NCBI RefSeq assembly: GCF_900182935.1
Contig: NZ_FXUE01000001.1
Coordinates: forward strand, 434,001-498,000
From: Fibrobacter sp. UWB10
Lineage (GTDB): Bacteria; Fibrobacterota; Fibrobacteria; Fibrobacterales; Fibrobacteraceae
Length of the DNA: 64,000 nucleotides
Reading direction: 5' to 3'
Shown one piece after another: positions 1 through 64,000 of this stretch. How positions within the stretch are numbered: the stretch's first letter is position 1; each line of letters begins with the position of its first letter. A model generated the notes under the pieces. It did not search any database. It was not told the DNA's origin and saw nothing but the letters and a program-made list of their open reading frames with translations. A program made the position numbers and the translations under genes.

Positions 1-915
1 GCGTTCAATATAGAGCACCTTCTTGCCATCGCGTTCCTTGAGGCGCAGGTCATCACCGGTAAGGGTCATACCGTTGTGCAGGAACGGGAAGTCATCCACG
101 TTCACGTTCTGGTCGTCGTTACGTTCCATGGTCTGGAAGGCATCGATCAAAGCAGCGTTCGTGTGAGTGAGGTTACCGAGGTAAGTACGAATGTTACTGG
201 AGACGATAGCCATGTTGTGCTTCGTCTTGAGACGCTTACCCAGGTTCACGTGGTAGTCAAAAATCGTACGAATCGGGCAGAAACCGAGGAACAGTTCACC
301 GTGATCAGAAGTCAGGTGGAGCGGATCGGAATCCATCACGATTTCAAGCTTGTCGTCGGCGCTGCGGAAGTCGCGGGTCAAGTCGTCATGTTCAGCAATG
401 ATTTCGAGCTTAGCCTTGACTTCGTTCTTCCAGATGCCGAGCTTGCGGCGCATGTCCTTGAGGGTACGTTCCAGTTCGGAGTCGGTAATGTCGCGGGTCG
501 CACGAGTACGGAGCACCGTAATTTCGAGCGTTTCCATGTAGGGGCGACTTGCCGGGGAATCGGAATCTTCCTCTTCTTCGTCGTCAGAAATCTTATTAAC
601 AGCCCAAGGATCAGCTTCTTCGCGGAGCGACATGAAGAACGGATTAGGAGGGTCGCTGGTGCGGAAAACGGCAATCTGGAGCTGCTTCAGGTCGGAATTC
701 AGGTGAGAAACGACCTTTTCGAGCGGAGTATCTTCATCGAGGAAGATGAAGAATTCCATAAAGCCTTGGGAATATTGGAAACCATGGAAGCAGCCGTTTT
801 CATCAAGGTTTAGATGCCGGAGTGCCTTAATTCTGTCAGTAGGATCGTTCGGATTGAGACTCAAGAGGCTAGCCACAAATGCTAGACGGCGTTCCTGCGA
901 TTTGGTTAGTTCCAT
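1..915 (-). CDS. AIPR-like protein (abortive-infection family), 3' end outside the window
   Basis: The reading frame is open from an ATG at 913-915 to the window edge, giving at least 305 residues. The C-terminal part of the visible segment contains a stretch like NIRTYLGN followed about 30 residues later by FPFLHNGMTLTGDDL. This resembles the AIPR family (Pfam PF10592) pattern of an 'N-x-R-x-(Y/F)-L-G' helix followed by 'F-x-x-x-N-N-G-I'. The N-terminal 150 residues are helix-rich with an acidic DDEEEED patch and are not recognised. AIPR proteins are linked to abortive phage infection in lactococci and occur in defence islands; the biochemical activity is not generally established. No neighbour in the window supports a defence island, but the rest of the gene and its downstream partners are outside. 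The next gene is divergent. Alternative: a lineage-specific protein with a chance similarity. The family call rests on motif reading only. Confidence 0.5.
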   Translation of the reverse strand, partial: MELTKSQERRLAFVASLLSLNPNDPTDRIKALRHLNLDENGCFHGFQYSQGFMEFFIFLDEDTPLEKVVSHLNSDLKQLQIAVFRTSDPPNPFFMSLREEADPWAVNKISDDEEEEDSDSPASRPYMETLEITVLRTRATRDITDSELERTLKDMRRKLGIWKNEVKAKLEIIAEHDDLTRDFRSADDKLEIVMDSDPLHLTSDHGELFLGFCPIRTIFDYHVNLGKRLKTKHNMAIVSSNIRTYLGNLTHTNAALIDAFQTMERNDDQNVNVDDFPFLHNGMTLTGDDLRLKERDGKKVLYIER

Positions 916-1153
916 TTTTTCCTCAGTTCTGTTATCTTTACAATAGCAAAAGTCGGGTGCAATTGCAGCACCTTACCCTTAATATCGTATTTTGCACCTT
1001 AAAAATAGTTTCAAAATGCCGCTTTGTGGATAAAAAGCATACATTTTTTTCATTTTTTTTCAAAAGCACCCCCATTTGCAGTGAACATTTGTGCAAAAAT
1101 CATACTTTTTTACTTTTTTTGGATAAAGATTCATCTTTTCGGGGCAAAAATGC

Positions 1154-1159
1154 TATGAT
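1154..1159 (+). promoter_or_regulatory. Possible extended -10 box for the LRR gene
   Basis: TATGAT preceded by TG one base upstream (TGC-TATGAT) lies 23 bases before the LRR start codon, which would give a leader of about 16 bases carrying the AGGAG site. No convincing -35 box is seen. The whole 916-1181 gap between divergent genes is AT-rich with long T runs and holds no recognisable gene. Confidence 0.3.
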
Positions 1160-1181
1160 TTACACTATAGGAGATGTTCCC

Positions 1182-1934
1182 ATGAATTTGCTAGATATCA
1201 TTAATAAAGCCAAGGCCGAAAAAGCCACCTCGTTAGACCTTTCCCAAAAAGAACTGAGAATCCTTCCTCAGGAACTTTTCGAATTGGAAGACCTCGAAGA
1301 GCTCATCCTCGACCGCAACATGCTCGTGGAACTCCCCGATGACATTTCCAAGCTCAAGAAACTGAAAAAACTTTCCGTGAGCGAAAACGACCTGATGGAA
1401 CTCCCCGAAACCATCGGCGAACTTACAAATCTTGAACACCTGTACCTGGGTTACAACAGCCTTTCGGAACTTCCGGATTCCGTGGGTAACCTCAAGAAGC
1501 TCCAGACGGTGAACATCGCCAAGAACCAGCTTTTGGATCTGACTCTCGAAGTCGGCAAATGGGTAAACGTCACCAAGCTCTCCCTGCACGACAACATGCT
1601 GTCCGAAGTCCCGGCGACCCTCGGCAAGCTGAAAAAGCTCCGCAAACTCTACCTGGACAACAACGACCTCACTTCTATCCCGGCCAACCTTTCTCACCTG
1701 GAATCCCTGGAAGTCCTGATGGTGTCGGGCAACAACCTGGGTGCAATTCCCTCTGAATTTGGCAACCTGAAGAAGCTCAAGGAACTGGTGCTCGACGCCA
1801 ACCAGCTCGCCACCCTCCCCGAAAGCCTCGCCGAATGCGACAGCCTCGAAACGATTTCCGTGGTGGAAAACCCGCTCGAAGGCGGAATCCCCCGCGTGCT
1901 TTTGGACAAGAAAGGCCTGAGCATCGATCAGTAA
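1182..1934 (+). CDS. Leucine-rich repeat protein
   Basis: A 250-residue protein made almost wholly of about eight leucine-rich repeats of 23 residues. Each has the pattern L-x-x-L-x-L-x-x-N-x-L-x-x-(L/I)-P, the plant/bacterial 'IRL/SDS22-like' type. No signal peptide or membrane segment is seen, so it is probably cytoplasmic. A short N-terminal helix (LLDIINKAKAEKATSLDLS) caps the solenoid, and the last repeat is incomplete (NPLEGGIPRVLL). The ATG at 1182 was chosen because AGGAG lies 8-12 bases upstream; the frame stays open much further upstream, but that part is low-complexity and AT-rich. An ATG at 1155 is possible but has no ribosome site. Such proteins are scaffolds for protein-protein contacts; no partner can be named. 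It stands alone, with the next gene 71 bases downstream on the same strand. Confidence 0.85.
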   Translation: MNLLDIINKAKAEKATSLDLSQKELRILPQELFELEDLEELILDRNMLVELPDDISKLKKLKKLSVSENDLMELPETIGELTNLEHLYLGYNSLSELPDSVGNLKKLQTVNIAKNQLLDLTLEVGKWVNVTKLSLHDNMLSEVPATLGKLKKLRKLYLDNNDLTSIPANLSHLESLEVLMVSGNNLGAIPSEFGNLKKLKELVLDANQLATLPESLAECDSLETISVVENPLEGGIPRVLLDKKGLSIDQ

Positions 1935-2005
1935 TTTTTAGACGAGAGAACGGACCTCCGGTCCTACAGACGAAAGACGAAAGAGGTTTAAGGAGAATAC
2001 AGAGA

Positions 2006-3322
2006 ATGAATCTACTGAGAAAATTCTCTTTTCCTGTTTTTCGCGTCTTAAAGACAATCCCTCTCGTCTTTCTCGCTGCCTGCAGTGATTTTTTCGAGCC
2101 GGTAGACAGTACATCTACCCCCACAGAATACACTTATAATTATTGGCTTTTACAACGGACATACCTGTTCGAAGACGAACTGCCCCTGCTGGATGAACAG
2201 GGCGATTCTGTCAGCGAGCTCTATAACAAGCTGTCAGACCCGTTCACTCGTTACGTTCCTCCAGCAAAAAGTGAAGAAACAATCACACACATCAACACAA
2301 GCATTGTACCCGGCGATGTCGGCATGGAATACACACTGTTTACGCAGATGGCGCATCCACTCGTCATTTACCGAGTTTATCCCGAAAGCCCCGCCGGACG
2401 AGCAGGGATTAAGCGCTACGGAAACATTCTAAATGTCAACGGCGTTGAAATTACGGGTACAAACGCTTTCGACACATACAATTCCATACTCGCTCAAAAC
2501 AAAGAGGTTTCCATAACAGTCGAATCGCTCGGCGACACCACAATATACAAGCTCACCAAAGAAGATGTTTACGCCCCGACGGTGTTCATTGACACGCTGA
2601 GCGGAGTCCAGATTATAACCATCACCAGCTTCAAGTTAAACACCGCAAATCGAACTGAAGGGACATTCGGTGAACTGAAAGCCTACTTGGACTCTACGAA
2701 AAACACAACAGAACCAAGGATTATCGACCTGCGCAACAACCCGGGTGGACACGTCAATCATTGTACATCTATGGCAGGACTTTTCGTTCCCGAAGACTCC
2801 ATCGTTTCTACCCGCTATTGGAGAAGTTTTGGCGCCGACGGCAAACCCGTTTACAACAAATTATCCATTTTGGCGGATTCAAGTGGAAGCGGTCGAAACG
2901 GGAAATTCTTGATGCTTGTAAACAGGAACAGCGCAAGCTGTGCCGAAATCTTTGCAGTTGCCCTTCAAGAAGGCGCCAACATTCCTATCGCCGGCGAACG
3001 CTCCTATGGCAAGGGAATCGGGCAAAGCACCTGGAAAACGATGGCTGGGGGACTTTCGCTCATTACCAACTTGGAATTCTTGACACCCAAGGGCAATTCC
3101 TACAATAAAATCGGAATTTTCCCAGACTATCCTTGTGAATCGGCAACACTCCAATGCGGCTTTGATGCACTCGAAGCAGAGTACGGATCCAAATCGAAAA
3201 AGGCCGCTTTAAAAAAGAGTGCTGCCAGTTCATACGCGAGCGACCCCCAAGTGTTGCGACGCTATAAGGACTTTGGCGGAGCTATCATGAATGGTGATAG
3301 CCTAGATATTTTGGTATATTAA
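2006..3322 (+). CDS. S41 family C-terminal-processing-type protease, lipoprotein
   Basis: A 438-residue lipoprotein with a signal peptide ending in the lipobox LAAC (Cys26), so it is probably anchored in the envelope facing the periplasm. A PDZ domain occupies roughly residues 110-165 (VYPESPAGRAGI is the typical carboxylate loop region). It is followed by the S41 core, with the IIDLRNNPGG strand. The catalytic Ser311 sits in SASCAEIF and the catalytic Lys336 in SYGKGIGQ, exactly 25 residues apart as in plant CtpA. The family cuts proteins near exposed C-termini in the periplasm. The start ATG is preceded by AAGGAG. Its closest relative in view is the next gene, 23 bases downstream, with the same layout. 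The substrate is unknown. A GGACC/GGTCC hairpin lies in the gap before it, without a following T run. Confidence 0.9.
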   Translation: MNLLRKFSFPVFRVLKTIPLVFLAACSDFFEPVDSTSTPTEYTYNYWLLQRTYLFEDELPLLDEQGDSVSELYNKLSDPFTRYVPPAKSEETITHINTSIVPGDVGMEYTLFTQMAHPLVIYRVYPESPAGRAGIKRYGNILNVNGVEITGTNAFDTYNSILAQNKEVSITVESLGDTTIYKLTKEDVYAPTVFIDTLSGVQIITITSFKLNTANRTEGTFGELKAYLDSTKNTTEPRIIDLRNNPGGHVNHCTSMAGLFVPEDSIVSTRYWRSFGADGKPVYNKLSILADSSGSGRNGKFLMLVNRNSASCAEIFAVALQEGANIPIAGERSYGKGIGQSTWKTMAGGLSLITNLEFLTPKGNSYNKIGIFPDYPCESATLQCGFDALEAEYGSKSKKAALKKSAASSYASDPQVLRRYKDFGGAIMNGDSLDILVY

Positions 3323-3345
3323 GAACATATAAAGGAGGATCTTTT

Positions 3346-4749
3346 ATGTTCAAAAAACTGCTTTTAGGCGCTAGTATTTTTTCGCTGTTTCTTTCGGCAT
3401 GTACAGAACCCGAAGAAAGTTCAAAAATTCCCATGTTTCCAGAAGAGGATGACTTTTCCAACGATATAGAAGCAGAACTCTATTTCAATTACTTCTACCT
3501 TGACCTCTACTACATCTACGGTCACGCTCGTAACGAGCTTTCCGACAATTACAAAGTCTACCTGAACAAGGGAACAAGTGCCGACGCCCGCGGAAAGAAT
3601 TTCTGCACCGAAGAATACTACGACGTATGCTACATGTATAACCAGTTGGCAGACCCCTTTACCCACTACTTTGATCCCGTAGTCGCCCCTCAGGTTCTTG
3701 CAAGTATTTTTGAAACCGAAACAATCACAGGTATAGGCGCAGAAGTCGAAGAAATTACCGACATCGGATCTCGCTACATACGCATCTCGGATATCTATCC
3801 GGGTTCCCCCGCAGAAAAGGCGGGACTCCAAATAGGCGACGTCATTGTTCAGATAGACGGTCTCAATATTTCATCGGCATCTAACTTCGAAGCTATGTGT
3901 ACCGGCAATATTGGCGACATCATCAAGATTGTCGTAAACCGCAACGATGAATTGGTCGTTGCCGCCGTCACCGTAGACGAATACAACGAACCTTCTGTCA
4001 GACTTACTTACCAAGATTCCATTCCGGTGATTCAGATTCAGCAATTTGTCGTAACCACCATTAGCGACAAGGGCACTTTCGGAGAATTCCTTTCTGCCCT
4101 CAAAAAGACCGAAGGCGCCAAGTCTACCATTATCGACCTGCGCGGAAACCCCGGCGGAGAAACAAAGCAGTGTGACAGCATTGCCGCGGCACTGCTTTCC
4201 AAGGGAGATACGATTATCATTGACATTGAAGCATTCCCAGATTCTATTCGTGAAGGCGGATATTGGCGTTACGTTCAAAGACTTGATACCGTTTCCCGAA
4301 TCGTACCGGGAGACGGCGTTGGCAAAGACCGCTACTACGTAGTGATGGCCGATACAGGTTCTGCAAGCTGTTCCGAAAGCATGCTTTCTGCCTTGACCGC
4401 AAATAGACACGTTCCTGTCGTAGGCCAATTGACTTACGGAAAGGGCATTGGTCAGATTGTAATCGACTCGACTTATAGATATGGGCTCGCCTTGATAACC
4501 GCCTTGCAGAGTTTCGACAAGAACTGGGAAAGCTATCACGATTTGGGTATTGTTCCGGATTTTGAAATCGACGACCCCGATGAACAGCTGGCCAAGGCCG
4601 TGGAACTTGCCAAAGAAGGAACCTACATACGTACCGCAGGCTACGGCACCAGAAAATTGAACCACTTCTCTAAGGCCCGCCTCCAGGAACCGTCGAACAA
4701 GATTCCGACGGCAAAAGACCTAAAGCTTAGATACGAAATTAGGCACTAA
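3346..4749 (+). CDS. S41 family C-terminal-processing-type protease, lipoprotein (tandem paralogue)
   Basis: A 467-residue lipoprotein with lipobox LSAC (Cys19). The PDZ domain lies at about residues 120-190 (IYPGSPAEKAGLQIGDVIV). The S41 core has IIDLRGNPGG, the catalytic Ser341 in SASCSESM and Lys366 in TYGKGIGQ (spacing 25, as in the preceding gene). It starts at an ATG behind a very strong AAAGGAGG site. Gene order, shared domain layout and motifs show it arose by tandem duplication with the gene before it, probably in one operon. Compared with that copy it has a longer acidic N-terminal segment after the lipid anchor. The C-terminal 60 residues are basic and lie beyond the protease fold. 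It ends 6 bases from the convergent M23 gene, with no terminator between. Confidence 0.9.
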   Translation: MFKKLLLGASIFSLFLSACTEPEESSKIPMFPEEDDFSNDIEAELYFNYFYLDLYYIYGHARNELSDNYKVYLNKGTSADARGKNFCTEEYYDVCYMYNQLADPFTHYFDPVVAPQVLASIFETETITGIGAEVEEITDIGSRYIRISDIYPGSPAEKAGLQIGDVIVQIDGLNISSASNFEAMCTGNIGDIIKIVVNRNDELVVAAVTVDEYNEPSVRLTYQDSIPVIQIQQFVVTTISDKGTFGEFLSALKKTEGAKSTIIDLRGNPGGETKQCDSIAAALLSKGDTIIIDIEAFPDSIREGGYWRYVQRLDTVSRIVPGDGVGKDRYYVVMADTGSASCSESMLSALTANRHVPVVGQLTYGKGIGQIVIDSTYRYGLALITALQSFDKNWESYHDLGIVPDFEIDDPDEQLAKAVELAKEGTYIRTAGYGTRKLNHFSKARLQEPSNKIPTAKDLKLRYEIRH

Positions 4750-4755
4750 TAAAAA

Positions 4756-6069
4756 CTAGAGATTTCGCATACGCACCATCACATCGGTGGTGTCGTTTGC
4801 TTTTACGGCAGGGGCGGCGAGAGTCGCCTCTATTTGTTTGCGGATTTCAGCCACTTGGTCCTTCAGGCGAGCAAGCCGCTGCCCTTCAAGCTTGGGGGCG
4901 GCAATCATGGTCTTGGAAGCCGGATTAATCCAGGAGCCCTTTTCGTTCTTGAAACCCAAATGCAGGTGCGGGCCAGTGCTTCGGCCTGTGGATCCTACGC
5001 GGCCAATGCACTGGCGCGCAGCCACCTTGGAGCCCACCTTTACGCCGCGAACAGACAGGTGCATGTACCAGCTTTCGGAGCGGTCCCTGTGACGAATGGC
5101 AATCTTGTTGCCGCTGAAGGGATCAAAGCCCGAAACCGTCACAACACCTTCGGCGACGGCGTAAACCGGCGTGCCCGTGGGGCTACCGTAGTCAATGCCG
5201 GCATGCATTTTGCGCTGGCCCGTAATCGGGTGAATGCGGCTACCGAAGGGGCTTGTAACATGCAAGCGGTCAAGCGGGTAACGCAGGCCATCAAAAACCA
5301 ATGCTTCACCCTTTTCGGTATAGTGGGCGTTAAAGGAACTCTTGGGGTCTGGGTCTTCGTAACGGAATGCTTCATGATGGCCCACAATGCGACCGTCGAA
5401 TTCGGCGTAGACCACGCGGCCGTCAATCCAGATAGAATCCTGATAGAAAGTTTCTTCGAGCAAAATGCGGAACTTGTCGCCAGCGCGGGCCAACGGGAAA
5501 GCCACCTTGCACTGGAGCACGCCACTCACGATACCTACCATGCGACCGGGGATACCAACCTTGAAGAGCGTACCGTTCAAGGTGCTGCCTTCGGTCAGCG
5601 CGCCTTCGAATATGGACTGTCTGCGCTTTACCGGCTTTTGAATCAGACTATAAACGTAACCATTTTCGGTGCGGCTAAGCATGTGGATGTTCGCCGGGTT
5701 CGGGGCATAACGGAATCGCTGCACACTGCCCGAAGAGTCGATGGCAGCGTAAAAAACCTGGCCCACGCGGAGCTTGGAAAGTTCGGCACTGTCCTGGAGG
5801 GCAAGCACAATCTTGCCACGTTCCTTTTCATTAATCTGCATGCGGACAAGTACTTGGAAAAGGCCATCGCCAGCACGGACGGTATCATTATGCACAATCC
5901 AGTTGCCGGGTTGCAATTGCGCCTGCTCAATTTCATTCGTGAGGGAATCGATTTGTGCGCGTAGGCGGTCGCCTTCATCTTTCAGACCTTGAATTTTCTC
6001 TTCTTCGTTACAGCCAAGTAGCGAAAATGCAAAAAACGCAGACAACGCAATCGACAAAATAAATTTCAC
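4756..6069 (-). CDS. M23 family metallo-endopeptidase lipoprotein
   Basis: A 437-residue lipoprotein, predicted to be a peptidoglycan endopeptidase acting in the periplasm. The lipobox is SLLGC (Cys20), followed by a short coiled coil and a middle region of beta-rich, LysM/OapA-like character. The C-terminal LytM/M23 domain covers about residues 270-385. Zinc-site residues are visible: His289 and Asp293 in HAGID, and His368/His370 in HLHLG, preceded by the usual GSRIHPITG. A GTG at 6069 is preferred over an upstream ATG at 6096 because TGAGG lies just before the GTG and the signal peptide then begins directly with MKFILSIALS. A TATATT box lies about 30 bases upstream. The three 43-bp repeats lie further upstream, in the likely control region. 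Confidence 0.88.
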   Translation of the reverse strand: MKFILSIALSAFFAFSLLGCNEEEKIQGLKDEGDRLRAQIDSLTNEIEQAQLQPGNWIVHNDTVRAGDGLFQVLVRMQINEKERGKIVLALQDSAELSKLRVGQVFYAAIDSSGSVQRFRYAPNPANIHMLSRTENGYVYSLIQKPVKRRQSIFEGALTEGSTLNGTLFKVGIPGRMVGIVSGVLQCKVAFPLARAGDKFRILLEETFYQDSIWIDGRVVYAEFDGRIVGHHEAFRYEDPDPKSSFNAHYTEKGEALVFDGLRYPLDRLHVTSPFGSRIHPITGQRKMHAGIDYGSPTGTPVYAVAEGVVTVSGFDPFSGNKIAIRHRDRSESWYMHLSVRGVKVGSKVAARQCIGRVGSTGRSTGPHLHLGFKNEKGSWINPASKTMIAAPKLEGQRLARLKDQVAEIRKQIEATLAAPAVKANDTTDVMVRMRNL

Positions 6070-6140
6070 GAAAACCTCAGAATGATAATATGCCAAATAT
6101 AGAATAAGAAATGCGGAATTTGAATTATCCCAGAGGCCAC

Positions 6141-6183
6141 TGTACAGACCGAAACAGGCTTTCTACCCTGTTTAGCCTGTACA
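6141..6183. repeat. 43-bp palindromic repeat, unit 1
   Basis: Begins TGTACAG and ends CTGTACA. A second inner inverted pair AAACAGG/CCTGTTT makes it a nearly continuous hairpin. It is the best-conserved palindrome of the three units. Confidence 0.75.
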
Positions 6184-6225
6184 TTTCGTCAATTACACAC
6201 AAATTAACAACTCTTTTTGACCCAT

Positions 6226-6268
6226 GGTACAGGCTACAGCTCTGTTTGTTAAGAAATAAGCCTGTACA
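6226..6268. repeat. 43-bp palindromic repeat, unit 2
   Basis: Exactly the same length as unit 1. Arms GTACAGGCT and AGCCTGTAC pair over 9 bases. The interior differs from units 1 and 3. Confidence 0.7.
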
Positions 6269-6299
6269 ACCAAATAAATATTGCCCCTGAATAGAGTTT

Positions 6300-6342
6300 T
6301 GTACAGGCCAAAAAGAGATTTACCCCTTATTTAACCTGTACA
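6300..6342. repeat. 43-bp palindromic repeat, unit 3
   Basis: Same length again. Arms are TGTACAGG and CCTGTACA. The interior aligns without gaps to unit 1 with roughly two thirds identity by eye. Spacers between units are 42 and 31 bases. Confidence 0.75.
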
Positions 6343-6380
6343 CACATTATTTTTCACCCTGATTTATCTTTATATAGACA

Positions 6381-6406
6381 AAAAGCCCCGCGCCTTTGGC
6401 GCGGGG
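6381..6406 (-). terminator. Rho-independent terminator of the FKBP gene
   Basis: A 9-bp GC-rich stem (6386-6394 with 6398-6406, loop of three) is followed on the minus strand by CTTTTTG. It lies 27 bases after the FKBP stop codon. Confidence 0.9.
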
Positions 6407-6432
6407 ACTCTTCGCAATATTATGTCAGCCAA

Positions 6433-7404
6433 TTAGTTTGCAGTAGCGGGAGCGGCTGCGGCGGCAGGAGCGGCAGCCGGGGCAGCGGCAGCAGGCTTTG
6501 CTTCAGCCTTAGCGGCAGCGGGAGCTTCGGCAGCGGCGGGCTTGGCAGCTTCAGCAGGCTTTGCTTCAGCGGCCGGCTTTGCGGCTTCGGCCTTCTTTTC
6601 AGCCTTAGGAGCAGCCGGTTTAGCAGCAGCCTTCTTCACTTCAGCCTTCGGGGCTTCGGCAGCGGGCTGTTCGGCAGAATGGGTGTCGATGAGTTCCATT
6701 TCGAACACGAGAGTGCTGTTACCCGGAATCTGCGGGCCACGGCCACGCGGACCGTAAGCGAGGTCGCTCGGGATCCAAGCGGTGACCTTTTCGCCAACCT
6801 TCATGAGCTTGAGCATTTCGGTCCAACCCGGAATCACAGCGCCAATCGGGAATTCAAGCGGTTCGCCACGATCGACAGAGCTGTCGAACTTGGTGCCGTC
6901 GAGGAGCGTACCGGTGTAGTGAACCTTCACGATGTCGCCATCGGCCGGAGTTGCACCCGTACCTTCGGTAATCACCTTGTACTGGAGGCCAGATTCGGTG
7001 GTCACGACGCCTTCGGCAGTCTTGTTCTTGGCGAGGAATGCTTCGCCAGCAGCCTTGTTGGCTTCGGCAGCGAGGCTGTCCTTCTTGTTCTTTTCAGCTT
7101 GACGAGCCTGAGAAAGGTCGGTCAAGGTCTGGAAGATGATGGAGTCGTTCATCAAGAAATGAGCGGAATCTTCGTTATAGCGTTCCTTGAAAGCCTGGAT
7201 AAAGAGATCGAGGTCGAGGTCGATAGAGTCGCGGGTTACCAACTGGAAACGAGCCTGGTTACCGAAATGGGCACCGAGAGCATAGCTGTACTTATCCTTG
7301 TCGGTCACCAAAGCAGTCTTGGTCTTGGGACCCTGGCACAGCTGATCACAGCCAGTCAGAGCAAATGCGAGAGCACCCGCAGCAATAATGAGTTTTTTGT
7401 TCAT
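6433..7404 (-). CDS. FKBP-type peptidyl-prolyl isomerase lipoprotein with Ala/Lys/Pro-rich tail
   Basis: A 323-residue protein with lipobox LTGC (Cys19), an FkpA/Mip-like N-terminal helical region to about residue 125, and the FKBP domain at about 133-241. The FKBP signature residues include [10 protein letters not shown], the FDSS motif, VIPGW and AYGPRG. It catalyses proline cis-trans isomerisation and acts as a chaperone in the periplasm. The last 80 residues (about 245-323) are a low-complexity alanine/lysine/proline/glutamate tail, absent in typical FkpA, that may reach through the cell wall. The ATG at 7404 is chosen because GAGG sits 9 bases upstream and the signal peptide then starts MNKKLII. 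It is monocistronic: divergent from glmS, with a strong terminator after it. Confidence 0.92.
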
Positions 7405-7493
7405 TTTATCCTCTTTTATGTTTGACAAACGAAAAATAACAAAATCTTACGCTAAAAGACCATATGTAACCCATTTTTACCAAAAGAAATTGG

Positions 7494-7499
7494 TATATT
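7494..7499 (+). promoter_or_regulatory. Probable -10 box of glmS
   Basis: TATATT in the context TTGGTATATTG, 33 bases before the glmS start. The same TATATT word recurs before several other genes in the window (rfbB, the hydrolase at 26253, the DedA gene). No clear -35 box is seen. Confidence 0.4.
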
Positions 7500-7532
7500 G
7501 CGTTTCGTTAACAAAAGAAGGATATTTATAGT

Positions 7533-9359
7533 ATGTGCGGAATTGTCGGATACATCGGACAAAACGAAGCTTTGCCTATCTTGGTCGGCGGTCTTAAAAA
7601 GTTGGAATACCGCGGCTACGACAGCTCGGGCGTTGCCCTGATTGAAGACGGGAAAATTGAAACCGTTCGCGCCTCCGGCAAGATTGCAGCCCTTGAAGAC
7701 AAGCTCAAGACAAAGCCTCTCCACGGCCACATAGGCATTGCCCACACCCGTTGGGCCACCCACGGTGCTCCGACCGAACAGAACGCACACCCTCACCAGA
7801 GCTTTGACGGCAAGATTTCGATTGTCCACAACGGCATTATCGAAAACTACGCCATTTTAAAAAAGAAGTTGCAGTCCGAAGGCATCGAATTCAAGTCCGA
7901 AACCGACACCGAAGTCGTCGCCCACCTGATTGCCCGCTACTACAAGGGCAACCTCAAGGAAGCCGTCCTCAAGGCCATTTCCAAGATCGAAGGAACTTTT
8001 GGCCTTGCCGTCATTTGCAAGGACGAACCCGGCACCATGATCGGTGCCCGCCGCGGCTCTCCGCTCATTCTGGGTATCGGCCAGAACGAATTCTACCTGG
8101 CATCCGACGTTTCTGCCATCATCATGCACACGCAGAAGGTCGTTTACCTCGACGATAACGATATCGTCGAAATCAAGGAAGACGGCTACAACCTGTTGAA
8201 TACGAACAGCCAGCCGGTGCAGCACGAAGTACAGGACGTGGAATTCGACGCCGACGCCATTGCGAAGGGCGGCTTTGCCCACTTCATGCTCAAGGAAATT
8301 TTTGAACAGCCCGAAGTGCTCCGCAACACCATGCGCGGCCGTCTGCTGTACGCCGAAGGCAACGCCAAGCTTGCAGGTCTCGACACCAACATCAGAGAAC
8401 TCCGCAACATCAACCGTATCATCATTACCGCCTGCGGCACAAGCTACTATGCCGGTATGGTCGGCGAATACATGATCGAAGACTTGGCCGGCGTCCCGGT
8501 CGAAGTGGAATACGCCTCGGAATTCCGTTACCGCAACCCGATTATCAAGCCGGGCACGCTCGTGCTCGCCATTAGCCAGTCCGGTGAGACCGCCGACACG
8601 CTTGCCGCCCTTAAAGAAGCCCAGCAGAAGGGTGCCACCGCTCTTGCCATTTGTAACGGCGTGGGTTCTACCATCGCCCGCACCAGCGACGGCGGCGTTT
8701 ACCTGCACGCAGGTCCCGAAATCGGTGTGGCATCGACCAAGGCGTTCACGAGCCAGGTGACTGTGCTTGCCATGATTGCCCTTTTGCTTGGCCGCCAGCG
8801 TCGCCTTTCGTTCGAAAGCGGTGCCGACATCGTGAAGGCCATGCAGGAGCTCCCCGAACTCGTGGATCAGACCCTCAAGCTTTCCGACCAGATTGCAGGT
8901 ATTGCCAACAAGTACGTGAAGGCGAACAACTTCTTGTACCTGGGTCGTCACTTCAACTACCCGGTGGCCATGGAAGGCGCACTCAAGCTCAAGGAAATCA
9001 GCTACATTCACGCCGAAGGCTACCCCGCTGCCGAAATGAAGCATGGGCCCATCGCCTTGATTGACGAAAACATGCCGGTCGTGGTGATTGCCCCGAAGGA
9101 CGCCCTGTTCGACAAGGTGATCAGCAACGTACGCGAAATCAAGGCCCGTGGCGGCAAGGTGATTGCCATCTCGACCGCAGATTGCCACCCGCTCGACGAA
9201 ATTGCAGACCACCTGATTACAGTCCCGAAGACTATCCCGATGCTCATGCCGATTGTGACCTGCGTGCCTTTGCAGCTACTCGCCTACCACATCGCCGTGC
9301 TCCGCGGAAACGATGTGGACCAGCCGCGCAACCTCGCCAAGAGCGTGACCGTGGAATAA
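7533..9359 (+). CDS. glmS: Glutamine--fructose-6-phosphate aminotransferase (isomerizing)
   Basis: A 608-residue cytoplasmic enzyme that makes glucosamine-6-phosphate from fructose-6-phosphate and glutamine, the first step to peptidoglycan and LPS amino sugars. The N-terminal glutaminase begins MCGIVGYIG, with Cys2 exposed as nucleophile after Met removal. RWATHG and HNGIIENY follow. Two SIS sugar-isomerase domains occupy the C-terminal half (ACGTSYYAG; SQSGETADT). The end PRNLAKSVTVE is the canonical GlmS C-terminus. Length equals the family norm. A GAAGGA ribosome site lies 13-18 bases upstream. There is no sign of a glmS ribozyme, and the 128-base gap to the divergent FKBP gene is too short and AT-rich for one. 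Confidence 0.98.
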   Translation: MCGIVGYIGQNEALPILVGGLKKLEYRGYDSSGVALIEDGKIETVRASGKIAALEDKLKTKPLHGHIGIAHTRWATHGAPTEQNAHPHQSFDGKISIVHNGIIENYAILKKKLQSEGIEFKSETDTEVVAHLIARYYKGNLKEAVLKAISKIEGTFGLAVICKDEPGTMIGARRGSPLILGIGQNEFYLASDVSAIIMHTQKVVYLDDNDIVEIKEDGYNLLNTNSQPVQHEVQDVEFDADAIAKGGFAHFMLKEIFEQPEVLRNTMRGRLLYAEGNAKLAGLDTNIRELRNINRIIITACGTSYYAGMVGEYMIEDLAGVPVEVEYASEFRYRNPIIKPGTLVLAISQSGETADTLAALKEAQQKGATALAICNGVGSTIARTSDGGVYLHAGPEIGVASTKAFTSQVTVLAMIALLLGRQRRLSFESGADIVKAMQELPELVDQTLKLSDQIAGIANKYVKANNFLYLGRHFNYPVAMEGALKLKEISYIHAEGYPAAEMKHGPIALIDENMPVVVIAPKDALFDKVISNVREIKARGGKVIAISTADCHPLDEIADHLITVPKTIPMLMPIVTCVPLQLLAYHIAVLRGNDVDQPRNLAKSVTVE

Positions 9360-9384
9360 GAAATCCTTCTAAGAATTTATAAGC

Positions 9385-10827
9385 ATGACCGAAGTCGAAG
9401 AACAGGAAGAATACGAAGTACGCATCGGGGCGTTCAATGGCCCGATGGACTTGCTCGTGTACCTTGTTCAGAAGAAGGAAGTTCCGCTCGAACAGATTTC
9501 GATTGCCGAAATTGCGGACCAGTTCTTAAAGTGGGTGAACGAGTACGAGGGTACCGACTTGTCGAAGGCGGGCGACTTCTTGTACATGGCAAGCCGCTTG
9601 ATGGCTTTAAAGGTGCAGGAACTTTTGCCGGCCGAGCAGCGCGACCCCGAGATGGAAGCGGAATACAACGAAGACCGCGAACAGCTCATGAAGGAAATGC
9701 TGGAATACCAGCGCTTTAAGCAAGTCGCGAGCGGGCTGCAAGAAATGGAAAGCGAGAACTTCGGTACGTATTCCCGCGGGCGCCTGGAAAAGACGCAGAC
9801 CGACGAAGAGACTTTGGCCGACGCAAACATTTGGCAGCTGTTCCGCGCCTACCAGAAGAGTTTGAAGACCAAGATTTCGGAAACGATTCACCACATCGAA
9901 CTCGACTACGTGACCATTCAGGACCGTCAGCAGGCGATCAACAATTATCTTGCGGTGAATGGCCGCGCCCTGTTCGAAGACTTGCTCGACAACGATTCAC
10001 ACCCGATTGTGGCAGCGGTGACCTTCATGGCCATGCTCGAAATGATCAAGACGGACGAAATCGTATTCCGCCAGAGCGAACTGTTTGGACCGATTTGGAT
10101 TTACCGCAAGAAGAACAACGCCGACTACGCCGAAGAAATGGCGCACGAGACCGTGTTCTTCAGCAAGGATCCGGACGTGAAGCCGGGCCTTGTGGAAGCG
10201 ATTCGCAACCAGGCGATTGCTCGTTCCAAGGAACAGACCGTGGGCGACTTGGCCGCAGTGATGCGCGAAGCCGTGCTGTGGACGGAACGCGGACGGAACG
10301 TGAGCGAAGACGATTTGAACGCCATGCTCGAAGGTCGCGAAGACTTGAGCGAAGTGCAAGAAAACCCGTTCGCCGAGATGATGAAGGAAGACGAGGCGAC
10401 AGAGAATGCCCAGGCTCCGACTGAAGGTGCTCCGGCTAGTACTGAAATAGCTTCGACTGCTGAAACAAGTACGCCGGTAGAAGCTAGCGCGCCCGCAGAA
10501 ACTGCCGCGCCGACAACTGAAACGGTTGCGGAAGAAACAAGCGCACCCGTCGAAGAAACTCCGGTGGAAGAAAATGAGGAATGGATCGCTTCGTTGTCTA
10601 CGACTCCTCGCGATGACGTGAGCGAAGAACCTGTCGATGTCTCGGTCGCACCAGTTGATGAAACTACGGCTGAAGAGCCGCAGCCGTCTGACAACATGAC
10701 GGACGAAGAATTCGAAGCGTTCATGAAAAAAGCCCAGGCGTTCTACGACACCCAGGCTTCTGAAAATTCAGACAATTCTGACGACGATGACGAATTTCCG
10801 TCAATCGAAGTCCACTCAAACGATTAA
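9385..10827 (+). CDS. scpA: Segregation and condensation protein A with long acidic tail
   Basis: A kleisin subunit of the Smc-ScpAB chromosome-condensation complex in the cytoplasm. The N-terminal ScpA signature is clear: FNGPMDLLVYLVQKKEVPL, then AGDFLYMASRLMALKVQELLP. The winged-helix region that binds Smc lies at about residues 185-235. The protein is 480 residues, almost twice the usual length of about 250. The extra roughly 150 residues (about 325-480) are low-complexity Ala/Thr/Glu/Pro with a final acidic stretch (NSDDDDEF). The start lies 25 bases after glmS on the same strand, so co-transcription is likely. The TAA stop overlaps the stop of the convergent protease gene by three bases. 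scpB is not in the window. Confidence 0.93.
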   Translation: MTEVEEQEEYEVRIGAFNGPMDLLVYLVQKKEVPLEQISIAEIADQFLKWVNEYEGTDLSKAGDFLYMASRLMALKVQELLPAEQRDPEMEAEYNEDREQLMKEMLEYQRFKQVASGLQEMESENFGTYSRGRLEKTQTDEETLADANIWQLFRAYQKSLKTKISETIHHIELDYVTIQDRQQAINNYLAVNGRALFEDLLDNDSHPIVAAVTFMAMLEMIKTDEIVFRQSELFGPIWIYRKKNNADYAEEMAHETVFFSKDPDVKPGLVEAIRNQAIARSKEQTVGDLAAVMREAVLWTERGRNVSEDDLNAMLEGREDLSEVQENPFAEMMKEDEATENAQAPTEGAPASTEIASTAETSTPVEASAPAETAAPTTETVAEETSAPVEETPVEENEEWIASLSTTPRDDVSEEPVDVSVAPVDETTAEEPQPSDNMTDEEFEAFMKKAQAFYDTQASENSDNSDDDDEFPSIEVHSND

Positions 10828-11537
10828 TCTCGCCGACCGCCGATAAGTCCGGCTCGGTACGCCCAATAAAGCAACTGCATAATGGAACCGATGGCGGCTG
10901 CCACGTAGGTAAGCCCTGCGGCAAACAACACTCCCGAAACCGTATTGTATTCGCGGCCCTGTGCCACGATGTCGAGGCGAGCAAGCACCTTCTTGGCGCG
11001 GGAAGAAGCGTCGAATTCCACCGGCACGGTCACAAGCGTAAAGAGCGTCGCGATACCGAACAGAACCACCCCCGCCACGGCGAGCGAGTAGCCGAGTGCA
11101 CGGCCCGCACTCATCAGGATGATGCCGAGAATCACAAGCCACGGACCGAGATTAGAGCCGAGGTTTGCAGCAGGCACAATAAAGGAACGCAGCCACAGCG
11201 GGAAATATCCCTGCGCATGCTGAATGGCGTGGCCCACTTCGTGAGCGGCAACGCCCGCGGCAGACGCATTGCGACCGTTATAGACTTCAGGCGACAAGTT
11301 CAGAGTCTTGTTCAGTGGATTGTAATGGTCCGACAAGAACCCGTGATGCTGCAAAACCTTCACGTCGGTAATGCCCGCATCCATGAGGATTGCCTTCGCG
11401 ACATCGGCACCGGTAAGGCCGCTCGAAATGCCGACCTTCTGGCCAGCGTTAAAACGGGACTTGACCATCCAGGAAACGCTACCCGAAAGGGCAAGTGTGA
11501 CCAGGAGAATCGTCATATATAAAGGATCAAATATCAT
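10824..11537 (-). CDS. Membrane zinc metallopeptidase, YugP family
   Basis: A 237-residue integral membrane protein of the Zn-peptidase_2 family (Bacillus YugP type). The zinc motif HEVGH is at residues 99-103, followed by AIQHAQGY as usual in the family. About four membrane segments are visible: one N-terminal and three after the active site. The ATG at 11537 is taken because GAGGTAA lies just upstream and MIFDPLYM matches the family N-terminus. It lies 47 bases after the stop of the exporter operon on the same strand and may be its last gene. The family is thought to act in membrane protein quality control; the substrate is unknown. Confidence 0.88.
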   Translation of the reverse strand: MIFDPLYMTILLVTLALSGSVSWMVKSRFNAGQKVGISSGLTGADVAKAILMDAGITDVKVLQHHGFLSDHYNPLNKTLNLSPEVYNGRNASAAGVAAHEVGHAIQHAQGYFPLWLRSFIVPAANLGSNLGPWLVILGIILMSAGRALGYSLAVAGVVLFGIATLFTLVTVPVEFDASSRAKKVLARLDIVAQGREYNTVSGVLFAAGLTYVAAAIGSIMQLLYWAYRAGLIGGRRD

Positions 11538-11584
11538 ATTGTTACCTCTAACCGCAATATACAAAAATGCAGGCGGCAAAGCGC

Positions 11585-12775
11585 CTACATATCGCCTGTC
11601 TTCAGTTTGCTACCGTCACGGAGGTTTGTAAGCACTAGCCCGAGCAACAGGTAGAACACCGCCTGTAAAGCAAGCGGTAGCAACAGCGATGCCGCATCGT
11701 AAATGTCGGCGCCACGCTGTTCAATCGCAAGCCATGCCGGAATGGCAAATGTCGAAGGCAACAAGCAAGAGAAGCCCTTCATCCACGCCGGAATCAGTTC
11801 GGTAGGCCAGCTAAAGTTCGAAAGGAACAGAATCGGAATGCTCATGTACAGGAACAATTGCATGCTCGTTTCGCGACGCAGGAACACTTGCGAAAGTACC
11901 ATCCCGAAATTGATGACCGAAAACAGGAACACGATTGCAAAAGCCACCATCGGCAAAATTTCGCCGCGACGCGGAAAATCGAATACGTTGTAGACGACAA
12001 AGTGGTAGAACAGGATAAAGCTGCAGTAATGCAAGAAGTACGCAAGCGAGCGGCCAAAGTAGCGGTAAGGCATCAGTTCGTTTTCGACGGAGCTGTCACG
12101 CTGCAACTTGCGGAACTTGCGGTGAGCGCGGGCGCCACCCAGAATGCAAATGCCAATCACCAGCGTCTGCTGCAAAATCAGCACCAGTACGCTCGGCACC
12201 ACGTAATTCGAATAGCTACCCGTGTTGTTGTACATAGTCTGCACACTGATGGGAATCGGGTCGCGCATGGCAATAGCCTTTGCGGCCGGCACCTTTTTGC
12301 CTAAAGCAATCCGCTTGACTTTTGTAGTCGCGCCCACCGTGAGCGCACAAGTGGTAAAAGCCGTTCCGATGTTACCGTGGAGCATCACGTAAGCGCCGTG
12401 CGTGAACACGTTCACGTTCGTCTTGCCTCCGTTACGGAGCGTTTTCTCCATGTCTTTGGGAATCACCATGAAGCCATATATTTTTTCTTCGGCCATGGCC
12501 TGCTCCGCTTCGCGGATATCCGAAAACACGTAGCGCACATCGATTTGCTGGGCTGCCGCCGACATCTGCGTAAGTTCGCGCGACATGACCGTATGGTCAA
12601 GATCCACCACAGCCACAGGCACATCTGTAGCCGTCTGTTTCATGTAAGGCGTCGGGTAATAGAAGGCGTAAAGCACGCCCGCCACAACCAGCAACAACAC
12701 CGCAGCAGGGTCAGTGTAAAAGAGCTTCCATTCCGCAAACGCCACCTTGAAAAGTCGCTTAAAGAGGTCAATCAT
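11585..12775 (-). CDS. ABC-2 type transporter permease
   Basis: A 396-residue inner-membrane protein with the ABC-2 layout (YbhR/YhhJ type): one N-terminal membrane helix (AVLLLVVAGVLYAFYYP), a periplasmic loop of about 150 residues with a D-x-D-H-T-x-x-S-R-E-L pattern, then five C-terminal helices. The ATG at 12775 sits inside the end of the upstream permease gene (8-base overlap) behind GGAGGCAAAA, which indicates translational coupling. With the second permease, the HlyD-type adaptor and the TolC-type channel it should form a tripartite efflux or export complex. No ATP-binding subunit is encoded nearby. Confidence 0.88.
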   Translation of the reverse strand: MIDLFKRLFKVAFAEWKLFYTDPAAVLLLVVAGVLYAFYYPTPYMKQTATDVPVAVVDLDHTVMSRELTQMSAAAQQIDVRYVFSDIREAEQAMAEEKIYGFMVIPKDMEKTLRNGGKTNVNVFTHGAYVMLHGNIGTAFTTCALTVGATTKVKRIALGKKVPAAKAIAMRDPIPISVQTMYNNTGSYSNYVVPSVLVLILQQTLVIGICILGGARAHRKFRKLQRDSSVENELMPYRYFGRSLAYFLHYCSFILFYHFVVYNVFDFPRRGEILPMVAFAIVFLFSVINFGMVLSQVFLRRETSMQLFLYMSIPILFLSNFSWPTELIPAWMKGFSCLLPSTFAIPAWLAIEQRGADIYDAASLLLPLALQAVFYLLLGLVLTNLRDGSKLKTGDM

Positions 12776-14033
12776 TTTTGCCTCCTTTATGCAATTTTCT
12801 TTTGGCAATTTCAAATGCGACCGCCTTGCGAATGCTTAAGTCCGAATAGACTGCGTCAGCAACATTCTTCAACTTATCCTTAAGGTGCAATTTTTCGCGG
12901 GCTTCCCAGTCAGCCTCTTTTTCTTCGGCGACTTTCCAGCGCAACATCAAAAGCTTGGACGCAAGCAAATGCCAGAACAGCGCCATGAACAAAAGCACCA
13001 CAATAGATTCCCAGGCGTGAGCCTTGCCGACTGAACCCAAGAGCATCGCGGACTGAACCTTAAGAACATGTGTAAGCGGAAGCAGGAATGCAAAGCCGCG
13101 CACCACCAACGGCATCGCCATCACCGGAAAAGTCTGGCCCGCAAACGCAAACGCGGGGCCGGCGATAACGCCCGCCACGCTCGAAGACATACGCATGTTA
13201 CCCGTGATGCCCACAAAGGCGGCCCCCGCGCCAGAACAGGCGAGGATCATCGCCAGCTGCCCGGCAGACACCACCACAAATTCATCGAACGTCATCGGGG
13301 TCAGTGCACGCCTAGCATACGCATACACCGCCACCATCGACAGCCACTGAATCACGACCAGCGGCAAAACCGTCGCAGCGCCAAGCACCACACGCGAGCC
13401 GCCCGACGCCTTTAAGAATTCGCGGACTCGGTGATCGCGGAACGGGAAACTGAACAGGTACACCGCCGCTAAAATTCCTGCCAGATGGAAAATCGCCGTC
13501 ACCAGCCCAAGCCCTAAAAAGCCCTGGTAGTTACCGCTGTTGTTGCTGACCGACTTGAGTTCAACGTGAATCGGGTCGTCCATCTGCTTGGTAAACAGGT
13601 CAGCACCGATTGCCGAAATCACCGAGCGGATTTCCTTGACCGCAAAGGTATTCGTGAGGTAATTCTGGCCGCTCGAATACACCGGGATCACAGGCGTTTC
13701 AAGCCGGAGCGCCCGGCGTTCCATATCGTACGGGAGCACGATAAACGCCTGCAAGTCACCGCGAATCACCGCATGTTCGCATTCGCTGCGGTCATCGCAT
13801 TCCATGGCAACTTCGAGCACGGGGTCTGCCCGCAAGGCCATTTCAACTTTATCGGCCAGCTGCGAGCGGTCTTGCTTTAAAAGGCCAATCGGCACATGCT
13901 GAATGATTTCGGCCGAAAAGAAATTCACCATAAAGACCGATGTCACCACCGGCAAAATCAAGAGCACCAACCACAACACGATATTGTGACTGATGTAGAT
14001 TTTGCGAATCGCCCTTAAAACATCAAGGAACAC
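12768..14033 (-). CDS. ABC-2 type transporter permease
   Basis: A 421-residue protein and partner of the preceding permease, with the same architecture: an N-terminal helix (VLWLVLLILPVVTSVFMVNFF), a large periplasmic loop, and about five further helices. A GTG start at 14033 is chosen because TAAGG lies 8-12 bases upstream and no ATG gives the first helix intact. The C-terminus extends about 60 residues into the cytoplasm and is highly charged, which is unusual for this family. It begins 10 bases after the adaptor stop. Two unlike permeases side by side suggest a heterodimer. Confidence 0.87.
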   Translation of the reverse strand: MFLDVLRAIRKIYISHNIVLWLVLLILPVVTSVFMVNFFSAEIIQHVPIGLLKQDRSQLADKVEMALRADPVLEVAMECDDRSECEHAVIRGDLQAFIVLPYDMERRALRLETPVIPVYSSGQNYLTNTFAVKEIRSVISAIGADLFTKQMDDPIHVELKSVSNNSGNYQGFLGLGLVTAIFHLAGILAAVYLFSFPFRDHRVREFLKASGGSRVVLGAATVLPLVVIQWLSMVAVYAYARRALTPMTFDEFVVVSAGQLAMILACSGAGAAFVGITGNMRMSSSVAGVIAGPAFAFAGQTFPVMAMPLVVRGFAFLLPLTHVLKVQSAMLLGSVGKAHAWESIVVLLFMALFWHLLASKLLMLRWKVAEEKEADWEAREKLHLKDKLKNVADAVYSDLSIRKAVAFEIAKRKLHKGGKND

Positions 14034-14043
14034 GATTACGACC

Positions 14044-15042
14044 TTACTGAATCTGTTCCACCGGGAAAAGCACGCTCATGCCAGGGCGCAGGTTTTCGAT
14101 TTTAGCCTTCGGGCGCAGGCGCACTTCAAAGCTCTTGAGATCAAAGCCGCCGCTTTCCTTGGAGCTACGCCAGGTGGCGTAATCGCCTACAGACGCAATG
14201 TAGCTGACTTCCATTTCCACGTTCCTGTCGAGTGCCGGAATGAACATGCTGAAGGTCTTGCCCTTGGACACGTTCTTGAGCAAGTCTTCGCGCAAGTGGA
14301 ATACTGCCCAGGAATCGTCGAGGTCAGTAATAGCGACTACCGGCATGCCAGAGCCCACGACTTCGCCCTCTTCGACCAACTTCACGGAGACTTCGCCTGC
14401 GATGGGGGCGCGGATTTTGGTTTCTTCGAGGTAGGCGTCGACCTCGGCGTTGGCGCCCTTCGCTTGCATCACGAGTGCGTTTGCGGCAGCCTTGTCTTCG
14501 CTGCGGGCGCCGGCGAGAGCCTGTTCATACTGGGCCTTGGCGGCGTCGGCAGCGGACTGAGAGGCTTTCATCTGGGTTTCGGCTTCGTCGCGTTTCTGGA
14601 GCGGAAGCACGCCTTCGTTATAAAGTTTCTGCACGCGGTCGTAAGTATTCTTCGCAAGGTTCGCAGCATCCTGCGCGCGCGAGGCCATCGCCTTGAGGGC
14701 CGTGATGTCTTCGGAGCGGGCGCCGTTTTTAGCCTTATTCGCCTGGGCGCGGGCAGCACCTAAAGCGCCCTGCGCCTGCATCTTTTTGGCTTCAATTTCA
14801 GGGCTGCTGATGATTGCCACGATAGCATTCTTTTCGACCATGTCGCCTTCGCGGAAGAACAGCTGTTCCACGCGACCGGGAACTTTACCCGCCACCAACA
14901 CGCGGCGAGCTTCCATCTGCCCCTGCAAATAAGCATCGCGGGGTTCCGTCGCAAATTTCTGCAACGTGATAATTCCAAGAACGATCAAGGCAATCAACGC
15001 CAAGACGACCAAAGTTTTTCCAATCACTTTCAAGACGTTCAT
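14044..15042 (-). CDS. HlyD/RND-type periplasmic adaptor (membrane fusion protein)
   Basis: A 332-residue protein with one N-terminal membrane anchor (residues 8-26), a lipoyl half-motif (VLVAGKVPGRVEQLFFREGDMV), a coiled-coil hairpin rich in Ala/Lys/Glu at about residues 75-180, the second lipoyl half (IRAPIAGEVSVKLVEEGEVV), and a beta-barrel domain. Such adaptors bridge an inner-membrane transporter to a TolC-type channel. The gene lies between the channel gene (21 bases upstream) and the permeases (10 bases downstream). YhiI/YbhG proteins are the closest well-known type. Confidence 0.9.
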   Translation of the reverse strand: MNVLKVIGKTLVVLALIALIVLGIITLQKFATEPRDAYLQGQMEARRVLVAGKVPGRVEQLFFREGDMVEKNAIVAIISSPEIEAKKMQAQGALGAARAQANKAKNGARSEDITALKAMASRAQDAANLAKNTYDRVQKLYNEGVLPLQKRDEAETQMKASQSAADAAKAQYEQALAGARSEDKAAANALVMQAKGANAEVDAYLEETKIRAPIAGEVSVKLVEEGEVVGSGMPVVAITDLDDSWAVFHLREDLLKNVSKGKTFSMFIPALDRNVEMEVSYIASVGDYATWRSSKESGGFDLKSFEVRLRPKAKIENLRPGMSVLFPVEQIQ

Positions 15043-15063
15043 TCTTTTTCTCCATTTCTAAAA

Positions 15064-16797
15064 TCAGTTTGCGGGGGCAGCAGTTGTATCAGCCGGAACA
15101 GGCGCATTTGCTGAATCAGCAGGTACCGGCTCAGCAACCTTCGCAGAATCGGCAACCGGTGCAGCAGCGGGAGCAACAACAGGTTCGGCGGGCTTCGGTT
15201 CTTCTACCTTCGTTTCTTCGACCGGCTTTACGTTCTTGAGCATTTCGCCCGCATTCACTACTTCACCGCTCGCCTCCAAAAGTCCAAGCCAGGCAACCAC
15301 GGCGTCGTAATGCGCCTTCAAGTCAGCCACCTGCAAGCGCGAAAGCGCAAGTTCTGCATCCACTACATCCAAGCCCGTGGCAAGGCCCGCTTCGTAAGCC
15401 AAAGTCTGGCTGCGGTGCGCTTCTTCGGCCAATTCGCGGGTCTTCTTCAAACTTTCCAAGCGGCTCTTGGCATGCTCCATTTCACGCCAACGCTTTTCCA
15501 CAAGCAAACCAATGTTATCCATGGTCTGCTCTTCCATGCTTGCAAGCGAACGGTCAAGAGCCTTGGCGTTGCTCACCTTGGAACGCGTTTCGCCACCCTT
15601 GAACAAGTCCCACTGCATCTTGGCACCCACAGCCCAATCCGGTTCCAGGAGCGTCAAGTCGCGAGTATAAAGTTCCTTGTAGGCAAAGAGCGCCACCGTC
15701 GGGAAATAATCGGCGCGGGCAGCGCTCACCGCATCTTGACTACGCTTGCGTTCGGTGCGCAACTGGCGCAGACCCGGGTGTCTATCCATCGCAAGCTGCT
15801 TGAATTCTTCCATAGCCAAAGTCTGTTCCGGCGCCATGACAGGCGTAACAGCAGTCAAATTCGTATCCGTATGCAAAAGGCTTGCAAGCGCAAGGCGTGC
15901 AAGAGTCTGATCGCGGTAAGAATCTTCAAGAGCATTCTCGGCTTCGGCTAAAGCCACTTCGGCGCGCAGGCGTTCGGCCTTGCTAATCTGGCCACCCTCT
16001 TCCAATTTCTTGGAACGGGCTAAATGTTCTTCCAAGTTCTTCTTGGTGCTTTCACGGAGTACCGACAACTCTTCGGCCAAGCGAAGCGTAAAGTACTTGG
16101 TAGCCACATCCATCAAGATGGTATTCTGCGCCATGTCGAACGCAGCCTTCTTGGCATTCACGTTTTCCTTGGCGGCATCATAAGCGGAATAAATCTTAAG
16201 GCCCGTAAAAATAGGCCAAATGGCAGTCAAGCGAGCATTAAAGAAAACGTCGTCCTGCACCTTCATGCGGAAATCGGCATCATCAATTTGAGCTTTTGCC
16301 GCATCCAGCTGTTGTTTACTATCAGCCGCATACTTGTCAGCCGTCTGTTGAGCAATTTCTTGTGCGGTACCACCCACGCGGTTTTGGGCAAACGCTTTAG
16401 CCTGGGCTTCCGTCATGCCATTGGCTAAGGCACCATTATAAGCCTGCTCATAACCAGCCTGGGCCTTGTTGTAGGCATCGATGTATGCCTTGGAATAAAC
16501 TGCCGCCGGACCAACCGAAGAAAGCCCTCCAGCAAGTCCACTCATGGCCTGTTGAATTTCACCCAAGTCAATATAAATCGGGTCGTTGATTTTGGTGACA
16601 CTTGCCGTAAGCGAAAGTTGCGGCATAAAACGGGAACGGGCCTCGGTCTGACCACTTTCGGCCATATCCACTTTGGCCTTTTCAGCCTTAATCTGCGAAT
16701 TGTTCGCCTTTGCCATCGCAATCGCATCCGATAGCGAAATGGGCGCGGCAAAAACGGCGGCACTCGCTGCAATACCCAAAAACAAACTCTTTTTCAT
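15064..16797 (-). CDS. TolC-family outer-membrane efflux channel
   Basis: A 577-residue outer-membrane factor and first gene of the exporter operon. The signal peptide MKKSLFLGIAASAAVFAA is followed by the OEP repeat start (ISLSDAIAMAKANNSQIKAEKAKV). Two halves of long heptad-rich helices follow, with the second repeat near residue 320 (MEEFKQLAMDRHPGLRQLRTER). An insert of about 100 residues near 85-185 is rich in Ala/Gln/Tyr (AYNKAQAGYEQAYNGA). The last 60 residues are a Pro/Ala/Glu/Val low-complexity tail not found in TolC. It forms the outer-membrane duct for the adaptor and permeases downstream. No clear Shine-Dalgarno is seen at the ATG. Confidence 0.9.
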   Translation of the reverse strand: MKKSLFLGIAASAAVFAAPISLSDAIAMAKANNSQIKAEKAKVDMAESGQTEARSRFMPQLSLTASVTKINDPIYIDLGEIQQAMSGLAGGLSSVGPAAVYSKAYIDAYNKAQAGYEQAYNGALANGMTEAQAKAFAQNRVGGTAQEIAQQTADKYAADSKQQLDAAKAQIDDADFRMKVQDDVFFNARLTAIWPIFTGLKIYSAYDAAKENVNAKKAAFDMAQNTILMDVATKYFTLRLAEELSVLRESTKKNLEEHLARSKKLEEGGQISKAERLRAEVALAEAENALEDSYRDQTLARLALASLLHTDTNLTAVTPVMAPEQTLAMEEFKQLAMDRHPGLRQLRTERKRSQDAVSAARADYFPTVALFAYKELYTRDLTLLEPDWAVGAKMQWDLFKGGETRSKVSNAKALDRSLASMEEQTMDNIGLLVEKRWREMEHAKSRLESLKKTRELAEEAHRSQTLAYEAGLATGLDVVDAELALSRLQVADLKAHYDAVVAWLGLLEASGEVVNAGEMLKNVKPVEETKVEEPKPAEPVVAPAAAPVADSAKVAEPVPADSANAPVPADTTAAPAN

Positions 16798-16827
16798 AAC
16801 GCAATAAAAATAAATTTTTCCATACAG

Positions 16828-16848
16828 AAAAACCGCCCCAAAGGGGCG
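16828..16848 (-). terminator. Rho-independent terminator of the DUF4956/VTC operon
   Basis: CGCCCC/GGGGCG stem (16834-16839 with 16843-16848, loop AAA), followed on the minus strand by GGTTTTTC. It sits 39 bases after the lamin-tail lipoprotein stop and before the TolC gene start, separating the two operons. Confidence 0.88.
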
Positions 16849-16886
16849 ATTTTCTTACTTTTTTCAAAATTTATGTTACAAGATTA

Positions 16887-18593
16887 TTATTTACCCGGAG
16901 TCGGCTTGTCAACAGTCCAAGCTGCAGCCTCATAACCCATCGTGGTAAAGTCCTTACGCTGCAAGCTATAGCCGTAGCCGTCCGCGCGCTTGTAATCAAT
17001 ACCGTTGCCGCTCCAGTTATCGCTATAGAGCGTTGCATCGGACCAATCGTAGTACCACTGGCTATTAAGCGGATTGCTTACGTCATTCTGGAAGAAATAG
17101 GGCTTCTTGACAGCAATCATTTCACCGCGGTTAGAAAGCTTACCACTGTAGAAGCTGATCAACACGGATGCATCGATTGCATAACGCTTTCTCATGCCTT
17201 CTTCACCATAAGCAGCCTTCAGGGAATCCGGGAACAAGACAACGAGTCCACCCGCCGGAATCACATCAGTCGCAGAAAATTCAAAGTTGATACCTTCAAT
17301 CTTCCAGCCTCTATTTCCGCTCGTCAATTTTTCATACGGAGTAATGGCCACTTCAGAAACGTTCTTGAGTTCCAAGAATTCGGCATCGTTAAGGTCATCT
17401 TCATTCGGGTGGTAATTGATTTCGGTAATCACCAAAGAACCAATATAGAGCGTAGAGTTCGGTTCACCCGGAGTAGCTGTAACCAAAGCGCCCTGAGCCG
17501 TAGAGCCATCGCTCAAATCAACGACACCGCTCGAAAGCTTACTAGACGGCAAGAGCAAGCTGGATTCATCACCTTCGGTAGCACCATACAGGTAGTAAGA
17601 ACCACCGATATCGCTCACAATCAGTTCCGTCGGTTCGCCATCGGAATTCACGAAGTCAGTCGTTGCATTCAAGACAAGGTAACCCTTTGCAGGAACCGTA
17701 CCGGCCTTAATCGTGAGCTTTTCCTTACGAATCTTGGATTCAAAAATCCAACCGGTCACATCGACAGCTTCAGCACCTGCGTTATAGAGTTCCACCCACG
17801 CATCGGTGCCCGTACCCGTCGGCATGATTTCGTTCAAACGAATATTCGAAGTCGTGAGCCATTCGTCGTTGCCCACACCCGGATTACCGTTCATAATCTT
17901 GCTTGCACCCCAAGAGGTAGCCTGGGCAGCGTTTCCGCCCTTGTACACGAGCGTACGGCCCTTACCATTAGCCAGAGACGGCCAAGGCGGTTCCATACTG
18001 TAAGAGCAGCTCACGTCACCTTCACCCGTCAACTTCACGTCAATCACATCACCTTCGTTCGAAAGTTTTGCAACTGCTCCCGTCTTCGGATCATTATCCC
18101 ACGGGCCATAGAGTTTACCCTGGAAATCGGGATAAGTCTGCATGAACAAAGCCTTGTCGTTGGTCACGACAATGTATTCACCCTTCTTAAGGGGCTCATT
18201 CGGGAACGTAAAGGAAAGAGCACCATCCAAACGCATACCCGAAGCAAGCATGCTGGCGATATCCGGACCACTCTGGATAGTCACTTCGACCCATTCCAAG
18301 GCAGAACCATCGTCTGCATTGTACATGATTTCGGTAATCGCCATCTGGGTCACAGATTCATCTGCAACAGACGAAGAGGAAACCCCAGGAACCGGTGTAG
18401 AATTACCGTCACTGCTCGAAGAACCGGTAACAGGAACATCTCCAGACGAACCCGGAATCGTGCCATTTTCCGAGGACGACGAAAGCGTCGGATCGCTAGG
18501 ATCAGGCTCTGAAGATTTGTCACTGGAGCAAGAGGTGGCCAGGACCATTGCGGTCACAGCCGAACCTGCCAAAAGAATTTTTTTGATATCCAT
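16887..18593 (-). CDS. Lipoprotein with lamin-tail (LTD) domains
   Basis: A 568-residue surface or periplasmic lipoprotein. The lipobox is LATSC (Cys22), then a Ser/Pro/Gly-rich linker to about residue 78 of the kind common on Fibrobacter surface proteins. Three lamin-tail-like beta-sandwich domains start at about 84 (MAITEIMYNADDGSALEWVEV), 260 (IRLNEIMPTGTGTDAWVELYN) and 390 (VITEINYHPNEDDLNDAEFLEL). In other bacteria LTD domains are often fused to CotH kinase domains next to VTC and DUF4956 genes; here no CotH kinase fold is seen. It is the last gene of the five-gene operon, 31 bases after the VTC gene, with GAGG upstream of the ATG at 18593. The role is unknown; a surface receptor or anchor for the exported product is an inference. 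Confidence 0.8.
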   Translation of the reverse strand: MDIKKILLAGSAVTAMVLATSCSSDKSSEPDPSDPTLSSSSENGTIPGSSGDVPVTGSSSSDGNSTPVPGVSSSSVADESVTQMAITEIMYNADDGSALEWVEVTIQSGPDIASMLASGMRLDGALSFTFPNEPLKKGEYIVVTNDKALFMQTYPDFQGKLYGPWDNDPKTGAVAKLSNEGDVIDVKLTGEGDVSCSYSMEPPWPSLANGKGRTLVYKGGNAAQATSWGASKIMNGNPGVGNDEWLTTSNIRLNEIMPTGTGTDAWVELYNAGAEAVDVTGWIFESKIRKEKLTIKAGTVPAKGYLVLNATTDFVNSDGEPTELIVSDIGGSYYLYGATEGDESSLLLPSSKLSSGVVDLSDGSTAQGALVTATPGEPNSTLYIGSLVITEINYHPNEDDLNDAEFLELKNVSEVAITPYEKLTSGNRGWKIEGINFEFSATDVIPAGGLVVLFPDSLKAAYGEEGMRKRYAIDASVLISFYSGKLSNRGEMIAVKKPYFFQNDVSNPLNSQWYYDWSDATLYSDNWSGNGIDYKRADGYGYSLQRKDFTTMGYEAAAWTVDKPTPGK

Positions 18594-18624
18594 AGAGGTA
18601 TCCTCGCAAAAACTTTCTTCTATT

Positions 18625-19455
18625 TTAATAATTTTCGCCAGCGCCAACGGCAAGCTTCGTCCAGTACGGAGTCTTGAATCGACGCGGATTTTCATAAACT
18701 CGCTTCCATTCGGCAGCGGCATTGCCGAATTTAGAGAATGCACCATGTTTCAAGTTCAAGAACTTGATTAAGTCAAACATCCAGTACGGCACCTGCGAAC
18801 ACGGGCACTTGAGTTCAAGCACAGCATCGCAACCCGGTTGGAAAAACCTAGGAATGCCAGTCGAATGCATGTAGTGCGGGTCCACCGTATAATCAAAACC
18901 GTTTTCTTCGCGGAAACGCATGCCGGTATCAATCGTCACGCGAGAATATTCTTCGCGAAGTCCGAACCAGGCGCGACGTTTGTACTGCGTCAAAAGGCGC
19001 GGATGCGCATTATAGAGTTCCGTCTTGTACAAGAAATCTTTGACGTACATGCGGTCTTTTTCACCCTTGCACGGCCAGTCTTCAGGTTTCATGTTCCAGA
19101 CTTCGCCCGGGTTAATGCCCTTGATGGTTCCGCGGCTCTTGTAGCAAATGTTCTTGATCTTGCGCTTGCATTCAAAGTGGAACGTTCCGTCTTGAGCCGG
19201 GTGTTCACCATAGGTGCGAATGCGCATGTTAAAGCGGTCCAACAACTGTTTCTTTTTCCAGCCGAGGAACGTCCAAGAAGGCGAATCCAAGTAGAGGTTC
19301 GTAATCCAGTAGAATCCGCCCGGCGTAATTTTAGAATAGTAGTCTTCTTCGCAGTACGGAGCAAGGAATGCGCCGATACGGTCCGCCCATTCCACGGGAA
19401 TGTGGTACTTGAGTTCGAACCTTTCGAGAAGGCTAAATCCGCGGGCTTCGGCCAT
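18625..19455 (-). CDS. VTC-domain (polyphosphate polymerase-like) protein
   Basis: A 276-residue soluble protein of the VTC family (PF09359), whose yeast member Vtc4 makes polyphosphate from ATP inside a tunnel-shaped beta-barrel. The charged tunnel residues expected for nucleotide and metal binding are present in order: Glu14 and Lys16 (FELKYH), Arg78 and Arg80 (MRIRTYG), Glu95, Lys97 and Lys99 (ECKRK), Arg172 and Asp176 (RVTID), and Glu214 and Lys216 (LELKCP). No signal peptide or membrane segment is seen, so it acts in the cytoplasm or at the membrane with DUF4956. The start is 1 base after the stop of the channel gene. The true product (polyphosphate or another phospho-polymer) is not known for bacterial members in such operons. 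Confidence 0.88.
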   Translation of the reverse strand: MAEARGFSLLERFELKYHIPVEWADRIGAFLAPYCEEDYYSKITPGGFYWITNLYLDSPSWTFLGWKKKQLLDRFNMRIRTYGEHPAQDGTFHFECKRKIKNICYKSRGTIKGINPGEVWNMKPEDWPCKGEKDRMYVKDFLYKTELYNAHPRLLTQYKRRAWFGLREEYSRVTIDTGMRFREENGFDYTVDPHYMHSTGIPRFFQPGCDAVLELKCPCSQVPYWMFDLIKFLNLKHGAFSKFGNAAAEWKRVYENPRRFKTPYWTKLAVGAGENY

Positions 19456-19456
19456 A

Positions 19457-20848
19457 CTACTTGAGCCCCCCGACTAAGTGGTTCTGCACGCCTTCCTTGG
19501 AAAGCTGGCCTGCATACTGCAACAACTCAAGATAAAGGTCGTAAATGTCGACTTCGAGCTTGACTGCATTCAGTTCGCTTTCCACGGCAGATTCGCGGGC
19601 ACGCAGCAAAAGAAGCGGGTCAGAACCGGCGTCTTTTGCAAACTGTTCAAAAATGTTACCCGCTTTAACCTTTTCGGCAAAGTCCTTCTGAACCTTCCAT
19701 TGAGCAAGGAATCCGTTGATCTGTTCGACAAGGCGATTCACCTTCACGCTCACATCGCGGAACTTTTCCATATAATCGCCTTCGGCTTCAAGGTCTGCCA
19801 CCTGGTTACGCAGGTCGTTATCCTTGTTGCTGTCAAAGAACGGAAGCTTAATGCCAATGTTTGCAAAGAACTTGTCACGAGTGCGACGATTGTCCTTGTC
19901 ATCCACAAGTCTCTGGATAGAATACGTATTGTCAAAGCGATTGTTTTCTTCATCGTAGGCATTTTTCGTCCACTTGGCACAATCTTCTTCGCTGTAATAT
20001 TCACCCTTCGTATTGCACAAATCGTCGTAGCCCATATCCTTGTACTTTTTCATCAAAGACGGAATCTTGAGCGAATAGCCGATACCGATATGCGAAATGT
20101 AGTCGCGGCGGCTAGCAACATCTTGCTTGGCGCGAGCCTTTTCGGAATCCATCTTGCCCTTGGCCATGGCAACTTGCGGGAACTTGTCACTTACATCGAC
20201 GCCATCTTTCAACTGAGCTTCGATATCTTCCATAGGCGGAAGCCAAGAGGAATCCAGTTCAATGCTATCGAATTCAGGAATCCACACGCGGAGTTTTCTT
20301 TCGGAATTCTGGAGCGAGTTGGAATCGTTAATGAGGGCAGCACGGATAGAAGCTTCTTTTTCAAGAGCAGACATCAAATCTTGCGGATTGAAGTTTGCCG
20401 AGCCCGACTTGAGGTGCAGGACTTCAATGCGGTCCGCATTAATCTGGTAAAGTTCCTGGTTAAGCGCATTGATTCGTTTGCGCATCAGGTAATGAATTCC
20501 GCGTTCATAGCGGTCATACAAAAGGACGGCGCGATCTTCAGCCAAATTGGCATTTGCATAAGCCATTTGGGCTTCGTAATGCGCACGGTCAGCAGAACCT
20601 TCGCCAAAAGCCTTAGGAGTCATGCGAAGTTCAAAGTCATGTTGTGCAAAGCTGAAGCCATCGAGTTTGTAACGCAACTCAAGTTTGTCCCACAGTTTCG
20701 TGTTGCGAGAGGTCGCAATGTTCACACGTTTTTGAGAACCCTGATAACGGGCGTCATCATCAGCAGACTTGATGAGGGTTTCCCAAGTCAGCGGGGCGGC
20801 AAGCAACGGTGCTGCAACAAACAGAGATACAAGAGCGGATTTTTTCAT
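19457..20848 (-). CDS. TolC-like outer-membrane channel of the VTC operon
   Basis: A 463-residue protein with signal peptide MKKSALVSLFVAAPLLAA and a long helix-rich body with two weakly repeated halves, as in outer-membrane efflux proteins. The match to TolC is weaker than for the gene at 15064: there are no obvious OEP signature lines, and the insert near residues 270-320 is rich in Asp/Tyr/Cys. The assignment leans on the size, the heptad pattern (VNRLVEQINGFLAQWKVQKDF) and its place 8 bases after an adaptor gene. It would provide the outer-membrane exit for whatever the DUF4956/VTC pair makes or moves. Confidence 0.7.
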   Translation of the reverse strand: MKKSALVSLFVAAPLLAAPLTWETLIKSADDDARYQGSQKRVNIATSRNTKLWDKLELRYKLDGFSFAQHDFELRMTPKAFGEGSADRAHYEAQMAYANANLAEDRAVLLYDRYERGIHYLMRKRINALNQELYQINADRIEVLHLKSGSANFNPQDLMSALEKEASIRAALINDSNSLQNSERKLRVWIPEFDSIELDSSWLPPMEDIEAQLKDGVDVSDKFPQVAMAKGKMDSEKARAKQDVASRRDYISHIGIGYSLKIPSLMKKYKDMGYDDLCNTKGEYYSEEDCAKWTKNAYDEENNRFDNTYSIQRLVDDKDNRRTRDKFFANIGIKLPFFDSNKDNDLRNQVADLEAEGDYMEKFRDVSVKVNRLVEQINGFLAQWKVQKDFAEKVKAGNIFEQFAKDAGSDPLLLLRARESAVESELNAVKLEVDIYDLYLELLQYAGQLSKEGVQNHLVGGLK

Positions 20849-20856
20849 AAATCAAA

Positions 20857-21921
20857 CTATTCGGAGATGGTCACCATTTCGCCCAAGAGGAACGAATTTT
20901 CGGCAGGAATCGTGATAATGACTTCGCGGCCGTGAATCGGCATTTCAGGCATCTTCCACATACGCACGGGGAATTCCACAATACGGCTCGAAAGGCCAAC
21001 GACCTTGCCCTTAATCGGCTTGCCCGTTCCGCCCAAAGCTCTCACCTTGACTGTTTCACCCACATCCATACGCTGGTACATTCTTTCGTGGATGTAGCCA
21101 CGAACGAGCGTCGGGGACTTGTGAGTGAGGGTGACGATCGGGGCGAAGCTAGATACCTTTTCGCCGTCATGAACGTTCACAGAGCCCACGACCCAGCTTT
21201 CCTTGGCAATCTGGGTCAACTCTTCTTGCTGCTTCTTGAGTTCTTCGAGTTCCTTCTGCAGGTTCTCGACTTCGCTCTTGCCAGCATCCTTCTGCAAACG
21301 GTTGCTGCTGCGCAGGAGCTTGATCTGTTCGTTGGCGTTGGCGTTAGCAACGGCAAGTTCGTTCTTCAAGCTCTTGATTTGCATAGCCATAGCGTCGTTA
21401 CCGTCGCTGTCGGCGTTGGAACCCTTGAGGCTCTTGAGCTTTGCAGCAATTTCCTTGTTCTTCTTGTATTCGGTTTCGAGTCTGTTAATTTCGGACTTGA
21501 GTGTAAGGGTCTTCGTAGCAAGGTCAGCCTTGACTGCGGCAACCTTCTGGTCGATATCGGCAGCCGACAGGTTGCTACGGCCTTCGCTGGCATCCAGTTC
21601 GCGAGTCACTTCAGCAATGCGAAGCGTGAGGTCCGGGCGGTTGAGTTCCACAATGGTATCCCCCGCATTAATTGCCTGACCAGGCATCACATGCACCTTG
21701 ACCACTTCAGTCGGGCTCGGCACGCTAATGGTCGTTTCGGCAGCTTCTGCAACACCCTGGAAGGTGGCAATCTTGCCCTGATACATGTAGCCAAGAATAA
21801 TGGCGATAATGACACAGAGAATCCAGGCCAAAGAAAGCTTGTGGCCATAGACATAAGCGACACCGGCATTAGACTTGTGCGTGTTCCAAAAATTTTCGAG
21901 CATATCGCTAAGCTTGTTCAT
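20857..21921 (-). CDS. HlyD-type periplasmic adaptor of the VTC operon
   Basis: A 354-residue protein with a cytoplasmic N-terminus of about 28 residues, one membrane helix (LSLAWILCVIIAIILGYMY), a lipoyl half (VVKVHVMPGQAINAGDTIVEL), and a very long coiled coil at about residues 95-250 with Lys/Glu/Leu heptads. The second lipoyl half (WVVGSVNVHDGEKVSSFAPIV) and a C-terminal barrel follow. It should link an inner-membrane partner, most likely the DUF4956 protein encoded 10 bases upstream, to the channel 8 bases downstream. No ABC or RND transporter is encoded in the operon, so the inner-membrane motor is unclear. Confidence 0.83.
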   Translation of the reverse strand: MNKLSDMLENFWNTHKSNAGVAYVYGHKLSLAWILCVIIAIILGYMYQGKIATFQGVAEAAETTISVPSPTEVVKVHVMPGQAINAGDTIVELNRPDLTLRIAEVTRELDASEGRSNLSAADIDQKVAAVKADLATKTLTLKSEINRLETEYKKNKEIAAKLKSLKGSNADSDGNDAMAMQIKSLKNELAVANANANEQIKLLRSSNRLQKDAGKSEVENLQKELEELKKQQEELTQIAKESWVVGSVNVHDGEKVSSFAPIVTLTHKSPTLVRGYIHERMYQRMDVGETVKVRALGGTGKPIKGKVVGLSSRIVEFPVRMWKMPEMPIHGREVIITIPAENSFLLGEMVTISE

Positions 21922-21931
21922 ACCGTCTCCC

Positions 21932-22615
21932 TTACATTTCCGTCGTGGCGTCCTGCATCATGAACTGTACGTCCGAGATGCCTTCGATTTTAGAGAGTTC
22001 GCTCAGGATTTCTGCAGCCGGATGAGTGGCGCGCAGGCGAATCTGGTAAGCGACGTCAAGGCGAGCACCGCCGTCAACTTCACGCATCGTAATCAAGATG
22101 AACGTCTTGAGGCTAGACTTCATGATGTCTTCGATCTGACCACGGACCTTGGCTTCGTTGGGGAGCGCAAAACGGAGCATGCCATCAAAGAAGTGCTTGG
22201 TACCAAGACCAGTACGAGAAAGGAGGAAGGCCACAGCGCTAAAGGCAATCGTGCCACCCACGGCAGCACCCCAGGCGTACACACCGCAACCGATACCGGC
22301 GCCAAGCGATGCGAACACGAACATAATATCGCGCGGGTCTTTAAAGGATGTTCTAAAGCGAACCACAGAAAGAGCACCCATCATACCGAGACCGCGACCG
22401 ACGTTATCACCGATAGCCTGCATCACCGTGGCGGCAACGACTGCACTAAGCACAATTGCCTGCACAAAGTTTCTGGAGTACGACAACCCGAGGAAGGTCT
22501 TTTCGTAGGTCCACGCAATCACCGAGGACAGGATAAATGTGAGGATCAAGGTGTACGCCAACGTAATGAGAGTGGCATTGGCGGTGCCGGATTGGACGGC
22601 TAATAGGTCGAGCAT
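21932..22615 (-). CDS. DUF4956 membrane protein
   Basis: A 227-residue protein with four hydrophobic segments in the first 135 residues and the strongly conserved loop GRGLGMMGALSVVRFRTSFKDPRD that marks DUF4956 (PF16316). A cytoplasmic C-terminal domain of about 90 residues follows (ERGREV-type alpha/beta, ITMREVDGGARLDVAYQIRL). DUF4956 proteins are often encoded beside VTC and CotH genes; the activity is unknown. It is the first gene of the operon, with GGAG before the ATG. The 264 bases upstream carry its promoter region and an 11-bp tandem repeat. Confidence 0.88.
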   Translation of the reverse strand: MLDLLAVQSGTANATLITLAYTLILTFILSSVIAWTYEKTFLGLSYSRNFVQAIVLSAVVAATVMQAIGDNVGRGLGMMGALSVVRFRTSFKDPRDIMFVFASLGAGIGCGVYAWGAAVGGTIAFSAVAFLLSRTGLGTKHFFDGMLRFALPNEAKVRGQIEDIMKSSLKTFILITMREVDGGARLDVAYQIRLRATHPAAEILSELSKIEGISDVQFMMQDATTEM

Positions 22616-22833
22616 AGGGACTCCATGGTTTACTTTTTATTTTTCAGCCAAAATTTACTTTAATCACTCGCAAAATAGCGAATTTTTGTGTAAAAATGGA
22701 TGAACAAAAACCAAACGTTCCTAAAAAAATGAGGCGATTCGGGACGAATTCACCCTTATTTTACCACACCAGTTAGAATAATAGCAAAAAAGGCCTAAAA
22801 TAGCACCTAAAAAGATTTTTGCATTCTTAAACA

Positions 22834-22855
22834 AGCGTGCAAATAGCGTGCAAAT
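22834..22855. repeat. Perfect 11-bp tandem direct repeat
   Basis: AGCGTGCAAAT occurs twice back to back in the gap between batB and the DUF4956 gene. Two helical turns apart, it could be a paired operator for the operon downstream; nothing else supports that. The rest of the 264-base gap is AT-rich without a recognisable gene. An AGTAAAAA/TTTTTACT hairpin follows the batB stop. Confidence 0.5.
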
Positions 22856-22879
22856 CACAGTAAAAAATTTTTACTTTTT

Positions 22880-23908
22880 TCAGTTGAATCGGCCCGCTCC
22901 AACACGACGCTTACGGCCCCTTTCAGACACCAAAGCTTCAATCAAGAACAAGAGTGCAGCGAGAGCCAAAAAGATCTGATAGCGGTCCTGATAATTTTCC
23001 ATGCGGTCAGACGACTGTTCTTTTTTTTCAAGACTTGCAATTTCAGAGAGCACCTTTTGCAACTGGAATTCGCCAGGGTTTGCATAGAAATACAAACCGC
23101 CGGTAACGCTTGCAATCTCTTGCAGAGTTCCGTCTTCCAAACGGGTCGTCACGATGTTTCCTTGCATGTCCTTTTTGTAAGCGACTTCGCCATTCTTGGA
23201 GGGCACCGGAATAGGCACGCCTTCGCGAGAACCGATACCGATTGTATAAATGCGGATTCCCATTTCGGCGGCTTCCTTGGCGGCGTTTACGGCAGCGGCT
23301 TCAAGTTCTTCGCCATCGCTCATCAAAATCATCACGGAGTACTGTCCGGCGCTTCCCGAATTGCGATACAGATCCATACCCTTGCGGATTGCCTTTTCGA
23401 GGTTTGTACCCGGCATGAGCCAGCCTGGAGTCAATTCCTTGAGCATCATCTGCACAGTGCCGTAATCCAGTGTCAAGGGCACCATCACCTGGGCTTCGCC
23501 CGAGAATGCCACAAGGCCTACGCGATCGCCCGAAAGCGACTCCAAAAACGCCGAAATTTCATGACGGCTACGGGTCAAGCGATTCGGCTTGATATCTTCG
23601 GCAAGCATCGAAAGCGAAATATCCTGCAAAAGCACCAAGTCAAGGCCGCGACGTTCAATATGTTCCATTTTACGGCCCCACTGCGGGCGCGCAAGAGCCA
23701 CAAACAAGAATGCAATCGCAAACAGCAGAATCGTCACCTTCGCAAGCCTGCGCCACGGCGAAACAGAAGTCGAAAGCTTAGGCAACATCGAAAGCGAAAC
23801 AAATCGAGCTGCGAGTTTTTTGCGACGGTGGTAAGCATACACAAAAAGGAGCGCAAACAGAGGGAGCGTTAAAAGGCCCCACAAAAACATCGGTTCAGCA
23901 AATCGCAT
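22880..23908 (-). CDS. batB: BatB-like von Willebrand factor A membrane protein
   Basis: A 342-residue protein with two N-terminal membrane helices, a periplasmic-type VWA domain with an intact MIDAS start (Asp96-x-Ser98-x-Ser100 in QDISLS), then T and D positions (PGTNLEKA; MSDGEE), and a C-terminal helix (IFLALAALLFLIEALV). This is the BatB layout of the Bacteroides 'aerotolerance' operon. The role in the envelope is still poorly defined; MoxR-type ATPases are the usual partners but none is in the window. It starts 12 bases after batA. Confidence 0.85.
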   Translation of the reverse strand: MRFAEPMFLWGLLTLPLFALLFVYAYHRRKKLAARFVSLSMLPKLSTSVSPWRRLAKVTILLFAIAFLFVALARPQWGRKMEHIERRGLDLVLLQDISLSMLAEDIKPNRLTRSRHEISAFLESLSGDRVGLVAFSGEAQVMVPLTLDYGTVQMMLKELTPGWLMPGTNLEKAIRKGMDLYRNSGSAGQYSVMILMSDGEELEAAAVNAAKEAAEMGIRIYTIGIGSREGVPIPVPSKNGEVAYKKDMQGNIVTTRLEDGTLQEIASVTGGLYFYANPGEFQLQKVLSEIASLEKKEQSSDRMENYQDRYQIFLALAALLFLIEALVSERGRKRRVGAGRFN

Positions 23909-23920
23909 CTAAAGCCTCCA

Positions 23921-25024
23921 TTACGGAATGCGCACAAAGCGCGTATTCGCAAGCAACAATTCAAGTAAAATCAGCAATGCACCCACCAAGAGCCACGGGT
24001 AGAACTTTTCGGCATAGCGGGCGTATGCAACCGTTTCGATTTCGGTCTTTTCGAGTTCGTCGATTTCGGAATAAATCTTTTCGAGTTCTTCCTTATTTTC
24101 GGCACGATAGAAGCGGCCACCCGTCTTTTGGGCCACAGACTTCAACACGCCTTCATCAATTCCTTCTTCGGGCGTAATGTCGCGTTCACCCCAAGAAATA
24201 TCGCCGGTCCACGGATTCTGCTGGAAAGCAAGAATCTTGCCGTTCCTTTTACCCACGCCAACAGTATAAACCTTGACTCCAAGCGACTTCGCCACATCGG
24301 CAGCACGCATGGGCGGCACAAGGCTTGCATTATCGCGGCCATCGGTCAAAAGCACCACCACCTTGGACTTGGCTTCGGACTTTTGCAGACGAGCAAGGGA
24401 ATTCATAAGTCCATCACCAATGGCCGTGCGACTGCCCATAATAGAATCGCGGGCTAGGTCATCAGTCGCCTTCAAAATTTCAAGCAGCGAACCATAATCC
24501 AGCGTCAAGGGGCACTGCGTAATGGAACGTGCCCCAAAAGCAGACAAACCGATTCGGTCGCTATGACGCTTCTGGATAAAGTCCGCAATCACCTGTTGGG
24601 CATAACCCAGGCGGCTATACTTCCAATAATCGCCGGATTTCAAAATTCGTTCGGCATTCATCACGCCGAGTTTCGCCTGTTCCATACGGGTGAGCATATC
24701 AAGCGTACCCATGGAGCCCGAAACGTCGAGTGCAAGCATAATGTCGACGCCATCGGTCGAGGTGTATTCGACTTCCATGGCGTTCTGCGGGCGTGCAAGT
24801 GCCACCACAAAGCAAACGAGGGCGGCCAAGCGCAAAATCGGCACAATATGGCGGAATTTGACGCGACGGCTCGGAACCGCACGTTTGGCAATCGAAAGGG
24901 CCGGGAATTTAATCGTACTCTTGCGGCGGTGTTCACGATAGATATACCAACCGACTAAAACAGGGACTAAAAGCAAAAGCCAGAAGGCTTCGGGATTCTG
25001 AAAATGTAGCGCACCAATATCCAT
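23921..25024 (-). CDS. batA: BatA-like von Willebrand factor A membrane protein
   Basis: A 367-residue paralogue of the next gene: two N-terminal helices (FWLLLLVPVLVGWYIY and LRLAALVCFVVALARPQ), and a VWA domain with MIDAS Asp100-x-Ser102-x-Ser104 (LDVSGSM). The threonine is in SRTAIGDGL and the aspartate in LLTDGRDN. The C-terminal helix is PWLLVGALLILLELLL. An insert of about 25 residues after the MIDAS (ERILKSGDYWKYSRLGYAQQ) is longer than in common BatA. The ATG at 25024 follows GGAG. DUF58 and moxR genes normally upstream in bat operons are absent. Confidence 0.85.
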   Translation of the reverse strand: MDIGALHFQNPEAFWLLLLVPVLVGWYIYREHRRKSTIKFPALSIAKRAVPSRRVKFRHIVPILRLAALVCFVVALARPQNAMEVEYTSTDGVDIMLALDVSGSMGTLDMLTRMEQAKLGVMNAERILKSGDYWKYSRLGYAQQVIADFIQKRHSDRIGLSAFGARSITQCPLTLDYGSLLEILKATDDLARDSIMGSRTAIGDGLMNSLARLQKSEAKSKVVVLLTDGRDNASLVPPMRAADVAKSLGVKVYTVGVGKRNGKILAFQQNPWTGDISWGERDITPEEGIDEGVLKSVAQKTGGRFYRAENKEELEKIYSEIDELEKTEIETVAYARYAEKFYPWLLVGALLILLELLLANTRFVRIP

Positions 25025-25088
25025 AAAATCTCCGAAAAAACGCAAAAAATCAAATTTTACAACGGAGAATATACAAAATTGCAACGAA

Positions 25089-25176
25089 AAAGGCTAGAAA
25101 ACAATGTGTGATGAGGAATGTGCAATGTGAAATGAGGAATGATTAATAATTCATCTCACATTTCAAATTTCACATT
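25089..25176. repeat. Intergenic repeat, copy A
   Basis: Starts AAGGCTAGAA and continues with CAATGTG/GATG words. It holds an inverted pair AATGTGAAAT/ATTTCACATT and the block TTCATCTCACATTT. A second copy with the same start and the same block is at 63665-63733. It lies between the acyltransferase stop and batA. Confidence 0.65.
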
Positions 25177-25181
25177 AAACA

Positions 25182-26240
25182 TCAAAATACGTCTTTCTGT
25201 GCAGTCACGTGAGGCAAGAAGCGCTTCATAAACGGGATTATCACCAAATAAAGAAGCATGGTCACCACAAAAACAAAGGCGAGCGCCACGGGCCGCGGCC
25301 AATGCACATGGTTTTCCTGCAAAATTTTAATAATCCCCCACTGCACCCACCCATGCGTCACAAGCACCATGATGGAATAACGTCCAAAATACGACACCAA
25401 CGGAATTTTCTTGATTGCCTTCGACAAGAACAGCACCGAGAGCGTCCCTATAATGCCACACAGGTAAACGCTCCAAATCGGGAACCAATAGCGGTTACTC
25501 ACGTAACTCACCGAATCAGGGGGAGCATTCCACGCAAGCGCCACCACAAGGCCAAAGCCCAAAAGCGCAAATGGAATGTTGAATTTATCCATGGGATTCG
25601 GCGCAAGAATCTGGGTGTAGCGAAACGCCACATGCCCAGCGCAAAAATACGGAATCGACGTCATCGAAGACGCCCAAAACAGCGGAAGTTTGATATTATA
25701 GCGGCCCAAGAAAAATCCGACCAAACCAACCGCAATCGAAAGCACCACCAGCGAAGCTGTCGAATACTGCGGGAATTTTCTGGCGACAATTTTCTTTGCA
25801 ATCAGGTACAATCCGTAAAACATCAAGTTCGTCCAAAACAGGCTTAGCAAAAACCAAATCGGAATATTCGGGAAAGCCTGTTTCCAGACAAATGAATACC
25901 AAACGGAGACGCCGGGATTTCCACGCAAATGCAGGTAATGCAATACGAACGGGAATATGCACGAAAGCGTCACGAAAAAGAAGGCGAACGGAATCAGTAA
26001 CTTGTTGATTTTGCGCTTGCAGAAATCGAAAAAGCCCGCATATTCCTTAAAGAACAGTCCCGACAAAAAGAAGTACAAAGGCATTCTGAACGAAGATACA
26101 GCCTCTTTTAGCGGGTATGTTTCAAGCCCCCACGTGCTCACCACATGATGCCACACCACCAGCATAATGCAAATGCCTTTCGCCAAGTCGACAAACGCGT
26201 AGCGCGGCTTTGCAACAGATGTGGGCATCACAGAATCCAT
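25182..26240 (-). CDS. Acyltransferase 3 family membrane protein
   Basis: A 352-residue integral membrane protein with about ten helices and the family start VDLAKGICIMLVVWHHV, which contains the conserved catalytic histidine in the first helix, then FRMPLYFFLSG. These enzymes move acetyl or similar groups onto extracytoplasmic sugars or peptidoglycan. It starts 12 bases after the hydrolase stop, so it is probably co-transcribed. Neighbouring polysaccharide genes make a role in decorating a surface glycan plausible, but the acceptor is unknown. Confidence 0.88.
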   Translation of the reverse strand: MDSVMPTSVAKPRYAFVDLAKGICIMLVVWHHVVSTWGLETYPLKEAVSSFRMPLYFFLSGLFFKEYAGFFDFCKRKINKLLIPFAFFFVTLSCIFPFVLHYLHLRGNPGVSVWYSFVWKQAFPNIPIWFLLSLFWTNLMFYGLYLIAKKIVARKFPQYSTASLVVLSIAVGLVGFFLGRYNIKLPLFWASSMTSIPYFCAGHVAFRYTQILAPNPMDKFNIPFALLGFGLVVALAWNAPPDSVSYVSNRYWFPIWSVYLCGIIGTLSVLFLSKAIKKIPLVSYFGRYSIMVLVTHGWVQWGIIKILQENHVHWPRPVALAFVFVVTMLLYLVIIPFMKRFLPHVTAQKDVF

Positions 26241-26252
26241 AAAGCACCGTTA

Positions 26253-27062
26253 TTATTTTTCAAGAAAATCGAAAATGCGTTTCTTGTAATCGGGCAATTC
26301 ATCGAACACAGCATGGCCGCATTCTTCGTACATATAGAATTCGCAAGGAACGCCCTCAGCCTTTAGCTTTTCTGCCAATTTGACAGTCGCTTCGGGAGTG
26401 GTCACAAGGTCTTTGCCTGCGCCAAGCACTAGCACCGGGCTTTTGACTTTTCCTAGTTCATCGTAGGTGTCAACGTAATCGCAGGCATCCGCAAATAAGG
26501 CGAAGCGTTCCAATTCTTCGTCTGAAATTTCCTTGTACAAGGCAAGCAATGCCCTGCGATAACGGGCGACAAACTTTTCACTAAAACAGTCATCGATAAA
26601 AGTGTTTACAAGTTCAGACTTTTCTCGGGCCCGCGCAAGGCGCGCCCAATTCTGAATCGTCGTAATCTGTCGCGGTTCTGCCTTCGATGTCGAAGAACCG
26701 AGCACCAGCTTATTCACGACTTCAGGATGGCGAATCGCCATATACTGTGCAATCATGCCGCCCTGCGAAACGCCAAAGACATCAGCTTTATCGATTTCGA
26801 TGGCCTTGAGGGCCGCAACTTGATCGTCAGCCATTTCGGGCAACGAATAACCGGGCTTGGCGTCTTTTTTGCGGTCAAAAAAGTAAAGCGTGTACCTTTC
26901 TTTAAAAATCTTGTAAGGCCCTTCTAGCGAGGCCGCCGATTTCATAACACTCTTGATTGAAAGTCCGGGAATCACAATCAAGGGCTTGGGGCCCGAACCA
27001 ATTTGGGCGTATTCCATTTCAAAAGAGCCCGTGTTCACCGTATGTACAAGATTTTCGCTCAT
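26253..27062 (-). CDS. Alpha/beta hydrolase
   Basis: A 269-residue cytoplasmic alpha/beta-hydrolase-fold enzyme. The nucleophile elbow is GVSQGG (Ser99). Asp218 in GAGKDLV and His250 in ECGHAVF complete the triad. The oxyanion region is PGLSIK. An esterase or lyase-like role is possible; the substrate cannot be told. It lacks a Shine-Dalgarno of normal spacing: a TATATT box ends 6 bases before the ATG, suggesting a leaderless transcript. Confidence 0.85.
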   Translation of the reverse strand: MSENLVHTVNTGSFEMEYAQIGSGPKPLIVIPGLSIKSVMKSAASLEGPYKIFKERYTLYFFDRKKDAKPGYSLPEMADDQVAALKAIEIDKADVFGVSQGGMIAQYMAIRHPEVVNKLVLGSSTSKAEPRQITTIQNWARLARAREKSELVNTFIDDCFSEKFVARYRRALLALYKEISDEELERFALFADACDYVDTYDELGKVKSPVLVLGAGKDLVTTPEATVKLAEKLKAEGVPCEFYMYEECGHAVFDELPDYKKRIFDFLEK

Positions 27063-27068
27063 ATCCTA

Positions 27069-27074
27069 AATATA
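27069..27074 (-). promoter_or_regulatory. -10-like box 6 bases before the hydrolase ATG
   Basis: On the minus strand TATATT, then six bases (TAGGAT), then the ATG. With usual -10 to start-site spacing, transcription would begin at or next to the A of the start codon. Confidence 0.4.
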
Positions 27075-27100
27075 TTAAAAGCACATTGACTAGCCCACAG

Positions 27101-27128
27101 AAAAAGTCCCGCATGAACTGCGGGACTT
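27101..27128 (-). terminator. Rho-independent terminator of the manC/wza transcript
   Basis: A perfect 9-bp stem AAGTCCCGC/GCGGGACTT (27104-27112 with 27120-27128, loop of seven), followed on the minus strand by CTTTTTC. It lies 31 bases after manC. Confidence 0.9.
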
Positions 27129-27158
27129 AAACTTTTTAGTAACAACGACTGCTACGAA

Positions 27159-28535
27159 TTAATTTCTATGGAAGTCGTCTTCGACGCGGATGATGTCATC
27201 TTCGCCGGTGTATTCGCCCACCTGGACTTCGACGATGACCAGCGGGAGTTTGCCTTCGTTTTGCAGGCGATGAACTTCGCCCACCGGGATGTAAGTCGAT
27301 TCGTTCGGACGCACGTAGAAGACGTTCTTGCCCACGGTCACCGTAGCAGTCCCGCTTACAACCACCCAGTGCTCCGAGCGATGCAGGTGCTTTTGCAGGC
27401 TAAGGCGCTTGCCCGGCTTCACCACAATACGCTTCATCTTGTAGCGTTCGGTAGATTCCAGCACGGAGTACGTACCCCACGGGCGGCTCACAGTCTGCGG
27501 CACGTTAATGAGGTCAGAACCGCGTTCCTTGAGTTCTTCCACCACCTTCTTGACCTTCTGGCTGCTGCTGAGCGGAGCAACCAAGAGAGCGTCCGGCGTG
27601 TCCACGATGAGCATCTTGTCGAGGTCGATCGTCGCGATGGTACGCTGACCGCCCATCACAAGGGAATTCTTGGAGTCCACGGCAATGTGGCGCGGGTTCA
27701 CGTTGTTGCCGTTTGCGTCGTGCTGGTATTCGCCATAAAGGCTGTCAAAACTGCCGAGGTCGCTCCAGCCGATATCACTCGGAACCACCTTCACCTTGTT
27801 GGACTTTTCCATGACGGCATAGTCGATGGAGTTCGACGGAATAGCCATCATGTCGTCACGGTCAATGCGGATGGGTTCACCGTCTTCGACTGTCGCATTG
27901 GCAAGAGCCTTTTTCGCGGCGGCGAGCATTTCCGGGGAGTATTTGCCCAGTTCGGCGAGGAACGTCTTTGCCGTAAAGCAGAAGATACCGCTGTTCCAGT
28001 AGAAGTTACCTGCCAGCAGGTACTTTTCGGCTGTGGCGCGGTCGGGCTTTTCCACAAAACGCTTTACATTTTCGCCATCGGCTTCGATATAGCCGTAACC
28101 CGTTTCAGGGCTAGTGGGCGTAATGCCGAACGTCACCAAGTTACCGGCCTTCGCCAGTTCTTCGGCGCGGAGAAGAACCTTCTTGTATTCGTCCTTCTTG
28201 CGAATCACGTGGTCAGACGGAGACACCAGCACAATCGTTTCAGGAGTCATCGTGAGGCAAGCAAGGGCAATAGCCGGGGCTGTGTTACGGCCCACGGGTT
28301 CCAGAAGGAACTTGCTACCCGTCATGCCTTCCATTTCAAGCTGGTCCTTGGCCAAGAAGAACTGGTCGGCATTCGAAACAATAAACTGCGATTCGCAAAC
28401 AGCGGAGTTCGTAACCACGGTCTTGCGGAACAGGGACTGTCCGTCAAAAAGCGGCGCGAACTGCTTGGGCATCAGGGAACGGCTCACGGGCCAAAGGCGC
28501 GTGCCCGAACCACCACAGAGAATCAAGTTAATCAT
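27159..28535 (-). CDS. manC: Mannose-1-phosphate guanylyltransferase / mannose-6-phosphate isomerase
   Basis: A 458-residue bifunctional ManC/AlgA-type enzyme making GDP-mannose for surface glycans. The nucleotidyltransferase domain starts LILCGGSGTRLWPVSR. FLLEPVGRNTAPAIALA is the sugar-binding signature. The C-terminal cupin (about residues 355-458) carries QKHLHRSEHWVVVSG, the metal-binding isomerase region. Length is close to the family norm of about 470. The start lies 10 bases after the Wza-like gene stop, so the two should be one transcript. Confidence 0.95.
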   Translation of the reverse strand: MINLILCGGSGTRLWPVSRSLMPKQFAPLFDGQSLFRKTVVTNSAVCESQFIVSNADQFFLAKDQLEMEGMTGSKFLLEPVGRNTAPAIALACLTMTPETIVLVSPSDHVIRKKDEYKKVLLRAEELAKAGNLVTFGITPTSPETGYGYIEADGENVKRFVEKPDRATAEKYLLAGNFYWNSGIFCFTAKTFLAELGKYSPEMLAAAKKALANATVEDGEPIRIDRDDMMAIPSNSIDYAVMEKSNKVKVVPSDIGWSDLGSFDSLYGEYQHDANGNNVNPRHIAVDSKNSLVMGGQRTIATIDLDKMLIVDTPDALLVAPLSSSQKVKKVVEELKERGSDLINVPQTVSRPWGTYSVLESTERYKMKRIVVKPGKRLSLQKHLHRSEHWVVVSGTATVTVGKNVFYVRPNESTYIPVGEVHRLQNEGKLPLVIVEVQVGEYTGEDDIIRVEDDFHRN

Positions 28536-28545
28536 ATAGTCCTAC

Positions 28546-29676
28546 TTACTTCCAACCATTGTTATGGATCGTTTCAACATTGTAAATAATGTCCGTAGTC
28601 GTCTTACCAGCACTGATCGTCGGTGTAATCAAACTAAGCAGACGGTTCCATGTTGCAAGTTCAGAAGCGTCGACGTAAACAATATCACGAGAATTCAATT
28701 GGAAACGATCTGCCATGGCAAGAGCCATCGCATTTTTCGCATTCAATTGATACACATCGATTTGCTTCTCAGACGTATTGCGAATAACATAAATTCCACG
28801 AGAAGTAGCATTCAGAGCCTGCAGACCACCTGCAGAGGCCAAGGCTTCGGCTAGTGTCAAATTGCCGTTATAAATATCCACAACACCAGAACGACCAACT
28901 TCACCCAGCACATAAACCTTCTGGTCCTTCTGGGTTTCACTGAGGGCCGGAACAAAAATTTGGTCATCCGGCTTTACCATCATACGTTCAAGCGGAAGTT
29001 TCGACTTGAAAGCATCAAGATAATTGATGTTATAAACTTTATCTCCACGGCGAAGCTGCATTGCAGAAGGGTCTGCCTTTTCAGAGAAGCCACCTGCATA
29101 AGCAATAGCATCGGGAATCGTCATCGGATTTTCGTTAAAAGCCACATATCCCGGTTTTTCCACGGAGCCGGCAACAAACATTTTGCGGCTATGGTAACCC
29201 GTCACGCGGACATCCACCTGCGGATCGTTCAAGATCTTGTCAGAGAGACGCTTCGTGATTTCAGCACGGAGTTCCTGAGCGGTAAGGCCAGCTGCCTGAA
29301 GTTCACCAGCATACGGATAGAAAAGCTTTCCATCGGTAGTCACCTTCTGACCAGCCGGCTGATACTGACCCATCGGAGACGTCAATTCCGGGTGTTCCCA
29401 CACCACGACCTGAACCATGTCCAGAGGTCCAATGCGGTATTCCAGTTCCGGCAAAGAATCCACCACGAGATCCTTCAGGTCGCCCAAATCAGTAGAGTCA
29501 CCAGCCTTGGCAGCACCCTGGCCCACATCGCCTTCATGAATCGCATGCAACCTTACAATCATGCCATTGTATTCAGTGGAGTCTCCCGGTAAAGCCATTT
29601 GCATCTGCGGTCCAAGAGCGCATCCGCTCAACATGGCGACAGCAATAAGGCCAATGCCCAAACTCAATTTCTTCAT
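28546..29676 (-). CDS. Wza-like polysaccharide export lipoprotein
   Basis: A 376-residue outer-membrane lipoprotein with lipobox LSGC (Cys19). The polysaccharide-export domain starts near residue 80 (YRIGPLDMVQVVVWEHPEL) and is followed by two SLBB domains (KMFVAGSVEKPGYV; KVYVLGEVGRSGVV). The C-terminal helix that spans the outer membrane in Wza lies near the end (WNRLLSLITPTISAG). It should form the exit pore for capsule or O-polysaccharide. The matching tyrosine kinase (Wzc) is not in the window, but a Wzb-like phosphatase gene lies 21 bases upstream. Confidence 0.92.
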   Translation of the reverse strand: MKKLSLGIGLIAVAMLSGCALGPQMQMALPGDSTEYNGMIVRLHAIHEGDVGQGAAKAGDSTDLGDLKDLVVDSLPELEYRIGPLDMVQVVVWEHPELTSPMGQYQPAGQKVTTDGKLFYPYAGELQAAGLTAQELRAEITKRLSDKILNDPQVDVRVTGYHSRKMFVAGSVEKPGYVAFNENPMTIPDAIAYAGGFSEKADPSAMQLRRGDKVYNINYLDAFKSKLPLERMMVKPDDQIFVPALSETQKDQKVYVLGEVGRSGVVDIYNGNLTLAEALASAGGLQALNATSRGIYVIRNTSEKQIDVYQLNAKNAMALAMADRFQLNSRDIVYVDASELATWNRLLSLITPTISAGKTTTDIIYNVETIHNNGWK

Positions 29677-29697
29677 AAATTAACCCTTTTAGCCAGC

Positions 29698-30144
29698 TTA
29701 TGCCTGGCCTTCGCTTTGTTTGATTTTTTCTACCCAGTACGGGGTCAGTTTAGAGATAAAATTCCATGCAAGCACAAACGCGTTTTCAGGACGACGATAC
29801 GGGTCCGGAACATCCACACGTTGCGGTTCACCATAACGGAAAACCTTGCCTTCGAGCCACGGATAACGGTGCAACAAATCCATCTTGTGGCCGTTTTCCA
29901 TCACCAAGATAAGATCAGCCCACTTAAGAATGTCCAGATTAATCTGACGAGCGCGGTGAGCGCTCATATCGATTCCATGCTCAAGAGCAATCTTTTGGCT
30001 AAGTTCATGTGCAGGATGATCAACCAATGCGCCAAGACCAGCACTCATCACTTCAAAATCAGGCCCCAAAGCCTTTTTAAGGCAATATTCACCCGTGGGG
30101 CTACGGCAGATATTACCTGTGCATACAACGAGAATGTGTTTCAT
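29698..30144 (-). CDS. Low-molecular-weight protein-tyrosine phosphatase (Wzb/Etp type)
   Basis: A 148-residue cytoplasmic phosphatase. The P-loop CTGNICRS (Cys8, Arg14) opens the protein, and the general acid Asp114 is in VPDPY. It is expected to dephosphorylate the tyrosine-rich tail of a Wzc-type capsule kinase. The ATG at 30144 is used; a GTG one codon earlier is also in frame, and the ribosome site is weak (AGGTG directly before). It follows a strong terminator, so it begins the ptp-wza-manC transcript. Confidence 0.92.
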   Translation of the reverse strand: MKHILVVCTGNICRSPTGEYCLKKALGPDFEVMSAGLGALVDHPAHELSQKIALEHGIDMSAHRARQINLDILKWADLILVMENGHKMDLLHRYPWLEGKVFRYGEPQRVDVPDPYRRPENAFVLAWNFISKLTPYWVEKIKQSEGQA

Positions 30145-30190
30145 CACCTAAAAATTAAAAAATTATTACAAGTCAGACCAGAATAAAATA

Positions 30191-30218
30191 AAAAGAGCCG
30201 TCTAAAGACGACTCTTTT
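30191..30218 (-). terminator. Rho-independent terminator of rfbBC
   Basis: Inverted repeat AAAAGAG-C-CGTC / GACG-A-CTCTTTT with loop TAAA. The minus strand ends in CTTTTTATTTT. It lies 30 bases after rfbC. The A/T ends make it usable in both directions. Confidence 0.85.
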
Positions 30219-30247
30219 AAACACAAAATATTGTTTGCAAAGACAGA

Positions 30248-30811
30248 CTACAGTTCGAAAGCAAAACCCAAATCCTTGAGTGCCGGATTCTTCGTGTCCT
30301 TTTCAGAGAGGAGAGGTTCGAATCCGTTGCCGACCGGCCACTTGATGCCGATTTCAGGATCGTTCCACATGAGTCCACCTTCATCCTTCGGGTCATAAAG
30401 GCGGGTGCACTTGTACACGAAAGTTGCCGTTTCACTGAGCACCACAAAGCCGTGAGCAAAACCTTCGGGAATGTAGAACTGCTTCTTATTTTCAGCAGAA
30501 AGCGTAACCCCTTCCCACTTGCCGAACGTGGGGCTACCCTTGCGCAGGTCTACAGCTACGTCAAAGACTTCGCCTTCGATTACGCGCACAAGCTTACCCT
30601 GCGGATTCTTCTTCTGGAAATGCAGGCCGCGAAGTACGCCCTTTTTGCTTTTAGATTCATTATCTTGTACGAAAACCATGTTCAAGCCTGCGGCATCGAA
30701 TTCAGCCTTGTTGTAGGTTTCCATAAAGTAGCCGCGATGGTCGCCAAAGACCGTCGGTTCAACGATTGTCACGCCTTCAATAGAAGTCTTGATGAAATTA
30801 AACTTACCCAT
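30248..30811 (-). CDS. rfbC: dTDP-4-dehydrorhamnose 3,5-epimerase
   Basis: A 187-residue RmlC-type cupin epimerase, third step to dTDP-L-rhamnose. Signatures are FGDHRGYFMETYN, VLRGLHFQ (catalytic His64) and PEGFAHGF. Its ATG overlaps the stop of rfbB by one base (TAATG), so translation is coupled. rfbA and rfbD are not in the window. Confidence 0.97.
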   Translation of the reverse strand: MGKFNFIKTSIEGVTIVEPTVFGDHRGYFMETYNKAEFDAAGLNMVFVQDNESKSKKGVLRGLHFQKKNPQGKLVRVIEGEVFDVAVDLRKGSPTFGKWEGVTLSAENKKQFYIPEGFAHGFVVLSETATFVYKCTRLYDPKDEGGLMWNDPEIGIKWPVGNGFEPLLSEKDTKNPALKDLGFAFEL

Positions 30812-31947
30812 TATCTATTTCCGTACATTTTTTCGTAATACTTTTCGTAGTCACCACTGGTGATGTTGTCCAACCATTCCTGGTTGTCCAAATACCAGCG
30901 CACCGTCTTTTCGATGCCTTCTTCGAACTGAAGGCTCGGTTCCCAGCCCAGTTCCTTCTGAAGCTTGGTGGAATCGATGGCGTAGCGGGCGTCGTGTCCC
31001 AGGCGGTCCGTCACATAGGTAATCAAGTTCATGTCTTCGCCTTCAGCGCGGCCGAGGAGCTTATCAACGGTCTTAATAACGACCTTAATAATATCGATGT
31101 TCTTCCATTCGTTGAAACCACCGATGTTATAGGTTTCAGCGATTTTGCCGTTATGGAAAATCACATCGATAGCGCGGGCATGGTCTTCCACAAAGAGCCA
31201 GTCACGTACGTTTTCGCCCTTGCCGTAAACCGGGAGAGGCTTCTTGTGGCGAATGTTATTGATGAACAGCGGAATCAACTTTTCAGGGAACTGGTACGGA
31301 CCATAGTTGTTGCTGCAGTTCGTCACAATCGTCGGCATACCGTAGGTGTCATGGAAGGCTCGTACAAAGTGATCGGAACCGGCCTTAGAGGCGGAATACG
31401 GAGAGTGCGGCGTATACTTGGTGGTTTCGTAGAAGAAATCGTCACCGTAAGCCAGGTGGTGTTCAGAACTCGATGCCGTCGTGGTAAACGGAGGCGTAAT
31501 GCCTTCCGGATGATTCATCTTGAGAGCGCCGTAAACTTCATCGGTCGAAATATGATAGAAGCGCTTGCCTTCGTACTTTTCCGGCAAAGATTCCCAGTAA
31601 AGCTTGGCAGCCTGCAACAAGGCGAGAGTACCCATCACGTTCGTCTTGGCAAATGTGAACGGATCCTTGATGGAGCGGTCTACGTGACTTTCGGCAGCGA
31701 GGTGAATGATGCCATCAACATGCTCGTCTTGCATGAGCTTATAGAAAGCATCAAAGTCGCAGATATCCATCTTCACGAACTTGTAGTTCGGCTTGTTTTC
31801 GACATCCTTGAGGTTTGCAAGGTTACCCGCATAAGTCAGCTTATCGAGGTTGATAATCTTGTATTCAGGATACTTGTTCACAAACAGGCGCACCACATGG
31901 CTTCCGATAAAGCCTGCGCCGCCAGTGATAACGATGGATCTTTTCAT
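30811..31947 (-). CDS. rfbB: dTDP-glucose 4,6-dehydratase
   Basis: A 378-residue extended-SDR enzyme that converts dTDP-glucose to the 4-keto-6-deoxy sugar. NAD binding is by GGAGFIGSH near the start. STDEVYG carries Asp136 and Glu137, and YSASK carries Tyr184 and Lys188. Between DEVYG and YSASK it has about 20 residues more than the common form (a Thr/Ser/His-rich loop, TTTASSSEHHLAYGDD), and total length exceeds the usual 330-360. The ATG at 31947 was chosen over an in-frame ATG four codons upstream because GGAG sits at the right distance. Confidence 0.95.
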   Translation of the reverse strand: MKRSIVITGGAGFIGSHVVRLFVNKYPEYKIINLDKLTYAGNLANLKDVENKPNYKFVKMDICDFDAFYKLMQDEHVDGIIHLAAESHVDRSIKDPFTFAKTNVMGTLALLQAAKLYWESLPEKYEGKRFYHISTDEVYGALKMNHPEGITPPFTTTASSSEHHLAYGDDFFYETTKYTPHSPYSASKAGSDHFVRAFHDTYGMPTIVTNCSNNYGPYQFPEKLIPLFINNIRHKKPLPVYGKGENVRDWLFVEDHARAIDVIFHNGKIAETYNIGGFNEWKNIDIIKVVIKTVDKLLGRAEGEDMNLITYVTDRLGHDARYAIDSTKLQKELGWEPSLQFEEGIEKTVRWYLDNQEWLDNITSGDYEKYYEKMYGNR

Positions 31948-31969
31948 ATTTTTCTCCAATTACGGGGAC

Positions 31970-31975
31970 AATATA
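31970..31975 (-). promoter_or_regulatory. Possible -10 box of rfbB
   Basis: TATATT on the minus strand, 22 bases before the rfbB ATG and just after the hisH stop, with GGAG between. It suggests rfbBC can be transcribed separately from hisH. Confidence 0.35.
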
Positions 31976-31981
31976 GTAATA

Positions 31982-32596
31982 CTAGACTTTCCAATCGCAG
32001 AAATTCTTGAGCATGGCTAGGCCCACATCTCCACTCTTTTCTTGATGAAACTGGGTTGCAATCAGGTTGTCCTTGCCCACCATTCCCTGGAAGGTCTGCG
32101 TACCGTACGTCGTTTCGGCATAAGCATATTCGGCAGGCACCACCGGGTGGTACGAGTGCACATAGTAGAAATCGCTTCCGCTCTTGATACCTTTCATAAT
32201 CGGGTGTTCACGCGTAAAGTTCACCTGGTTCCAGCCCATGTGCGGAATCTTGATACCCGGTTCATCTTTAAAGCGCACTGCCTTGCCGGGGATAAGACCC
32301 AACGTCTTTACACCGCCGTCTTCTTCACTTTCTTCAAGAATAATCTGACAGCCAATGCAAATACCGAGCACCGGATTTCCGGCCTTTACGACCGTCTTAA
32401 TGGCTTCACCAATTCCCGTGCGTGTCAGAGTTTCCATGGCAGAAGCTGCAGCGCCGACCCCCGGAAAAATCAGGCGGGTAGCCTTGGAGATTTCTTCGGC
32501 ATCGCGGCTAGACTTGGCATCGACGCCAATGTGCGCAAGCGCATTCATAACCGAAGTCAAGTTGCCGGCATTGTAATCAACCACTATAACAGACAT
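31982..32596 (-). CDS. hisH: Imidazole glycerol phosphate synthase glutaminase subunit HisH
   Basis: A 204-residue class I glutamine amidotransferase: the triad is Cys80 (GICIGCQ), His184 and Glu186 (QFHQEKS). It releases ammonia for HisF in histidine synthesis. The site reads GICIGCQ with a second Cys in place of the usual Met. hisF and other his genes are absent from the window. Because it sits directly before rfbBC, the alternative is an amidotransferase for a surface sugar, a role HisH relatives have in some O-antigen clusters. GAGG precedes the ATG. Confidence 0.9.
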   Translation of the reverse strand: MSVIVVDYNAGNLTSVMNALAHIGVDAKSSRDAEEISKATRLIFPGVGAAASAMETLTRTGIGEAIKTVVKAGNPVLGICIGCQIILEESEEDGGVKTLGLIPGKAVRFKDEPGIKIPHMGWNQVNFTREHPIMKGIKSGSDFYYVHSYHPVVPAEYAYAETTYGTQTFQGMVGKDNLIATQFHQEKSGDVGLAMLKNFCDWKV

Positions 32597-32631
32597 ATAA
32601 ACCTCTTTTTCGCACGCAAAGATAGAATTTA

Positions 32632-32979
32632 TTACAGGTTCAAAAGGTCGAGAGCCTCACCCGCAAGTTCTACACAGCGGTTGCAAGGAAGAATCTTGTT
32701 CGGGCGGATTTCTGCACACTTGGTGTAATTTTGCGAACCGCGACGGAAAGTTTCTTCGATGGCATCTGCCTTTTCCGGCACAAGCTCTTTTGCAGCATAA
32801 AGAGCCCCGCACACGCCACCGGGAGCAATTCCTCTACCGGCATTCTTGAACTTGTCAGCAATTTCCAGCGCTTCGGCTTCGGATTTGCCCGTTGCAATGG
32901 CATAGCCATAGGCAACCGACATAGCGCAATTGCCTCGATTTTCGGCATGAAATTTTTTTGATTCGTCGGCAATTGTCAT
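32632..32979 (-). CDS. C_GCAxxG_C_C family protein
   Basis: A small 115-residue cytoplasmic protein with five cysteines, at 18, 57, 88, 99 and 102. The line GGVCGALYAA and the final CNRCVELAG fit the C_GCAxxG_C_C family (PF09719), thought to bind a metal or act in redox. The function is unknown. Its ATG overlaps the TGA of the ABC ATPase gene by four bases (ATGA), so they are translated together. Confidence 0.8.
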   Translation of the reverse strand: MTIADESKKFHAENRGNCAMSVAYGYAIATGKSEAEALEIADKFKNAGRGIAPGGVCGALYAAKELVPEKADAIEETFRRGSQNYTKCAEIRPNKILPCNRCVELAGEALDLLNL

Positions 32980-33779
32980 AACTGTACTCTCCTTATAGTG
33001 GGAACGCTTGCCAATAATTTTTGGGTATATTCATGTTGTGGATTTGTAAGCACCTGGTCGGCATTTCCGCGCTCGACCACATGCCCAAAGTACATGACCA
33101 AGACCTCGTCGCTCAGAGCGCGGACTACCTGCATATCGTGACTGATAAACACAATCGAAAGTCCGAATTCATTACGCAGGTCGTCGAGCAAGTGCAGAAT
33201 CTGGGCCTGCACCGACACATCCAAAGCGCTAGTGACTTCATCGCACAAAAGAATCTTGGGCTTTACCATCAGGCTGCGGGCTATGCACAAGCGCTGCCGC
33301 TGGCCCCCCGAAAATTCGTGGGGGAACTTTTGGAGAGCCTCTTTCGGCAGGGACACACGCTCCAAAAGTTCTTTTGCACGCGCCTCAGCTTCAGAAAACC
33401 CCACTCCGCGTGCAACCAGCGGCGCCGTCAGAATTTCAGACACAGTCTGGCGCGGGTTCAGGCTGCTGAACGGGTCCTGAAAAATCATCTGAACCAAGTC
33501 CGAGACCCGTTTTCCGGAAGCAGTCCGGCCTTTTACCACTTTTTCACCAAAAAGTTTGAATTCACCGTTGTCCATAGGCACAAGCCCGACCAGCGATTTC
33601 ACTAAAGTCGACTTACCGCAACCCGACTCCCCCACAATCGAAAGAATCTGGCCCGCCTGCACGGAAAACGACACATTCTCGACGGCAGAAAAGTACTTCT
33701 GCACCTTGCCGAGCACTCCGCCTCGAATGGGAAACTTTACCGAAAGCCCCGAGACTTCCATTGCAGGAACTTCAAGCAT
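32976..33779 (-). CDS. ABC transporter ATP-binding protein, OppF/DppF type
   Basis: A 267-residue nucleotide-binding subunit. Walker A GESGCGKS is at 50-57, the Q-loop is in IFQDPFSSLNPR (characteristic of the peptide/nickel importer subfamily), the signature FSGGQ is at 156-160, and Walker B ends Asp180-Glu181. It is shorter than OppF (about 310-330). It lacks most of the C-terminal oligopeptide-transporter extension, retaining only PQHEYTQKLLASVP. No permease, substrate-binding or second ATPase gene accompanies it. It begins 2 bases after xseB. Confidence 0.9.
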   Translation of the reverse strand: MLEVPAMEVSGLSVKFPIRGGVLGKVQKYFSAVENVSFSVQAGQILSIVGESGCGKSTLVKSLVGLVPMDNGEFKLFGEKVVKGRTASGKRVSDLVQMIFQDPFSSLNPRQTVSEILTAPLVARGVGFSEAEARAKELLERVSLPKEALQKFPHEFSGGQRQRLCIARSLMVKPKILLCDEVTSALDVSVQAQILHLLDDLRNEFGLSIVFISHDMQVVRALSDEVLVMYFGHVVERGNADQVLTNPQHEYTQKLLASVPTIRRVQL

Positions 33780-33781
33780 CC

Positions 33782-34000
33782 TTAAGCCTCGACTCCCGTT
33801 TCACCGTCAAGCCCCGAAAGGGCATCCTGCACGTTTTTTTCGGTTGCAAGCAAAATTTGGCGGCATTTCCGCAAAAGTTCGGTCGCTTCCTGAACCGCAC
33901 CCGCCAATTCGTCAATTTCCATCTCAGAATTATCAATACGTTCCAAGATACTCTCTAAACGCTCCATTGCGGTTTTATATTCAAAATTTTCGGCACTCAT
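33782..34000 (-). CDS. xseB: Exodeoxyribonuclease VII small subunit
   Basis: A 72-residue helical protein with the XseB pattern FEYKTAMERLESILERIDNSEMEIDEL and a following helix with LLRKCRQIL. It binds the XseA catalytic subunit for degradation of single-stranded DNA. xseA is not in the window. The ATG at 34000 fits the family start. No ribosome site is visible, but TATATT lies 7 bases upstream, suggesting a leaderless mRNA. Stop and next start are separated by 2 bases. Confidence 0.9.
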   Translation of the reverse strand: MSAENFEYKTAMERLESILERIDNSEMEIDELAGAVQEATELLRKCRQILLATEKNVQDALSGLDGETGVEA

Positions 34001-34007
34001 ATTTACG

Positions 34008-34015
34008 AATATAGT
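34008..34015. promoter_or_regulatory. Overlapping divergent -10 boxes
   Basis: Minus strand TATATT (34013-34008) serves xseB; plus strand TATAGT (34010-34015) serves the lipoprotein operon. The two share four base pairs in a 37-base gap between divergent start codons. Confidence 0.4.
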
Positions 34016-34037
34016 TATCTTTAACAAGGTGAGTTTC

Positions 34038-34763
34038 ATGAAGAAGAACAATCGATGCTTTTTGAGCATTACCGTAGCTCTTATGACGGGGGGGCTTTTT
34101 TCGGCATGTCTAGACATTCCGTCACCCCCTAAGGACACTGCCAAAATAACAAGCGTCAACGTCTTCGCAAAGCAGTTCGACAAAGCAATCGAAACACCCA
34201 TCAAGCTCAACTCGAGTGAAGAAGCCGAGCTGATCGCCGAAGTCACCCCATCGAAGCACAAAAAAGACGTCCAATATTATTGGTACAACGGCGAAGAAAT
34301 TCTCGACAGCGGAGCAACCTACACCGTACCGACTTCTTACATGGCCTCTAGCTTTATTAGTCAAAACTTTATTCCCGACAGGCTAGTCATCGAAGACCAC
34401 GAAGGCAACACCCTCGAAACCAGTTTTCATGTTACCGTCAACAATCCGCCGCAACTTTTGGCAGAAACCACCCCGGCAGACGGAGACACCCTGTACGGCA
34501 ACAGCTACACGCCCATTCTCTTTACATGGCAATCTTTCGACCGCGACGAAAACAATTACTTGAACAACACCCTTGAAATAGATAGTATTCGCTACAATGT
34601 GGGCGATTTACAAGAAGTCATGCAATCGGGGTTTACCGAAGGCAGACACACCTTCCGAATTTTTGTTGAAGATTCCATGGGCGACCAGGATTCTTCTGCT
34701 ACGCAAGAATTTTTCGTCATTGACACTTTAGGGTTGGGGGCTAAATGGCAATCCATTTTATAA
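34038..34763 (+). CDS. Lipoprotein with Ig-like domains (envelope cluster, gene 1)
   Basis: A 241-residue lipoprotein, anchor Cys24 (FSAC). Two beta-sandwich regions are inferred: residues about 35-135 (an Ig/PKD-like domain ending LETSFHVTVNNPP) and about 140-235 (fibronectin-like, TPADGDTLYGNSYTPILFTW). It resembles the N-terminal halves of the next two proteins. AAGGTGAG lies before the ATG at 34038. Its end overlaps the next gene by 19 bases, so the genes are coupled. No family name is recognised. Confidence 0.75.
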   Translation: MKKNNRCFLSITVALMTGGLFSACLDIPSPPKDTAKITSVNVFAKQFDKAIETPIKLNSSEEAELIAEVTPSKHKKDVQYYWYNGEEILDSGATYTVPTSYMASSFISQNFIPDRLVIEDHEGNTLETSFHVTVNNPPQLLAETTPADGDTLYGNSYTPILFTWQSFDRDENNYLNNTLEIDSIRYNVGDLQEVMQSGFTEGRHTFRIFVEDSMGDQDSSATQEFFVIDTLGLGAKWQSIL

Positions 34764-36037
34764 AATCAATCGCCCTCTTCGGCCTGATCGTTTTATCGAT
34801 TGCGGCATGTACTGATTCCGATGAATATCTTTTCAACGACCAGTCCATTGAGAAGATCAAAGTTTCAGCAGCCGTCACGACCGCATTTGATTCCAACGAC
34901 GAAAAATCAAAGACAGACACCATTCAACCTGGTGACTCCCTGATTTTCTTATCCACCGTATATCCGTCTAAATCCATTCGTAACCGACAATATCTTTGGA
35001 CCATCGACGGCAAGTTGTTCGCCAACGAATTCAGTTTCAAGAAAAGCATCGACATCCCAGGCGAACACGAAATAGCATTTATCTTTGTCGACTTTTTCGG
35101 CGACACTTTGAGTGACACTCTACATATCACAGTCGCCTCGTCCCCCAATCTTGATCCCAAGAATTTTATTCCGGCCAACGGAACGCAGAACATCGCCTCT
35201 GACACAGCCATCAATTTTGCCTGGAACGCAAGCGATCCCGATTCTCTTTGGGGCATCTATTCTCGCTTTGTCTTGAAAAACAACAATCAAGATATTCTTG
35301 TAGACACCCTTCTATATCAAGCAAATTATACATACTTCAAAAAACTGGAACCCCTGCAAAAATACACTTGGACTGTCAACGTTTACAACGAATTCAATCA
35401 AAAATCCAACGAAACCATCTCATCGTCATTTTTCACAGATGGCATCAATGGCGAAAGTGCTGTAGCAGGAGCCATCGGAACAAGTTCCGACCTAGGTCTT
35501 TACACCTTCAGAATCGCTCTTTTGGATTCGCTTCAAGACACAATCAAAACATATCTTTCTTCGAAATCTCAATCGGCGCACTTCTATTTCAAGCCTCTCT
35601 CAAACGACACATACAGCCTTGTTGCTTCTATCGATGACGCCCCCGATTTCAGACCCCAGACCATCATATTCAAAACCGTTGCAAACCAAGTACTTGAATT
35701 GGATTCTATCACCCTTTTAGATGAAGTTCCTCCGAGAATCAAATCCGTTTCAGGCAGTGACACGATCGACATTCAAGACACATTGCGTTTCATTCTGACT
35801 GATTTCGGCGGAAAAATTCCTTCGTCTAGAATTAGCATTTCTTACGAAAAAAATCGTATTACCAAGTTTACCTTCTCAAACGACACCTTGTACATTCCCT
35901 TCGAAAAACAAGCCTCGTTACAAAACTGGTCGTACAAGCTGATTACCCTTATCGCACACGATGCGAGTAACAATCCGACAAGAAAGACCTTCTACCTCCG
36001 TCCAAATGTAACGTTCCCGGAGGTTTTCAGTGAATAA
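34745..36037 (+). CDS. Lipoprotein with Ig-like domains (envelope cluster, gene 2)
   Basis: A 430-residue lipoprotein, Cys22 (IAAC). The Ig-like domain at about 35-135 carries FGDTLSDTLHITVASSP, the counterpart of lines in genes 1 and 3. A fibronectin-like domain at about 140-235 starts FIPANGTQNI and is followed by a carboxypeptidase-regulatory-like stretch. A third domain starts at LLDEVPPRIKSVSGSDTI. It probably faces the periplasm or the surface. GGGGG precedes the ATG. Its stop overlaps the GTG of gene 3 by 8 bases. No known family is recognised. Confidence 0.75.
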   Translation: MAIHFIKSIALFGLIVLSIAACTDSDEYLFNDQSIEKIKVSAAVTTAFDSNDEKSKTDTIQPGDSLIFLSTVYPSKSIRNRQYLWTIDGKLFANEFSFKKSIDIPGEHEIAFIFVDFFGDTLSDTLHITVASSPNLDPKNFIPANGTQNIASDTAINFAWNASDPDSLWGIYSRFVLKNNNQDILVDTLLYQANYTYFKKLEPLQKYTWTVNVYNEFNQKSNETISSSFFTDGINGESAVAGAIGTSSDLGLYTFRIALLDSLQDTIKTYLSSKSQSAHFYFKPLSNDTYSLVASIDDAPDFRPQTIIFKTVANQVLELDSITLLDEVPPRIKSVSGSDTIDIQDTLRFILTDFGGKIPSSRISISYEKNRITKFTFSNDTLYIPFEKQASLQNWSYKLITLIAHDASNNPTRKTFYLRPNVTFPEVFSE

Positions 36038-37400
36038 GTTCCTGTACATCCTACTTTGCACGTTGCCACTTCTACTAGTATCTTGCGGCGACGAACACTT
36101 GGTCGACAAAAACTACTCCAAGCTTTCACAGTATGTCTATGTTGCCCCCGATGGATTCAACGGCGAGGTTTCCAAATACTACGAACCGATTGAAGAACTC
36201 TATGTAGAACAGGGGCAATCCGTCAAATTTTTCGCTGGTTATTCTAATGGCCACGGAGTTTTCACCGACGAGACATTGCAGCGCTATTACAACGGTCTTC
36301 TCTGGAAAATTGGCGACAACGCGTTCAATCTGAATTCATTCCGTTACACATTCAATACTTCCGGGGAATTCGATTGTTCGCTTGAAACGACCGATTTATT
36401 TGGCGACACTTTGCGCAACAATTTTAAAGTCTACGTGAACGCCCCCAATAGCATTTCCCTTGACTTTCCGTACAATGGATACAATCAAGCCGAACCTTCC
36501 GACGACCAGAATTTGCCGCTCCGTTGGTCGGTTACGGGAATCGACCCTTGGGAATCCGCGCGCTGCCAAGTTTTCATATCCTACGATCAGGATTCCGTTT
36601 GGGAATCCCCGCTTGGAACAACTGATTGCAAGTCTGAAGCCACTTTGAGAGGTTCTCTTGTAGAATCGTACGATTCGCTCTTACAGCAGGCAATTAGCCT
36701 GTACGACAGTTCATTCACCCTGTATTGGGGAATCAAAATGCGTGTCAGGAGCGAAAGCGGCCGCGAATACCGAGATTCCACCGATATATTCCATTTCTCA
36801 ACCAAAATTTTAAATAAGACTTCGACACTCAAAATTCCCGTTGTATATGAACGTTACAGGGACAATTCCATTCTGCAAACAGTCGTCTACTTAATTGCAA
36901 ATAACGGAGACACCTTACAAACAATTACCAACAGCGACAGGTCTAACACGCTTGTAGCCAAAGTCGAGCCACAAATCGGTCTTAAAGTTTTGTTGACCGA
37001 GAACTACCGCAAGGAATACACAAGCGAAAGTCTTATCGTCGATATTCCCGCCTACACGGTGCTCACCTTGGACACAATCGTTCTTAAAGATGTCATTCCC
37101 CCTCAAATTTCCGCTTACCGCGACTCCATCCGTTTTTCGGACAATATCTATTTCTTCCTCTACGACGACGGTTCAGGAATCAATGTGAACCAATTGAAGG
37201 TCCTGGTCGACTTCGACACCATGCAGGTCAATTATCAAGCGCCCTACCTTTCATTCTACACCCGTTGTCCCAACAAATGCAAAATAGAGATTTCGGGAGA
37301 AGACTACGCCCGCAACAGGCTCCCGAACGTATATTGGTTTATCGAAAACAAGTATACCTATCAATATATTTCGGGACCATTCCCGAACGAGGAGTTCTAA
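36030..37400 (+). CDS. Lipoprotein with Ig-like domains (envelope cluster, gene 3)
   Basis: A 456-residue lipoprotein, Cys19 (LVSC). It starts at a GTG behind CGGAGG, inside the end of gene 2. Domain order parallels gene 2: Ig-like with FGDTLRNNFKVYVNAP near residue 130-145, a fibronectin-like region (LPLRWSVTG), and a C-terminal domain opened by LKDVIPPQISAYRDSI. Cysteine pairs occur in the middle and near the end (CPNKC). Sequence identity to gene 2 is low, but the shared layout points to old duplication. It abuts gene 4 with no gap. Confidence 0.75.
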   Translation: MNKFLYILLCTLPLLLVSCGDEHLVDKNYSKLSQYVYVAPDGFNGEVSKYYEPIEELYVEQGQSVKFFAGYSNGHGVFTDETLQRYYNGLLWKIGDNAFNLNSFRYTFNTSGEFDCSLETTDLFGDTLRNNFKVYVNAPNSISLDFPYNGYNQAEPSDDQNLPLRWSVTGIDPWESARCQVFISYDQDSVWESPLGTTDCKSEATLRGSLVESYDSLLQQAISLYDSSFTLYWGIKMRVRSESGREYRDSTDIFHFSTKILNKTSTLKIPVVYERYRDNSILQTVVYLIANNGDTLQTITNSDRSNTLVAKVEPQIGLKVLLTENYRKEYTSESLIVDIPAYTVLTLDTIVLKDVIPPQISAYRDSIRFSDNIYFFLYDDGSGINVNQLKVLVDFDTMQVNYQAPYLSFYTRCPNKCKIEISGEDYARNRLPNVYWFIENKYTYQYISGPFPNEEF

Positions 37401-38024
37401 ATGACTAAAATATTTACGATACTCCTTTGTTCTCTTTTGAGTTTTGCCTTTGCAGAATCAAAAGTTCTGCACGTATCCACTATTCCCAGCAAGGTCGATA
37501 TCTATGTCGGCGAAGTAACCCCGGATCATTCAAAGAATCCGGCCTATGTTTCTCCTGCATTCGTAAACATTCCGGCCGACGATTCCTTGGCAAACGAAAT
37601 CTTGATTTCTCTGTTCAATCCGGGATTTACAGATACAACTCTCAGAGTCAAGCTTTCTGCAAAGGACACCTCGTACATCATCATTTCGCAACAGCCCATT
37701 CTCGACGACGAATTCCTACAAAAACAACAGTCCGAGCTGTCTAAGCGCAAGCGGGCCAATTTTGGAAAGGGGCTCATGCAGTTTTCAATTATACCATTCG
37801 CCGTAGGGCTTGTGTCTAGCGCAATCACCTACTACGAAATCGATCAAGCGAAAGACTACAAGAAAACATTGAAAAAGACTTCTATCGACACAGACCGCTA
37901 TCAAGATACTCGCGAAAACTTTATGGATTCCCGTCACAAGGCAAAAATTGCCAAAGGCGTCACCTACGCCGGATTTCTTTCGGGAGCAGCATTACTTTCA
38001 ATCGGATTCATTTTATCATTCTAG
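37401..38024 (+). CDS. PEGA-like protein with two C-terminal membrane helices (gene 4)
   Basis: A 207-residue protein with signal peptide MTKIFTILLCSLLSFAFA. A PEGA-like beta domain covers residues about 20-110 (VLHVSTIPSKVDIYVGEV; VNIPADDSLANEI). A C-terminal part with basic RKRANFGKGL is followed by two hydrophobic segments (FSIIPFAVGLVSSAITYY and AGFLSGAALLSIGFILSF). The same C-terminal module ends the next protein. GAGGAG lies 6-11 bases before the ATG. It is likely a periplasmic domain held in a membrane; the function is unknown. Confidence 0.75.
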   Translation: MTKIFTILLCSLLSFAFAESKVLHVSTIPSKVDIYVGEVTPDHSKNPAYVSPAFVNIPADDSLANEILISLFNPGFTDTTLRVKLSAKDTSYIIISQQPILDDEFLQKQQSELSKRKRANFGKGLMQFSIIPFAVGLVSSAITYYEIDQAKDYKKTLKKTSIDTDRYQDTRENFMDSRHKAKIAKGVTYAGFLSGAALLSIGFILSF

Positions 38025-38030
38025 GGTTTT

Positions 38031-39629
38031 ATGAAAAAGATTCTACTGACATTTGCAATCCTCTGGATTAGCGCCGCTTGGGCAGGAGAAGAACTATCTT
38101 CTGATTCTCTCGGAATTCCAAGCCACGTAGAACTCGTGACAGGGACCAAGCAAGACGCACAATTCCTGGGTGTTAAAGACGACACCGTGAGCCTCGGGGG
38201 AAACATCCAAGGCAAGTTCACCGTCATTCGCATTCCCAAGAACCGCTTCAAGAGCATTGTCGACAACAACGGCAACGATCTCTTGAATCAGCCTCAAGCC
38301 GCCACCACAGAGGAAAGCGTCCAAGACTCCATCGTGCAAGATTCGACAACTCAAGACACAACTGTTCAAGACTCTACTATTCAAGATTCTACGCAACACG
38401 ATTCTACCGCCGTCGAGCATTCTATTGAAACTCCGGTCGAAGGCCAGCATATCTTTGTTTCATTCGAACGCCGCAATTCCGAATCTACGCTTGCCGAGCA
38501 ACTTGAAAACTTGATTATTCGCTTGCTCAAGGAATCAGGAACACCTATTACCTTTGTCAACCGTCAAGAATTCAACTTCTGCAACGACGCTCTCTGCATC
38601 AAAGACTTTTTGAAGACTCATGGAGCAGCATCTGCCTACGTTGGACGGATTACCTCGGCAAGGACTCCGGACTCGGTCGCCGTGCAAATGACCCACTATC
38701 TACTCGACGATTCCACCAAGGCCATCGCCCACACCGCACAAATAAACTTGTCTGCAATCAAGGCTTTGAGCGACGCTCTTTCTAAGGACAAGCTCCATCG
38801 ATTCGTTCTTCTGCTCCAAGGCGAACAGGTTCCGGTCGAAACGAGAAGCGACATCAGTTATGTACGCATAGAAACCAATCCCGAAGGCGCAAACATTGCC
38901 ACCAAAGAAAGCGAAGACATCTGCAAGAGCCCTTGCACATTCGCCATCAATGATACCGGCAAGACAGAAATCTACGCCTATTGGAATGTAGACCGTCAGC
39001 TGTGGGGCGCAAGGACGCTGGTCAAGCCAATCCCCGGCGACACGGCAAAGCTGTCGCTAAAGCTCAAACGTGTAAAGCCGGAGCTTCTAATTCGCTCTAA
39101 GCCCGAAGGCGCCTACATTTTTGGCGGATCATCCCCTCTCACCAAGAATTCAAAACCCATAGGCCTTACCCCCAGCAAGCATCCGATTTACGAGCCGGGA
39201 CTTTCGACCATTCAGCTCCGTAAGGAAGGATTCAGGGACACCATGGTTACCGTATTCACCTCGCCCACCGAGCTCACCGATGTCGATATCAAGCTCACCC
39301 CCATTACCAACAAGCAAGAACAGATTGCTCAGCAGGAATGGCTACACGAGCGCAAGAAAAACTTCGTGGGCAAGACCCTGATGGGGTCTTCAATAGCCCC
39401 TATTCTGTTAGGAACGCTCTTTATTTATCTGGCAAACCTCGATTATGAAGACGCCGACAAGATAAAACAGGACCTGGACCGCCCGGTAGCCGGAGGCGAA
39501 AATTACCAGGCCAGGGTGTCCAAAAACAAGGATTATGTCGATAAAGGCGACCAAAAGATGATTATAGGAGGCTCTTTACTAGGTGCCGGATTCGTCTTAT
39601 TGGGCGTCGGATTCATTTTAACCTTCTAA
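38031..39629 (+). CDS. Multi-domain PEGA protein with two C-terminal membrane helices (gene 5)
   Basis: A 532-residue protein with a signal peptide (MKKILLTFAILWISAAWA). A beta domain covers about 20-85, then a repeat tract of six QDS/QDT-type pentapeptides at about 97-125. An alpha/beta domain follows at about 140-265 (HIFVSFERRNSESTLAEQLENLI; ASAYVGRI), the kind that in other proteins senses or assembles in the periplasm. Two PEGA domains follow at about 275-345 (YVRIETNPEGANI) and 350-430 (LLIRSKPEGAYIFGG). The end (RKKNFVGKTLMGSS, then two hydrophobic segments to GVGFILTF) matches gene 4. Six bases separate the two genes. Confidence 0.78.
   Translation: MKKILLTFAILWISAAWAGEELSSDSLGIPSHVELVTGTKQDAQFLGVKDDTVSLGGNIQGKFTVIRIPKNRFKSIVDNNGNDLLNQPQAATTEESVQDSIVQDSTTQDTTVQDSTIQDSTQHDSTAVEHSIETPVEGQHIFVSFERRNSESTLAEQLENLIIRLLKESGTPITFVNRQEFNFCNDALCIKDFLKTHGAASAYVGRITSARTPDSVAVQMTHYLLDDSTKAIAHTAQINLSAIKALSDALSKDKLHRFVLLLQGEQVPVETRSDISYVRIETNPEGANIATKESEDICKSPCTFAINDTGKTEIYAYWNVDRQLWGARTLVKPIPGDTAKLSLKLKRVKPELLIRSKPEGAYIFGGSSPLTKNSKPIGLTPSKHPIYEPGLSTIQLRKEGFRDTMVTVFTSPTELTDVDIKLTPITNKQEQIAQQEWLHERKKNFVGKTLMGSSIAPILLGTLFIYLANLDYEDADKIKQDLDRPVAGGENYQARVSKNKDYVDKGDQKMIIGGSLLGAGFVLLGVGFILTF
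38319..38405 (+). repeat. Six imperfect 15-bp repeats coding a QDS-type tract
   Basis: The 29 codons encode units QDSIV, QDSTT, QDTTV, QDSTI, QDSTQ, HDST. Synonymous variation between units shows the tract is not recent slippage. Confidence 0.7.
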
Positions 39630-39711
39630 AATAGGACCAAAAGTACTAAAAAGAGCGTTTTATTTACTTTTTTTTATCCATAACCCCAAATGAAAAATTA
39701 AATTTAGACTG

Positions 39712-41349
39712 ATGCGTAAACTGTTACTTGCACTGACATTCTTTACTGCGGCCACACAAGCTGCAGATTTTGAACGAATCAACTGGCGTACTCAGCTGTA
39801 CTTACAGGGTGAGCCCGCTTTTATGAGTTTTAAGGCCGACAAGAAGAATACCCTTCTGAACGACGGTATCGATAAGGACGTTCTTACCGTACCGGTTTCG
39901 CTCGGTGCCCTTTGGTCGCCCTTAATCACACCTTTCTGGAAAGCCGATATTCCGTTCACCCTTTGGCTCGGTGTCGAAGTGAACGGAGTCCAGTTCGGAA
40001 CCATTGAAGACAGTCCGGAATATACCTTCACGGATTCTGAAACCGGAAAGAAAAACACGAAGAGCCCGCACAACGACGAAGAACTCTGGTTCATGGGCTA
40101 CGCCCCGTCCGCCTTGGCCGGTTTCACCTTCAACCTGGGTGGCGACTTTGACCTGCGCGTGCTCGGTGGCTTCGGCTTCCAGTTCTTCTCGTTCTACGAC
40201 GACTACGCCGGCAACACCAAGTCTCATACCGAAATTCTCAAGACAGGCTTTGTGTCTAGTGCCTTGGAATACCGCATTGGCGAACTGTTCCAAGATGTCG
40301 ACTTCAAGATTGGCATCAATGTCCGTAAAGACTTCTTGCCTTATGAAAATGTGAAGGCCCGCAACGAAGACAAGAGCGTAAGCCCCTCGCCATACTCCGA
40401 CCTCCAGTTCGACAAGATCGAATACAAGTGGCCCGTACGCGTCGGCTTGGAACTCTCGCTCGACTTCGGCCGCGAAAGCCGCCGCGACCGCCGTATGCGC
40501 TACGCCCTGCATGACCGCGACGATGTACTCCGCAAATACAGCGAAGTCAAGGACACGCTCTCTGACTGGGACTGCATGGCCATTGAACGCGACTACCGTT
40601 TCTACCTCGACGAAAATGGTGAACTTCCGGATATGACCGAAGCCTACACCCGTACGCAGTTCGCCGACGTTCTTGAAAGCTTCCTCGCCTTCTGCCACCC
40701 GGCAGACCTCGCAACCAAGGAAAAGCTTTACGCATCTCTCGACAGCGGCAAGATTCAGCTCAAGGAATACCAGAGCGCACAGGAAGATTCCCGTTTCGAC
40801 CAGGTCATGTCGTCCAACGATCCTGAAATGCTCGAAATGTTCTTGCTGTACTACCCCGATTCTCCGCGCAGACCTGAAGTCGAAGCCAAGCTTCGTTCTC
40901 TCAGCGAATACGACAAGTTCCGCGCCATTCAGGCACAGAACACCTTCAAGGCTTACCTCACCTACTTGAACGACAATCCGAATGGTGCTTTCCGCGACGA
41001 AGCTGAAGCAGGCATCTTCGAACTGGTCAAGAGCGGCAACCGCCTCAAGGACTACGAAATCTACCTGAAGCGCTTCCCGGACGGCAAGTACGTGGAAGAA
41101 GCCAAGGCCGCTCTCAAGAAGGGCAACGCAGCTCCTGAAGAACAGTCTATCATTGAATATCAGACTGGCGAAACCTACAGCGAACCGGAACAGCCGGCCG
41201 TAGTCGAAGAAGCAACCTCTGACGAAGCTGTTGAAGACGCCGAAGAAGAAGAGGAAGAAGTCAAGCCCGCCAAGAACAAGAAGGGCAAGAAGGCCAACAA
41301 GAAGGCTAAGAAAGCCAACAAGAAGCCCGCCAAGAAGAAAAAGAAATAA
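39712..41349 (+). CDS. Outer-membrane barrel-like protein with helical repeats and Lys-rich tail (gene 6)
   Basis: A 545-residue protein with signal peptide MRKLLLALTFFTAATQA. Residues about 20-265 alternate amphipathic strands with aromatic ends (FDLRVLGGFGFQFFSF, VRVGLELSLDF), as in outer-membrane beta-barrels. A helix-rich part with TPR-like pairs follows at about 350-475 (FLLYYPDSPRRPEVEAKL; YLKRFPDGKYVEEAKAAL). Residues 490-520 are acidic, and the final 24 or so are mainly lysine with Ala/Asn/Gly. Codons are far more C-ending than in the five genes before it, hinting at high expression. No Shine-Dalgarno is seen, and an 82-base gap may hold its own promoter. A terminator follows. Confidence 0.75.
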   Translation: MRKLLLALTFFTAATQAADFERINWRTQLYLQGEPAFMSFKADKKNTLLNDGIDKDVLTVPVSLGALWSPLITPFWKADIPFTLWLGVEVNGVQFGTIEDSPEYTFTDSETGKKNTKSPHNDEELWFMGYAPSALAGFTFNLGGDFDLRVLGGFGFQFFSFYDDYAGNTKSHTEILKTGFVSSALEYRIGELFQDVDFKIGINVRKDFLPYENVKARNEDKSVSPSPYSDLQFDKIEYKWPVRVGLELSLDFGRESRRDRRMRYALHDRDDVLRKYSEVKDTLSDWDCMAIERDYRFYLDENGELPDMTEAYTRTQFADVLESFLAFCHPADLATKEKLYASLDSGKIQLKEYQSAQEDSRFDQVMSSNDPEMLEMFLLYYPDSPRRPEVEAKLRSLSEYDKFRAIQAQNTFKAYLTYLNDNPNGAFRDEAEAGIFELVKSGNRLKDYEIYLKRFPDGKYVEEAKAALKKGNAAPEEQSIIEYQTGETYSEPEQPAVVEEATSDEAVEDAEEEEEEVKPAKNKKGKKANKKAKKANKKPAKKKKK

Positions 41350-41372
41350 CGTCTTCTTTAAATTATTTAATT

Positions 41373-41401
41373 AGACCTGGCTCAACGCCAGGTCTTTTTT
41401 T
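41373..41401 (+). terminator. Rho-independent terminator of the envelope cluster
   Basis: A 9-bp stem AGACCTGGC/GCCAGGTCT (41373-41381 with 41387-41395) with loop TCAAC, then seven T residues; 24 bases after the gene 6 stop. Confidence 0.93.
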
Positions 41402-41449
41402 GATTCTTGTTTATGCGAATTAGCGTTGGCCAAGGATGGGGAGGGTGCA

Positions 41450-41496
41450 GGGAGGGGCCCGCGCGGCCTTCGCAACTCCGAGCTGGGGCCCCTCCC
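41450..41496. repeat. GC-rich inverted repeat upstream of the DedA gene
   Basis: Arms GGGAGGGGCCC and GGGCCCCTCCC (11 bp, perfect) flank 25 bases rich in CG. It is very GC-rich compared with the intergenic DNA around it. It lies between the terminator and the DedA promoter-like box. Confidence 0.7.
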
Positions 41497-41506
41497 GCAT
41501 AAATTC

Positions 41507-41512
41507 TATATT
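41507..41512 (+). promoter_or_regulatory. -10-like box 6 bases before the DedA ATG
   Basis: TATATT, then six bases, then ATG, with no ribosome site. It is the same arrangement as at the hydrolase gene (27062), suggesting a leaderless mRNA. Confidence 0.4.
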
Positions 41513-41518
41513 TACATT

Positions 41519-42250
41519 ATGAACAAAAAGATTCTACTTTTCGTATTTATTACTTTATTCACAATCACAGCTTTTGCAGCCCCCGACGCAGCAGACTCGC
41601 TTTCTCAAGCAACAACGGCAACAGCCAAGCCCGCCGGGATTTACACTCAAATCATCGACTGGTATAATGCGCACTTGAACTATTGGTCCATCGCGCTCTT
41701 GATGGCCATCGAAAGTTCTTTCATTCCGTTTCCGTCGGAACTGGTGGTACCGCCGGCCGCCTACAAGGCCCTGCAGCCGGATTCAGGACTCAGCATCGTG
41801 CTGATCGTGGTGGCAGCCAGCATGGGCGCCCTCGTTGGAGCCTACATCAACTACTTCTTGGCCAAGTTCCTTGGCCGCCCAATCATCTACAAGTTCGCTG
41901 ACAGCCGACTCGGACATTTCCTGTTGCTCGATACCCAAAAGCTTGAAAAGGCCGAAAACTATTTCCGTGAACACGGAGCAATCTCAACCTTCGTGGGCCG
42001 TCTGATTACCGTCATTCGCCAGCTGATTTCGATTCCCGCTGGTATCGCCAATATGAAGCTATTGCCCTTTACGCTTTACACGTTCCTTGGTGCAACCATT
42101 TGGAACTGCGTACTCGCTGGTCTTGGCTACCTCGCTCATGGTCAGAAAGACATTATCGAGAAGTACAATTCCGAACTAGCAATCGCACTACTCGCCTTTG
42201 GCGCCCTGTTCATCGGCTACATGGTCTGGAACGCCGTGAAAAAGAAATAA
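41519..42250 (+). CDS. DedA family membrane protein with N-terminal signal-like segment
   Basis: A 243-residue inner-membrane protein of the DedA/SNARE-associated family, linked to lipid scrambling or flipping and envelope homeostasis. Family lines are ESSFIPFPSELVVPPA, GAYINYFLAKFLGRP, FVGRLITVIRQLISIPAGIANM and LGATIWNCVLAGLGY. Conserved arginines in the GR-x-x-(T/P)-x-x-R region are present. Unusually, about 35 extra residues precede the family start: a cleavable-looking signal (MNKKILLFVFITLFTITAFA) and a Thr/Ala-rich spacer. The frame stays open upstream, but nothing there looks coding. Confidence 0.92.
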   Translation: MNKKILLFVFITLFTITAFAAPDAADSLSQATTATAKPAGIYTQIIDWYNAHLNYWSIALLMAIESSFIPFPSELVVPPAAYKALQPDSGLSIVLIVVAASMGALVGAYINYFLAKFLGRPIIYKFADSRLGHFLLLDTQKLEKAENYFREHGAISTFVGRLITVIRQLISIPAGIANMKLLPFTLYTFLGATIWNCVLAGLGYLAHGQKDIIEKYNSELAIALLAFGALFIGYMVWNAVKKK

Positions 42251-42257
42251 AAGACGT

Positions 42258-42287
42258 CATTGCGAGTTCTGAAAGAACGAAGCAATC
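42258..42287. repeat. REP-like palindromic repeat
   Basis: CATTGCGAG...CGAAGCAATC with inner GTTCT/AGAAC stem and loop GAA. The word pair resembles a palindromic repeat seen between genes in many bacterial genomes. Single copy in this window, just after the DedA stop. Confidence 0.6.
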
Positions 42288-42306
42288 TTCTACAGCATAT
42301 AAAAGA

Positions 42307-42330
42307 GACCACCCTGCAGGGTGGTCTTTT
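42307..42330 (+). terminator. Terminator of the DedA gene
   Basis: A perfect 20-bp palindrome (42307-42326), then TTTT. Flanking A and T runs allow use from both strands. Confidence 0.8.
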
Positions 42331-42359
42331 AAGTATTTATAAGATTGCCACACGGATTC

Positions 42360-42387
42360 GAAATCACTAACGTGATTTCATTTTTAT
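42360..42387 (+). terminator. Second hairpin with T run after the DedA gene
   Basis: GAAATCAC/GTGATTTC stem with loop TAAC, followed by ATTTTTATAG on the plus strand. Probably a back-up terminator. Confidence 0.55.
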
Positions 42388-42393
42388 AGATAC

Positions 42394-42420
42394 AAAAAAA
42401 GCTCCCCGAAGGGAGCTTTT
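42394..42420 (-). terminator. Terminator of the PKD-like lipoprotein gene
   Basis: AAAAGCTCCC/GGGAGCTTTT stem with loop CGAA. The minus strand continues in T residues. It lies 22 bases after the stop of the convergent lipoprotein gene. Confidence 0.9.
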
Positions 42421-42442
42421 TAAAACATTTCGCGCTGTAGGA

Positions 42443-43687
42443 CTAGTAGCCAACCTGGCAATTAGCAGCAACATCCAGCGTGATAGTCATCGCAGTCTTG
42501 TTGATGGTCTTTGCTACAGGAATCGACATCGTTGCAGAATAGTCCGGCTTAGAAGAATCCGTTCCGATAGTAATTGTAATGGGCTGGTTAGCACCATCGC
42601 ATCTGAACGTGCAGTTGCCTTCCGTAGAACCATGCCATGTTGCCGGCAAATCGAATTCAACGCTAGATTCACCAGCCGGAAGAGCAATCTTGGTGTCCTG
42701 CTTTTCAAATGTGAATTCAGAACCCTTAGTTGTCTTCACCGTAGTGCAGGTAACATCGACAACCGTTTTATCGGCATTACCGACCTTGAGGGTCGGAGCA
42801 TAACCATTTTGAGCTGTATCGAAAGTCTTCGTGAAGGTTGCTTCACCTGCAGCACCATCCCACGTATAAGAGGTGATTTCAGATGCAGATACACAACCAG
42901 AAACAGTCCAAGCAACATCCGGCTGCGTGAGGTAGTCAACCTTAGGTTCCGGCGAGGTGCACTTACAACCCGTAATCGGATCGCCATCCACCTGAAGCGG
43001 AGTACAATTGATAACTTCAGAAGCACCATCCGGCATCGTAACCGTCACAGATGCGTTTGCTACACCAGAATTCGTGTAAGTGACCTTACCGCTCGTAGCG
43101 CGAACGCCCGAACCATCATCGGCCAGGCCGCCAAAGTTCCACTTATAATCGGCTTGAGAAGCAAACTGCATTGCAGTGTACTTCGTATTGGAGCCATTCG
43201 GAGTGAACTTCCAGTTAACAGATTGACCCTTGCTAATAGGACTAGTGGCAGCCTTACAAGAACCAAGTCCTGACACAGGAACAATTTCTATACCGGAAGA
43301 AGACGATACCGGATCCGGATCGAAAACCAAGACCGACGAAGAAGACGGATTCGTCACAATAAAGATGTCACCACGAGAAGAAGACGAGAGAACGGGGTTC
43401 GGGTTTTGGTTCGAACCAGAATCGTCAGACGAGTTCACAATAGGTTCTTCAATCGTTTCGCCACCATCAAGATAGGCTTTATAACGCATATAACAGCCAG
43501 CGAAAGAAGTATCGTTCCTACAATTCTGCTTGACAGATTCCAATTCTGTTTGCATTTCATCACTTCTCATACCACCAAACAGTTCGTCTTGGGTATCAGC
43601 AGGATTGATATTGCCTTCACCACAAGCCCAAAAGCTTGCACCGACGACAGCCATCAAAGACATACTGGCAATAAGTTTCTTCTTCAT
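42443..43687 (-). CDS. Surface lipoprotein with Ser-rich linker and PKD/Ig-like domains
   Basis: A 414-residue lipoprotein, Cys22 (FWAC). A short helical segment lies at about 30-75, then a linker with several SSSS blocks at about 90-135 like those on other Fibrobacter surface proteins. Beta-rich domains follow: about 140-240 is PKD-like (VNWKFTPNGSNTKYTAMQF; YKWNFGGLADDGSG), then related units rich in Cys and Thr. At least eight cysteines in the C-terminal part could pair. It has its own promoter-like TATAAT about 42 bases upstream and GAGG before the ATG. It is monocistronic, and the ligand is unknown. Confidence 0.75.
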   Translation of the reverse strand: MKKKLIASMSLMAVVGASFWACGEGNINPADTQDELFGGMRSDEMQTELESVKQNCRNDTSFAGCYMRYKAYLDGGETIEEPIVNSSDDSGSNQNPNPVLSSSSRGDIFIVTNPSSSSVLVFDPDPVSSSSGIEIVPVSGLGSCKAATSPISKGQSVNWKFTPNGSNTKYTAMQFASQADYKWNFGGLADDGSGVRATSGKVTYTNSGVANASVTVTMPDGASEVINCTPLQVDGDPITGCKCTSPEPKVDYLTQPDVAWTVSGCVSASEITSYTWDGAAGEATFTKTFDTAQNGYAPTLKVGNADKTVVDVTCTTVKTTKGSEFTFEKQDTKIALPAGESSVEFDLPATWHGSTEGNCTFRCDGANQPITITIGTDSSKPDYSATMSIPVAKTINKTAMTITLDVAANCQVGY

Positions 43688-43746
43688 AATAAAACCTCTT
43701 TGACCGAAAAATACATTATTATAAACGAAAACGCTATAGGCATACT

Positions 43747-43767
43747 AAAAATCGTGCTTAAAAGCAC
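43747..43767 (-). terminator. Probable terminator after mlaF
   Basis: GTGCTT/AAGCAC palindrome (43754-43767) with GATTTTTAG after it on the minus strand, about 70 bases past the mlaF stop. Confidence 0.55.
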
Positions 43768-43835
43768 ATATTTTTTGCATACAACTCATGTCAATCGTTG
43801 ACAAACGTAAACCCCTATTTACATTCAAAATTGTT

Positions 43836-44621
43836 TTACTCTTCGTCCACCGAAATCTTGCGCTGACCGGTAATAAACTGGTGCACATAGGGGTTGCTGG
43901 TGTTCTTGATTTCATCAACCGTACCCACTTCGATAATACGGCCATTATACAGCATGGCAATACGGTCGGCCACCTTGAAGGCGCTCACCATGTCATGAGT
44001 CACCACCACCGAAGTCACGCCAAGCTTGCTCTGCATATCGAGAATCAAGTCATTAATCACGTCACTGGTAATGGGGTCCAAACCTGTCGTGGGTTCATCG
44101 TACAAAAGAATTTCAGGGTTCAGAGCAATAGCTCGTGCAAGAGCAACACGCTTACGCATACCGCCCGAAAGTTCAGACGGCATCTTGGTACGGAATTCCG
44201 GCACCAGGTTAATCATCTTGAGCTTTTCAGTCACCACATCTTGGATTTCGGCTTCGCTCATTTCCGGATGATGTTCGCGCAAAGCAAACGCAATATTTTC
44301 ACCGGTATCCATGGAGTCAAAAAGAGCTCCCATCTGGAACAGCATACCCATCTTGCGGCGAATCGTATGCGTGTCGAAGAACTTGGGCGTACTGATTGTC
44401 ACGCCGTCCACCGTCACCTCGCCGCCATCGGGCTGCAAAAGCCCAATCATGTGCTTTAGAATCACGGACTTTCCGCCACCGGACTTTCCGATAATCACCA
44501 TGGTCTCGCCACGGCGAATATCCAAGTTCACGTCGCAAAGAACGTCTTGCGGACCAAAGGACTTCTTGAGCCCTTTGAGGCGAATGGCGATATCGTTCGG
44601 GTCTATTTTAACGTTGGGCAT
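43836..44621 (-). CDS. mlaF: Lipid-transport ABC ATPase MlaF
   Basis: A 261-residue ATPase of the Mla/Mce-type ABC family that moves phospholipids between the membranes. Walker A GKSGGGKS is at 45-52, the signature is LSGGMRKR (the methionine variant typical of MlaF), and Walker B is LLYDEPTTGLDP. The C-terminal extension (HQFITGQRKISVDEE) matches MlaF. It starts 9 bases after mlaE. Confidence 0.93.
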   Translation of the reverse strand: MPNVKIDPNDIAIRLKGLKKSFGPQDVLCDVNLDIRRGETMVIIGKSGGGKSVILKHMIGLLQPDGGEVTVDGVTISTPKFFDTHTIRRKMGMLFQMGALFDSMDTGENIAFALREHHPEMSEAEIQDVVTEKLKMINLVPEFRTKMPSELSGGMRKRVALARAIALNPEILLYDEPTTGLDPITSDVINDLILDMQSKLGVTSVVVTHDMVSAFKVADRIAMLYNGRIIEVGTVDEIKNTSNPYVHQFITGQRKISVDEE

Positions 44622-44630
44622 AGCGACACC

Positions 44631-45413
44631 TTAGAAGAATAGGATGGCATCCAGAACAAAGTCAGCAATCAAAATCATGAGGCAGCTCGAAACCACCACA
44701 CTCATGGTCGCAATTCCGACACCGCGGGCACCAGGCTTGGCATTAATGCCATGATAGTACCCAAGCAAAAAAATCAAAGTTCCAAATACAAACGATTTAA
44801 GCGTACCCGACCACAAGTCCATCGGATCAAACAGGTACTGCATACCGGTCACATAAGTATAAGTGGTAATATCAAGGCCAAGCACGCAAACGATCCAGCC
44901 ACCGATAATGGCAAGCGCGTTCGAAATCACCGTAAGGCAAGGCACCATGGTAAAGAAGGCCACAAAGCGCGGAAGAGCCAAGTAGCGGTAAGTATCAAGG
45001 CCAAGAACCGTATAGGCAGCCAATTCTTCTTTTTCTTTCATGGAGCCAAGTTCTGCCGCAATAGCAGAGCCCACGCGGCCCGAAAGCACAATCGCCGTAA
45101 GCAAGGGACCAAGCTCGATCAGAATCATCTTACAAGCAGCCGTACCCACGAACTTGTCGGCCACTAGATTGTGGAATTCGAATTCAGCCTGCACGGTGGC
45201 CACCATGCCCGTAAAAATCGAAGTCACAAACAGCAACGGCAAAGACGACACGCCAATCGAAATCATCTGCTTTACGATTAGCACAGGGTTCTTGTGGATA
45301 TAACGCACCTGTTTGAGCGTATTCAGCAAAATGCAGATGACTTCGCCAATAGCCGAGATACCGGTTACGATAACCTCGCCAATCCAGACAAATGGAGCCA
45401 TCAGTATCTGCAT
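44631..45413 (-). CDS. mlaE: Lipid-transport ABC permease MlaE
   Basis: A 260-residue MlaE-type permease with five to six helices and the family loops IELGPLLTAIVLSGRVGSAIAAELGSM and LALPRFVAFFTMVPCLT. An amphipathic N-terminal helix lies on the membrane. AAGGAG precedes the ATG. The normal partners mlaD, mlaC and mlaB are not adjacent. The gene follows dnaB by 10 bases, an unusual neighbour. Confidence 0.94.
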   Translation of the reverse strand: MQILMAPFVWIGEVIVTGISAIGEVICILLNTLKQVRYIHKNPVLIVKQMISIGVSSLPLLFVTSIFTGMVATVQAEFEFHNLVADKFVGTAACKMILIELGPLLTAIVLSGRVGSAIAAELGSMKEKEELAAYTVLGLDTYRYLALPRFVAFFTMVPCLTVISNALAIIGGWIVCVLGLDITTYTYVTGMQYLFDPMDLWSGTLKSFVFGTLIFLLGYYHGINAKPGARGVGIATMSVVVSSCLMILIADFVLDAILFF

Positions 45414-45423
45414 CTAGAACTCC

Positions 45424-46845
45424 TTAGTAACTCCCAAAATCAGTCGGTCCCATGTCGTTTGCATCATCATAAGAGTAGGCTTCGCCACCGCCATCGCCTT
45501 CGGGTGCAGCATCGTAGAAGGTCGTGTATTCCGGAATGAAGGTCATGGGAATATCCTTGACTGAACCATTACGGTGCTTTGCCACAATCAGTTCTGCGGT
45601 GTGCTTATCTTCTTCGCGGTGCGTCTGCACGAACTTACGTTCCACAAACCACACCATGTCGGCATCCTGTTCGATAGAACCCGATTCACGAAGGTCAGAA
45701 AGTTGCGGGCGTTCGCGGCCCTTTTCTTCGACTTTACGGCTAAGCTGTGCAAGCGCGATTACAGGAATCTGCATTTCCTTCGCCAAAATCTTGAGGCCAC
45801 GGGAGATTGCACCAATAGCGACGGCGCGGTTTTCTTCTTTACCCGTCTTCATAAGCTGCAGGTAGTCGATAATCAGCAAGTCGAGTTTACCCTTGCGCTT
45901 GAGCTGGCGAGCCTTGCTCATGAGTTCCATAATGCCAAGGTCAGCATTATCGTCTACGTAAAGCGGGGCTTTTTGAATCGGAGTCACGGCGGCAATCAGC
46001 TTTTTCTTTTCGTCGCTGTTGAGATAGCCGTTACGGAGTTTACTCTGGTCAATCTGAGCTTGCGAACAAAGTAAACGCTGAGCCAACTGGACGCCATCCA
46101 TTTCCAAGCTGAAAAACGCCACATTCTGCTGGAAGTTGATAGCCGCATTTGCAGCAATCGTCAAAGCGAAAGACGTCTTACCCACACCAGGGCGCGCAGC
46201 CAAAATAATCAAGTCAGACTTTTGCAGACCGTTTGTAAGTTCGTCGAGTTCGGTAATACCCGTGCGAATGCCCGTGATACCGTCTTTGCGGTTATTCAGG
46301 CGTTCCAAAAGCGGATTCACAAAATCTTGTATCGGTTTCAGCGAATCACGAATCTGGTCGGTGGCAATGGCCATAATATCGCGTTCAGCCGACTGCAAAA
46401 CTTCTTCGGGGGCCGCAGCAGGATCCATCGCATTCTTAATGACAGCCGAAGAAGACTTAATCAGTTTGCGAAGCGTCGACTTCTTGCGCAAGAGTTCAAT
46501 ATGCCAGCTGGCATTTGCCGAAGAGGCAACCGATTCCATGAGTTCGAACAGATATTCGCGGCCACCCACAAGCGCAAGCTTGTTCATGGATTCAAGTTCA
46601 GCAGCAAGTGTCACCAAGTCAATCGGTGTCACATTGCGGTTGAGCGTACAAAGGGCAGTCCAAATCAGCTGGTGCTTTTCCAAGTAGAAAAAGCTTTCGT
46701 CCTTGATAATCATGATGGCTTCGCCCATCACGTCAGGATCGCGCAAAATACTTCCAAGCAGGCAACGTTCAGCATCCAGGTCCATCGGGACCTGGCGGCC
46801 TTCGTAAGAATTCTGTTGATTTTCAAAATCAGGCATCGTCGCCAT
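45424..46845 (-). CDS. dnaB: Replicative DNA helicase DnaB
   Basis: A 473-residue hexameric helicase that opens the fork at replication. The N-terminal domain (DAERCLLGSILRDPDVM) is followed by the RecA-like core with Walker A ARPGVGKT (217-224), SLEMDGVQLAQRLL, Walker B LLIIDYLQLM, and the SRGLKILAKEMQIPVIALAQLSR line. No intein is present. The Gly/Asp/Tyr-rich tail is lineage-specific. Its start overlaps the end of the sigma-54 activator gene; ATG at 46845 (17-base overlap) or three codons later are both possible. Confidence 0.97.
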   Translation of the reverse strand: MATMPDFENQQNSYEGRQVPMDLDAERCLLGSILRDPDVMGEAIMIIKDESFFYLEKHQLIWTALCTLNRNVTPIDLVTLAAELESMNKLALVGGREYLFELMESVASSANASWHIELLRKKSTLRKLIKSSSAVIKNAMDPAAAPEEVLQSAERDIMAIATDQIRDSLKPIQDFVNPLLERLNNRKDGITGIRTGITELDELTNGLQKSDLIILAARPGVGKTSFALTIAANAAINFQQNVAFFSLEMDGVQLAQRLLCSQAQIDQSKLRNGYLNSDEKKKLIAAVTPIQKAPLYVDDNADLGIMELMSKARQLKRKGKLDLLIIDYLQLMKTGKEENRAVAIGAISRGLKILAKEMQIPVIALAQLSRKVEEKGRERPQLSDLRESGSIEQDADMVWFVERKFVQTHREEDKHTAELIVAKHRNGSVKDIPMTFIPEYTTFYDAAPEGDGGGEAYSYDDANDMGPTDFGSY

Positions 46846-48301
46846 CCATCATAATCTTAAGTTCTTTCAATTTACGCCAAAGAGTCGCGCGGCTAATGCC
46901 TAAGCGCTTGCAGACTTCGGTACGGTTACCGCCACACACGCTCAAGGCTCGCAGAATGTGTCTGCGTTCCATTTCTTCGAGCGACAAGAGTTCACCGTCT
47001 GCTTCACTTTCGGCAGCAGGTTTCTTTTCGGTCTTCGCGCTACTTTCAAATGAGATTCCCGGCAGTTCGACCGGTTCAACATCTACCACCTGAGACGCAT
47101 CGTTGTGTTCGCCCTTGATATGCGGAATCGCCATCGTCTGTTCGCGAGCACAAGCTTGCACCTCTTCGGGCAAGTCTTCCAAGCGAATCACACCACCTTC
47201 GGCAAGCACGGTTGCATGTTCGATAATATTTTCAAGTTCGCGAATGTTGCCCGGATACGAATACTTGGTCAGCGCATACAAGGCAGCCGGTTCAAGGTCT
47301 ACAATGTCCTTGCCTTGCGCATCCTTGTTTTTCAAGATGAAATACTTGATCAAGTTGGGCAATGCCGGTTTGCGTTCGCGGAGCGGCGGCAAAAGCAAAT
47401 GGAAGGTATTTAAGCGATAATACAAGTCTTCGCGGAAACGACCTTCTTGCATAGCTTCTTGCAAATCGCGATTCGTTGCCGCCAAAACACGCACATCCAA
47501 ATACTGCGGTTGGGTGTCGCCCACACGCCTAATTTCATGGCTTTGCAAGAAACGTAAAAGTTTGACTTGAGTCGCAGCAGAAAGTTCGCCGACTTCGTCC
47601 AAGAAGAGCGTTCCGCCATTGGCGGATTCAAACAAGCCCTTCTTGTCGGCGGTAGAACCCGTATACGACCCCTTCTTGCTACCGAAGAGTTCGCTTTCGA
47701 CCAAGTTTTCTGGAATGGCGCCACAGTTCACCGCCACAAACGGTTCGGCGGCGCGCTTGCTATAGCGGTGAATCACGTTAGCCAAGAATTCCTTGCCCGA
47801 ACCGGATTCACCGGTAATGAGCACGGTACTATTCGTGGGCGCGACCTTGTAGACAGTCTTTAGAATCTTGCGCATTTCGGGAGTATTACCCAAAAGGCCA
47901 TCCAGCACCTGGGATTCCATGAGCTGGTTATTAGACTTGTTTACAAGCTGAGCCCGTACCTTTTCCGCCGTCGATTCCAACTGCGAAATCGAGATGGGCT
48001 TTTTAAGGAAGGTGTTTGCACCACGGGTAATGGCAGATGCCGCGCCCTGCCAGTTGCGGTCATCGCACAGCACAAAGATTTCAATGCCCGGGTGGCGTTC
48101 CTTCAAAAAGCTCACCATGTCCATATTGTCTTGCATTAAGAAAGGAACTTCGATAAACGCAAGGTCTATCGAATTCTTCTTGACGATGGGCATTAGGTCA
48201 CTCTCGCGGGTACAGGTAAACAAGGTTGCCCCTGCAACCGACCAAGAGTGCTGGATATCGCCGATAAATTTCTGATCTAAATCAGCGATCAGGATATTCA
48301 T
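46829..48301 (-). CDS. Sigma-54-dependent NtrC-family regulator with atypical receiver
   Basis: A 490-residue protein with a receiver domain at 1-115, AAA+ domain at about 135-375 (Walker A GESGSGKE, 164-171; Walker B with Asp235-Glu236; arginine region FREDLYYRLNTF), and a Fis-type HTH at the C-terminus (NRTEVCKRLGISRATLWRKLKEL). In the receiver the acidic pair Asp7/Asp9 and Lys101 are kept, but the phosphorylation site is Glu51 (AFIEVPF) instead of Asp. The sigma-54 contact loop reads GSYTGS (211-216) instead of GAFTGA. It probably activates sigma-54 promoters without normal phosphorylation. Its gene is 9 bases after the single-domain response regulator. Confidence 0.92.
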   Translation of the reverse strand: MNILIADLDQKFIGDIQHSWSVAGATLFTCTRESDLMPIVKKNSIDLAFIEVPFLMQDNMDMVSFLKERHPGIEIFVLCDDRNWQGAASAITRGANTFLKKPISISQLESTAEKVRAQLVNKSNNQLMESQVLDGLLGNTPEMRKILKTVYKVAPTNSTVLITGESGSGKEFLANVIHRYSKRAAEPFVAVNCGAIPENLVESELFGSKKGSYTGSTADKKGLFESANGGTLFLDEVGELSAATQVKLLRFLQSHEIRRVGDTQPQYLDVRVLAATNRDLQEAMQEGRFREDLYYRLNTFHLLLPPLRERKPALPNLIKYFILKNKDAQGKDIVDLEPAALYALTKYSYPGNIRELENIIEHATVLAEGGVIRLEDLPEEVQACAREQTMAIPHIKGEHNDASQVVDVEPVELPGISFESSAKTEKKPAAESEADGELLSLEEMERRHILRALSVCGGNRTEVCKRLGISRATLWRKLKELKIMMDGDDA

Positions 48302-48310
48302 CGCGACCTA

Positions 48311-48685
48311 CTACGAATGGCTCTTGATGATTTCTTCGACCTTCGCGCGAAGGGCTTGCAAGTCCACAGGCTTGTTGAAGGTAGCCGCAGCATCGAAATG
48401 CTGGGCGGTCATCAGGTAGTCTTCGGCAGAGGTACGGCCACCACCGCTCACAGCGATAGTGCGGTCGCTCATGTTCAAGCGACGCAGATCCAAAATGACT
48501 TCGTAACCATCGACATCCGGCATAATAATGTCGGTGATGATCACATCATAGGTCTTGTTCTGGTAAAGAGTCTTAGCTTCTTTACCGTTCTTTGCCGTTT
48601 CCACATTGTAGCCCTTGATTTCAAGAGCAGACTTGAGCATCAAATTAAACTGCTCGTCGTCATCAATAATCAGGATCGTAGGCAC
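48311..48685 (-). CDS. Single-domain response regulator
   Basis: A 124-residue CheY-like receiver with all key residues: the acidic pair in IIDDDEQ, phospho-acceptor Asp52 (ITDIIMPD), Ser in AVSGGG and Lys in FNKPVD. There is no output domain. A GTG start at 48685 overlaps the kinase stop (TAGTG), with GGAGGGC before it. It is likely the phosphorylation partner of the kinase and may relay to, or act beside, the sigma-54 activator. Confidence 0.92.
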   Translation of the reverse strand: MPTILIIDDDEQFNLMLKSALEIKGYNVETAKNGKEAKTLYQNKTYDVIITDIIMPDVDGYEVILDLRRLNMSDRTIAVSGGGRTSAEDYLMTAQHFDAAATFNKPVDLQALRAKVEEIIKSHS

Positions 48686-51030
48686 TAGCCCTCCTTCGTT
48701 TCAGTTTCAATTGGCCAATATAGATAAAATGTAGTTCCTTCGCCCAAAGTTGTCTGCACAGTAAAGTAGGCGTTACCCTCTTTTAACAGCCTTAAGGCCG
48801 AAGAAAGACCGAGCCCTAGGCCTTCGCCAGGAGCCTTTGTCGTAAAAAACGGTGCAAAAATACGTTCAAGCGTGCCCGAATCCATTCCTGTACCCGTATC
48901 GGAGATTTCGAACTTGGCATAATTACCTGCAGGAACTGGCGGAGCATAAGGCGTCACCAGCTGGGATTCAAGCGTTTCGGGATACAACTTAAAGGTCAGC
49001 GAGCCCCCTGTCTGCTTCATGGCGAACAGGGCATTATTTGCAAGGTTACTGATAATGCGGTCGAGCGATGCCACAATTCCACGAACCTTGAGACTGTGAT
49101 CCAGTTCATCGCTGTGAATAGAAATATTGGGCGGAAGGGTAAGCGAAATCTTCTTCACCACGTCTTCGATAATCATGTACGGCGAGAACACGATTGCAGG
49201 CGTTGCCGTATTGGCGTTGCCGCGAATAGCATTCAACAATTCTTCGAGCGAGGCCTTACCGCGTTCAGCCGCCTTAAGCGCTTCGTTGATAAACATGCTA
49301 GCCTGGTGATCTGGCGGGAGCATTTCTTGCGCCAGCTGGCAGAAACCAATCTGCGACCCTAGAATGTTATTGTAGTCATGCGCAAACGCACCGCACATGG
49401 TACCCAGTTCTTCAAGGCGAGAATGAATGAACTTCTGTTCGCGCAACATGTTCCGTTCGTATTCAAGCCTACGCTGTTCGGTCATATCGACCTTAAGGCA
49501 CAACGTCTTGTAAGGAGCCTTGCCCGCCTGCAAAATCGGGATGTACATGTTATCAAATGTCTGCACATTTTCGCCAAGAGCAATAAGGCGGTTCGCTTCG
49601 TCTTGAGAAATTTCGTTTCCACTATTGTCTTCGAAAGAAGTATAAACCTTAACTTCGCCCTTTTCGCGAGCATCCTTTTCGTATGGCGAAACATCTTCAG
49701 GATTGTCGCGAGCGCCTTCACGGGAACCGCGCTTGTCGTAGTCCATCTGGTTCTGTTTCTGATACACACCTAGTTCGCTCTTGTACCACACTCTAAACGG
49801 AAGTGCGTTAATGAGCGTATTCAGCACGTTTTCTTTTTCAACCTTGATTGACGCTTCCTTGTTCAAGCGGTCCTGATAGCGCACCAAGTCATGCGTGTAT
49901 TCCACATACTGTTCATTTAGAGTCTTCAGGTTCTGCTGTAACAGAAGTGTCTTGGACTGGTCCATGAAAAAGGCTATGTTCACAACCGTCATCAGCGTCT
50001 GGCGGCACTTGAAGAAATAAATTTTCATCACGTGCGTTTCGCCGTTAATATTCATACGCACATCGCTGTAAACAGTCTCTCTAAAAAAGTCAAGATTCGG
50101 CGGCAAGACATTCTTGATAGACCTTCCGCGCAAGCTAATCGAAGACTGCCCCAAGAGCTTGGTTGCACCATGGTTGACGGCCTTAATTCTTCCGGCTTCG
50201 TCGTAATAAATAATGCCATCTTCAATCTTATTAATCAGTTTTTGCAGGAACCAATGAGCTCCGAGATCCCTGAACCTTGCCGACGTGTAATACTGTCCGC
50301 AAAGCACTGCCAAGAAAAGCGTCAAGAACTGGTGCCACACAAAGAACTGGAACCCGCCTTGCCATGCGCCGAAATTCTTGATAATCGGAATCACGAAATC
50401 GAACAAGATTGCAATCACCATGCAAAGCATAAAGCTTCCGGCCATATAGGCGCCAGTATGCAAAACTGTCGGATCCAGAGAACGGAGCGAACTACGCAAA
50501 AGCTGATAAACAATCAGCAAGCAAGGCGGCATAAAGAACAGAGCATAGACAATCGCAAAGCATTTGAAAATCGGAATGTTTTCAAACGGACGATCGCCAA
50601 ATATGGTTAAGTTCGAAATGACTTCTGGGCAAAGAATAAACATGGTCGTGAGCGCAACCGCGACAAGCATGCCCGCAAAACCGGACACCGTCTTGTAGGC
50701 AGTCTTTCTACTGAACAAGACTAGTTCAGCCATGTCATACAGAGCCACGCCAACTCGCACCCAACAAAGAGTCTGAAAACCAAAAATGAACTGGCGACCA
50801 ATATACATGTCAGACATGTCGGGCGCCATGGGCCCACTAAAAAACAAGATACCCAAAATACTGCATGCATTCCATGCAATATTGGCATGAACCATTCGAC
50901 GCAAGGGCTTAGGCAAGCGACGAGCAGTCATCTTACTTTCAAGCAAGTTCGGGTAATATAACGATACAATAAGGGCTAGTACCGACAGCACCAAAAGGTA
51001 TGGAGAATCGGAATACAGGCTCTCTGGCAT
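48685..51030 (-). CDS. Membrane sensor histidine kinase with PAS domains
   Basis: A 781-residue protein. About seven hydrophobic segments lie in residues 8-255, then a PAS domain at about 265-375 (KIEDGIIYYDEAGRIKAVNHGATKLLG), a coiled coil, and a second PAS-like segment at about 400-525 with a charged insert. The dimerisation/phospho-acceptor helix is NtrB-like, with His551 in FAHDYNNILG. The HATPase_c domain has NLANNALFA (N box), DTGTGM and GEGLGLGLSSA. The signal is unknown. Its ATG is one base after the stop of the GH9 gene upstream, so it is likely translated from the same mRNA. Confidence 0.92.
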   Translation of the reverse strand: MPESLYSDSPYLLVLSVLALIVSLYYPNLLESKMTARRLPKPLRRMVHANIAWNACSILGILFFSGPMAPDMSDMYIGRQFIFGFQTLCWVRVGVALYDMAELVLFSRKTAYKTVSGFAGMLVAVALTTMFILCPEVISNLTIFGDRPFENIPIFKCFAIVYALFFMPPCLLIVYQLLRSSLRSLDPTVLHTGAYMAGSFMLCMVIAILFDFVIPIIKNFGAWQGGFQFFVWHQFLTLFLAVLCGQYYTSARFRDLGAHWFLQKLINKIEDGIIYYDEAGRIKAVNHGATKLLGQSSISLRGRSIKNVLPPNLDFFRETVYSDVRMNINGETHVMKIYFFKCRQTLMTVVNIAFFMDQSKTLLLQQNLKTLNEQYVEYTHDLVRYQDRLNKEASIKVEKENVLNTLINALPFRVWYKSELGVYQKQNQMDYDKRGSREGARDNPEDVSPYEKDAREKGEVKVYTSFEDNSGNEISQDEANRLIALGENVQTFDNMYIPILQAGKAPYKTLCLKVDMTEQRRLEYERNMLREQKFIHSRLEELGTMCGAFAHDYNNILGSQIGFCQLAQEMLPPDHQASMFINEALKAAERGKASLEELLNAIRGNANTATPAIVFSPYMIIEDVVKKISLTLPPNISIHSDELDHSLKVRGIVASLDRIISNLANNALFAMKQTGGSLTFKLYPETLESQLVTPYAPPVPAGNYAKFEISDTGTGMDSGTLERIFAPFFTTKAPGEGLGLGLSSALRLLKEGNAYFTVQTTLGEGTTFYLYWPIETETKEG

Positions 51031-51031
51031 C

Positions 51032-54000
51032 TTATTTTACCCGTTTTACACCAAATGTGGACGTTTTATCGTAAGAGTTCTTACCGCTGAACTTTTCAGC
51101 ATTTGCGGAATTTGCATTCGGGACGAATACAGTTTCCATCTGTAATTTATAAATATAAGCGCCCGTGGCAACTGCCCTACCCCGTTCAGACTGGATTCCG
51201 ACCTGGGTATTTGCCCATTCAACGTAGAATATAACCTTACCCGACGAAGAAAGGTACAGAGAAGAAGGCACGCTATACTTGCCAGCCAAGCGGTTCACGA
51301 AACTGCCGAGATTCGTATAAATCGGCATATTGTACTTGACCCGCAGGCTGTCCCAAGCAGCAGGTTCACCGCTGATAGAACCTCTCGGAACAGTCATTTC
51401 AATCTTCCAGATTGCACCTTGTACGCTTGCAGAATCAATTCCTTCGGCAACCACTTGACCACCCTTGATTAAATCAAGCTTATGGGTACTCGGATTCAAC
51501 ACATACATGCGGATGTTATCCTGGAATGGCACCTGCGTACGGAAGTCACCTCCCGAGCGAGACACATTTTCTTGCATGGAAACCACGAACTTGATGTTCG
51601 GATTTCCACCGCTCATAATCGGGATCCAAGGAGCATTCGTTGACGGCATATTACCGCGAGAGTCGCGCAACGCGCTGAATTCCTTGGGTTGCAAGCGGAC
51701 ATAATCGCCTTCACTTACAGCAAGTCGACTATCCTTTTCGTAATAAGCGAACATGCCCATCGAATTCACGGACAGACTATACAAAGAACGTCTGTAAATG
51801 GCAGTATCGGCATCCGAAATCTTTTCGCGGTAATAAACCAGCGAAGTATCCACCGTATTCACAGGTTCACTCAAGTCAAGGTCAAGTACGTCATACTTAT
51901 CAGATCTAGACATGTCAATTGTCGCGGTCACTATCACGGGGCCAACTTTGTCTTCTGCAAGTACAAAATTCATTTCGTACGCTGCCCCAGAGCCCAAATG
52001 CTGAGCTACCTGACCAGCTCCCACAACATCCAGGCCCCTCAACGTGCCATCGAAGTTACCACTTGTAATGCCGTAGGTGAAGGGCTTGGGCAAATCGAGG
52101 ACAGCCGTCATACCGTCGACAGCATAAGCCGGAACAGTTCCTGCCACCCAAAGCGTTTCGGGATCTGTACGGCCAAAGATAACCGAGATGCTATCCGGAT
52201 AATGCTTTTGGTCAATTGCTCGGGCATATTCGATATACACGCGTTCCGCAACACCGTCTTCATCGGCGTCGGCAATGTAAGCGTACGTCATGGGCACCGG
52301 AATCAACTTCAAGGTAATCGGAAGCTTGGGTTGACCGCATTCGGAAGCAACGGCATTTCCATTCTTATCCTTAATCGAAGCGTTCGACAAGAGTTGAGCG
52401 AACATACCTTCGGTCACTATAGAATTTCCAGCCGCATCGAATCCTATTTCAAATTCCCACACGTTCATCGATTCATTATAAAGCTGCGTGAACTTGACCA
52501 CCGGGGCATTCACCAAGTTAGAACCACTCGTACCGAACAGTTGCACCGGCCAGTCTGTGCCCGGGGCAGAAATCGGTTCGCTAAACTGCATATAAACGCG
52601 ATCGCTTGTCGCGGTATCTAAGCGTTCAAGCACAGAGACTGCCAACAGCGTCGGCGCCACACCATCTTGATAGAAGTCGGCATGACTTTCAACCTTGCCG
52701 CCCACATTAGAATACAGCGTAACAGCTCCGCTCGGATTCGTATTGACTGCGGTATCCTTGATGTTTGCTTTTATCAAGAGTTCCTTGCCACTGATACTAA
52801 TGACATCGCTAGACTTGAGCGTGTCACCGTTATAGACAAACTGCACCGAGTTAAACGACTGGTTTTCCTGATATTCGTTCGACATCGTAATCTTTAATGC
52901 ATCGGGCACATTATCGCAATCGGTGTCAACCATCTTGGCGGCATCAATAATTGGCCAAGGAGGCAATTCTTCGACAATCAAGTCTGCCGTGGCTGCCTGG
53001 TATTCAAACTGAACCGTATTTCCGGCCTTCGCATAAAGTGTTGTGACCAGAGCGCTTTCGGAGCTTACATAGAATGTAGCCACACCATTCACCAACTGAA
53101 TGGTAGTAATAGGAATCGTCGAAGTTGCAGAACTCCAGAAAAGGACATTTCCCGAAGTGGTACCCAGAGTCAGCGTCGTATTCACAGAATCCAGCAAGCT
53201 ACCCAAAGTATCAAGCAGTTGCACTCGGACTTCAACCATCTTGGGCGAGCCGCCAGCAGATGTCTGATACGTCTTATACGAATTCTTGTCGAACACCAAG
53301 TAACGTTTTTCGAGCGGAACCGTAATGGTATCAACCTCTACATTGGTTCGAGCCACAGCGCAAGCGCAGTCATACTTATTTTTACCAGAGTATCCCGGCA
53401 AGCCTGCCACATGATTATGCCAGCTCACCCATTCCATGTAGTTGTTGCCATAGGCAAGCACCGTATCTTTACCGAACACGTAAGAATCTGTACGGGTACC
53501 GTTGTCGTAAACAAAACTCTGCTTAGCTGCATTCATTTCAAGGTCATCTAAAATCCCAGTGGGGGTCACCTTGCTACGACCTTCGTAAAGGGTTTTATAG
53601 TCATCTCTTTCTACAGAATAATACGGAGTCTTAAATGGTTTTTCAAATTCAAGCGTAACGGTACGGTGTACCTGCGGACCGTTTTCCGGAGTATAATCCG
53701 GACCGTAACCAAAGATATGCTTGCCATGGTAATAGACTGTCACATAGGGATCACGGACATAAGCAACAACCCTTTCGCCACGACTATCAAGTTCCCAGTC
53801 AGATGTTTCTAACAGATTGAAATAGGGACCTTGCGTAAGATCGATTCCCTCAAAGTATTCAGGATCATCATCTGCAGTATGCGGCCTAATCGACCAGCCT
53901 TTTTCAAAATCCTTAAACTTTCCCGTTTCAAATTTCAACTGGAAAATCATTCGTCCCGAAACATCAAGCGTATCCTTAATCGTTACGGGCAAATAGTAAC

Positions 54001-56878
54001 TAGAGCCATCCAATTGCGGAGTACCATAGCTAATATCCTTTATTGATGTCATTTGACCATTGCCCTTCCAGTTCTGGGTCATGCGAGCCCAATCCACTAC
54101 TTTAATATTTGGATTATCGCCCAAATAAAGTCTCACATCAAAATCATGGAAACTCATCGTGTCACTATTCGAAATAGCCACCCAGAATTCATAGCAATCT
54201 TCCCAATTCGTACATTCAGCCTGATAGCTACTCGGTTTAATAAAAATGGCAAGATCAGCATACGTTGCTTCACTTTCGGTAGTAAAGCTATAACCCGCGC
54301 CACTATTATCATCCGTCGTCATGCCCGAAGACACGCTAAAGTAATAAGTGGTTCCCGCTTTAAGATTCGTGAGAGTCACCTCATGGAACAGCACAGCCCC
54401 ATCGCTTGAAGCTTGAGTTTCGTTCAAAGCCGACATGGATGTTCCATAATTTACTACACCGTTGGAACGGATATCGGTCCACCAGTAAATTTTGGCGCTA
54501 CGATGATCCACCTGACAAATGGTGACCCCGCTAATTTTCGGTTTCACATTCGTCATAGTAAACTGATACCACTGACCATGGTTGTCATCTCTCGAAATAT
54601 TCCTTTTGGGATCCATGCCTTCCAAGAAGAAGTAATAGGTCTTACCCATTTCAAGACCTTCAAGCGTTACAGAGCCACCTTTAGAAGCTTTGGTCTGCTG
54701 AACCGACTTAGCCCCATTTGCATCGGGAGTCGTGTTGTAGAAAACGGTAACGAGAGCAATTTCGTTCGCATCCCAACTTACAATCGCTGAAGTTTCAGTA
54801 ATAGGCGTACCGGCAATGTTACTAAACAATGGGCCCTCGGTATCAGGCGGCAAAACTGCCGCAAGTCGCTGAGCCGGCACCAACAACTGCACTGAGAAAT
54901 CTGTACATGTTTCGGTCTTATCCCATTTGCTCCAATTGTCTTCCAAAGTCGATGTCGGCATAATGCCACCCATAAGCGCTCCGAGAGGACATCTATATTC
55001 ATAAGGAATTCCACCAGCATTGTAACCATCGGGGTTTGCAGCACGATTGTGCGGGTGATTTTCATTCTTTTCACCAGCCCCCATCAAAAATGAAATATCC
55101 CATGGGTTCGCCCCCAAGCTGTAATAAATATTATCTAGAGCAAGATTAAAGTATGCCTCTTTTTCAGGGCCATCCGGAAGTACTTCCGAAAGCATGAAAA
55201 CAGCATTTGCAGCCCCCAAGTTATAACGGTTAAGTCCCCAGCTAATATTGGTATAAACGAGATTATACGGCGGCTCTGCGCTGACACTTCCAAACCTATT
55301 TTCGTAAATAGTTTTAGAACCTAAAGTTCCATCATCAGTCAATCGTCGCAAACAGTTGGTAGCTCGATGCAACAACGTATCACGATCAAGTTCGCTCACA
55401 TTATAGCTCAAGGCAGTATCCTTGTTGCTTAAGATAAGCTTAATAAACGAGAACAACACATAAGCATGCACATTTTCATAGTCGGTCACCCAACCACCTG
55501 GATAAAATCCACTTGTCAATCCAAGGAACCCTCCTCTAAAATACGGACCCGGTTCAGGATCATTGTTATTTATGTAGTTAGATGCATTATTATTGAAACT
55601 CGTATCTTTATACAAATGATACTGATAAATAGTATCCTTAGTAGCATACCACAAAGCAAGAGCGGCAGCGGCAGCATCATCGGTTTTATTAGTTTCGTTA
55701 GCTTCACCCGGATAAAAAGTGCCAAGGCCCTCAATGGATTTATAATCTCCACCAGGCACAGCAGGTGTATTAGGCAAAAGAACATTCTCGTAAATATCTT
55801 TTGCCGCTTCAAGAAGTTCTTCTGCATAGACGGGTTCAAACGCAGCCCAGCCTGCTGCAAAATACGCTAGAGCAGCAACAAACATACCCGATTGCGTACC
55901 GACACCTTTAAGAACAACACGATCAGGACCACCCAAAGAAGCCGGCTGAGCATCTTGTCTTTCGGGAAGATCCCAATAACTATGGTCAGCCATATCCACT
56001 CCAACAGAATGGTACATATCGTGTTTTTCTATAAGACCATCCGCTTTTGACGCCTTATAAAGTTTATAGATGTAATCCGCACCCACTTTTGCTTCATAAA
56101 GTACATCAGGAAATCCATCCACAATCACCGTATCATCATAAGAATTGCCGTAACGGTCTTCTGCCTTTTCCTTATACACAAGATATATCGTCGACAATGC
56201 ATAAGCTGCATAACTAAGAGTTTCGGAAACCTTAAAATGGTCACCACAGTCATGCCACCCCCCCGACAAATCGTGACCTACAGCGGAACCATCTTTCAAG
56301 TGACACGGCGCATGAAAATGGGAATTGGTATTACCGCAACGCTGTGCTCCAAAAAACTTTAGAGAGTTTTCAAAAATGGCGTTAAAGATTGAAGAATTTA
56401 CATGGAATGTAGCCGATGTATCATTACCAACAACAAGATAATATTCGCCTTGAGTATTAAGCGACGAGAAATCTGCACGATATAAGGATTCAGTTTCCTT
56501 ACTTGCTGTGGTATCACCAAAACGATAAATCCAGTTATCGTCATTAGAATTAAATACGCCATTGACCCATATACCAGGCTTTACCACATCATTTTGTATA
56601 AGGCTCAGTGAACCGCTCCACGCCTCGGCACCACTATTGGCATCTATCACCTTGAATTTATTTTCCTTCGGATCGGCCACATAAGCATACTTGGGGTCTT
56701 GTGGTCTAAAACCAGCCTGATTCACGCGAATCGCACGGCGATGATAAACATTTATAGAGTCCAAATAGCGACGACTATGCACCTTATCGGTACGGTCAAT
56801 ATTAGGGAAATTATCCGCCATGGCAAAATCCACAGCGAAGAACATTAACAACAATACAGCCTTTAACACTTTCTTCAT
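51032..56878 (-). CDS. Giant multi-modular family 9 glycoside hydrolase (1948 residues)
   Basis: A secreted or surface endoglucanase-type enzyme. The signal peptide is MKKVLKAVLLLMFFAVDFAMA. The N-terminal Ig-like domain of GH9 starts RAIRVNQAGFRPQDPKYAYV. The catalytic domain (about 155-680) has the Asp pair Asp210/Asp213 in WHDCGDHFK and acid Glu656 in KTETCTD, and HPHNRAANPDG precedes the end as usual. Two fibronectin-type domains (about 680-875) follow, then a carbohydrate-binding-like beta module (LAIFIKPSSYQAECTNW), then several Ig-like units and two Asp-rich Ca-binding-like lines (DTDCDNVPD; ADADEDGVAE). The end (TGAYIYKLQM ... FGVKRVK) resembles that of the neighbouring GH9 and may be a sorting signal. 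Codons are more A/T-rich than in that neighbour. Confidence 0.93.
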   Translation of the reverse strand: MKKVLKAVLLLMFFAVDFAMADNFPNIDRTDKVHSRRYLDSINVYHRRAIRVNQAGFRPQDPKYAYVADPKENKFKVIDANSGAEAWSGSLSLIQNDVVKPGIWVNGVFNSNDDNWIYRFGDTTASKETESLYRADFSSLNTQGEYYLVVGNDTSATFHVNSSIFNAIFENSLKFFGAQRCGNTNSHFHAPCHLKDGSAVGHDLSGGWHDCGDHFKVSETLSYAAYALSTIYLVYKEKAEDRYGNSYDDTVIVDGFPDVLYEAKVGADYIYKLYKASKADGLIEKHDMYHSVGVDMADHSYWDLPERQDAQPASLGGPDRVVLKGVGTQSGMFVAALAYFAAGWAAFEPVYAEELLEAAKDIYENVLLPNTPAVPGGDYKSIEGLGTFYPGEANETNKTDDAAAAALALWYATKDTIYQYHLYKDTSFNNNASNYINNNDPEPGPYFRGGFLGLTSGFYPGGWVTDYENVHAYVLFSFIKLILSNKDTALSYNVSELDRDTLLHRATNCLRRLTDDGTLGSKTIYENRFGSVSAEPPYNLVYTNISWGLNRYNLGAANAVFMLSEVLPDGPEKEAYFNLALDNIYYSLGANPWDISFLMGAGEKNENHPHNRAANPDGYNAGGIPYEYRCPLGALMGGIMPTSTLEDNWSKWDKTETCTDFSVQLLVPAQRLAAVLPPDTEGPLFSNIAGTPITETSAIVSWDANEIALVTVFYNTTPDANGAKSVQQTKASKGGSVTLEGLEMGKTYYFFLEGMDPKRNISRDDNHGQWYQFTMTNVKPKISGVTICQVDHRSAKIYWWTDIRSNGVVNYGTSMSALNETQASSDGAVLFHEVTLTNLKAGTTYYFSVSSGMTTDDNSGAGYSFTTESEATYADLAIFIKPSSYQAECTNWEDCYEFWVAISNSDTMSFHDFDVRLYLGDNPNIKVVDWARMTQNWKGNGQMTSIKDISYGTPQLDGSSYYLPVTIKDTLDVSGRMIFQLKFETGKFKDFEKGWSIRPHTADDDPEYFEGIDLTQGPYFNLLETSDWELDSRGERVVAYVRDPYVTVYYHGKHIFGYGPDYTPENGPQVHRTVTLEFEKPFKTPYYSVERDDYKTLYEGRSKVTPTGILDDLEMNAAKQSFVYDNGTRTDSYVFGKDTVLAYGNNYMEWVSWHNHVAGLPGYSGKNKYDCACAVARTNVEVDTITVPLEKRYLVFDKNSYKTYQTSAGGSPKMVEVRVQLLDTLGSLLDSVNTTLTLGTTSGNVLFWSSATSTIPITTIQLVNGVATFYVSSESALVTTLYAKAGNTVQFEYQAATADLIVEELPPWPIIDAAKMVDTDCDNVPDALKITMSNEYQENQSFNSVQFVYNGDTLKSSDVISISGKELLIKANIKDTAVNTNPSGAVTLYSNVGGKVESHADFYQDGVAPTLLAVSVLERLDTATSDRVYMQFSEPISAPGTDWPVQLFGTSGSNLVNAPVVKFTQLYNESMNVWEFEIGFDAAGNSIVTEGMFAQLLSNASIKDKNGNAVASECGQPKLPITLKLIPVPMTYAYIADADEDGVAERVYIEYARAIDQKHYPDSISVIFGRTDPETLWVAGTVPAYAVDGMTAVLDLPKPFTYGITSGNFDGTLRGLDVVGAGQVAQHLGSGAAYEMNFVLAEDKVGPVIVTATIDMSRSDKYDVLDLDLSEPVNTVDTSLVYYREKISDADTAIYRRSLYSLSVNSMGMFAYYEKDSRLAVSEGDYVRLQPKEFSALRDSRGNMPSTNAPWIPIMSGGNPNIKFVVSMQENVSRSGGDFRTQVPFQDNIRMYVLNPSTHKLDLIKGGQVVAEGIDSASVQGAIWKIEMTVPRGSISGEPAAWDSLRVKYNMPIYTNLGSFVNRLAGKYSVPSSLYLSSSGKVIFYVEWANTQVGIQSERGRAVATGAYIYKLQMETVFVPNANSANAEKFSGKNSYDKTSTFGVKRVK

Positions 56879-56906
56879 AATCTTATTTTACCTCCCACAA
56901 ATAATT

Positions 56907-56940
56907 AAAAAAAGGAGAATGCGCCCCCCGGCACATTCTC
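56907..56940 (-). terminator. Terminator or attenuator between the two GH9 genes
   Basis: An 11-bp stem with one G-T pair (56915-56925 with 56930-56940, loop of four) is followed on the minus strand by seven T residues. It is 10 bases after the upstream GH9 stop and only 28 bases before the ATG of the downstream GH9, with GGGAGG between. Confidence 0.88.
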
Positions 56941-56950
56941 TCCCTTATTT

Positions 56951-59900
56951 TTACTTCTTAGCTCTTCTGAAACCGAAAGTCTTGGTGAAGGTGTCGGAAT
57001 CCTTCAGAGCCTCGGTGCGGTCACCTTCGTCAGCCTTTTGCGGCAGGTAATCGCTCTTAGCTTCGGTCATGAACTTCGCAATGTACGGGCCAGTACCGAT
57101 TTTCTTTCCATCCGCACTGACAGGGTAATCTTCAGGTGCGCACCATTCCATATACATGGTCATGGTACTAGCAGGAGAAATAAATTCCTGAACCTGCGAT
57201 GTCATGAAGGAATACGTTGCCTTGTTCACGTACGTTCCAAGATTGTTGAAGAGATCCATTTCAAGATCAACCTTGTAATCGCGCTTGGCTTCGCCAAGTT
57301 CAGTCTTGTCGAGCACATCGGGCAAAGCAACTTCGATCATAAAGACCGGACCTGCACTGTGGTAGTTCCTAATGGGAGCGCCATACACATCGTGCAACTT
57401 ACTGCTACCTTCAGCCATCACGATTGTTTCTTCGCTCTTGTTCTTTGTCGTCAAGCGGAAGTTGACATTCGGATCCATCGGGATACCACCGTAGTAAATG
57501 GAATCTGGGCTCCTAGACTTGGTCACGCCATCGACAGCCGTAATCGTGAACTTGATGTTCGACACAGAACCCGTTACCGGCACCCAAGGCGTTGCATAGC
57601 CAGGATACTGGCCAGCCTTATCCTTGAAGAAGCTTGTTTCGGAATCAGAAATCAAGCGCACTGAGTCAGCAATCCAGATAGCTTCGCTATACTTGTGCTT
57701 GTAACTCAAGCGACCCATAGTCGTATTCAGCACGTAAGAAAGCGAAACACTCGGGTTCTGTTTCGGGCTAAAGAACACACCCGCACTACCATCACGGTTA
57801 CGTTCCACCACATACGGGTGACCCGCTACAGTATCCAACGGTTCAGAGAACGTGAGCGTCAGGTTGTCCTGCGTGCCATAGGTATCGTCATCCACATCGT
57901 AACCACTCCACACGGCAGTCATAATAATCGGCGGGCACTTATCAACCACAGGGTAGAACTTGTCGAAGAAGCCGCCTTCAGGACCCAAGCGCGGAGTCAC
58001 TCGGCCATAACCATCGTACGGGCCAACCGTTGCACCGCGGGCAAAAGTATTTGCAGGGGTCAACTTGACGGTGATTACAGAAACCGTATCGCTCACCAAC
58101 ACAGAATCAACAATGACAACCGGCGTTGCACCCGAAGAATCCACCGTAGACTTCTTTTCCCAATGCTGGCCGAATTCAAACGTATGTTCCCATTCAGGCA
58201 ACATGCTCTTCACTTCGCCCTTCAGGCCCCATTCCACAACGAAGCTGTCAAGCATATCCTTGTCGCGGAGCTTCTTGGCAAACTTCATGTAGAGTTCATC
58301 GGGATAACCGTCACCTTCATTGTCACGCATTTCGGCAATTGTAATGGGAACAGGTCTCGGCGTTTCGGCCACCTGGACCTGCTTACAAGCCAAGGCCGGA
58401 TCAAGTGTATTGAACGCCTTGTCAGCCACGGAATTCGTCTTCACGGTCACCGTGGTGCCTTCCTTGATAAACTGGCCGTTGGTATTTCCGGTAATAGCGT
58501 ACATCCAGCTCTTGCCATCGTTAGTGGTGGTTGCTTTACCGACCACACTAAAGGTAGCACCTGTTGCACCAATGACTTCCAAGGGCCATACCGTTTCCGA
58601 TGCCAAAATCACCGGTTCGGTAAAGGCAACCATCAAAGTATCTTCGGCGTATTCGTGGTCCGGATTTTCAAGAATTGTCACGCTCAACAGCTGCGGCATA
58701 ATGCCATCACCAATGGCGACCTTGCTTGCATTCGTTGCACCTTCGGCCTTCATGTAAACAGTCGACTTACCCGCAGGGGCAGCAGATTCTTCGATACCGA
58801 GCGAGGCCGGCAAATCAACCAAGACCTCGGACTTGTTCAAAGCCGCGGCAGCATCTACCTTGAGCGTAACCGTATCGGTCATGCCCGGCAGATACACGCG
58901 AATGCTGTCGAAGCTGTAGTCGCTGATAAGCGTGTTGCTGAATACCACCAAGAGCTTGTCGGCAACGTTGTCGCAGTCAGTATCCTGAGCAAGCACCTTC
59001 GTGGGTTCGGGGTACTTGGCTTCAGCATAGAAGCTCTGCTTCGAGACATCTTCTTCGTCGTCCGGGTCAATGTAAACCACCTGAATGGTGTCGCCCGCAA
59101 AGAACGAAATCTGCGTTCCGTTTCGAGCTTCCGGAGCAACAGAGGTTGCCGTAATGGCATTGGCGCTCTTGAAGCTACCTGGGTTCGAAGCGTCTTCGAC
59201 CATCTTAACCTTCAGGGTATCGTTCTTCTTGGCATTAATGACCAGTACATTGACCGGAGCAGAAGAACCTGCTTTATCCTTATCGGTCAGGTAAATATGG
59301 AAGCGAGTATTGGACGGATCGGCAGGAGATGCCACCGGGTTCCCCGCATCATCCTTAATGGTAAGGCTAGAAGCAGTGAGGTTTCCACGCGTAAACTGCA
59401 CGTAATAAGTACGGTTGATAAAGGCGCAGCCACCGTTTTCGGCACATTCTTCGCACTGCGGATCAGCACCTGCAAAAATGGTAAGGTCAATCTTGTTACT
59501 ACCAATCTTCATCTTCACAGGAATGTTCAAAGTCCAAAGACCCGTAGAGTCAATAGAGCCATTGCCATCGGTCACGTTATAGTGAGCGATAACACCGTCG
59601 TTTTCAGAAATCAAGAAGATTTCGTCACCGACGCGGTCAACAACAGTCTTGATTTCCTGACCGTTTGCCCAAATACGGGTAATGTAGCCTTGTTCAGAAA
59701 TATGGGCATAACCCTTCACGTACACCGTACTACTAGTTTGGTCAATCTGCACATAAGATCCGTCAGACACATTGAACGGAGCGTCAAGATGCACGTCCAT
59801 TTCGTAGTGGGCACGCTTCTTGGTCATTTCCTGATAAGACGGGCTGTAACCCCAAATGAATTCATCCTTACGATAAACCACAATAAAGGGATCCACCGGA

Positions 59901-62900
59901 ATTTCGTTATCAATGTCACCATAGTCCTTGTCTTCGTAAGGCATACCTTCATAGTCGGCGCCATCATCCAAGAACTTATGCGGAGCCCAAGACCAGTCAC
60001 CCGTCGTCTTGTCCATGTGCTTCTTTGCAGGCTGGCGCAAGGTTTCGCAAGTCTTGTAACCATCGTTACTAATGCCCGAAGAATAGGTCAAGTCAACACG
60101 CAAACGAGACTGAGACTTGATGATTGAAGATCCCAGCGGAACCGGGAAGTAATAGGCATACTTACCCGTCGTAGCATCGTAGGTGTCATCAAGACGAACC
60201 GGAAGCGCCGCGCGCATCAAGTCACGGAGTTCGCGGTCATTTTCGCAAGGCTTGTTGAAGCCCGCTTCATCGTAAGCCTGGCAAATATCGGAGTCAATCA
60301 AGGTCGCGCACTGTTCCACTTCCTCAGGCTTTGCCATAAAGTACATGCGAAGTGTCAAGCTATCAAATGCACGGGCCTCGTTGTTGTAAATATTCAAGTT
60401 CAAGAATTCCGTACCGCCAAAGTCGTACTGGTAAGCACGTACGCTAAAGTCGTACCAAGCCACCGGCGTCGTGAACTTGAGCATTTCACCAGTCTTGTCA
60501 TCGACATTGGTAAACTGGCCGTTGCTTTCGACCATATAGTAGTAAGTCGTCTTTTCTTTAAGGCCACCAATCTTTACATAGTGGAACCTGGTCGGAATGC
60601 CAGACACGTCGGCATTGCCGGCACCGCTATTAAAGGCGTAATCAGATGCCTTTGTATGCGGAACCGTATCCCAGTAAATCTTGGATTCATATTCGCCGTT
60701 CGGAGTGTACCACATGATTTCGGCACTGTCACCAAACATGTTACAGACAGTCACGTTCGTAATCTGGGCGCTTTCCACCGTATTGAGCGTGGTAAAGCTA
60801 AACGGAGTCTTTGTAGAGTCAACCATGTACTTGATGGTCTTGTTTTCCGGAACGTAGGCGTTCTGGCCAATCGCATAGAAGAAGTATCCCGTACCCGGCT
60901 GCAAGTCGCGCAGGATAATTTCATGCTGAACACCAGGCACATTGTTATCCGGAGATGCGACTTCGGTCATAGCCGATTCGCTAGTGCCATAATAAAGGTT
61001 TACGGTACCGCGGTTAGAAAGTTTGACCACCACAATGGCAGAGTCCATGCTCACGTGACGGATTTCAACGCTCACGCCCGGGGCAATCGTGCGGTCGAAC
61101 TTGGCAGCAGCAAGCATACCGGAGCTTACAAGAGTTGCCGCAGCATCGATACAGGTTTCAGACTTATGGTAATCTTCCCAGCTCTTGTTGTCGGGAACCA
61201 TGGAGTTTGTAGCCCCCGGAGTCACACCACCATAAAGGGCACCAACAGGCGGGCGGTACTTGTAACCGGCACCCGGCTGGTTCTTGCCTTCGGGGTTAGC
61301 GGCGCGGTGGTGCGGGTGAGCATCGTTCTTGTCACCCACGCCCAAAATGTAAGACACATCCCACGGGTTTACGCCCAACAAGTAGTTCAACTGGTTAATA
61401 CCCAGCTGGTGCATTTCGTCGGCCTTCCAGTTCGGGGTTCCCAAGTTCGGGAGAACCAAGTTCTGCTTTTCAATATCCTTGGCGACATCGGCATATGCCA
61501 AAACTTCAAAGATGTTACCGGCCTGGTAACGGTTGTAAATCCAGGTCTGGTCCGTCTGCATCGAGTACCAAATAGGATCGTACTTGACTTCGTTACCCTT
61601 CCAGCCGATATCCTGAACCATGTAATTGGAAGGATCCTTGCGGGGCAAAACGATTGTCGCAGTACCGGCACTCACGTCACTCAAGTTATGAATCATGCTC
61701 ATGATACAGTCTTCAATGGCGTTGAGACGTTCTTCCTTGGTCATGCCAAATTCATTAATAGCCTTGTTTTCGTCAGCAAGAATCAACTTGTAAAGAGCAT
61801 AGGTGGCATAGGCATAAGCGTTAGCCCAGCTGGTATTCTTGACGTTCTTTAAGAAGCCCTTGTTGTCCGTCACGAACCAACCACCCTCAAAGCAGCCCAC
61901 GCAGTTTTCCATGAACGACTGCGGAACCGTCGTGCCAAGCGTCTTGGAACGGATAGCGTCGTCACCATACTTCGAATCGCCTGTGGCATACCAAAGGGCA
62001 ACAGAGGCGAGAGCCAAATCATCGAAATATTCGTTGTTGCCGTTGTAGGCCGGAGAAGACCAGCCGGCAGCTTCGGTATTATTCTTATAGGTCTTGCCTT
62101 GTGCCATCGATTTTGCAAATTCATACATTTCCTTTGCAACCTTCAAACAGCTGTCGGCAAAAGCCATATACCGAGGATCATTAAAATCGGAATAAAGCTT
62201 ACCCACAAGAGCAAGGCCCGCCGCCGTTTCACCGCCGATATTTGCACCGATTTCGCCAAGGCGCACGGTACGAGACATAGGACCACCACGGTCCGTCGCT
62301 GCAGCAGAACCATCAACAGGCAGCAAGTCGCTATTTTCAGGACGGCCCCACCATCCGTGGTCAGAACCGAAGTTACCCACAGAAAGCGCCATATCGTCAA
62401 TCACGCCCTTGGCACGTACATAAGCACGCAACACAAAGTCGGCGCCATGCTTTGCTTCACGCATCATGTCCGGAATAGCATCCCTATTGACGGTTTCGCC
62501 ATGGTTAAAGGCATAATGGTCTTCGTCGGCATCGGCATTTGTAGCCGCAAGCACGGCCGCCACCATAAACGCATACATCTGGGTCTGGGATTCCTTCAGA
62601 TGGTCGCCGCAGTCATAGTAACCACCCTGCAGGGTTCCGGCAAGAGCCGCATTATACTGGTCGCGTACATCAGCAGCACCCGTAACTACAGCACCAGCAC
62701 CATCTTTCATGTGGCTTGCCGGGTGGAACCAGGAATCGCCATCGCCGCTACGGTTAATGCCATAGAACTTAAGGGCGGCATCCTTCACCATGGAGTACAC
62801 CTTGTCACTCACAATGAAGGTACTGGAAATGTCGTTTCCTACCTTAATACGGAGTCGAGTCTCTGTAGGCACATTTCCGGGGATATTACCCACCTGGATA

Positions 62901-63427
62901 ATGCCGGACTGTCCCGTAATATCGACTTGGTAACGCTTCTGGTCATTAGTAGCCGCATTGGTACCAGCGATGATTGTCCAGTCCGAAGAGGTCTGGAAAC
63001 CACTATTGGTAAAAGTCCCTGTCACCTTCGGGTCCAAAGAATTACCATCGGCATCAACCACTTCGAAAGAGCTTGCCGTACCCACATAGTAGAACTGCTT
63101 TTCAGGGTCGCTTTCCAAATAACCGGCCTGGTTAATACGAATAGGCGACATACGGTAGTTAATCGCATCCAAATAAGCTTGGTTCAAGGTATCGGGAATA
63201 TAAGCGTTCGGCACGTAAGAGGCAGGGGTGCGATTCTTGGGCACCATGTTGTGCTTCTTAGTTACCGTCGTATCATAATGGTTAAAGACAGTCGTATCCC
63301 AAGTCAGCGGATAAACCGGACGAATCAAGTCATATGGAGTAGGTTGTTCCTGACCTGTAGCAGCCATAGCAGACATGGCAGCCATCGCGATAATCACCGC
63401 AGAGACAAGACACTTCGTTTTAGGCAC
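56951..63427 (-). CDS. Giant multi-modular family 9 glycoside hydrolase (2158 residues)
   Basis: A paralogue of the gene at 51032. A GTG at 63427 is the start because AAAGGAGG lies 6-13 bases before it; an upstream TTG in frame would place that site inside the gene. Signal peptide ends AMAA. The N-terminal Ig-like domain is near residue 100 (SPIRINQAGYLESDPEKQFYYV). The catalytic domain is about 190-790: Asp272/Asp275 in YYDCGDHLK, Glu757 in KSETCID, HPHHRAANPEG. Two fibronectin-type domains, a beta module ending in a WGYSPSYQ line, further Ig-like units, and DTDCDNVAD and DNEGDGYPDE lines follow in the same order as in the paralogue. The end TGPYIAKFM ... FGFRRAKK parallels it. C-ending codons dominate, consistent with high expression. 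Confidence 0.93.
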   Translation of the reverse strand: MPKTKCLVSAVIIAMAAMSAMAATGQEQPTPYDLIRPVYPLTWDTTVFNHYDTTVTKKHNMVPKNRTPASYVPNAYIPDTLNQAYLDAINYRMSPIRINQAGYLESDPEKQFYYVGTASSFEVVDADGNSLDPKVTGTFTNSGFQTSSDWTIIAGTNAATNDQKRYQVDITGQSGIIQVGNIPGNVPTETRLRIKVGNDISSTFIVSDKVYSMVKDAALKFYGINRSGDGDSWFHPASHMKDGAGAVVTGAADVRDQYNAALAGTLQGGYYDCGDHLKESQTQMYAFMVAAVLAATNADADEDHYAFNHGETVNRDAIPDMMREAKHGADFVLRAYVRAKGVIDDMALSVGNFGSDHGWWGRPENSDLLPVDGSAAATDRGGPMSRTVRLGEIGANIGGETAAGLALVGKLYSDFNDPRYMAFADSCLKVAKEMYEFAKSMAQGKTYKNNTEAAGWSSPAYNGNNEYFDDLALASVALWYATGDSKYGDDAIRSKTLGTTVPQSFMENCVGCFEGGWFVTDNKGFLKNVKNTSWANAYAYATYALYKLILADENKAINEFGMTKEERLNAIEDCIMSMIHNLSDVSAGTATIVLPRKDPSNYMVQDIGWKGNEVKYDPIWYSMQTDQTWIYNRYQAGNIFEVLAYADVAKDIEKQNLVLPNLGTPNWKADEMHQLGINQLNYLLGVNPWDVSYILGVGDKNDAHPHHRAANPEGKNQPGAGYKYRPPVGALYGGVTPGATNSMVPDNKSWEDYHKSETCIDAAATLVSSGMLAAAKFDRTIAPGVSVEIRHVSMDSAIVVVKLSNRGTVNLYYGTSESAMTEVASPDNNVPGVQHEIILRDLQPGTGYFFYAIGQNAYVPENKTIKYMVDSTKTPFSFTTLNTVESAQITNVTVCNMFGDSAEIMWYTPNGEYESKIYWDTVPHTKASDYAFNSGAGNADVSGIPTRFHYVKIGGLKEKTTYYYMVESNGQFTNVDDKTGEMLKFTTPVAWYDFSVRAYQYDFGGTEFLNLNIYNNEARAFDSLTLRMYFMAKPEEVEQCATLIDSDICQAYDEAGFNKPCENDRELRDLMRAALPVRLDDTYDATTGKYAYYFPVPLGSSIIKSQSRLRVDLTYSSGISNDGYKTCETLRQPAKKHMDKTTGDWSWAPHKFLDDGADYEGMPYEDKDYGDIDNEIPVDPFIVVYRKDEFIWGYSPSYQEMTKKRAHYEMDVHLDAPFNVSDGSYVQIDQTSSTVYVKGYAHISEQGYITRIWANGQEIKTVVDRVGDEIFLISENDGVIAHYNVTDGNGSIDSTGLWTLNIPVKMKIGSNKIDLTIFAGADPQCEECAENGGCAFINRTYYVQFTRGNLTASSLTIKDDAGNPVASPADPSNTRFHIYLTDKDKAGSSAPVNVLVINAKKNDTLKVKMVEDASNPGSFKSANAITATSVAPEARNGTQISFFAGDTIQVVYIDPDDEEDVSKQSFYAEAKYPEPTKVLAQDTDCDNVADKLLVVFSNTLISDYSFDSIRVYLPGMTDTVTLKVDAAAALNKSEVLVDLPASLGIEESAAPAGKSTVYMKAEGATNASKVAIGDGIMPQLLSVTILENPDHEYAEDTLMVAFTEPVILASETVWPLEVIGATGATFSVVGKATTTNDGKSWMYAITGNTNGQFIKEGTTVTVKTNSVADKAFNTLDPALACKQVQVAETPRPVPITIAEMRDNEGDGYPDELYMKFAKKLRDKDMLDSFVVEWGLKGEVKSMLPEWEHTFEFGQHWEKKSTVDSSGATPVVIVDSVLVSDTVSVITVKLTPANTFARGATVGPYDGYGRVTPRLGPEGGFFDKFYPVVDKCPPIIMTAVWSGYDVDDDTYGTQDNLTLTFSEPLDTVAGHPYVVERNRDGSAGVFFSPKQNPSVSLSYVLNTTMGRLSYKHKYSEAIWIADSVRLISDSETSFFKDKAGQYPGYATPWVPVTGSVSNIKFTITAVDGVTKSRSPDSIYYGGIPMDPNVNFRLTTKNKSEETIVMAEGSSKLHDVYGAPIRNYHSAGPVFMIEVALPDVLDKTELGEAKRDYKVDLEMDLFNNLGTYVNKATYSFMTSQVQEFISPASTMTMYMEWCAPEDYPVSADGKKIGTGPYIAKFMTEAKSDYLPQKADEGDRTEALKDSDTFTKTFGFRRAKK

Positions 63428-63456
63428 AATAGCCTCCTTTGTATACAACCAAATGG

Positions 63457-63475
63457 CGGGTACAGCAGGTACCCG
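63457..63475 (-). promoter_or_regulatory. Hairpin in the leader of the 2158-residue GH9 gene
   Basis: CGGGTAC/GTACCCG, 7-bp perfect stem with loop of five, about 30 bases before the GTG. No T run follows, so it is not a terminator. It could be an operator (GGTACC-centred palindrome) or an mRNA-stabilising hairpin. Confidence 0.45.
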
Positions 63476-63664
63476 TTAAGCAAACGTCCAAATACACATT
63501 TTAAAAATAGATTTATTAGCCTAAAAGCGGTCGCGTAAAAAACAGAAAATGTTCCCTTTTTGCTCTCAAAAAAGGCAGAAATCAATGATTTGGAACACGC
63601 TGTTTCGTATAAAAGTTTTTAGTAAGAAATACGCAAAACAAGGTTTACAATTGTTTACGTAAGT

Positions 63665-63733
63665 AAGGCTAGAAGCCAATGTGAAATGCGTGATGTGAAA
63701 TGTTTAATCATTCATTTTTCATCTCACATTCCT
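63665..63733. repeat. Intergenic repeat, copy B
   Basis: Begins AAGGCTAGAA, continues CCAATGTGAAATG, and ends TTCATCTCACATT-like, matching copy A at 25089-25176 in order of words, with a shorter middle. Confidence 0.65.
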
Positions 63734-63738
63734 AATAA

Positions 63739-63775
63739 AAAAAGGCCGACACCCATAGGCATCGACCTTCTTTTC
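63739..63775 (-). terminator. Terminator of the last gene
   Basis: A roughly 12-bp stem with wobble pairs (minus strand AAGGTCGATGCC with GGGTGTCGGCCTT), followed by a run of seven T residues on the minus strand, 27 bases past the stop codon. Confidence 0.85.
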
Positions 63776-63801
63776 CAAAGGATTTTGAATGAAACTTTAG
63801 A

Positions 63802-64000
63802 TTAGTCCTTGCCGGTGAAGATAATCACGAGCACGGATGCCACGAAGGCGGCAGACACGATCAGGAATTCCCACGGGTTTTCCATGATAGAGGTCTTGGC
63901 AGAACCAGCAGAACTGTTTTCGAGAGCAGCCTGTTCTTCGGCCTTGGCCTTAGCAGCAGCTTCGGCGGCCTTCTTTTCTTCTTCGGCCTTGGCGAGAGCG
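63802..64000 (-). CDS. C-terminus of a membrane-anchored Ala/Lys/Glu-rich protein (partial)
   Basis: The last 65 residues of a gene whose start is beyond the window. A lysine/alanine/glutamate helix (AKAEEEKKAAEAAAKAKAEE) leads to a short polar linker and then a single membrane segment WEFLIVSAAFVASVLVIIF, ending TGKD at a TAA. This tail-anchor or last-helix layout is not specific to a family. Codon use is strongly biased to C-ending codons, as in highly expressed genes here. Confidence 0.75.
   Translation of the reverse strand, partial: ALAKAEEEKKAAEAAAKAKAEEQAALENSSAGSAKTSIMENPWEFLIVSAAFVASVLVIIFTGKD

Follow-up and report, generated by a model that had tools for sequence, protein, structure and literature searches.

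How a polymer might be carried across two membranes by an adaptor and a channel, with no pump, is the question raised by five adjacent genes of Fibrobacter sp. UWB10. The genes are located in a window of 64,000 nucleotides (the whole stretch of DNA that was analysed; contig NZ_FXUE01000001.1, positions 434,001 to 498,000) and encode a DUF4956 membrane protein, an HlyD-type adaptor, a TolC-like protein, a VTC-domain protein and an LTD lipoprotein. In an initial annotation it was proposed that a polymer made by the VTC protein leaves through the adaptor and the channel and meets the LTD protein at the surface; this interpretation is partly supported by the present analysis. We give an approximately even chance to the reading that the operon exports inorganic polyphosphate by a route that has no pump and is driven by the polymerase.

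Members of the genus Fibrobacter are the main cellulose degraders of the rumen, and extracellular polyphosphate has been reported for bacteria. Neither PPK1 nor PPK2 was found in the genome that contains the window, and of 37 Fibrobacter genomes, 36 lack PPK1; the operon VTC is a possible polyphosphate synthase for these PPK-less organisms. No description of the operon was found in the open-licence literature on DUF4956 with VTC, on polyphosphate export and on Fibrobacter polyphosphate. A report of a dedicated bacterial polyphosphate exporter was not found in the open-licence literature either, which by itself does not prove novelty. With a candidate VTC polymerase and a trans-envelope channel in one phylum-spanning unit, the operon is a direct and testable export candidate; if the reading is correct, it would be the first dedicated bacterial polyphosphate exporter, and its tripartite channel would be powered by polymerisation instead of a pump.

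Gene organisation

The five genes comprise positions 16887-22615 of the window, all on the minus strand (Table 1). The intergenic gaps of 10, 8, 1 and 31 bases were recounted from the ORF coordinates with the same values as annotated initially, and the gene arrangement is confirmed. The terminator annotated at the operon end was also recovered, as a G+C hairpin and T run from 16848 to about 16826, 3' of the LTD gene; in the minus-strand reading, the stem CGCCCC/GGGGCG is followed by GTTTTTCT. Two BatA/VWA (aerotolerance-type) genes are located immediately upstream of the operon (22880-25084, minus strand), as in some other Fibrobacter genomes.

Table 1. Features of the operon and its flanks, with positions in the window
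Feature	Position	Strand	Evidence
DUF4956 membrane protein, 227 aa	21932..22615	-	PF16316, E=1.9e-11
HlyD/EmrA-type periplasmic adaptor, 354 aa	20857..21921	-	HlyD_3 PF13437, E=2.5e-10
TolC-type outer-membrane channel, 463 aa, divergent	19457..20848	-	homologues and AlphaFold model
VTC-domain candidate polyphosphate polymerase, 276 aa	18625..19455	-	PF09359, E=2e-29
Three-LTD lipoprotein, 568 aa	16887..18593	-	PF00932, E=3.8e-24, three stretches
Intrinsic-terminator-like hairpin and T run, operon end	16826..16848	-	G+C stem, scored on + strand
Candidate promoter TTGCTA-18-TAAAAT with TG, weak	22758..22787	-	consensus match only

Conservation of the gene order

Genome contigs were scanned with a DUF4956 alignment, which gave 236 relatives, and the best 80 of these were examined. 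Among these best 80, a total of 70 loci contain DUF4956, HlyD, TolC and VTC genes, and 69 of the 70 have them in the order DUF4956-HlyD-TolC-VTC on one strand; in the sole exception (L130), the DUF4956 gene is relocated to the operon end, with its strand unchanged. The best matching loci are those of Fibrobacter succinogenes. The operon is also found in other families of Fibrobacterota, and the four-gene loci span Fibrobacterota including Chitinispirillaceae, Desulfobacterota (Desulfamplus, Desulfobacteraceae) and Gammaproteobacteria (Crenothrix polyspora and others); in a bin named Planctomycetota, DUF4956-HlyD and TolC-VTC are located on separate contigs (L129 and L155). Most of the 70 loci belong to Fibrobacter or close kin, so that the locus count exaggerates the number of independent cases and the cross-phylum cases form the main argument. 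The gene order is conserved beyond the strain, the genus and the phylum, so that the refuting condition set in the initial annotation, a gene order confined to this strain, does not apply; a chance gene neighbourhood is ruled out by the order being kept across phyla. In Desulfamplus magnetovallimortis, the VTC gene is split over two reading frames (L124, 14290-15110; a frameshift or sequencing error), and the adjoining operon genes appear intact.

Nearly every Fibrobacter genome contains one copy of the VTC gene, which is rare in an even draw of genomes (9 of 369 Gammaproteobacteria; 11 of 297 in the phylum of Desulfamplus). Many VTC loci of the even draw represent a second cluster type, VTC-DUF4956-CotH without HlyD/TolC. 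At five loci without HlyD/TolC (L141, L142, L144, L149, L154), VTC-DUF4956 is accompanied by CotH proteins with a C-terminal right-handed beta-helix.

These channel-less clusters, which are common in diderms, bear on an alternative that we consider rather unlikely: that VTC and DUF4956 form the core, with polyphosphate used in the periplasm or at the inner membrane, and that HlyD-TolC secrete another product or clear stray polymer, being co-regulated and not part of one conduit. The existence of clusters without HlyD/TolC implies that a VTC-DUF4956 core works channel-free. VTC-DUF4956 pairs with CotH nearby are found also among the accessory genes of Gram-positive Pel clusters (PMC7112168, PMC12345266), where there is no outer membrane and no HlyD/TolC is reported; in the Fibrobacter operon, in turn, no Pel genes were seen. 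The HlyD-TolC pair could indeed carry other cargo. However, the HlyD and TolC genes are placed between those of DUF4956 and VTC, and across 23 diverse loci neither a pump nor a gene for another cargo is recurrent. The association with the channel is also ancient and has become fixed within a single VTC clade: in a tree of 47 VTC proteins, which has several long branches among the channel-less proteins, all 26 channel-type VTCs are on one side of a single branch (support 97/98), a clustering equalled in 0 of 500 shuffles. The operon VTCs thereby form a clade apart from the sampled channel-less diderm VTCs, and within this 47-protein sample the VTC-channel association needs no more than a single origin.

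The VTC protein

No membrane helix (hydropathy) and no SPX domain (Pfam) are predicted for the VTC protein. A search of the PDB with the single sequence was uninformative, whereas a profile of 25 operon VTCs matched, among solved structures, only eukaryotic VTC-complex subunits, with Vtc4 (3g3q) first (E=5e-9).

The residues K16, R78, R80, E95, K97, K106, R160, R172, E214, K216 and K242 are invariant in all 25 operon VTCs. Invariant in the same set are the counterparts of Vtc4 R264, R266, K281, K294, R361, R373, E426 and K458 (yeast R264, R266 and E426 correspond to R78, R80 and E214, and K458 to K242); the position of Vtc4 K455 is non-basic in the operon VTC and is the sole checked active-site position without invariance. 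Except for R264, R266, E426 and K458, the Vtc4 positions are those that we take to form the active site; K200 is beyond the aligned region, and K16 is presumably its counterpart. The Vtc4 numbering was anchored on the full-length chain 8i6v and on R264/R266 of PMC9911596. A yeast VTC complex with R264A/R266A/E426N is catalytically impaired (PMC9911596), and K458 of Vtc4 has been termed catalytic (PMC4641920). With the VTC domain and nearly all checked Vtc4 active-site residues present, the assignment as a VTC protein holds, and on these sequence grounds the protein is a candidate polyphosphate polymerase.

TTM folds are diverse in activity, and close structural kin may lack polymerase activity (PMC4641920). 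As an alternative explanation, the VTC protein might act as a triphosphatase, or it might be a polymerase and supply a product that phosphorylates a glycan or protein destined for export; the exported polymer would then not be polyphosphate. The location of the Gram-positive VTC-DUF4956-CotH genes in Pel polysaccharide operons is in line with such a role, and of the two N-terminal acidic residues that characterise TTM hydrolases, one glutamate (E14) is left, so the operon VTC could still have hydrolase activity. We regard this explanation as unlikely, because the motif at the metal-binding glutamate (beta-8) matches that of Vtc4 (E-x-K) and differs from the E-x-E of TTM hydrolases (PMC4641920), because the profile matches are solely to VTC-complex subunits, and because no glycosyltransferase family recurs in the 23 diverse loci.

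The DUF4956 membrane protein

The AF2 model of the DUF4956 protein (moderate; pLDDT 74, pTM 0.54) comprises about five membrane helices and a C-terminal beta-alpha-beta-beta-alpha-beta tail. Foldseek matches of the tail, all of them weak (0.01), were to ACT domains and to 2lqj, the C-terminal domain of MgtC; the match to NCBIfam MgtC/SapB is also weak (5e-4, below the cut-off), and no convincing full-length solved relative was found by profile search or Foldseek. From the model, the protein looks MgtC/SapB-like with an ACT-like cytoplasmic domain. MgtC is a known regulator and is not known as a channel, and the role of DUF4956 might be regulation only. For Streptococcus SIR_1592, of a matching cluster, an MgtC-like and ACT-like reading is given as well (PMC12345266).

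Adaptor, channel and candidate driving force

The HlyD adaptor matches PF13437 and PF16576 above the cut-off (Pfam), has one N-terminal membrane helix (about residues 23-53, hydropathy) that would anchor it, and matches EmrA structures in a profile search. The TolC-like gene alone matched nothing in Pfam or NCBIfam; an OEP match was obtained for 25 of 35 aligned homologues (best 1.5e-7), and the AlphaFold (AF2) model (pLDDT 84, pTM 0.73) gave 42 Foldseek hits at E<=1e-3 to chains of TolC, OprM, CusC and their kin. By its modelled fold and the OEP matches of its homologues, the third gene product is a TolC-type channel, and the adaptor/channel pair of the initial annotation is upheld.

This pair had been annotated as complete but lacking a pump. 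No ABC, RND or MFS pump is present in the five-gene operon (Pfam), and none of these pump families occurs in at least three of the 23 diverse loci; an unsupervised family count at that threshold gave nothing beyond the families of the operon itself, LTD/CotH proteins, antisense shadow frames and a small number of families limited to three loci. The claim stands for the operon and its relatives, and is weakened by an ABC-2/HlyD/TolC set directly downstream in Fibrobacter. This set, conserved in Fibrobacter (11585-16797, minus strand), contains genes for TolC (OEP), HlyD and a pair of ABC-2 permeases, with a zinc metallopeptidase gene after them; none of its tested genes encodes an ATPase.

That the adaptor and channel serve the downstream ABC-2 permeases (11585-14033), the operon being part of a larger ABC exporter region, is very improbable in our estimate. 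The downstream set begins within 90 bases and adjoins the operon in other Fibrobacter genomes too; however, it possesses an HlyD and a TolC of its own, the terminator-like hairpin is located in between, and it was not seen adjoining the operon in other families or phyla. Its absence from the loci of distant relatives indicates that the set is probably separate, and in the absence of a recurrent pump the polymerase is the sole candidate motor.

LTD and CotH proteins

The LTD protein starts with a signal peptide and lipobox (MDIKKILLAGSAVTAMVLATSC), as read from the sequence. The CotH kinase that was described as missing is indeed not among the five operon genes; nine CotH domains are found elsewhere in the genome. 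The further suggestion that the LTD protein stands in for CotH was not borne out. LTD and CotH genes are side by side in L123, L134 and L137 (the CotH of L137 being assigned by likeness to that of L134), and this joint occurrence in relatives rules out a replacement and makes LTD a companion of CotH. CotH genes also flank the operon, sometimes with LTD genes, in Chitinispirillaceae, Desulfamplus, L125, L130, L148 and L155.

In the Desulfobacterota sample, CotH was found in 7 of 11 genomes with VTC and in 0 of 286 others (p=9e-12, uncorrected for kinship), and in the Gammaproteobacteria sample in 7 of 9 and in 18 of 360 others (p=9e-8, likewise uncorrected). That VTC and CotH genes travel together would be explained if CotH-family kinases at the surface used exported polyphosphate as a phosphoryl donor or substrate outside the cell, an idea that we consider doubtful. 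Equally doubtful is its fuller form, in which the polymer would be made from ATP, threaded to the outside where there is no ATP, and used there by CotH and LTD proteins.

Phosphate-related genes at related loci

Two Gammaproteobacteria have a gene for a PHO4 phosphate transporter between the TolC and VTC genes (L138, 4456-6021; L139, 10228-11820). In two Chitinispirillaceae loci, the HlyD and TolC genes are separated by a gene for a phytase-like beta-propeller (PF13449); loci with a stand-alone propeller gene include L134 (11789-12709). In eight loci (L127, L124, L125, L129, L136, L138, L139, L148) the propeller is fused to the HlyD C-terminus, and the Fibrobacter operon has no such propeller. 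As predicted from sequence, the transporter and the propeller speak for an independent phosphate context of the operon.

Proposed function and comparison with known systems

For the export of polyphosphate, we infer the identity of the polymer, its direction, the coupling and the use at the surface as follows. The soluble VTC protein would use ATP to synthesise polyphosphate on the cytoplasmic side of the inner membrane, as suggested by the conserved Vtc4 residues. Its partner would be the MgtC-like DUF4956 protein, the usual partner in bacteria, for passage through the membrane and, with the ACT-like domain, probably for regulation; the operon thus assigns DUF4956 a likely role. The growing chain may push itself through, by analogy with the yeast VTC complex, and the HlyD adaptor would connect the components in the inner membrane with the TolC channel; no ABC or RND pump would then be needed for the chain to cross the periplasm and the outer membrane. 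Outside the cell, the polymer might be held or acted on by the LTD lipoprotein and, in relatives, by CotH-family kinases.

In synthase-dependent exopolymer export, glycosyltransferases are combined with beta-barrel/TPR exit ports. In the alginate system (Alg8-Alg44-AlgK-AlgE), synthesis drives export via a dedicated envelope route, and the periplasmic part of Alg44 is HlyD-like; the operon is alike in its proposed working, but has a VTC enzyme and TolC instead. With tripartite efflux and type I secretion systems (EmrAB-TolC, AcrAB-TolC, HlyBD-TolC), it has in common the HlyD/EmrA-type adaptor and the TolC-fold channel, whereas the conserved operon unit contains a polymerase and no MFS, RND or ABC pump.

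The yeast VTC complex (Vtc1/Vtc3/Vtc4), a polyphosphate polymerase-translocase, couples polyphosphate synthesis to translocation (PMC9911596) and is a precedent for synthesis-driven transport. The operon shares with it the TTM/VTC catalytic domain with nearly all checked active-site residues and, in the proposed model, cytosolic synthesis tied to a membrane protein; it differs in that the membrane part is DUF4956 (MgtC-like), without VTC1-type helices and without SPX, and in the addition of HlyD and TolC for the second membrane.

Other features of the window

A GDP-mannose pyrophosphorylase/isomerase-type gene and an adjoining Wza-type polysaccharide export gene are located a few kb upstream of the operon (27159-29676). 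At 51032-63448, two very large proteins of 1948 and 2165 aa are encoded; both combine a GH9 cellulase domain with a domain of the purple-acid-phosphatase N-terminal type.
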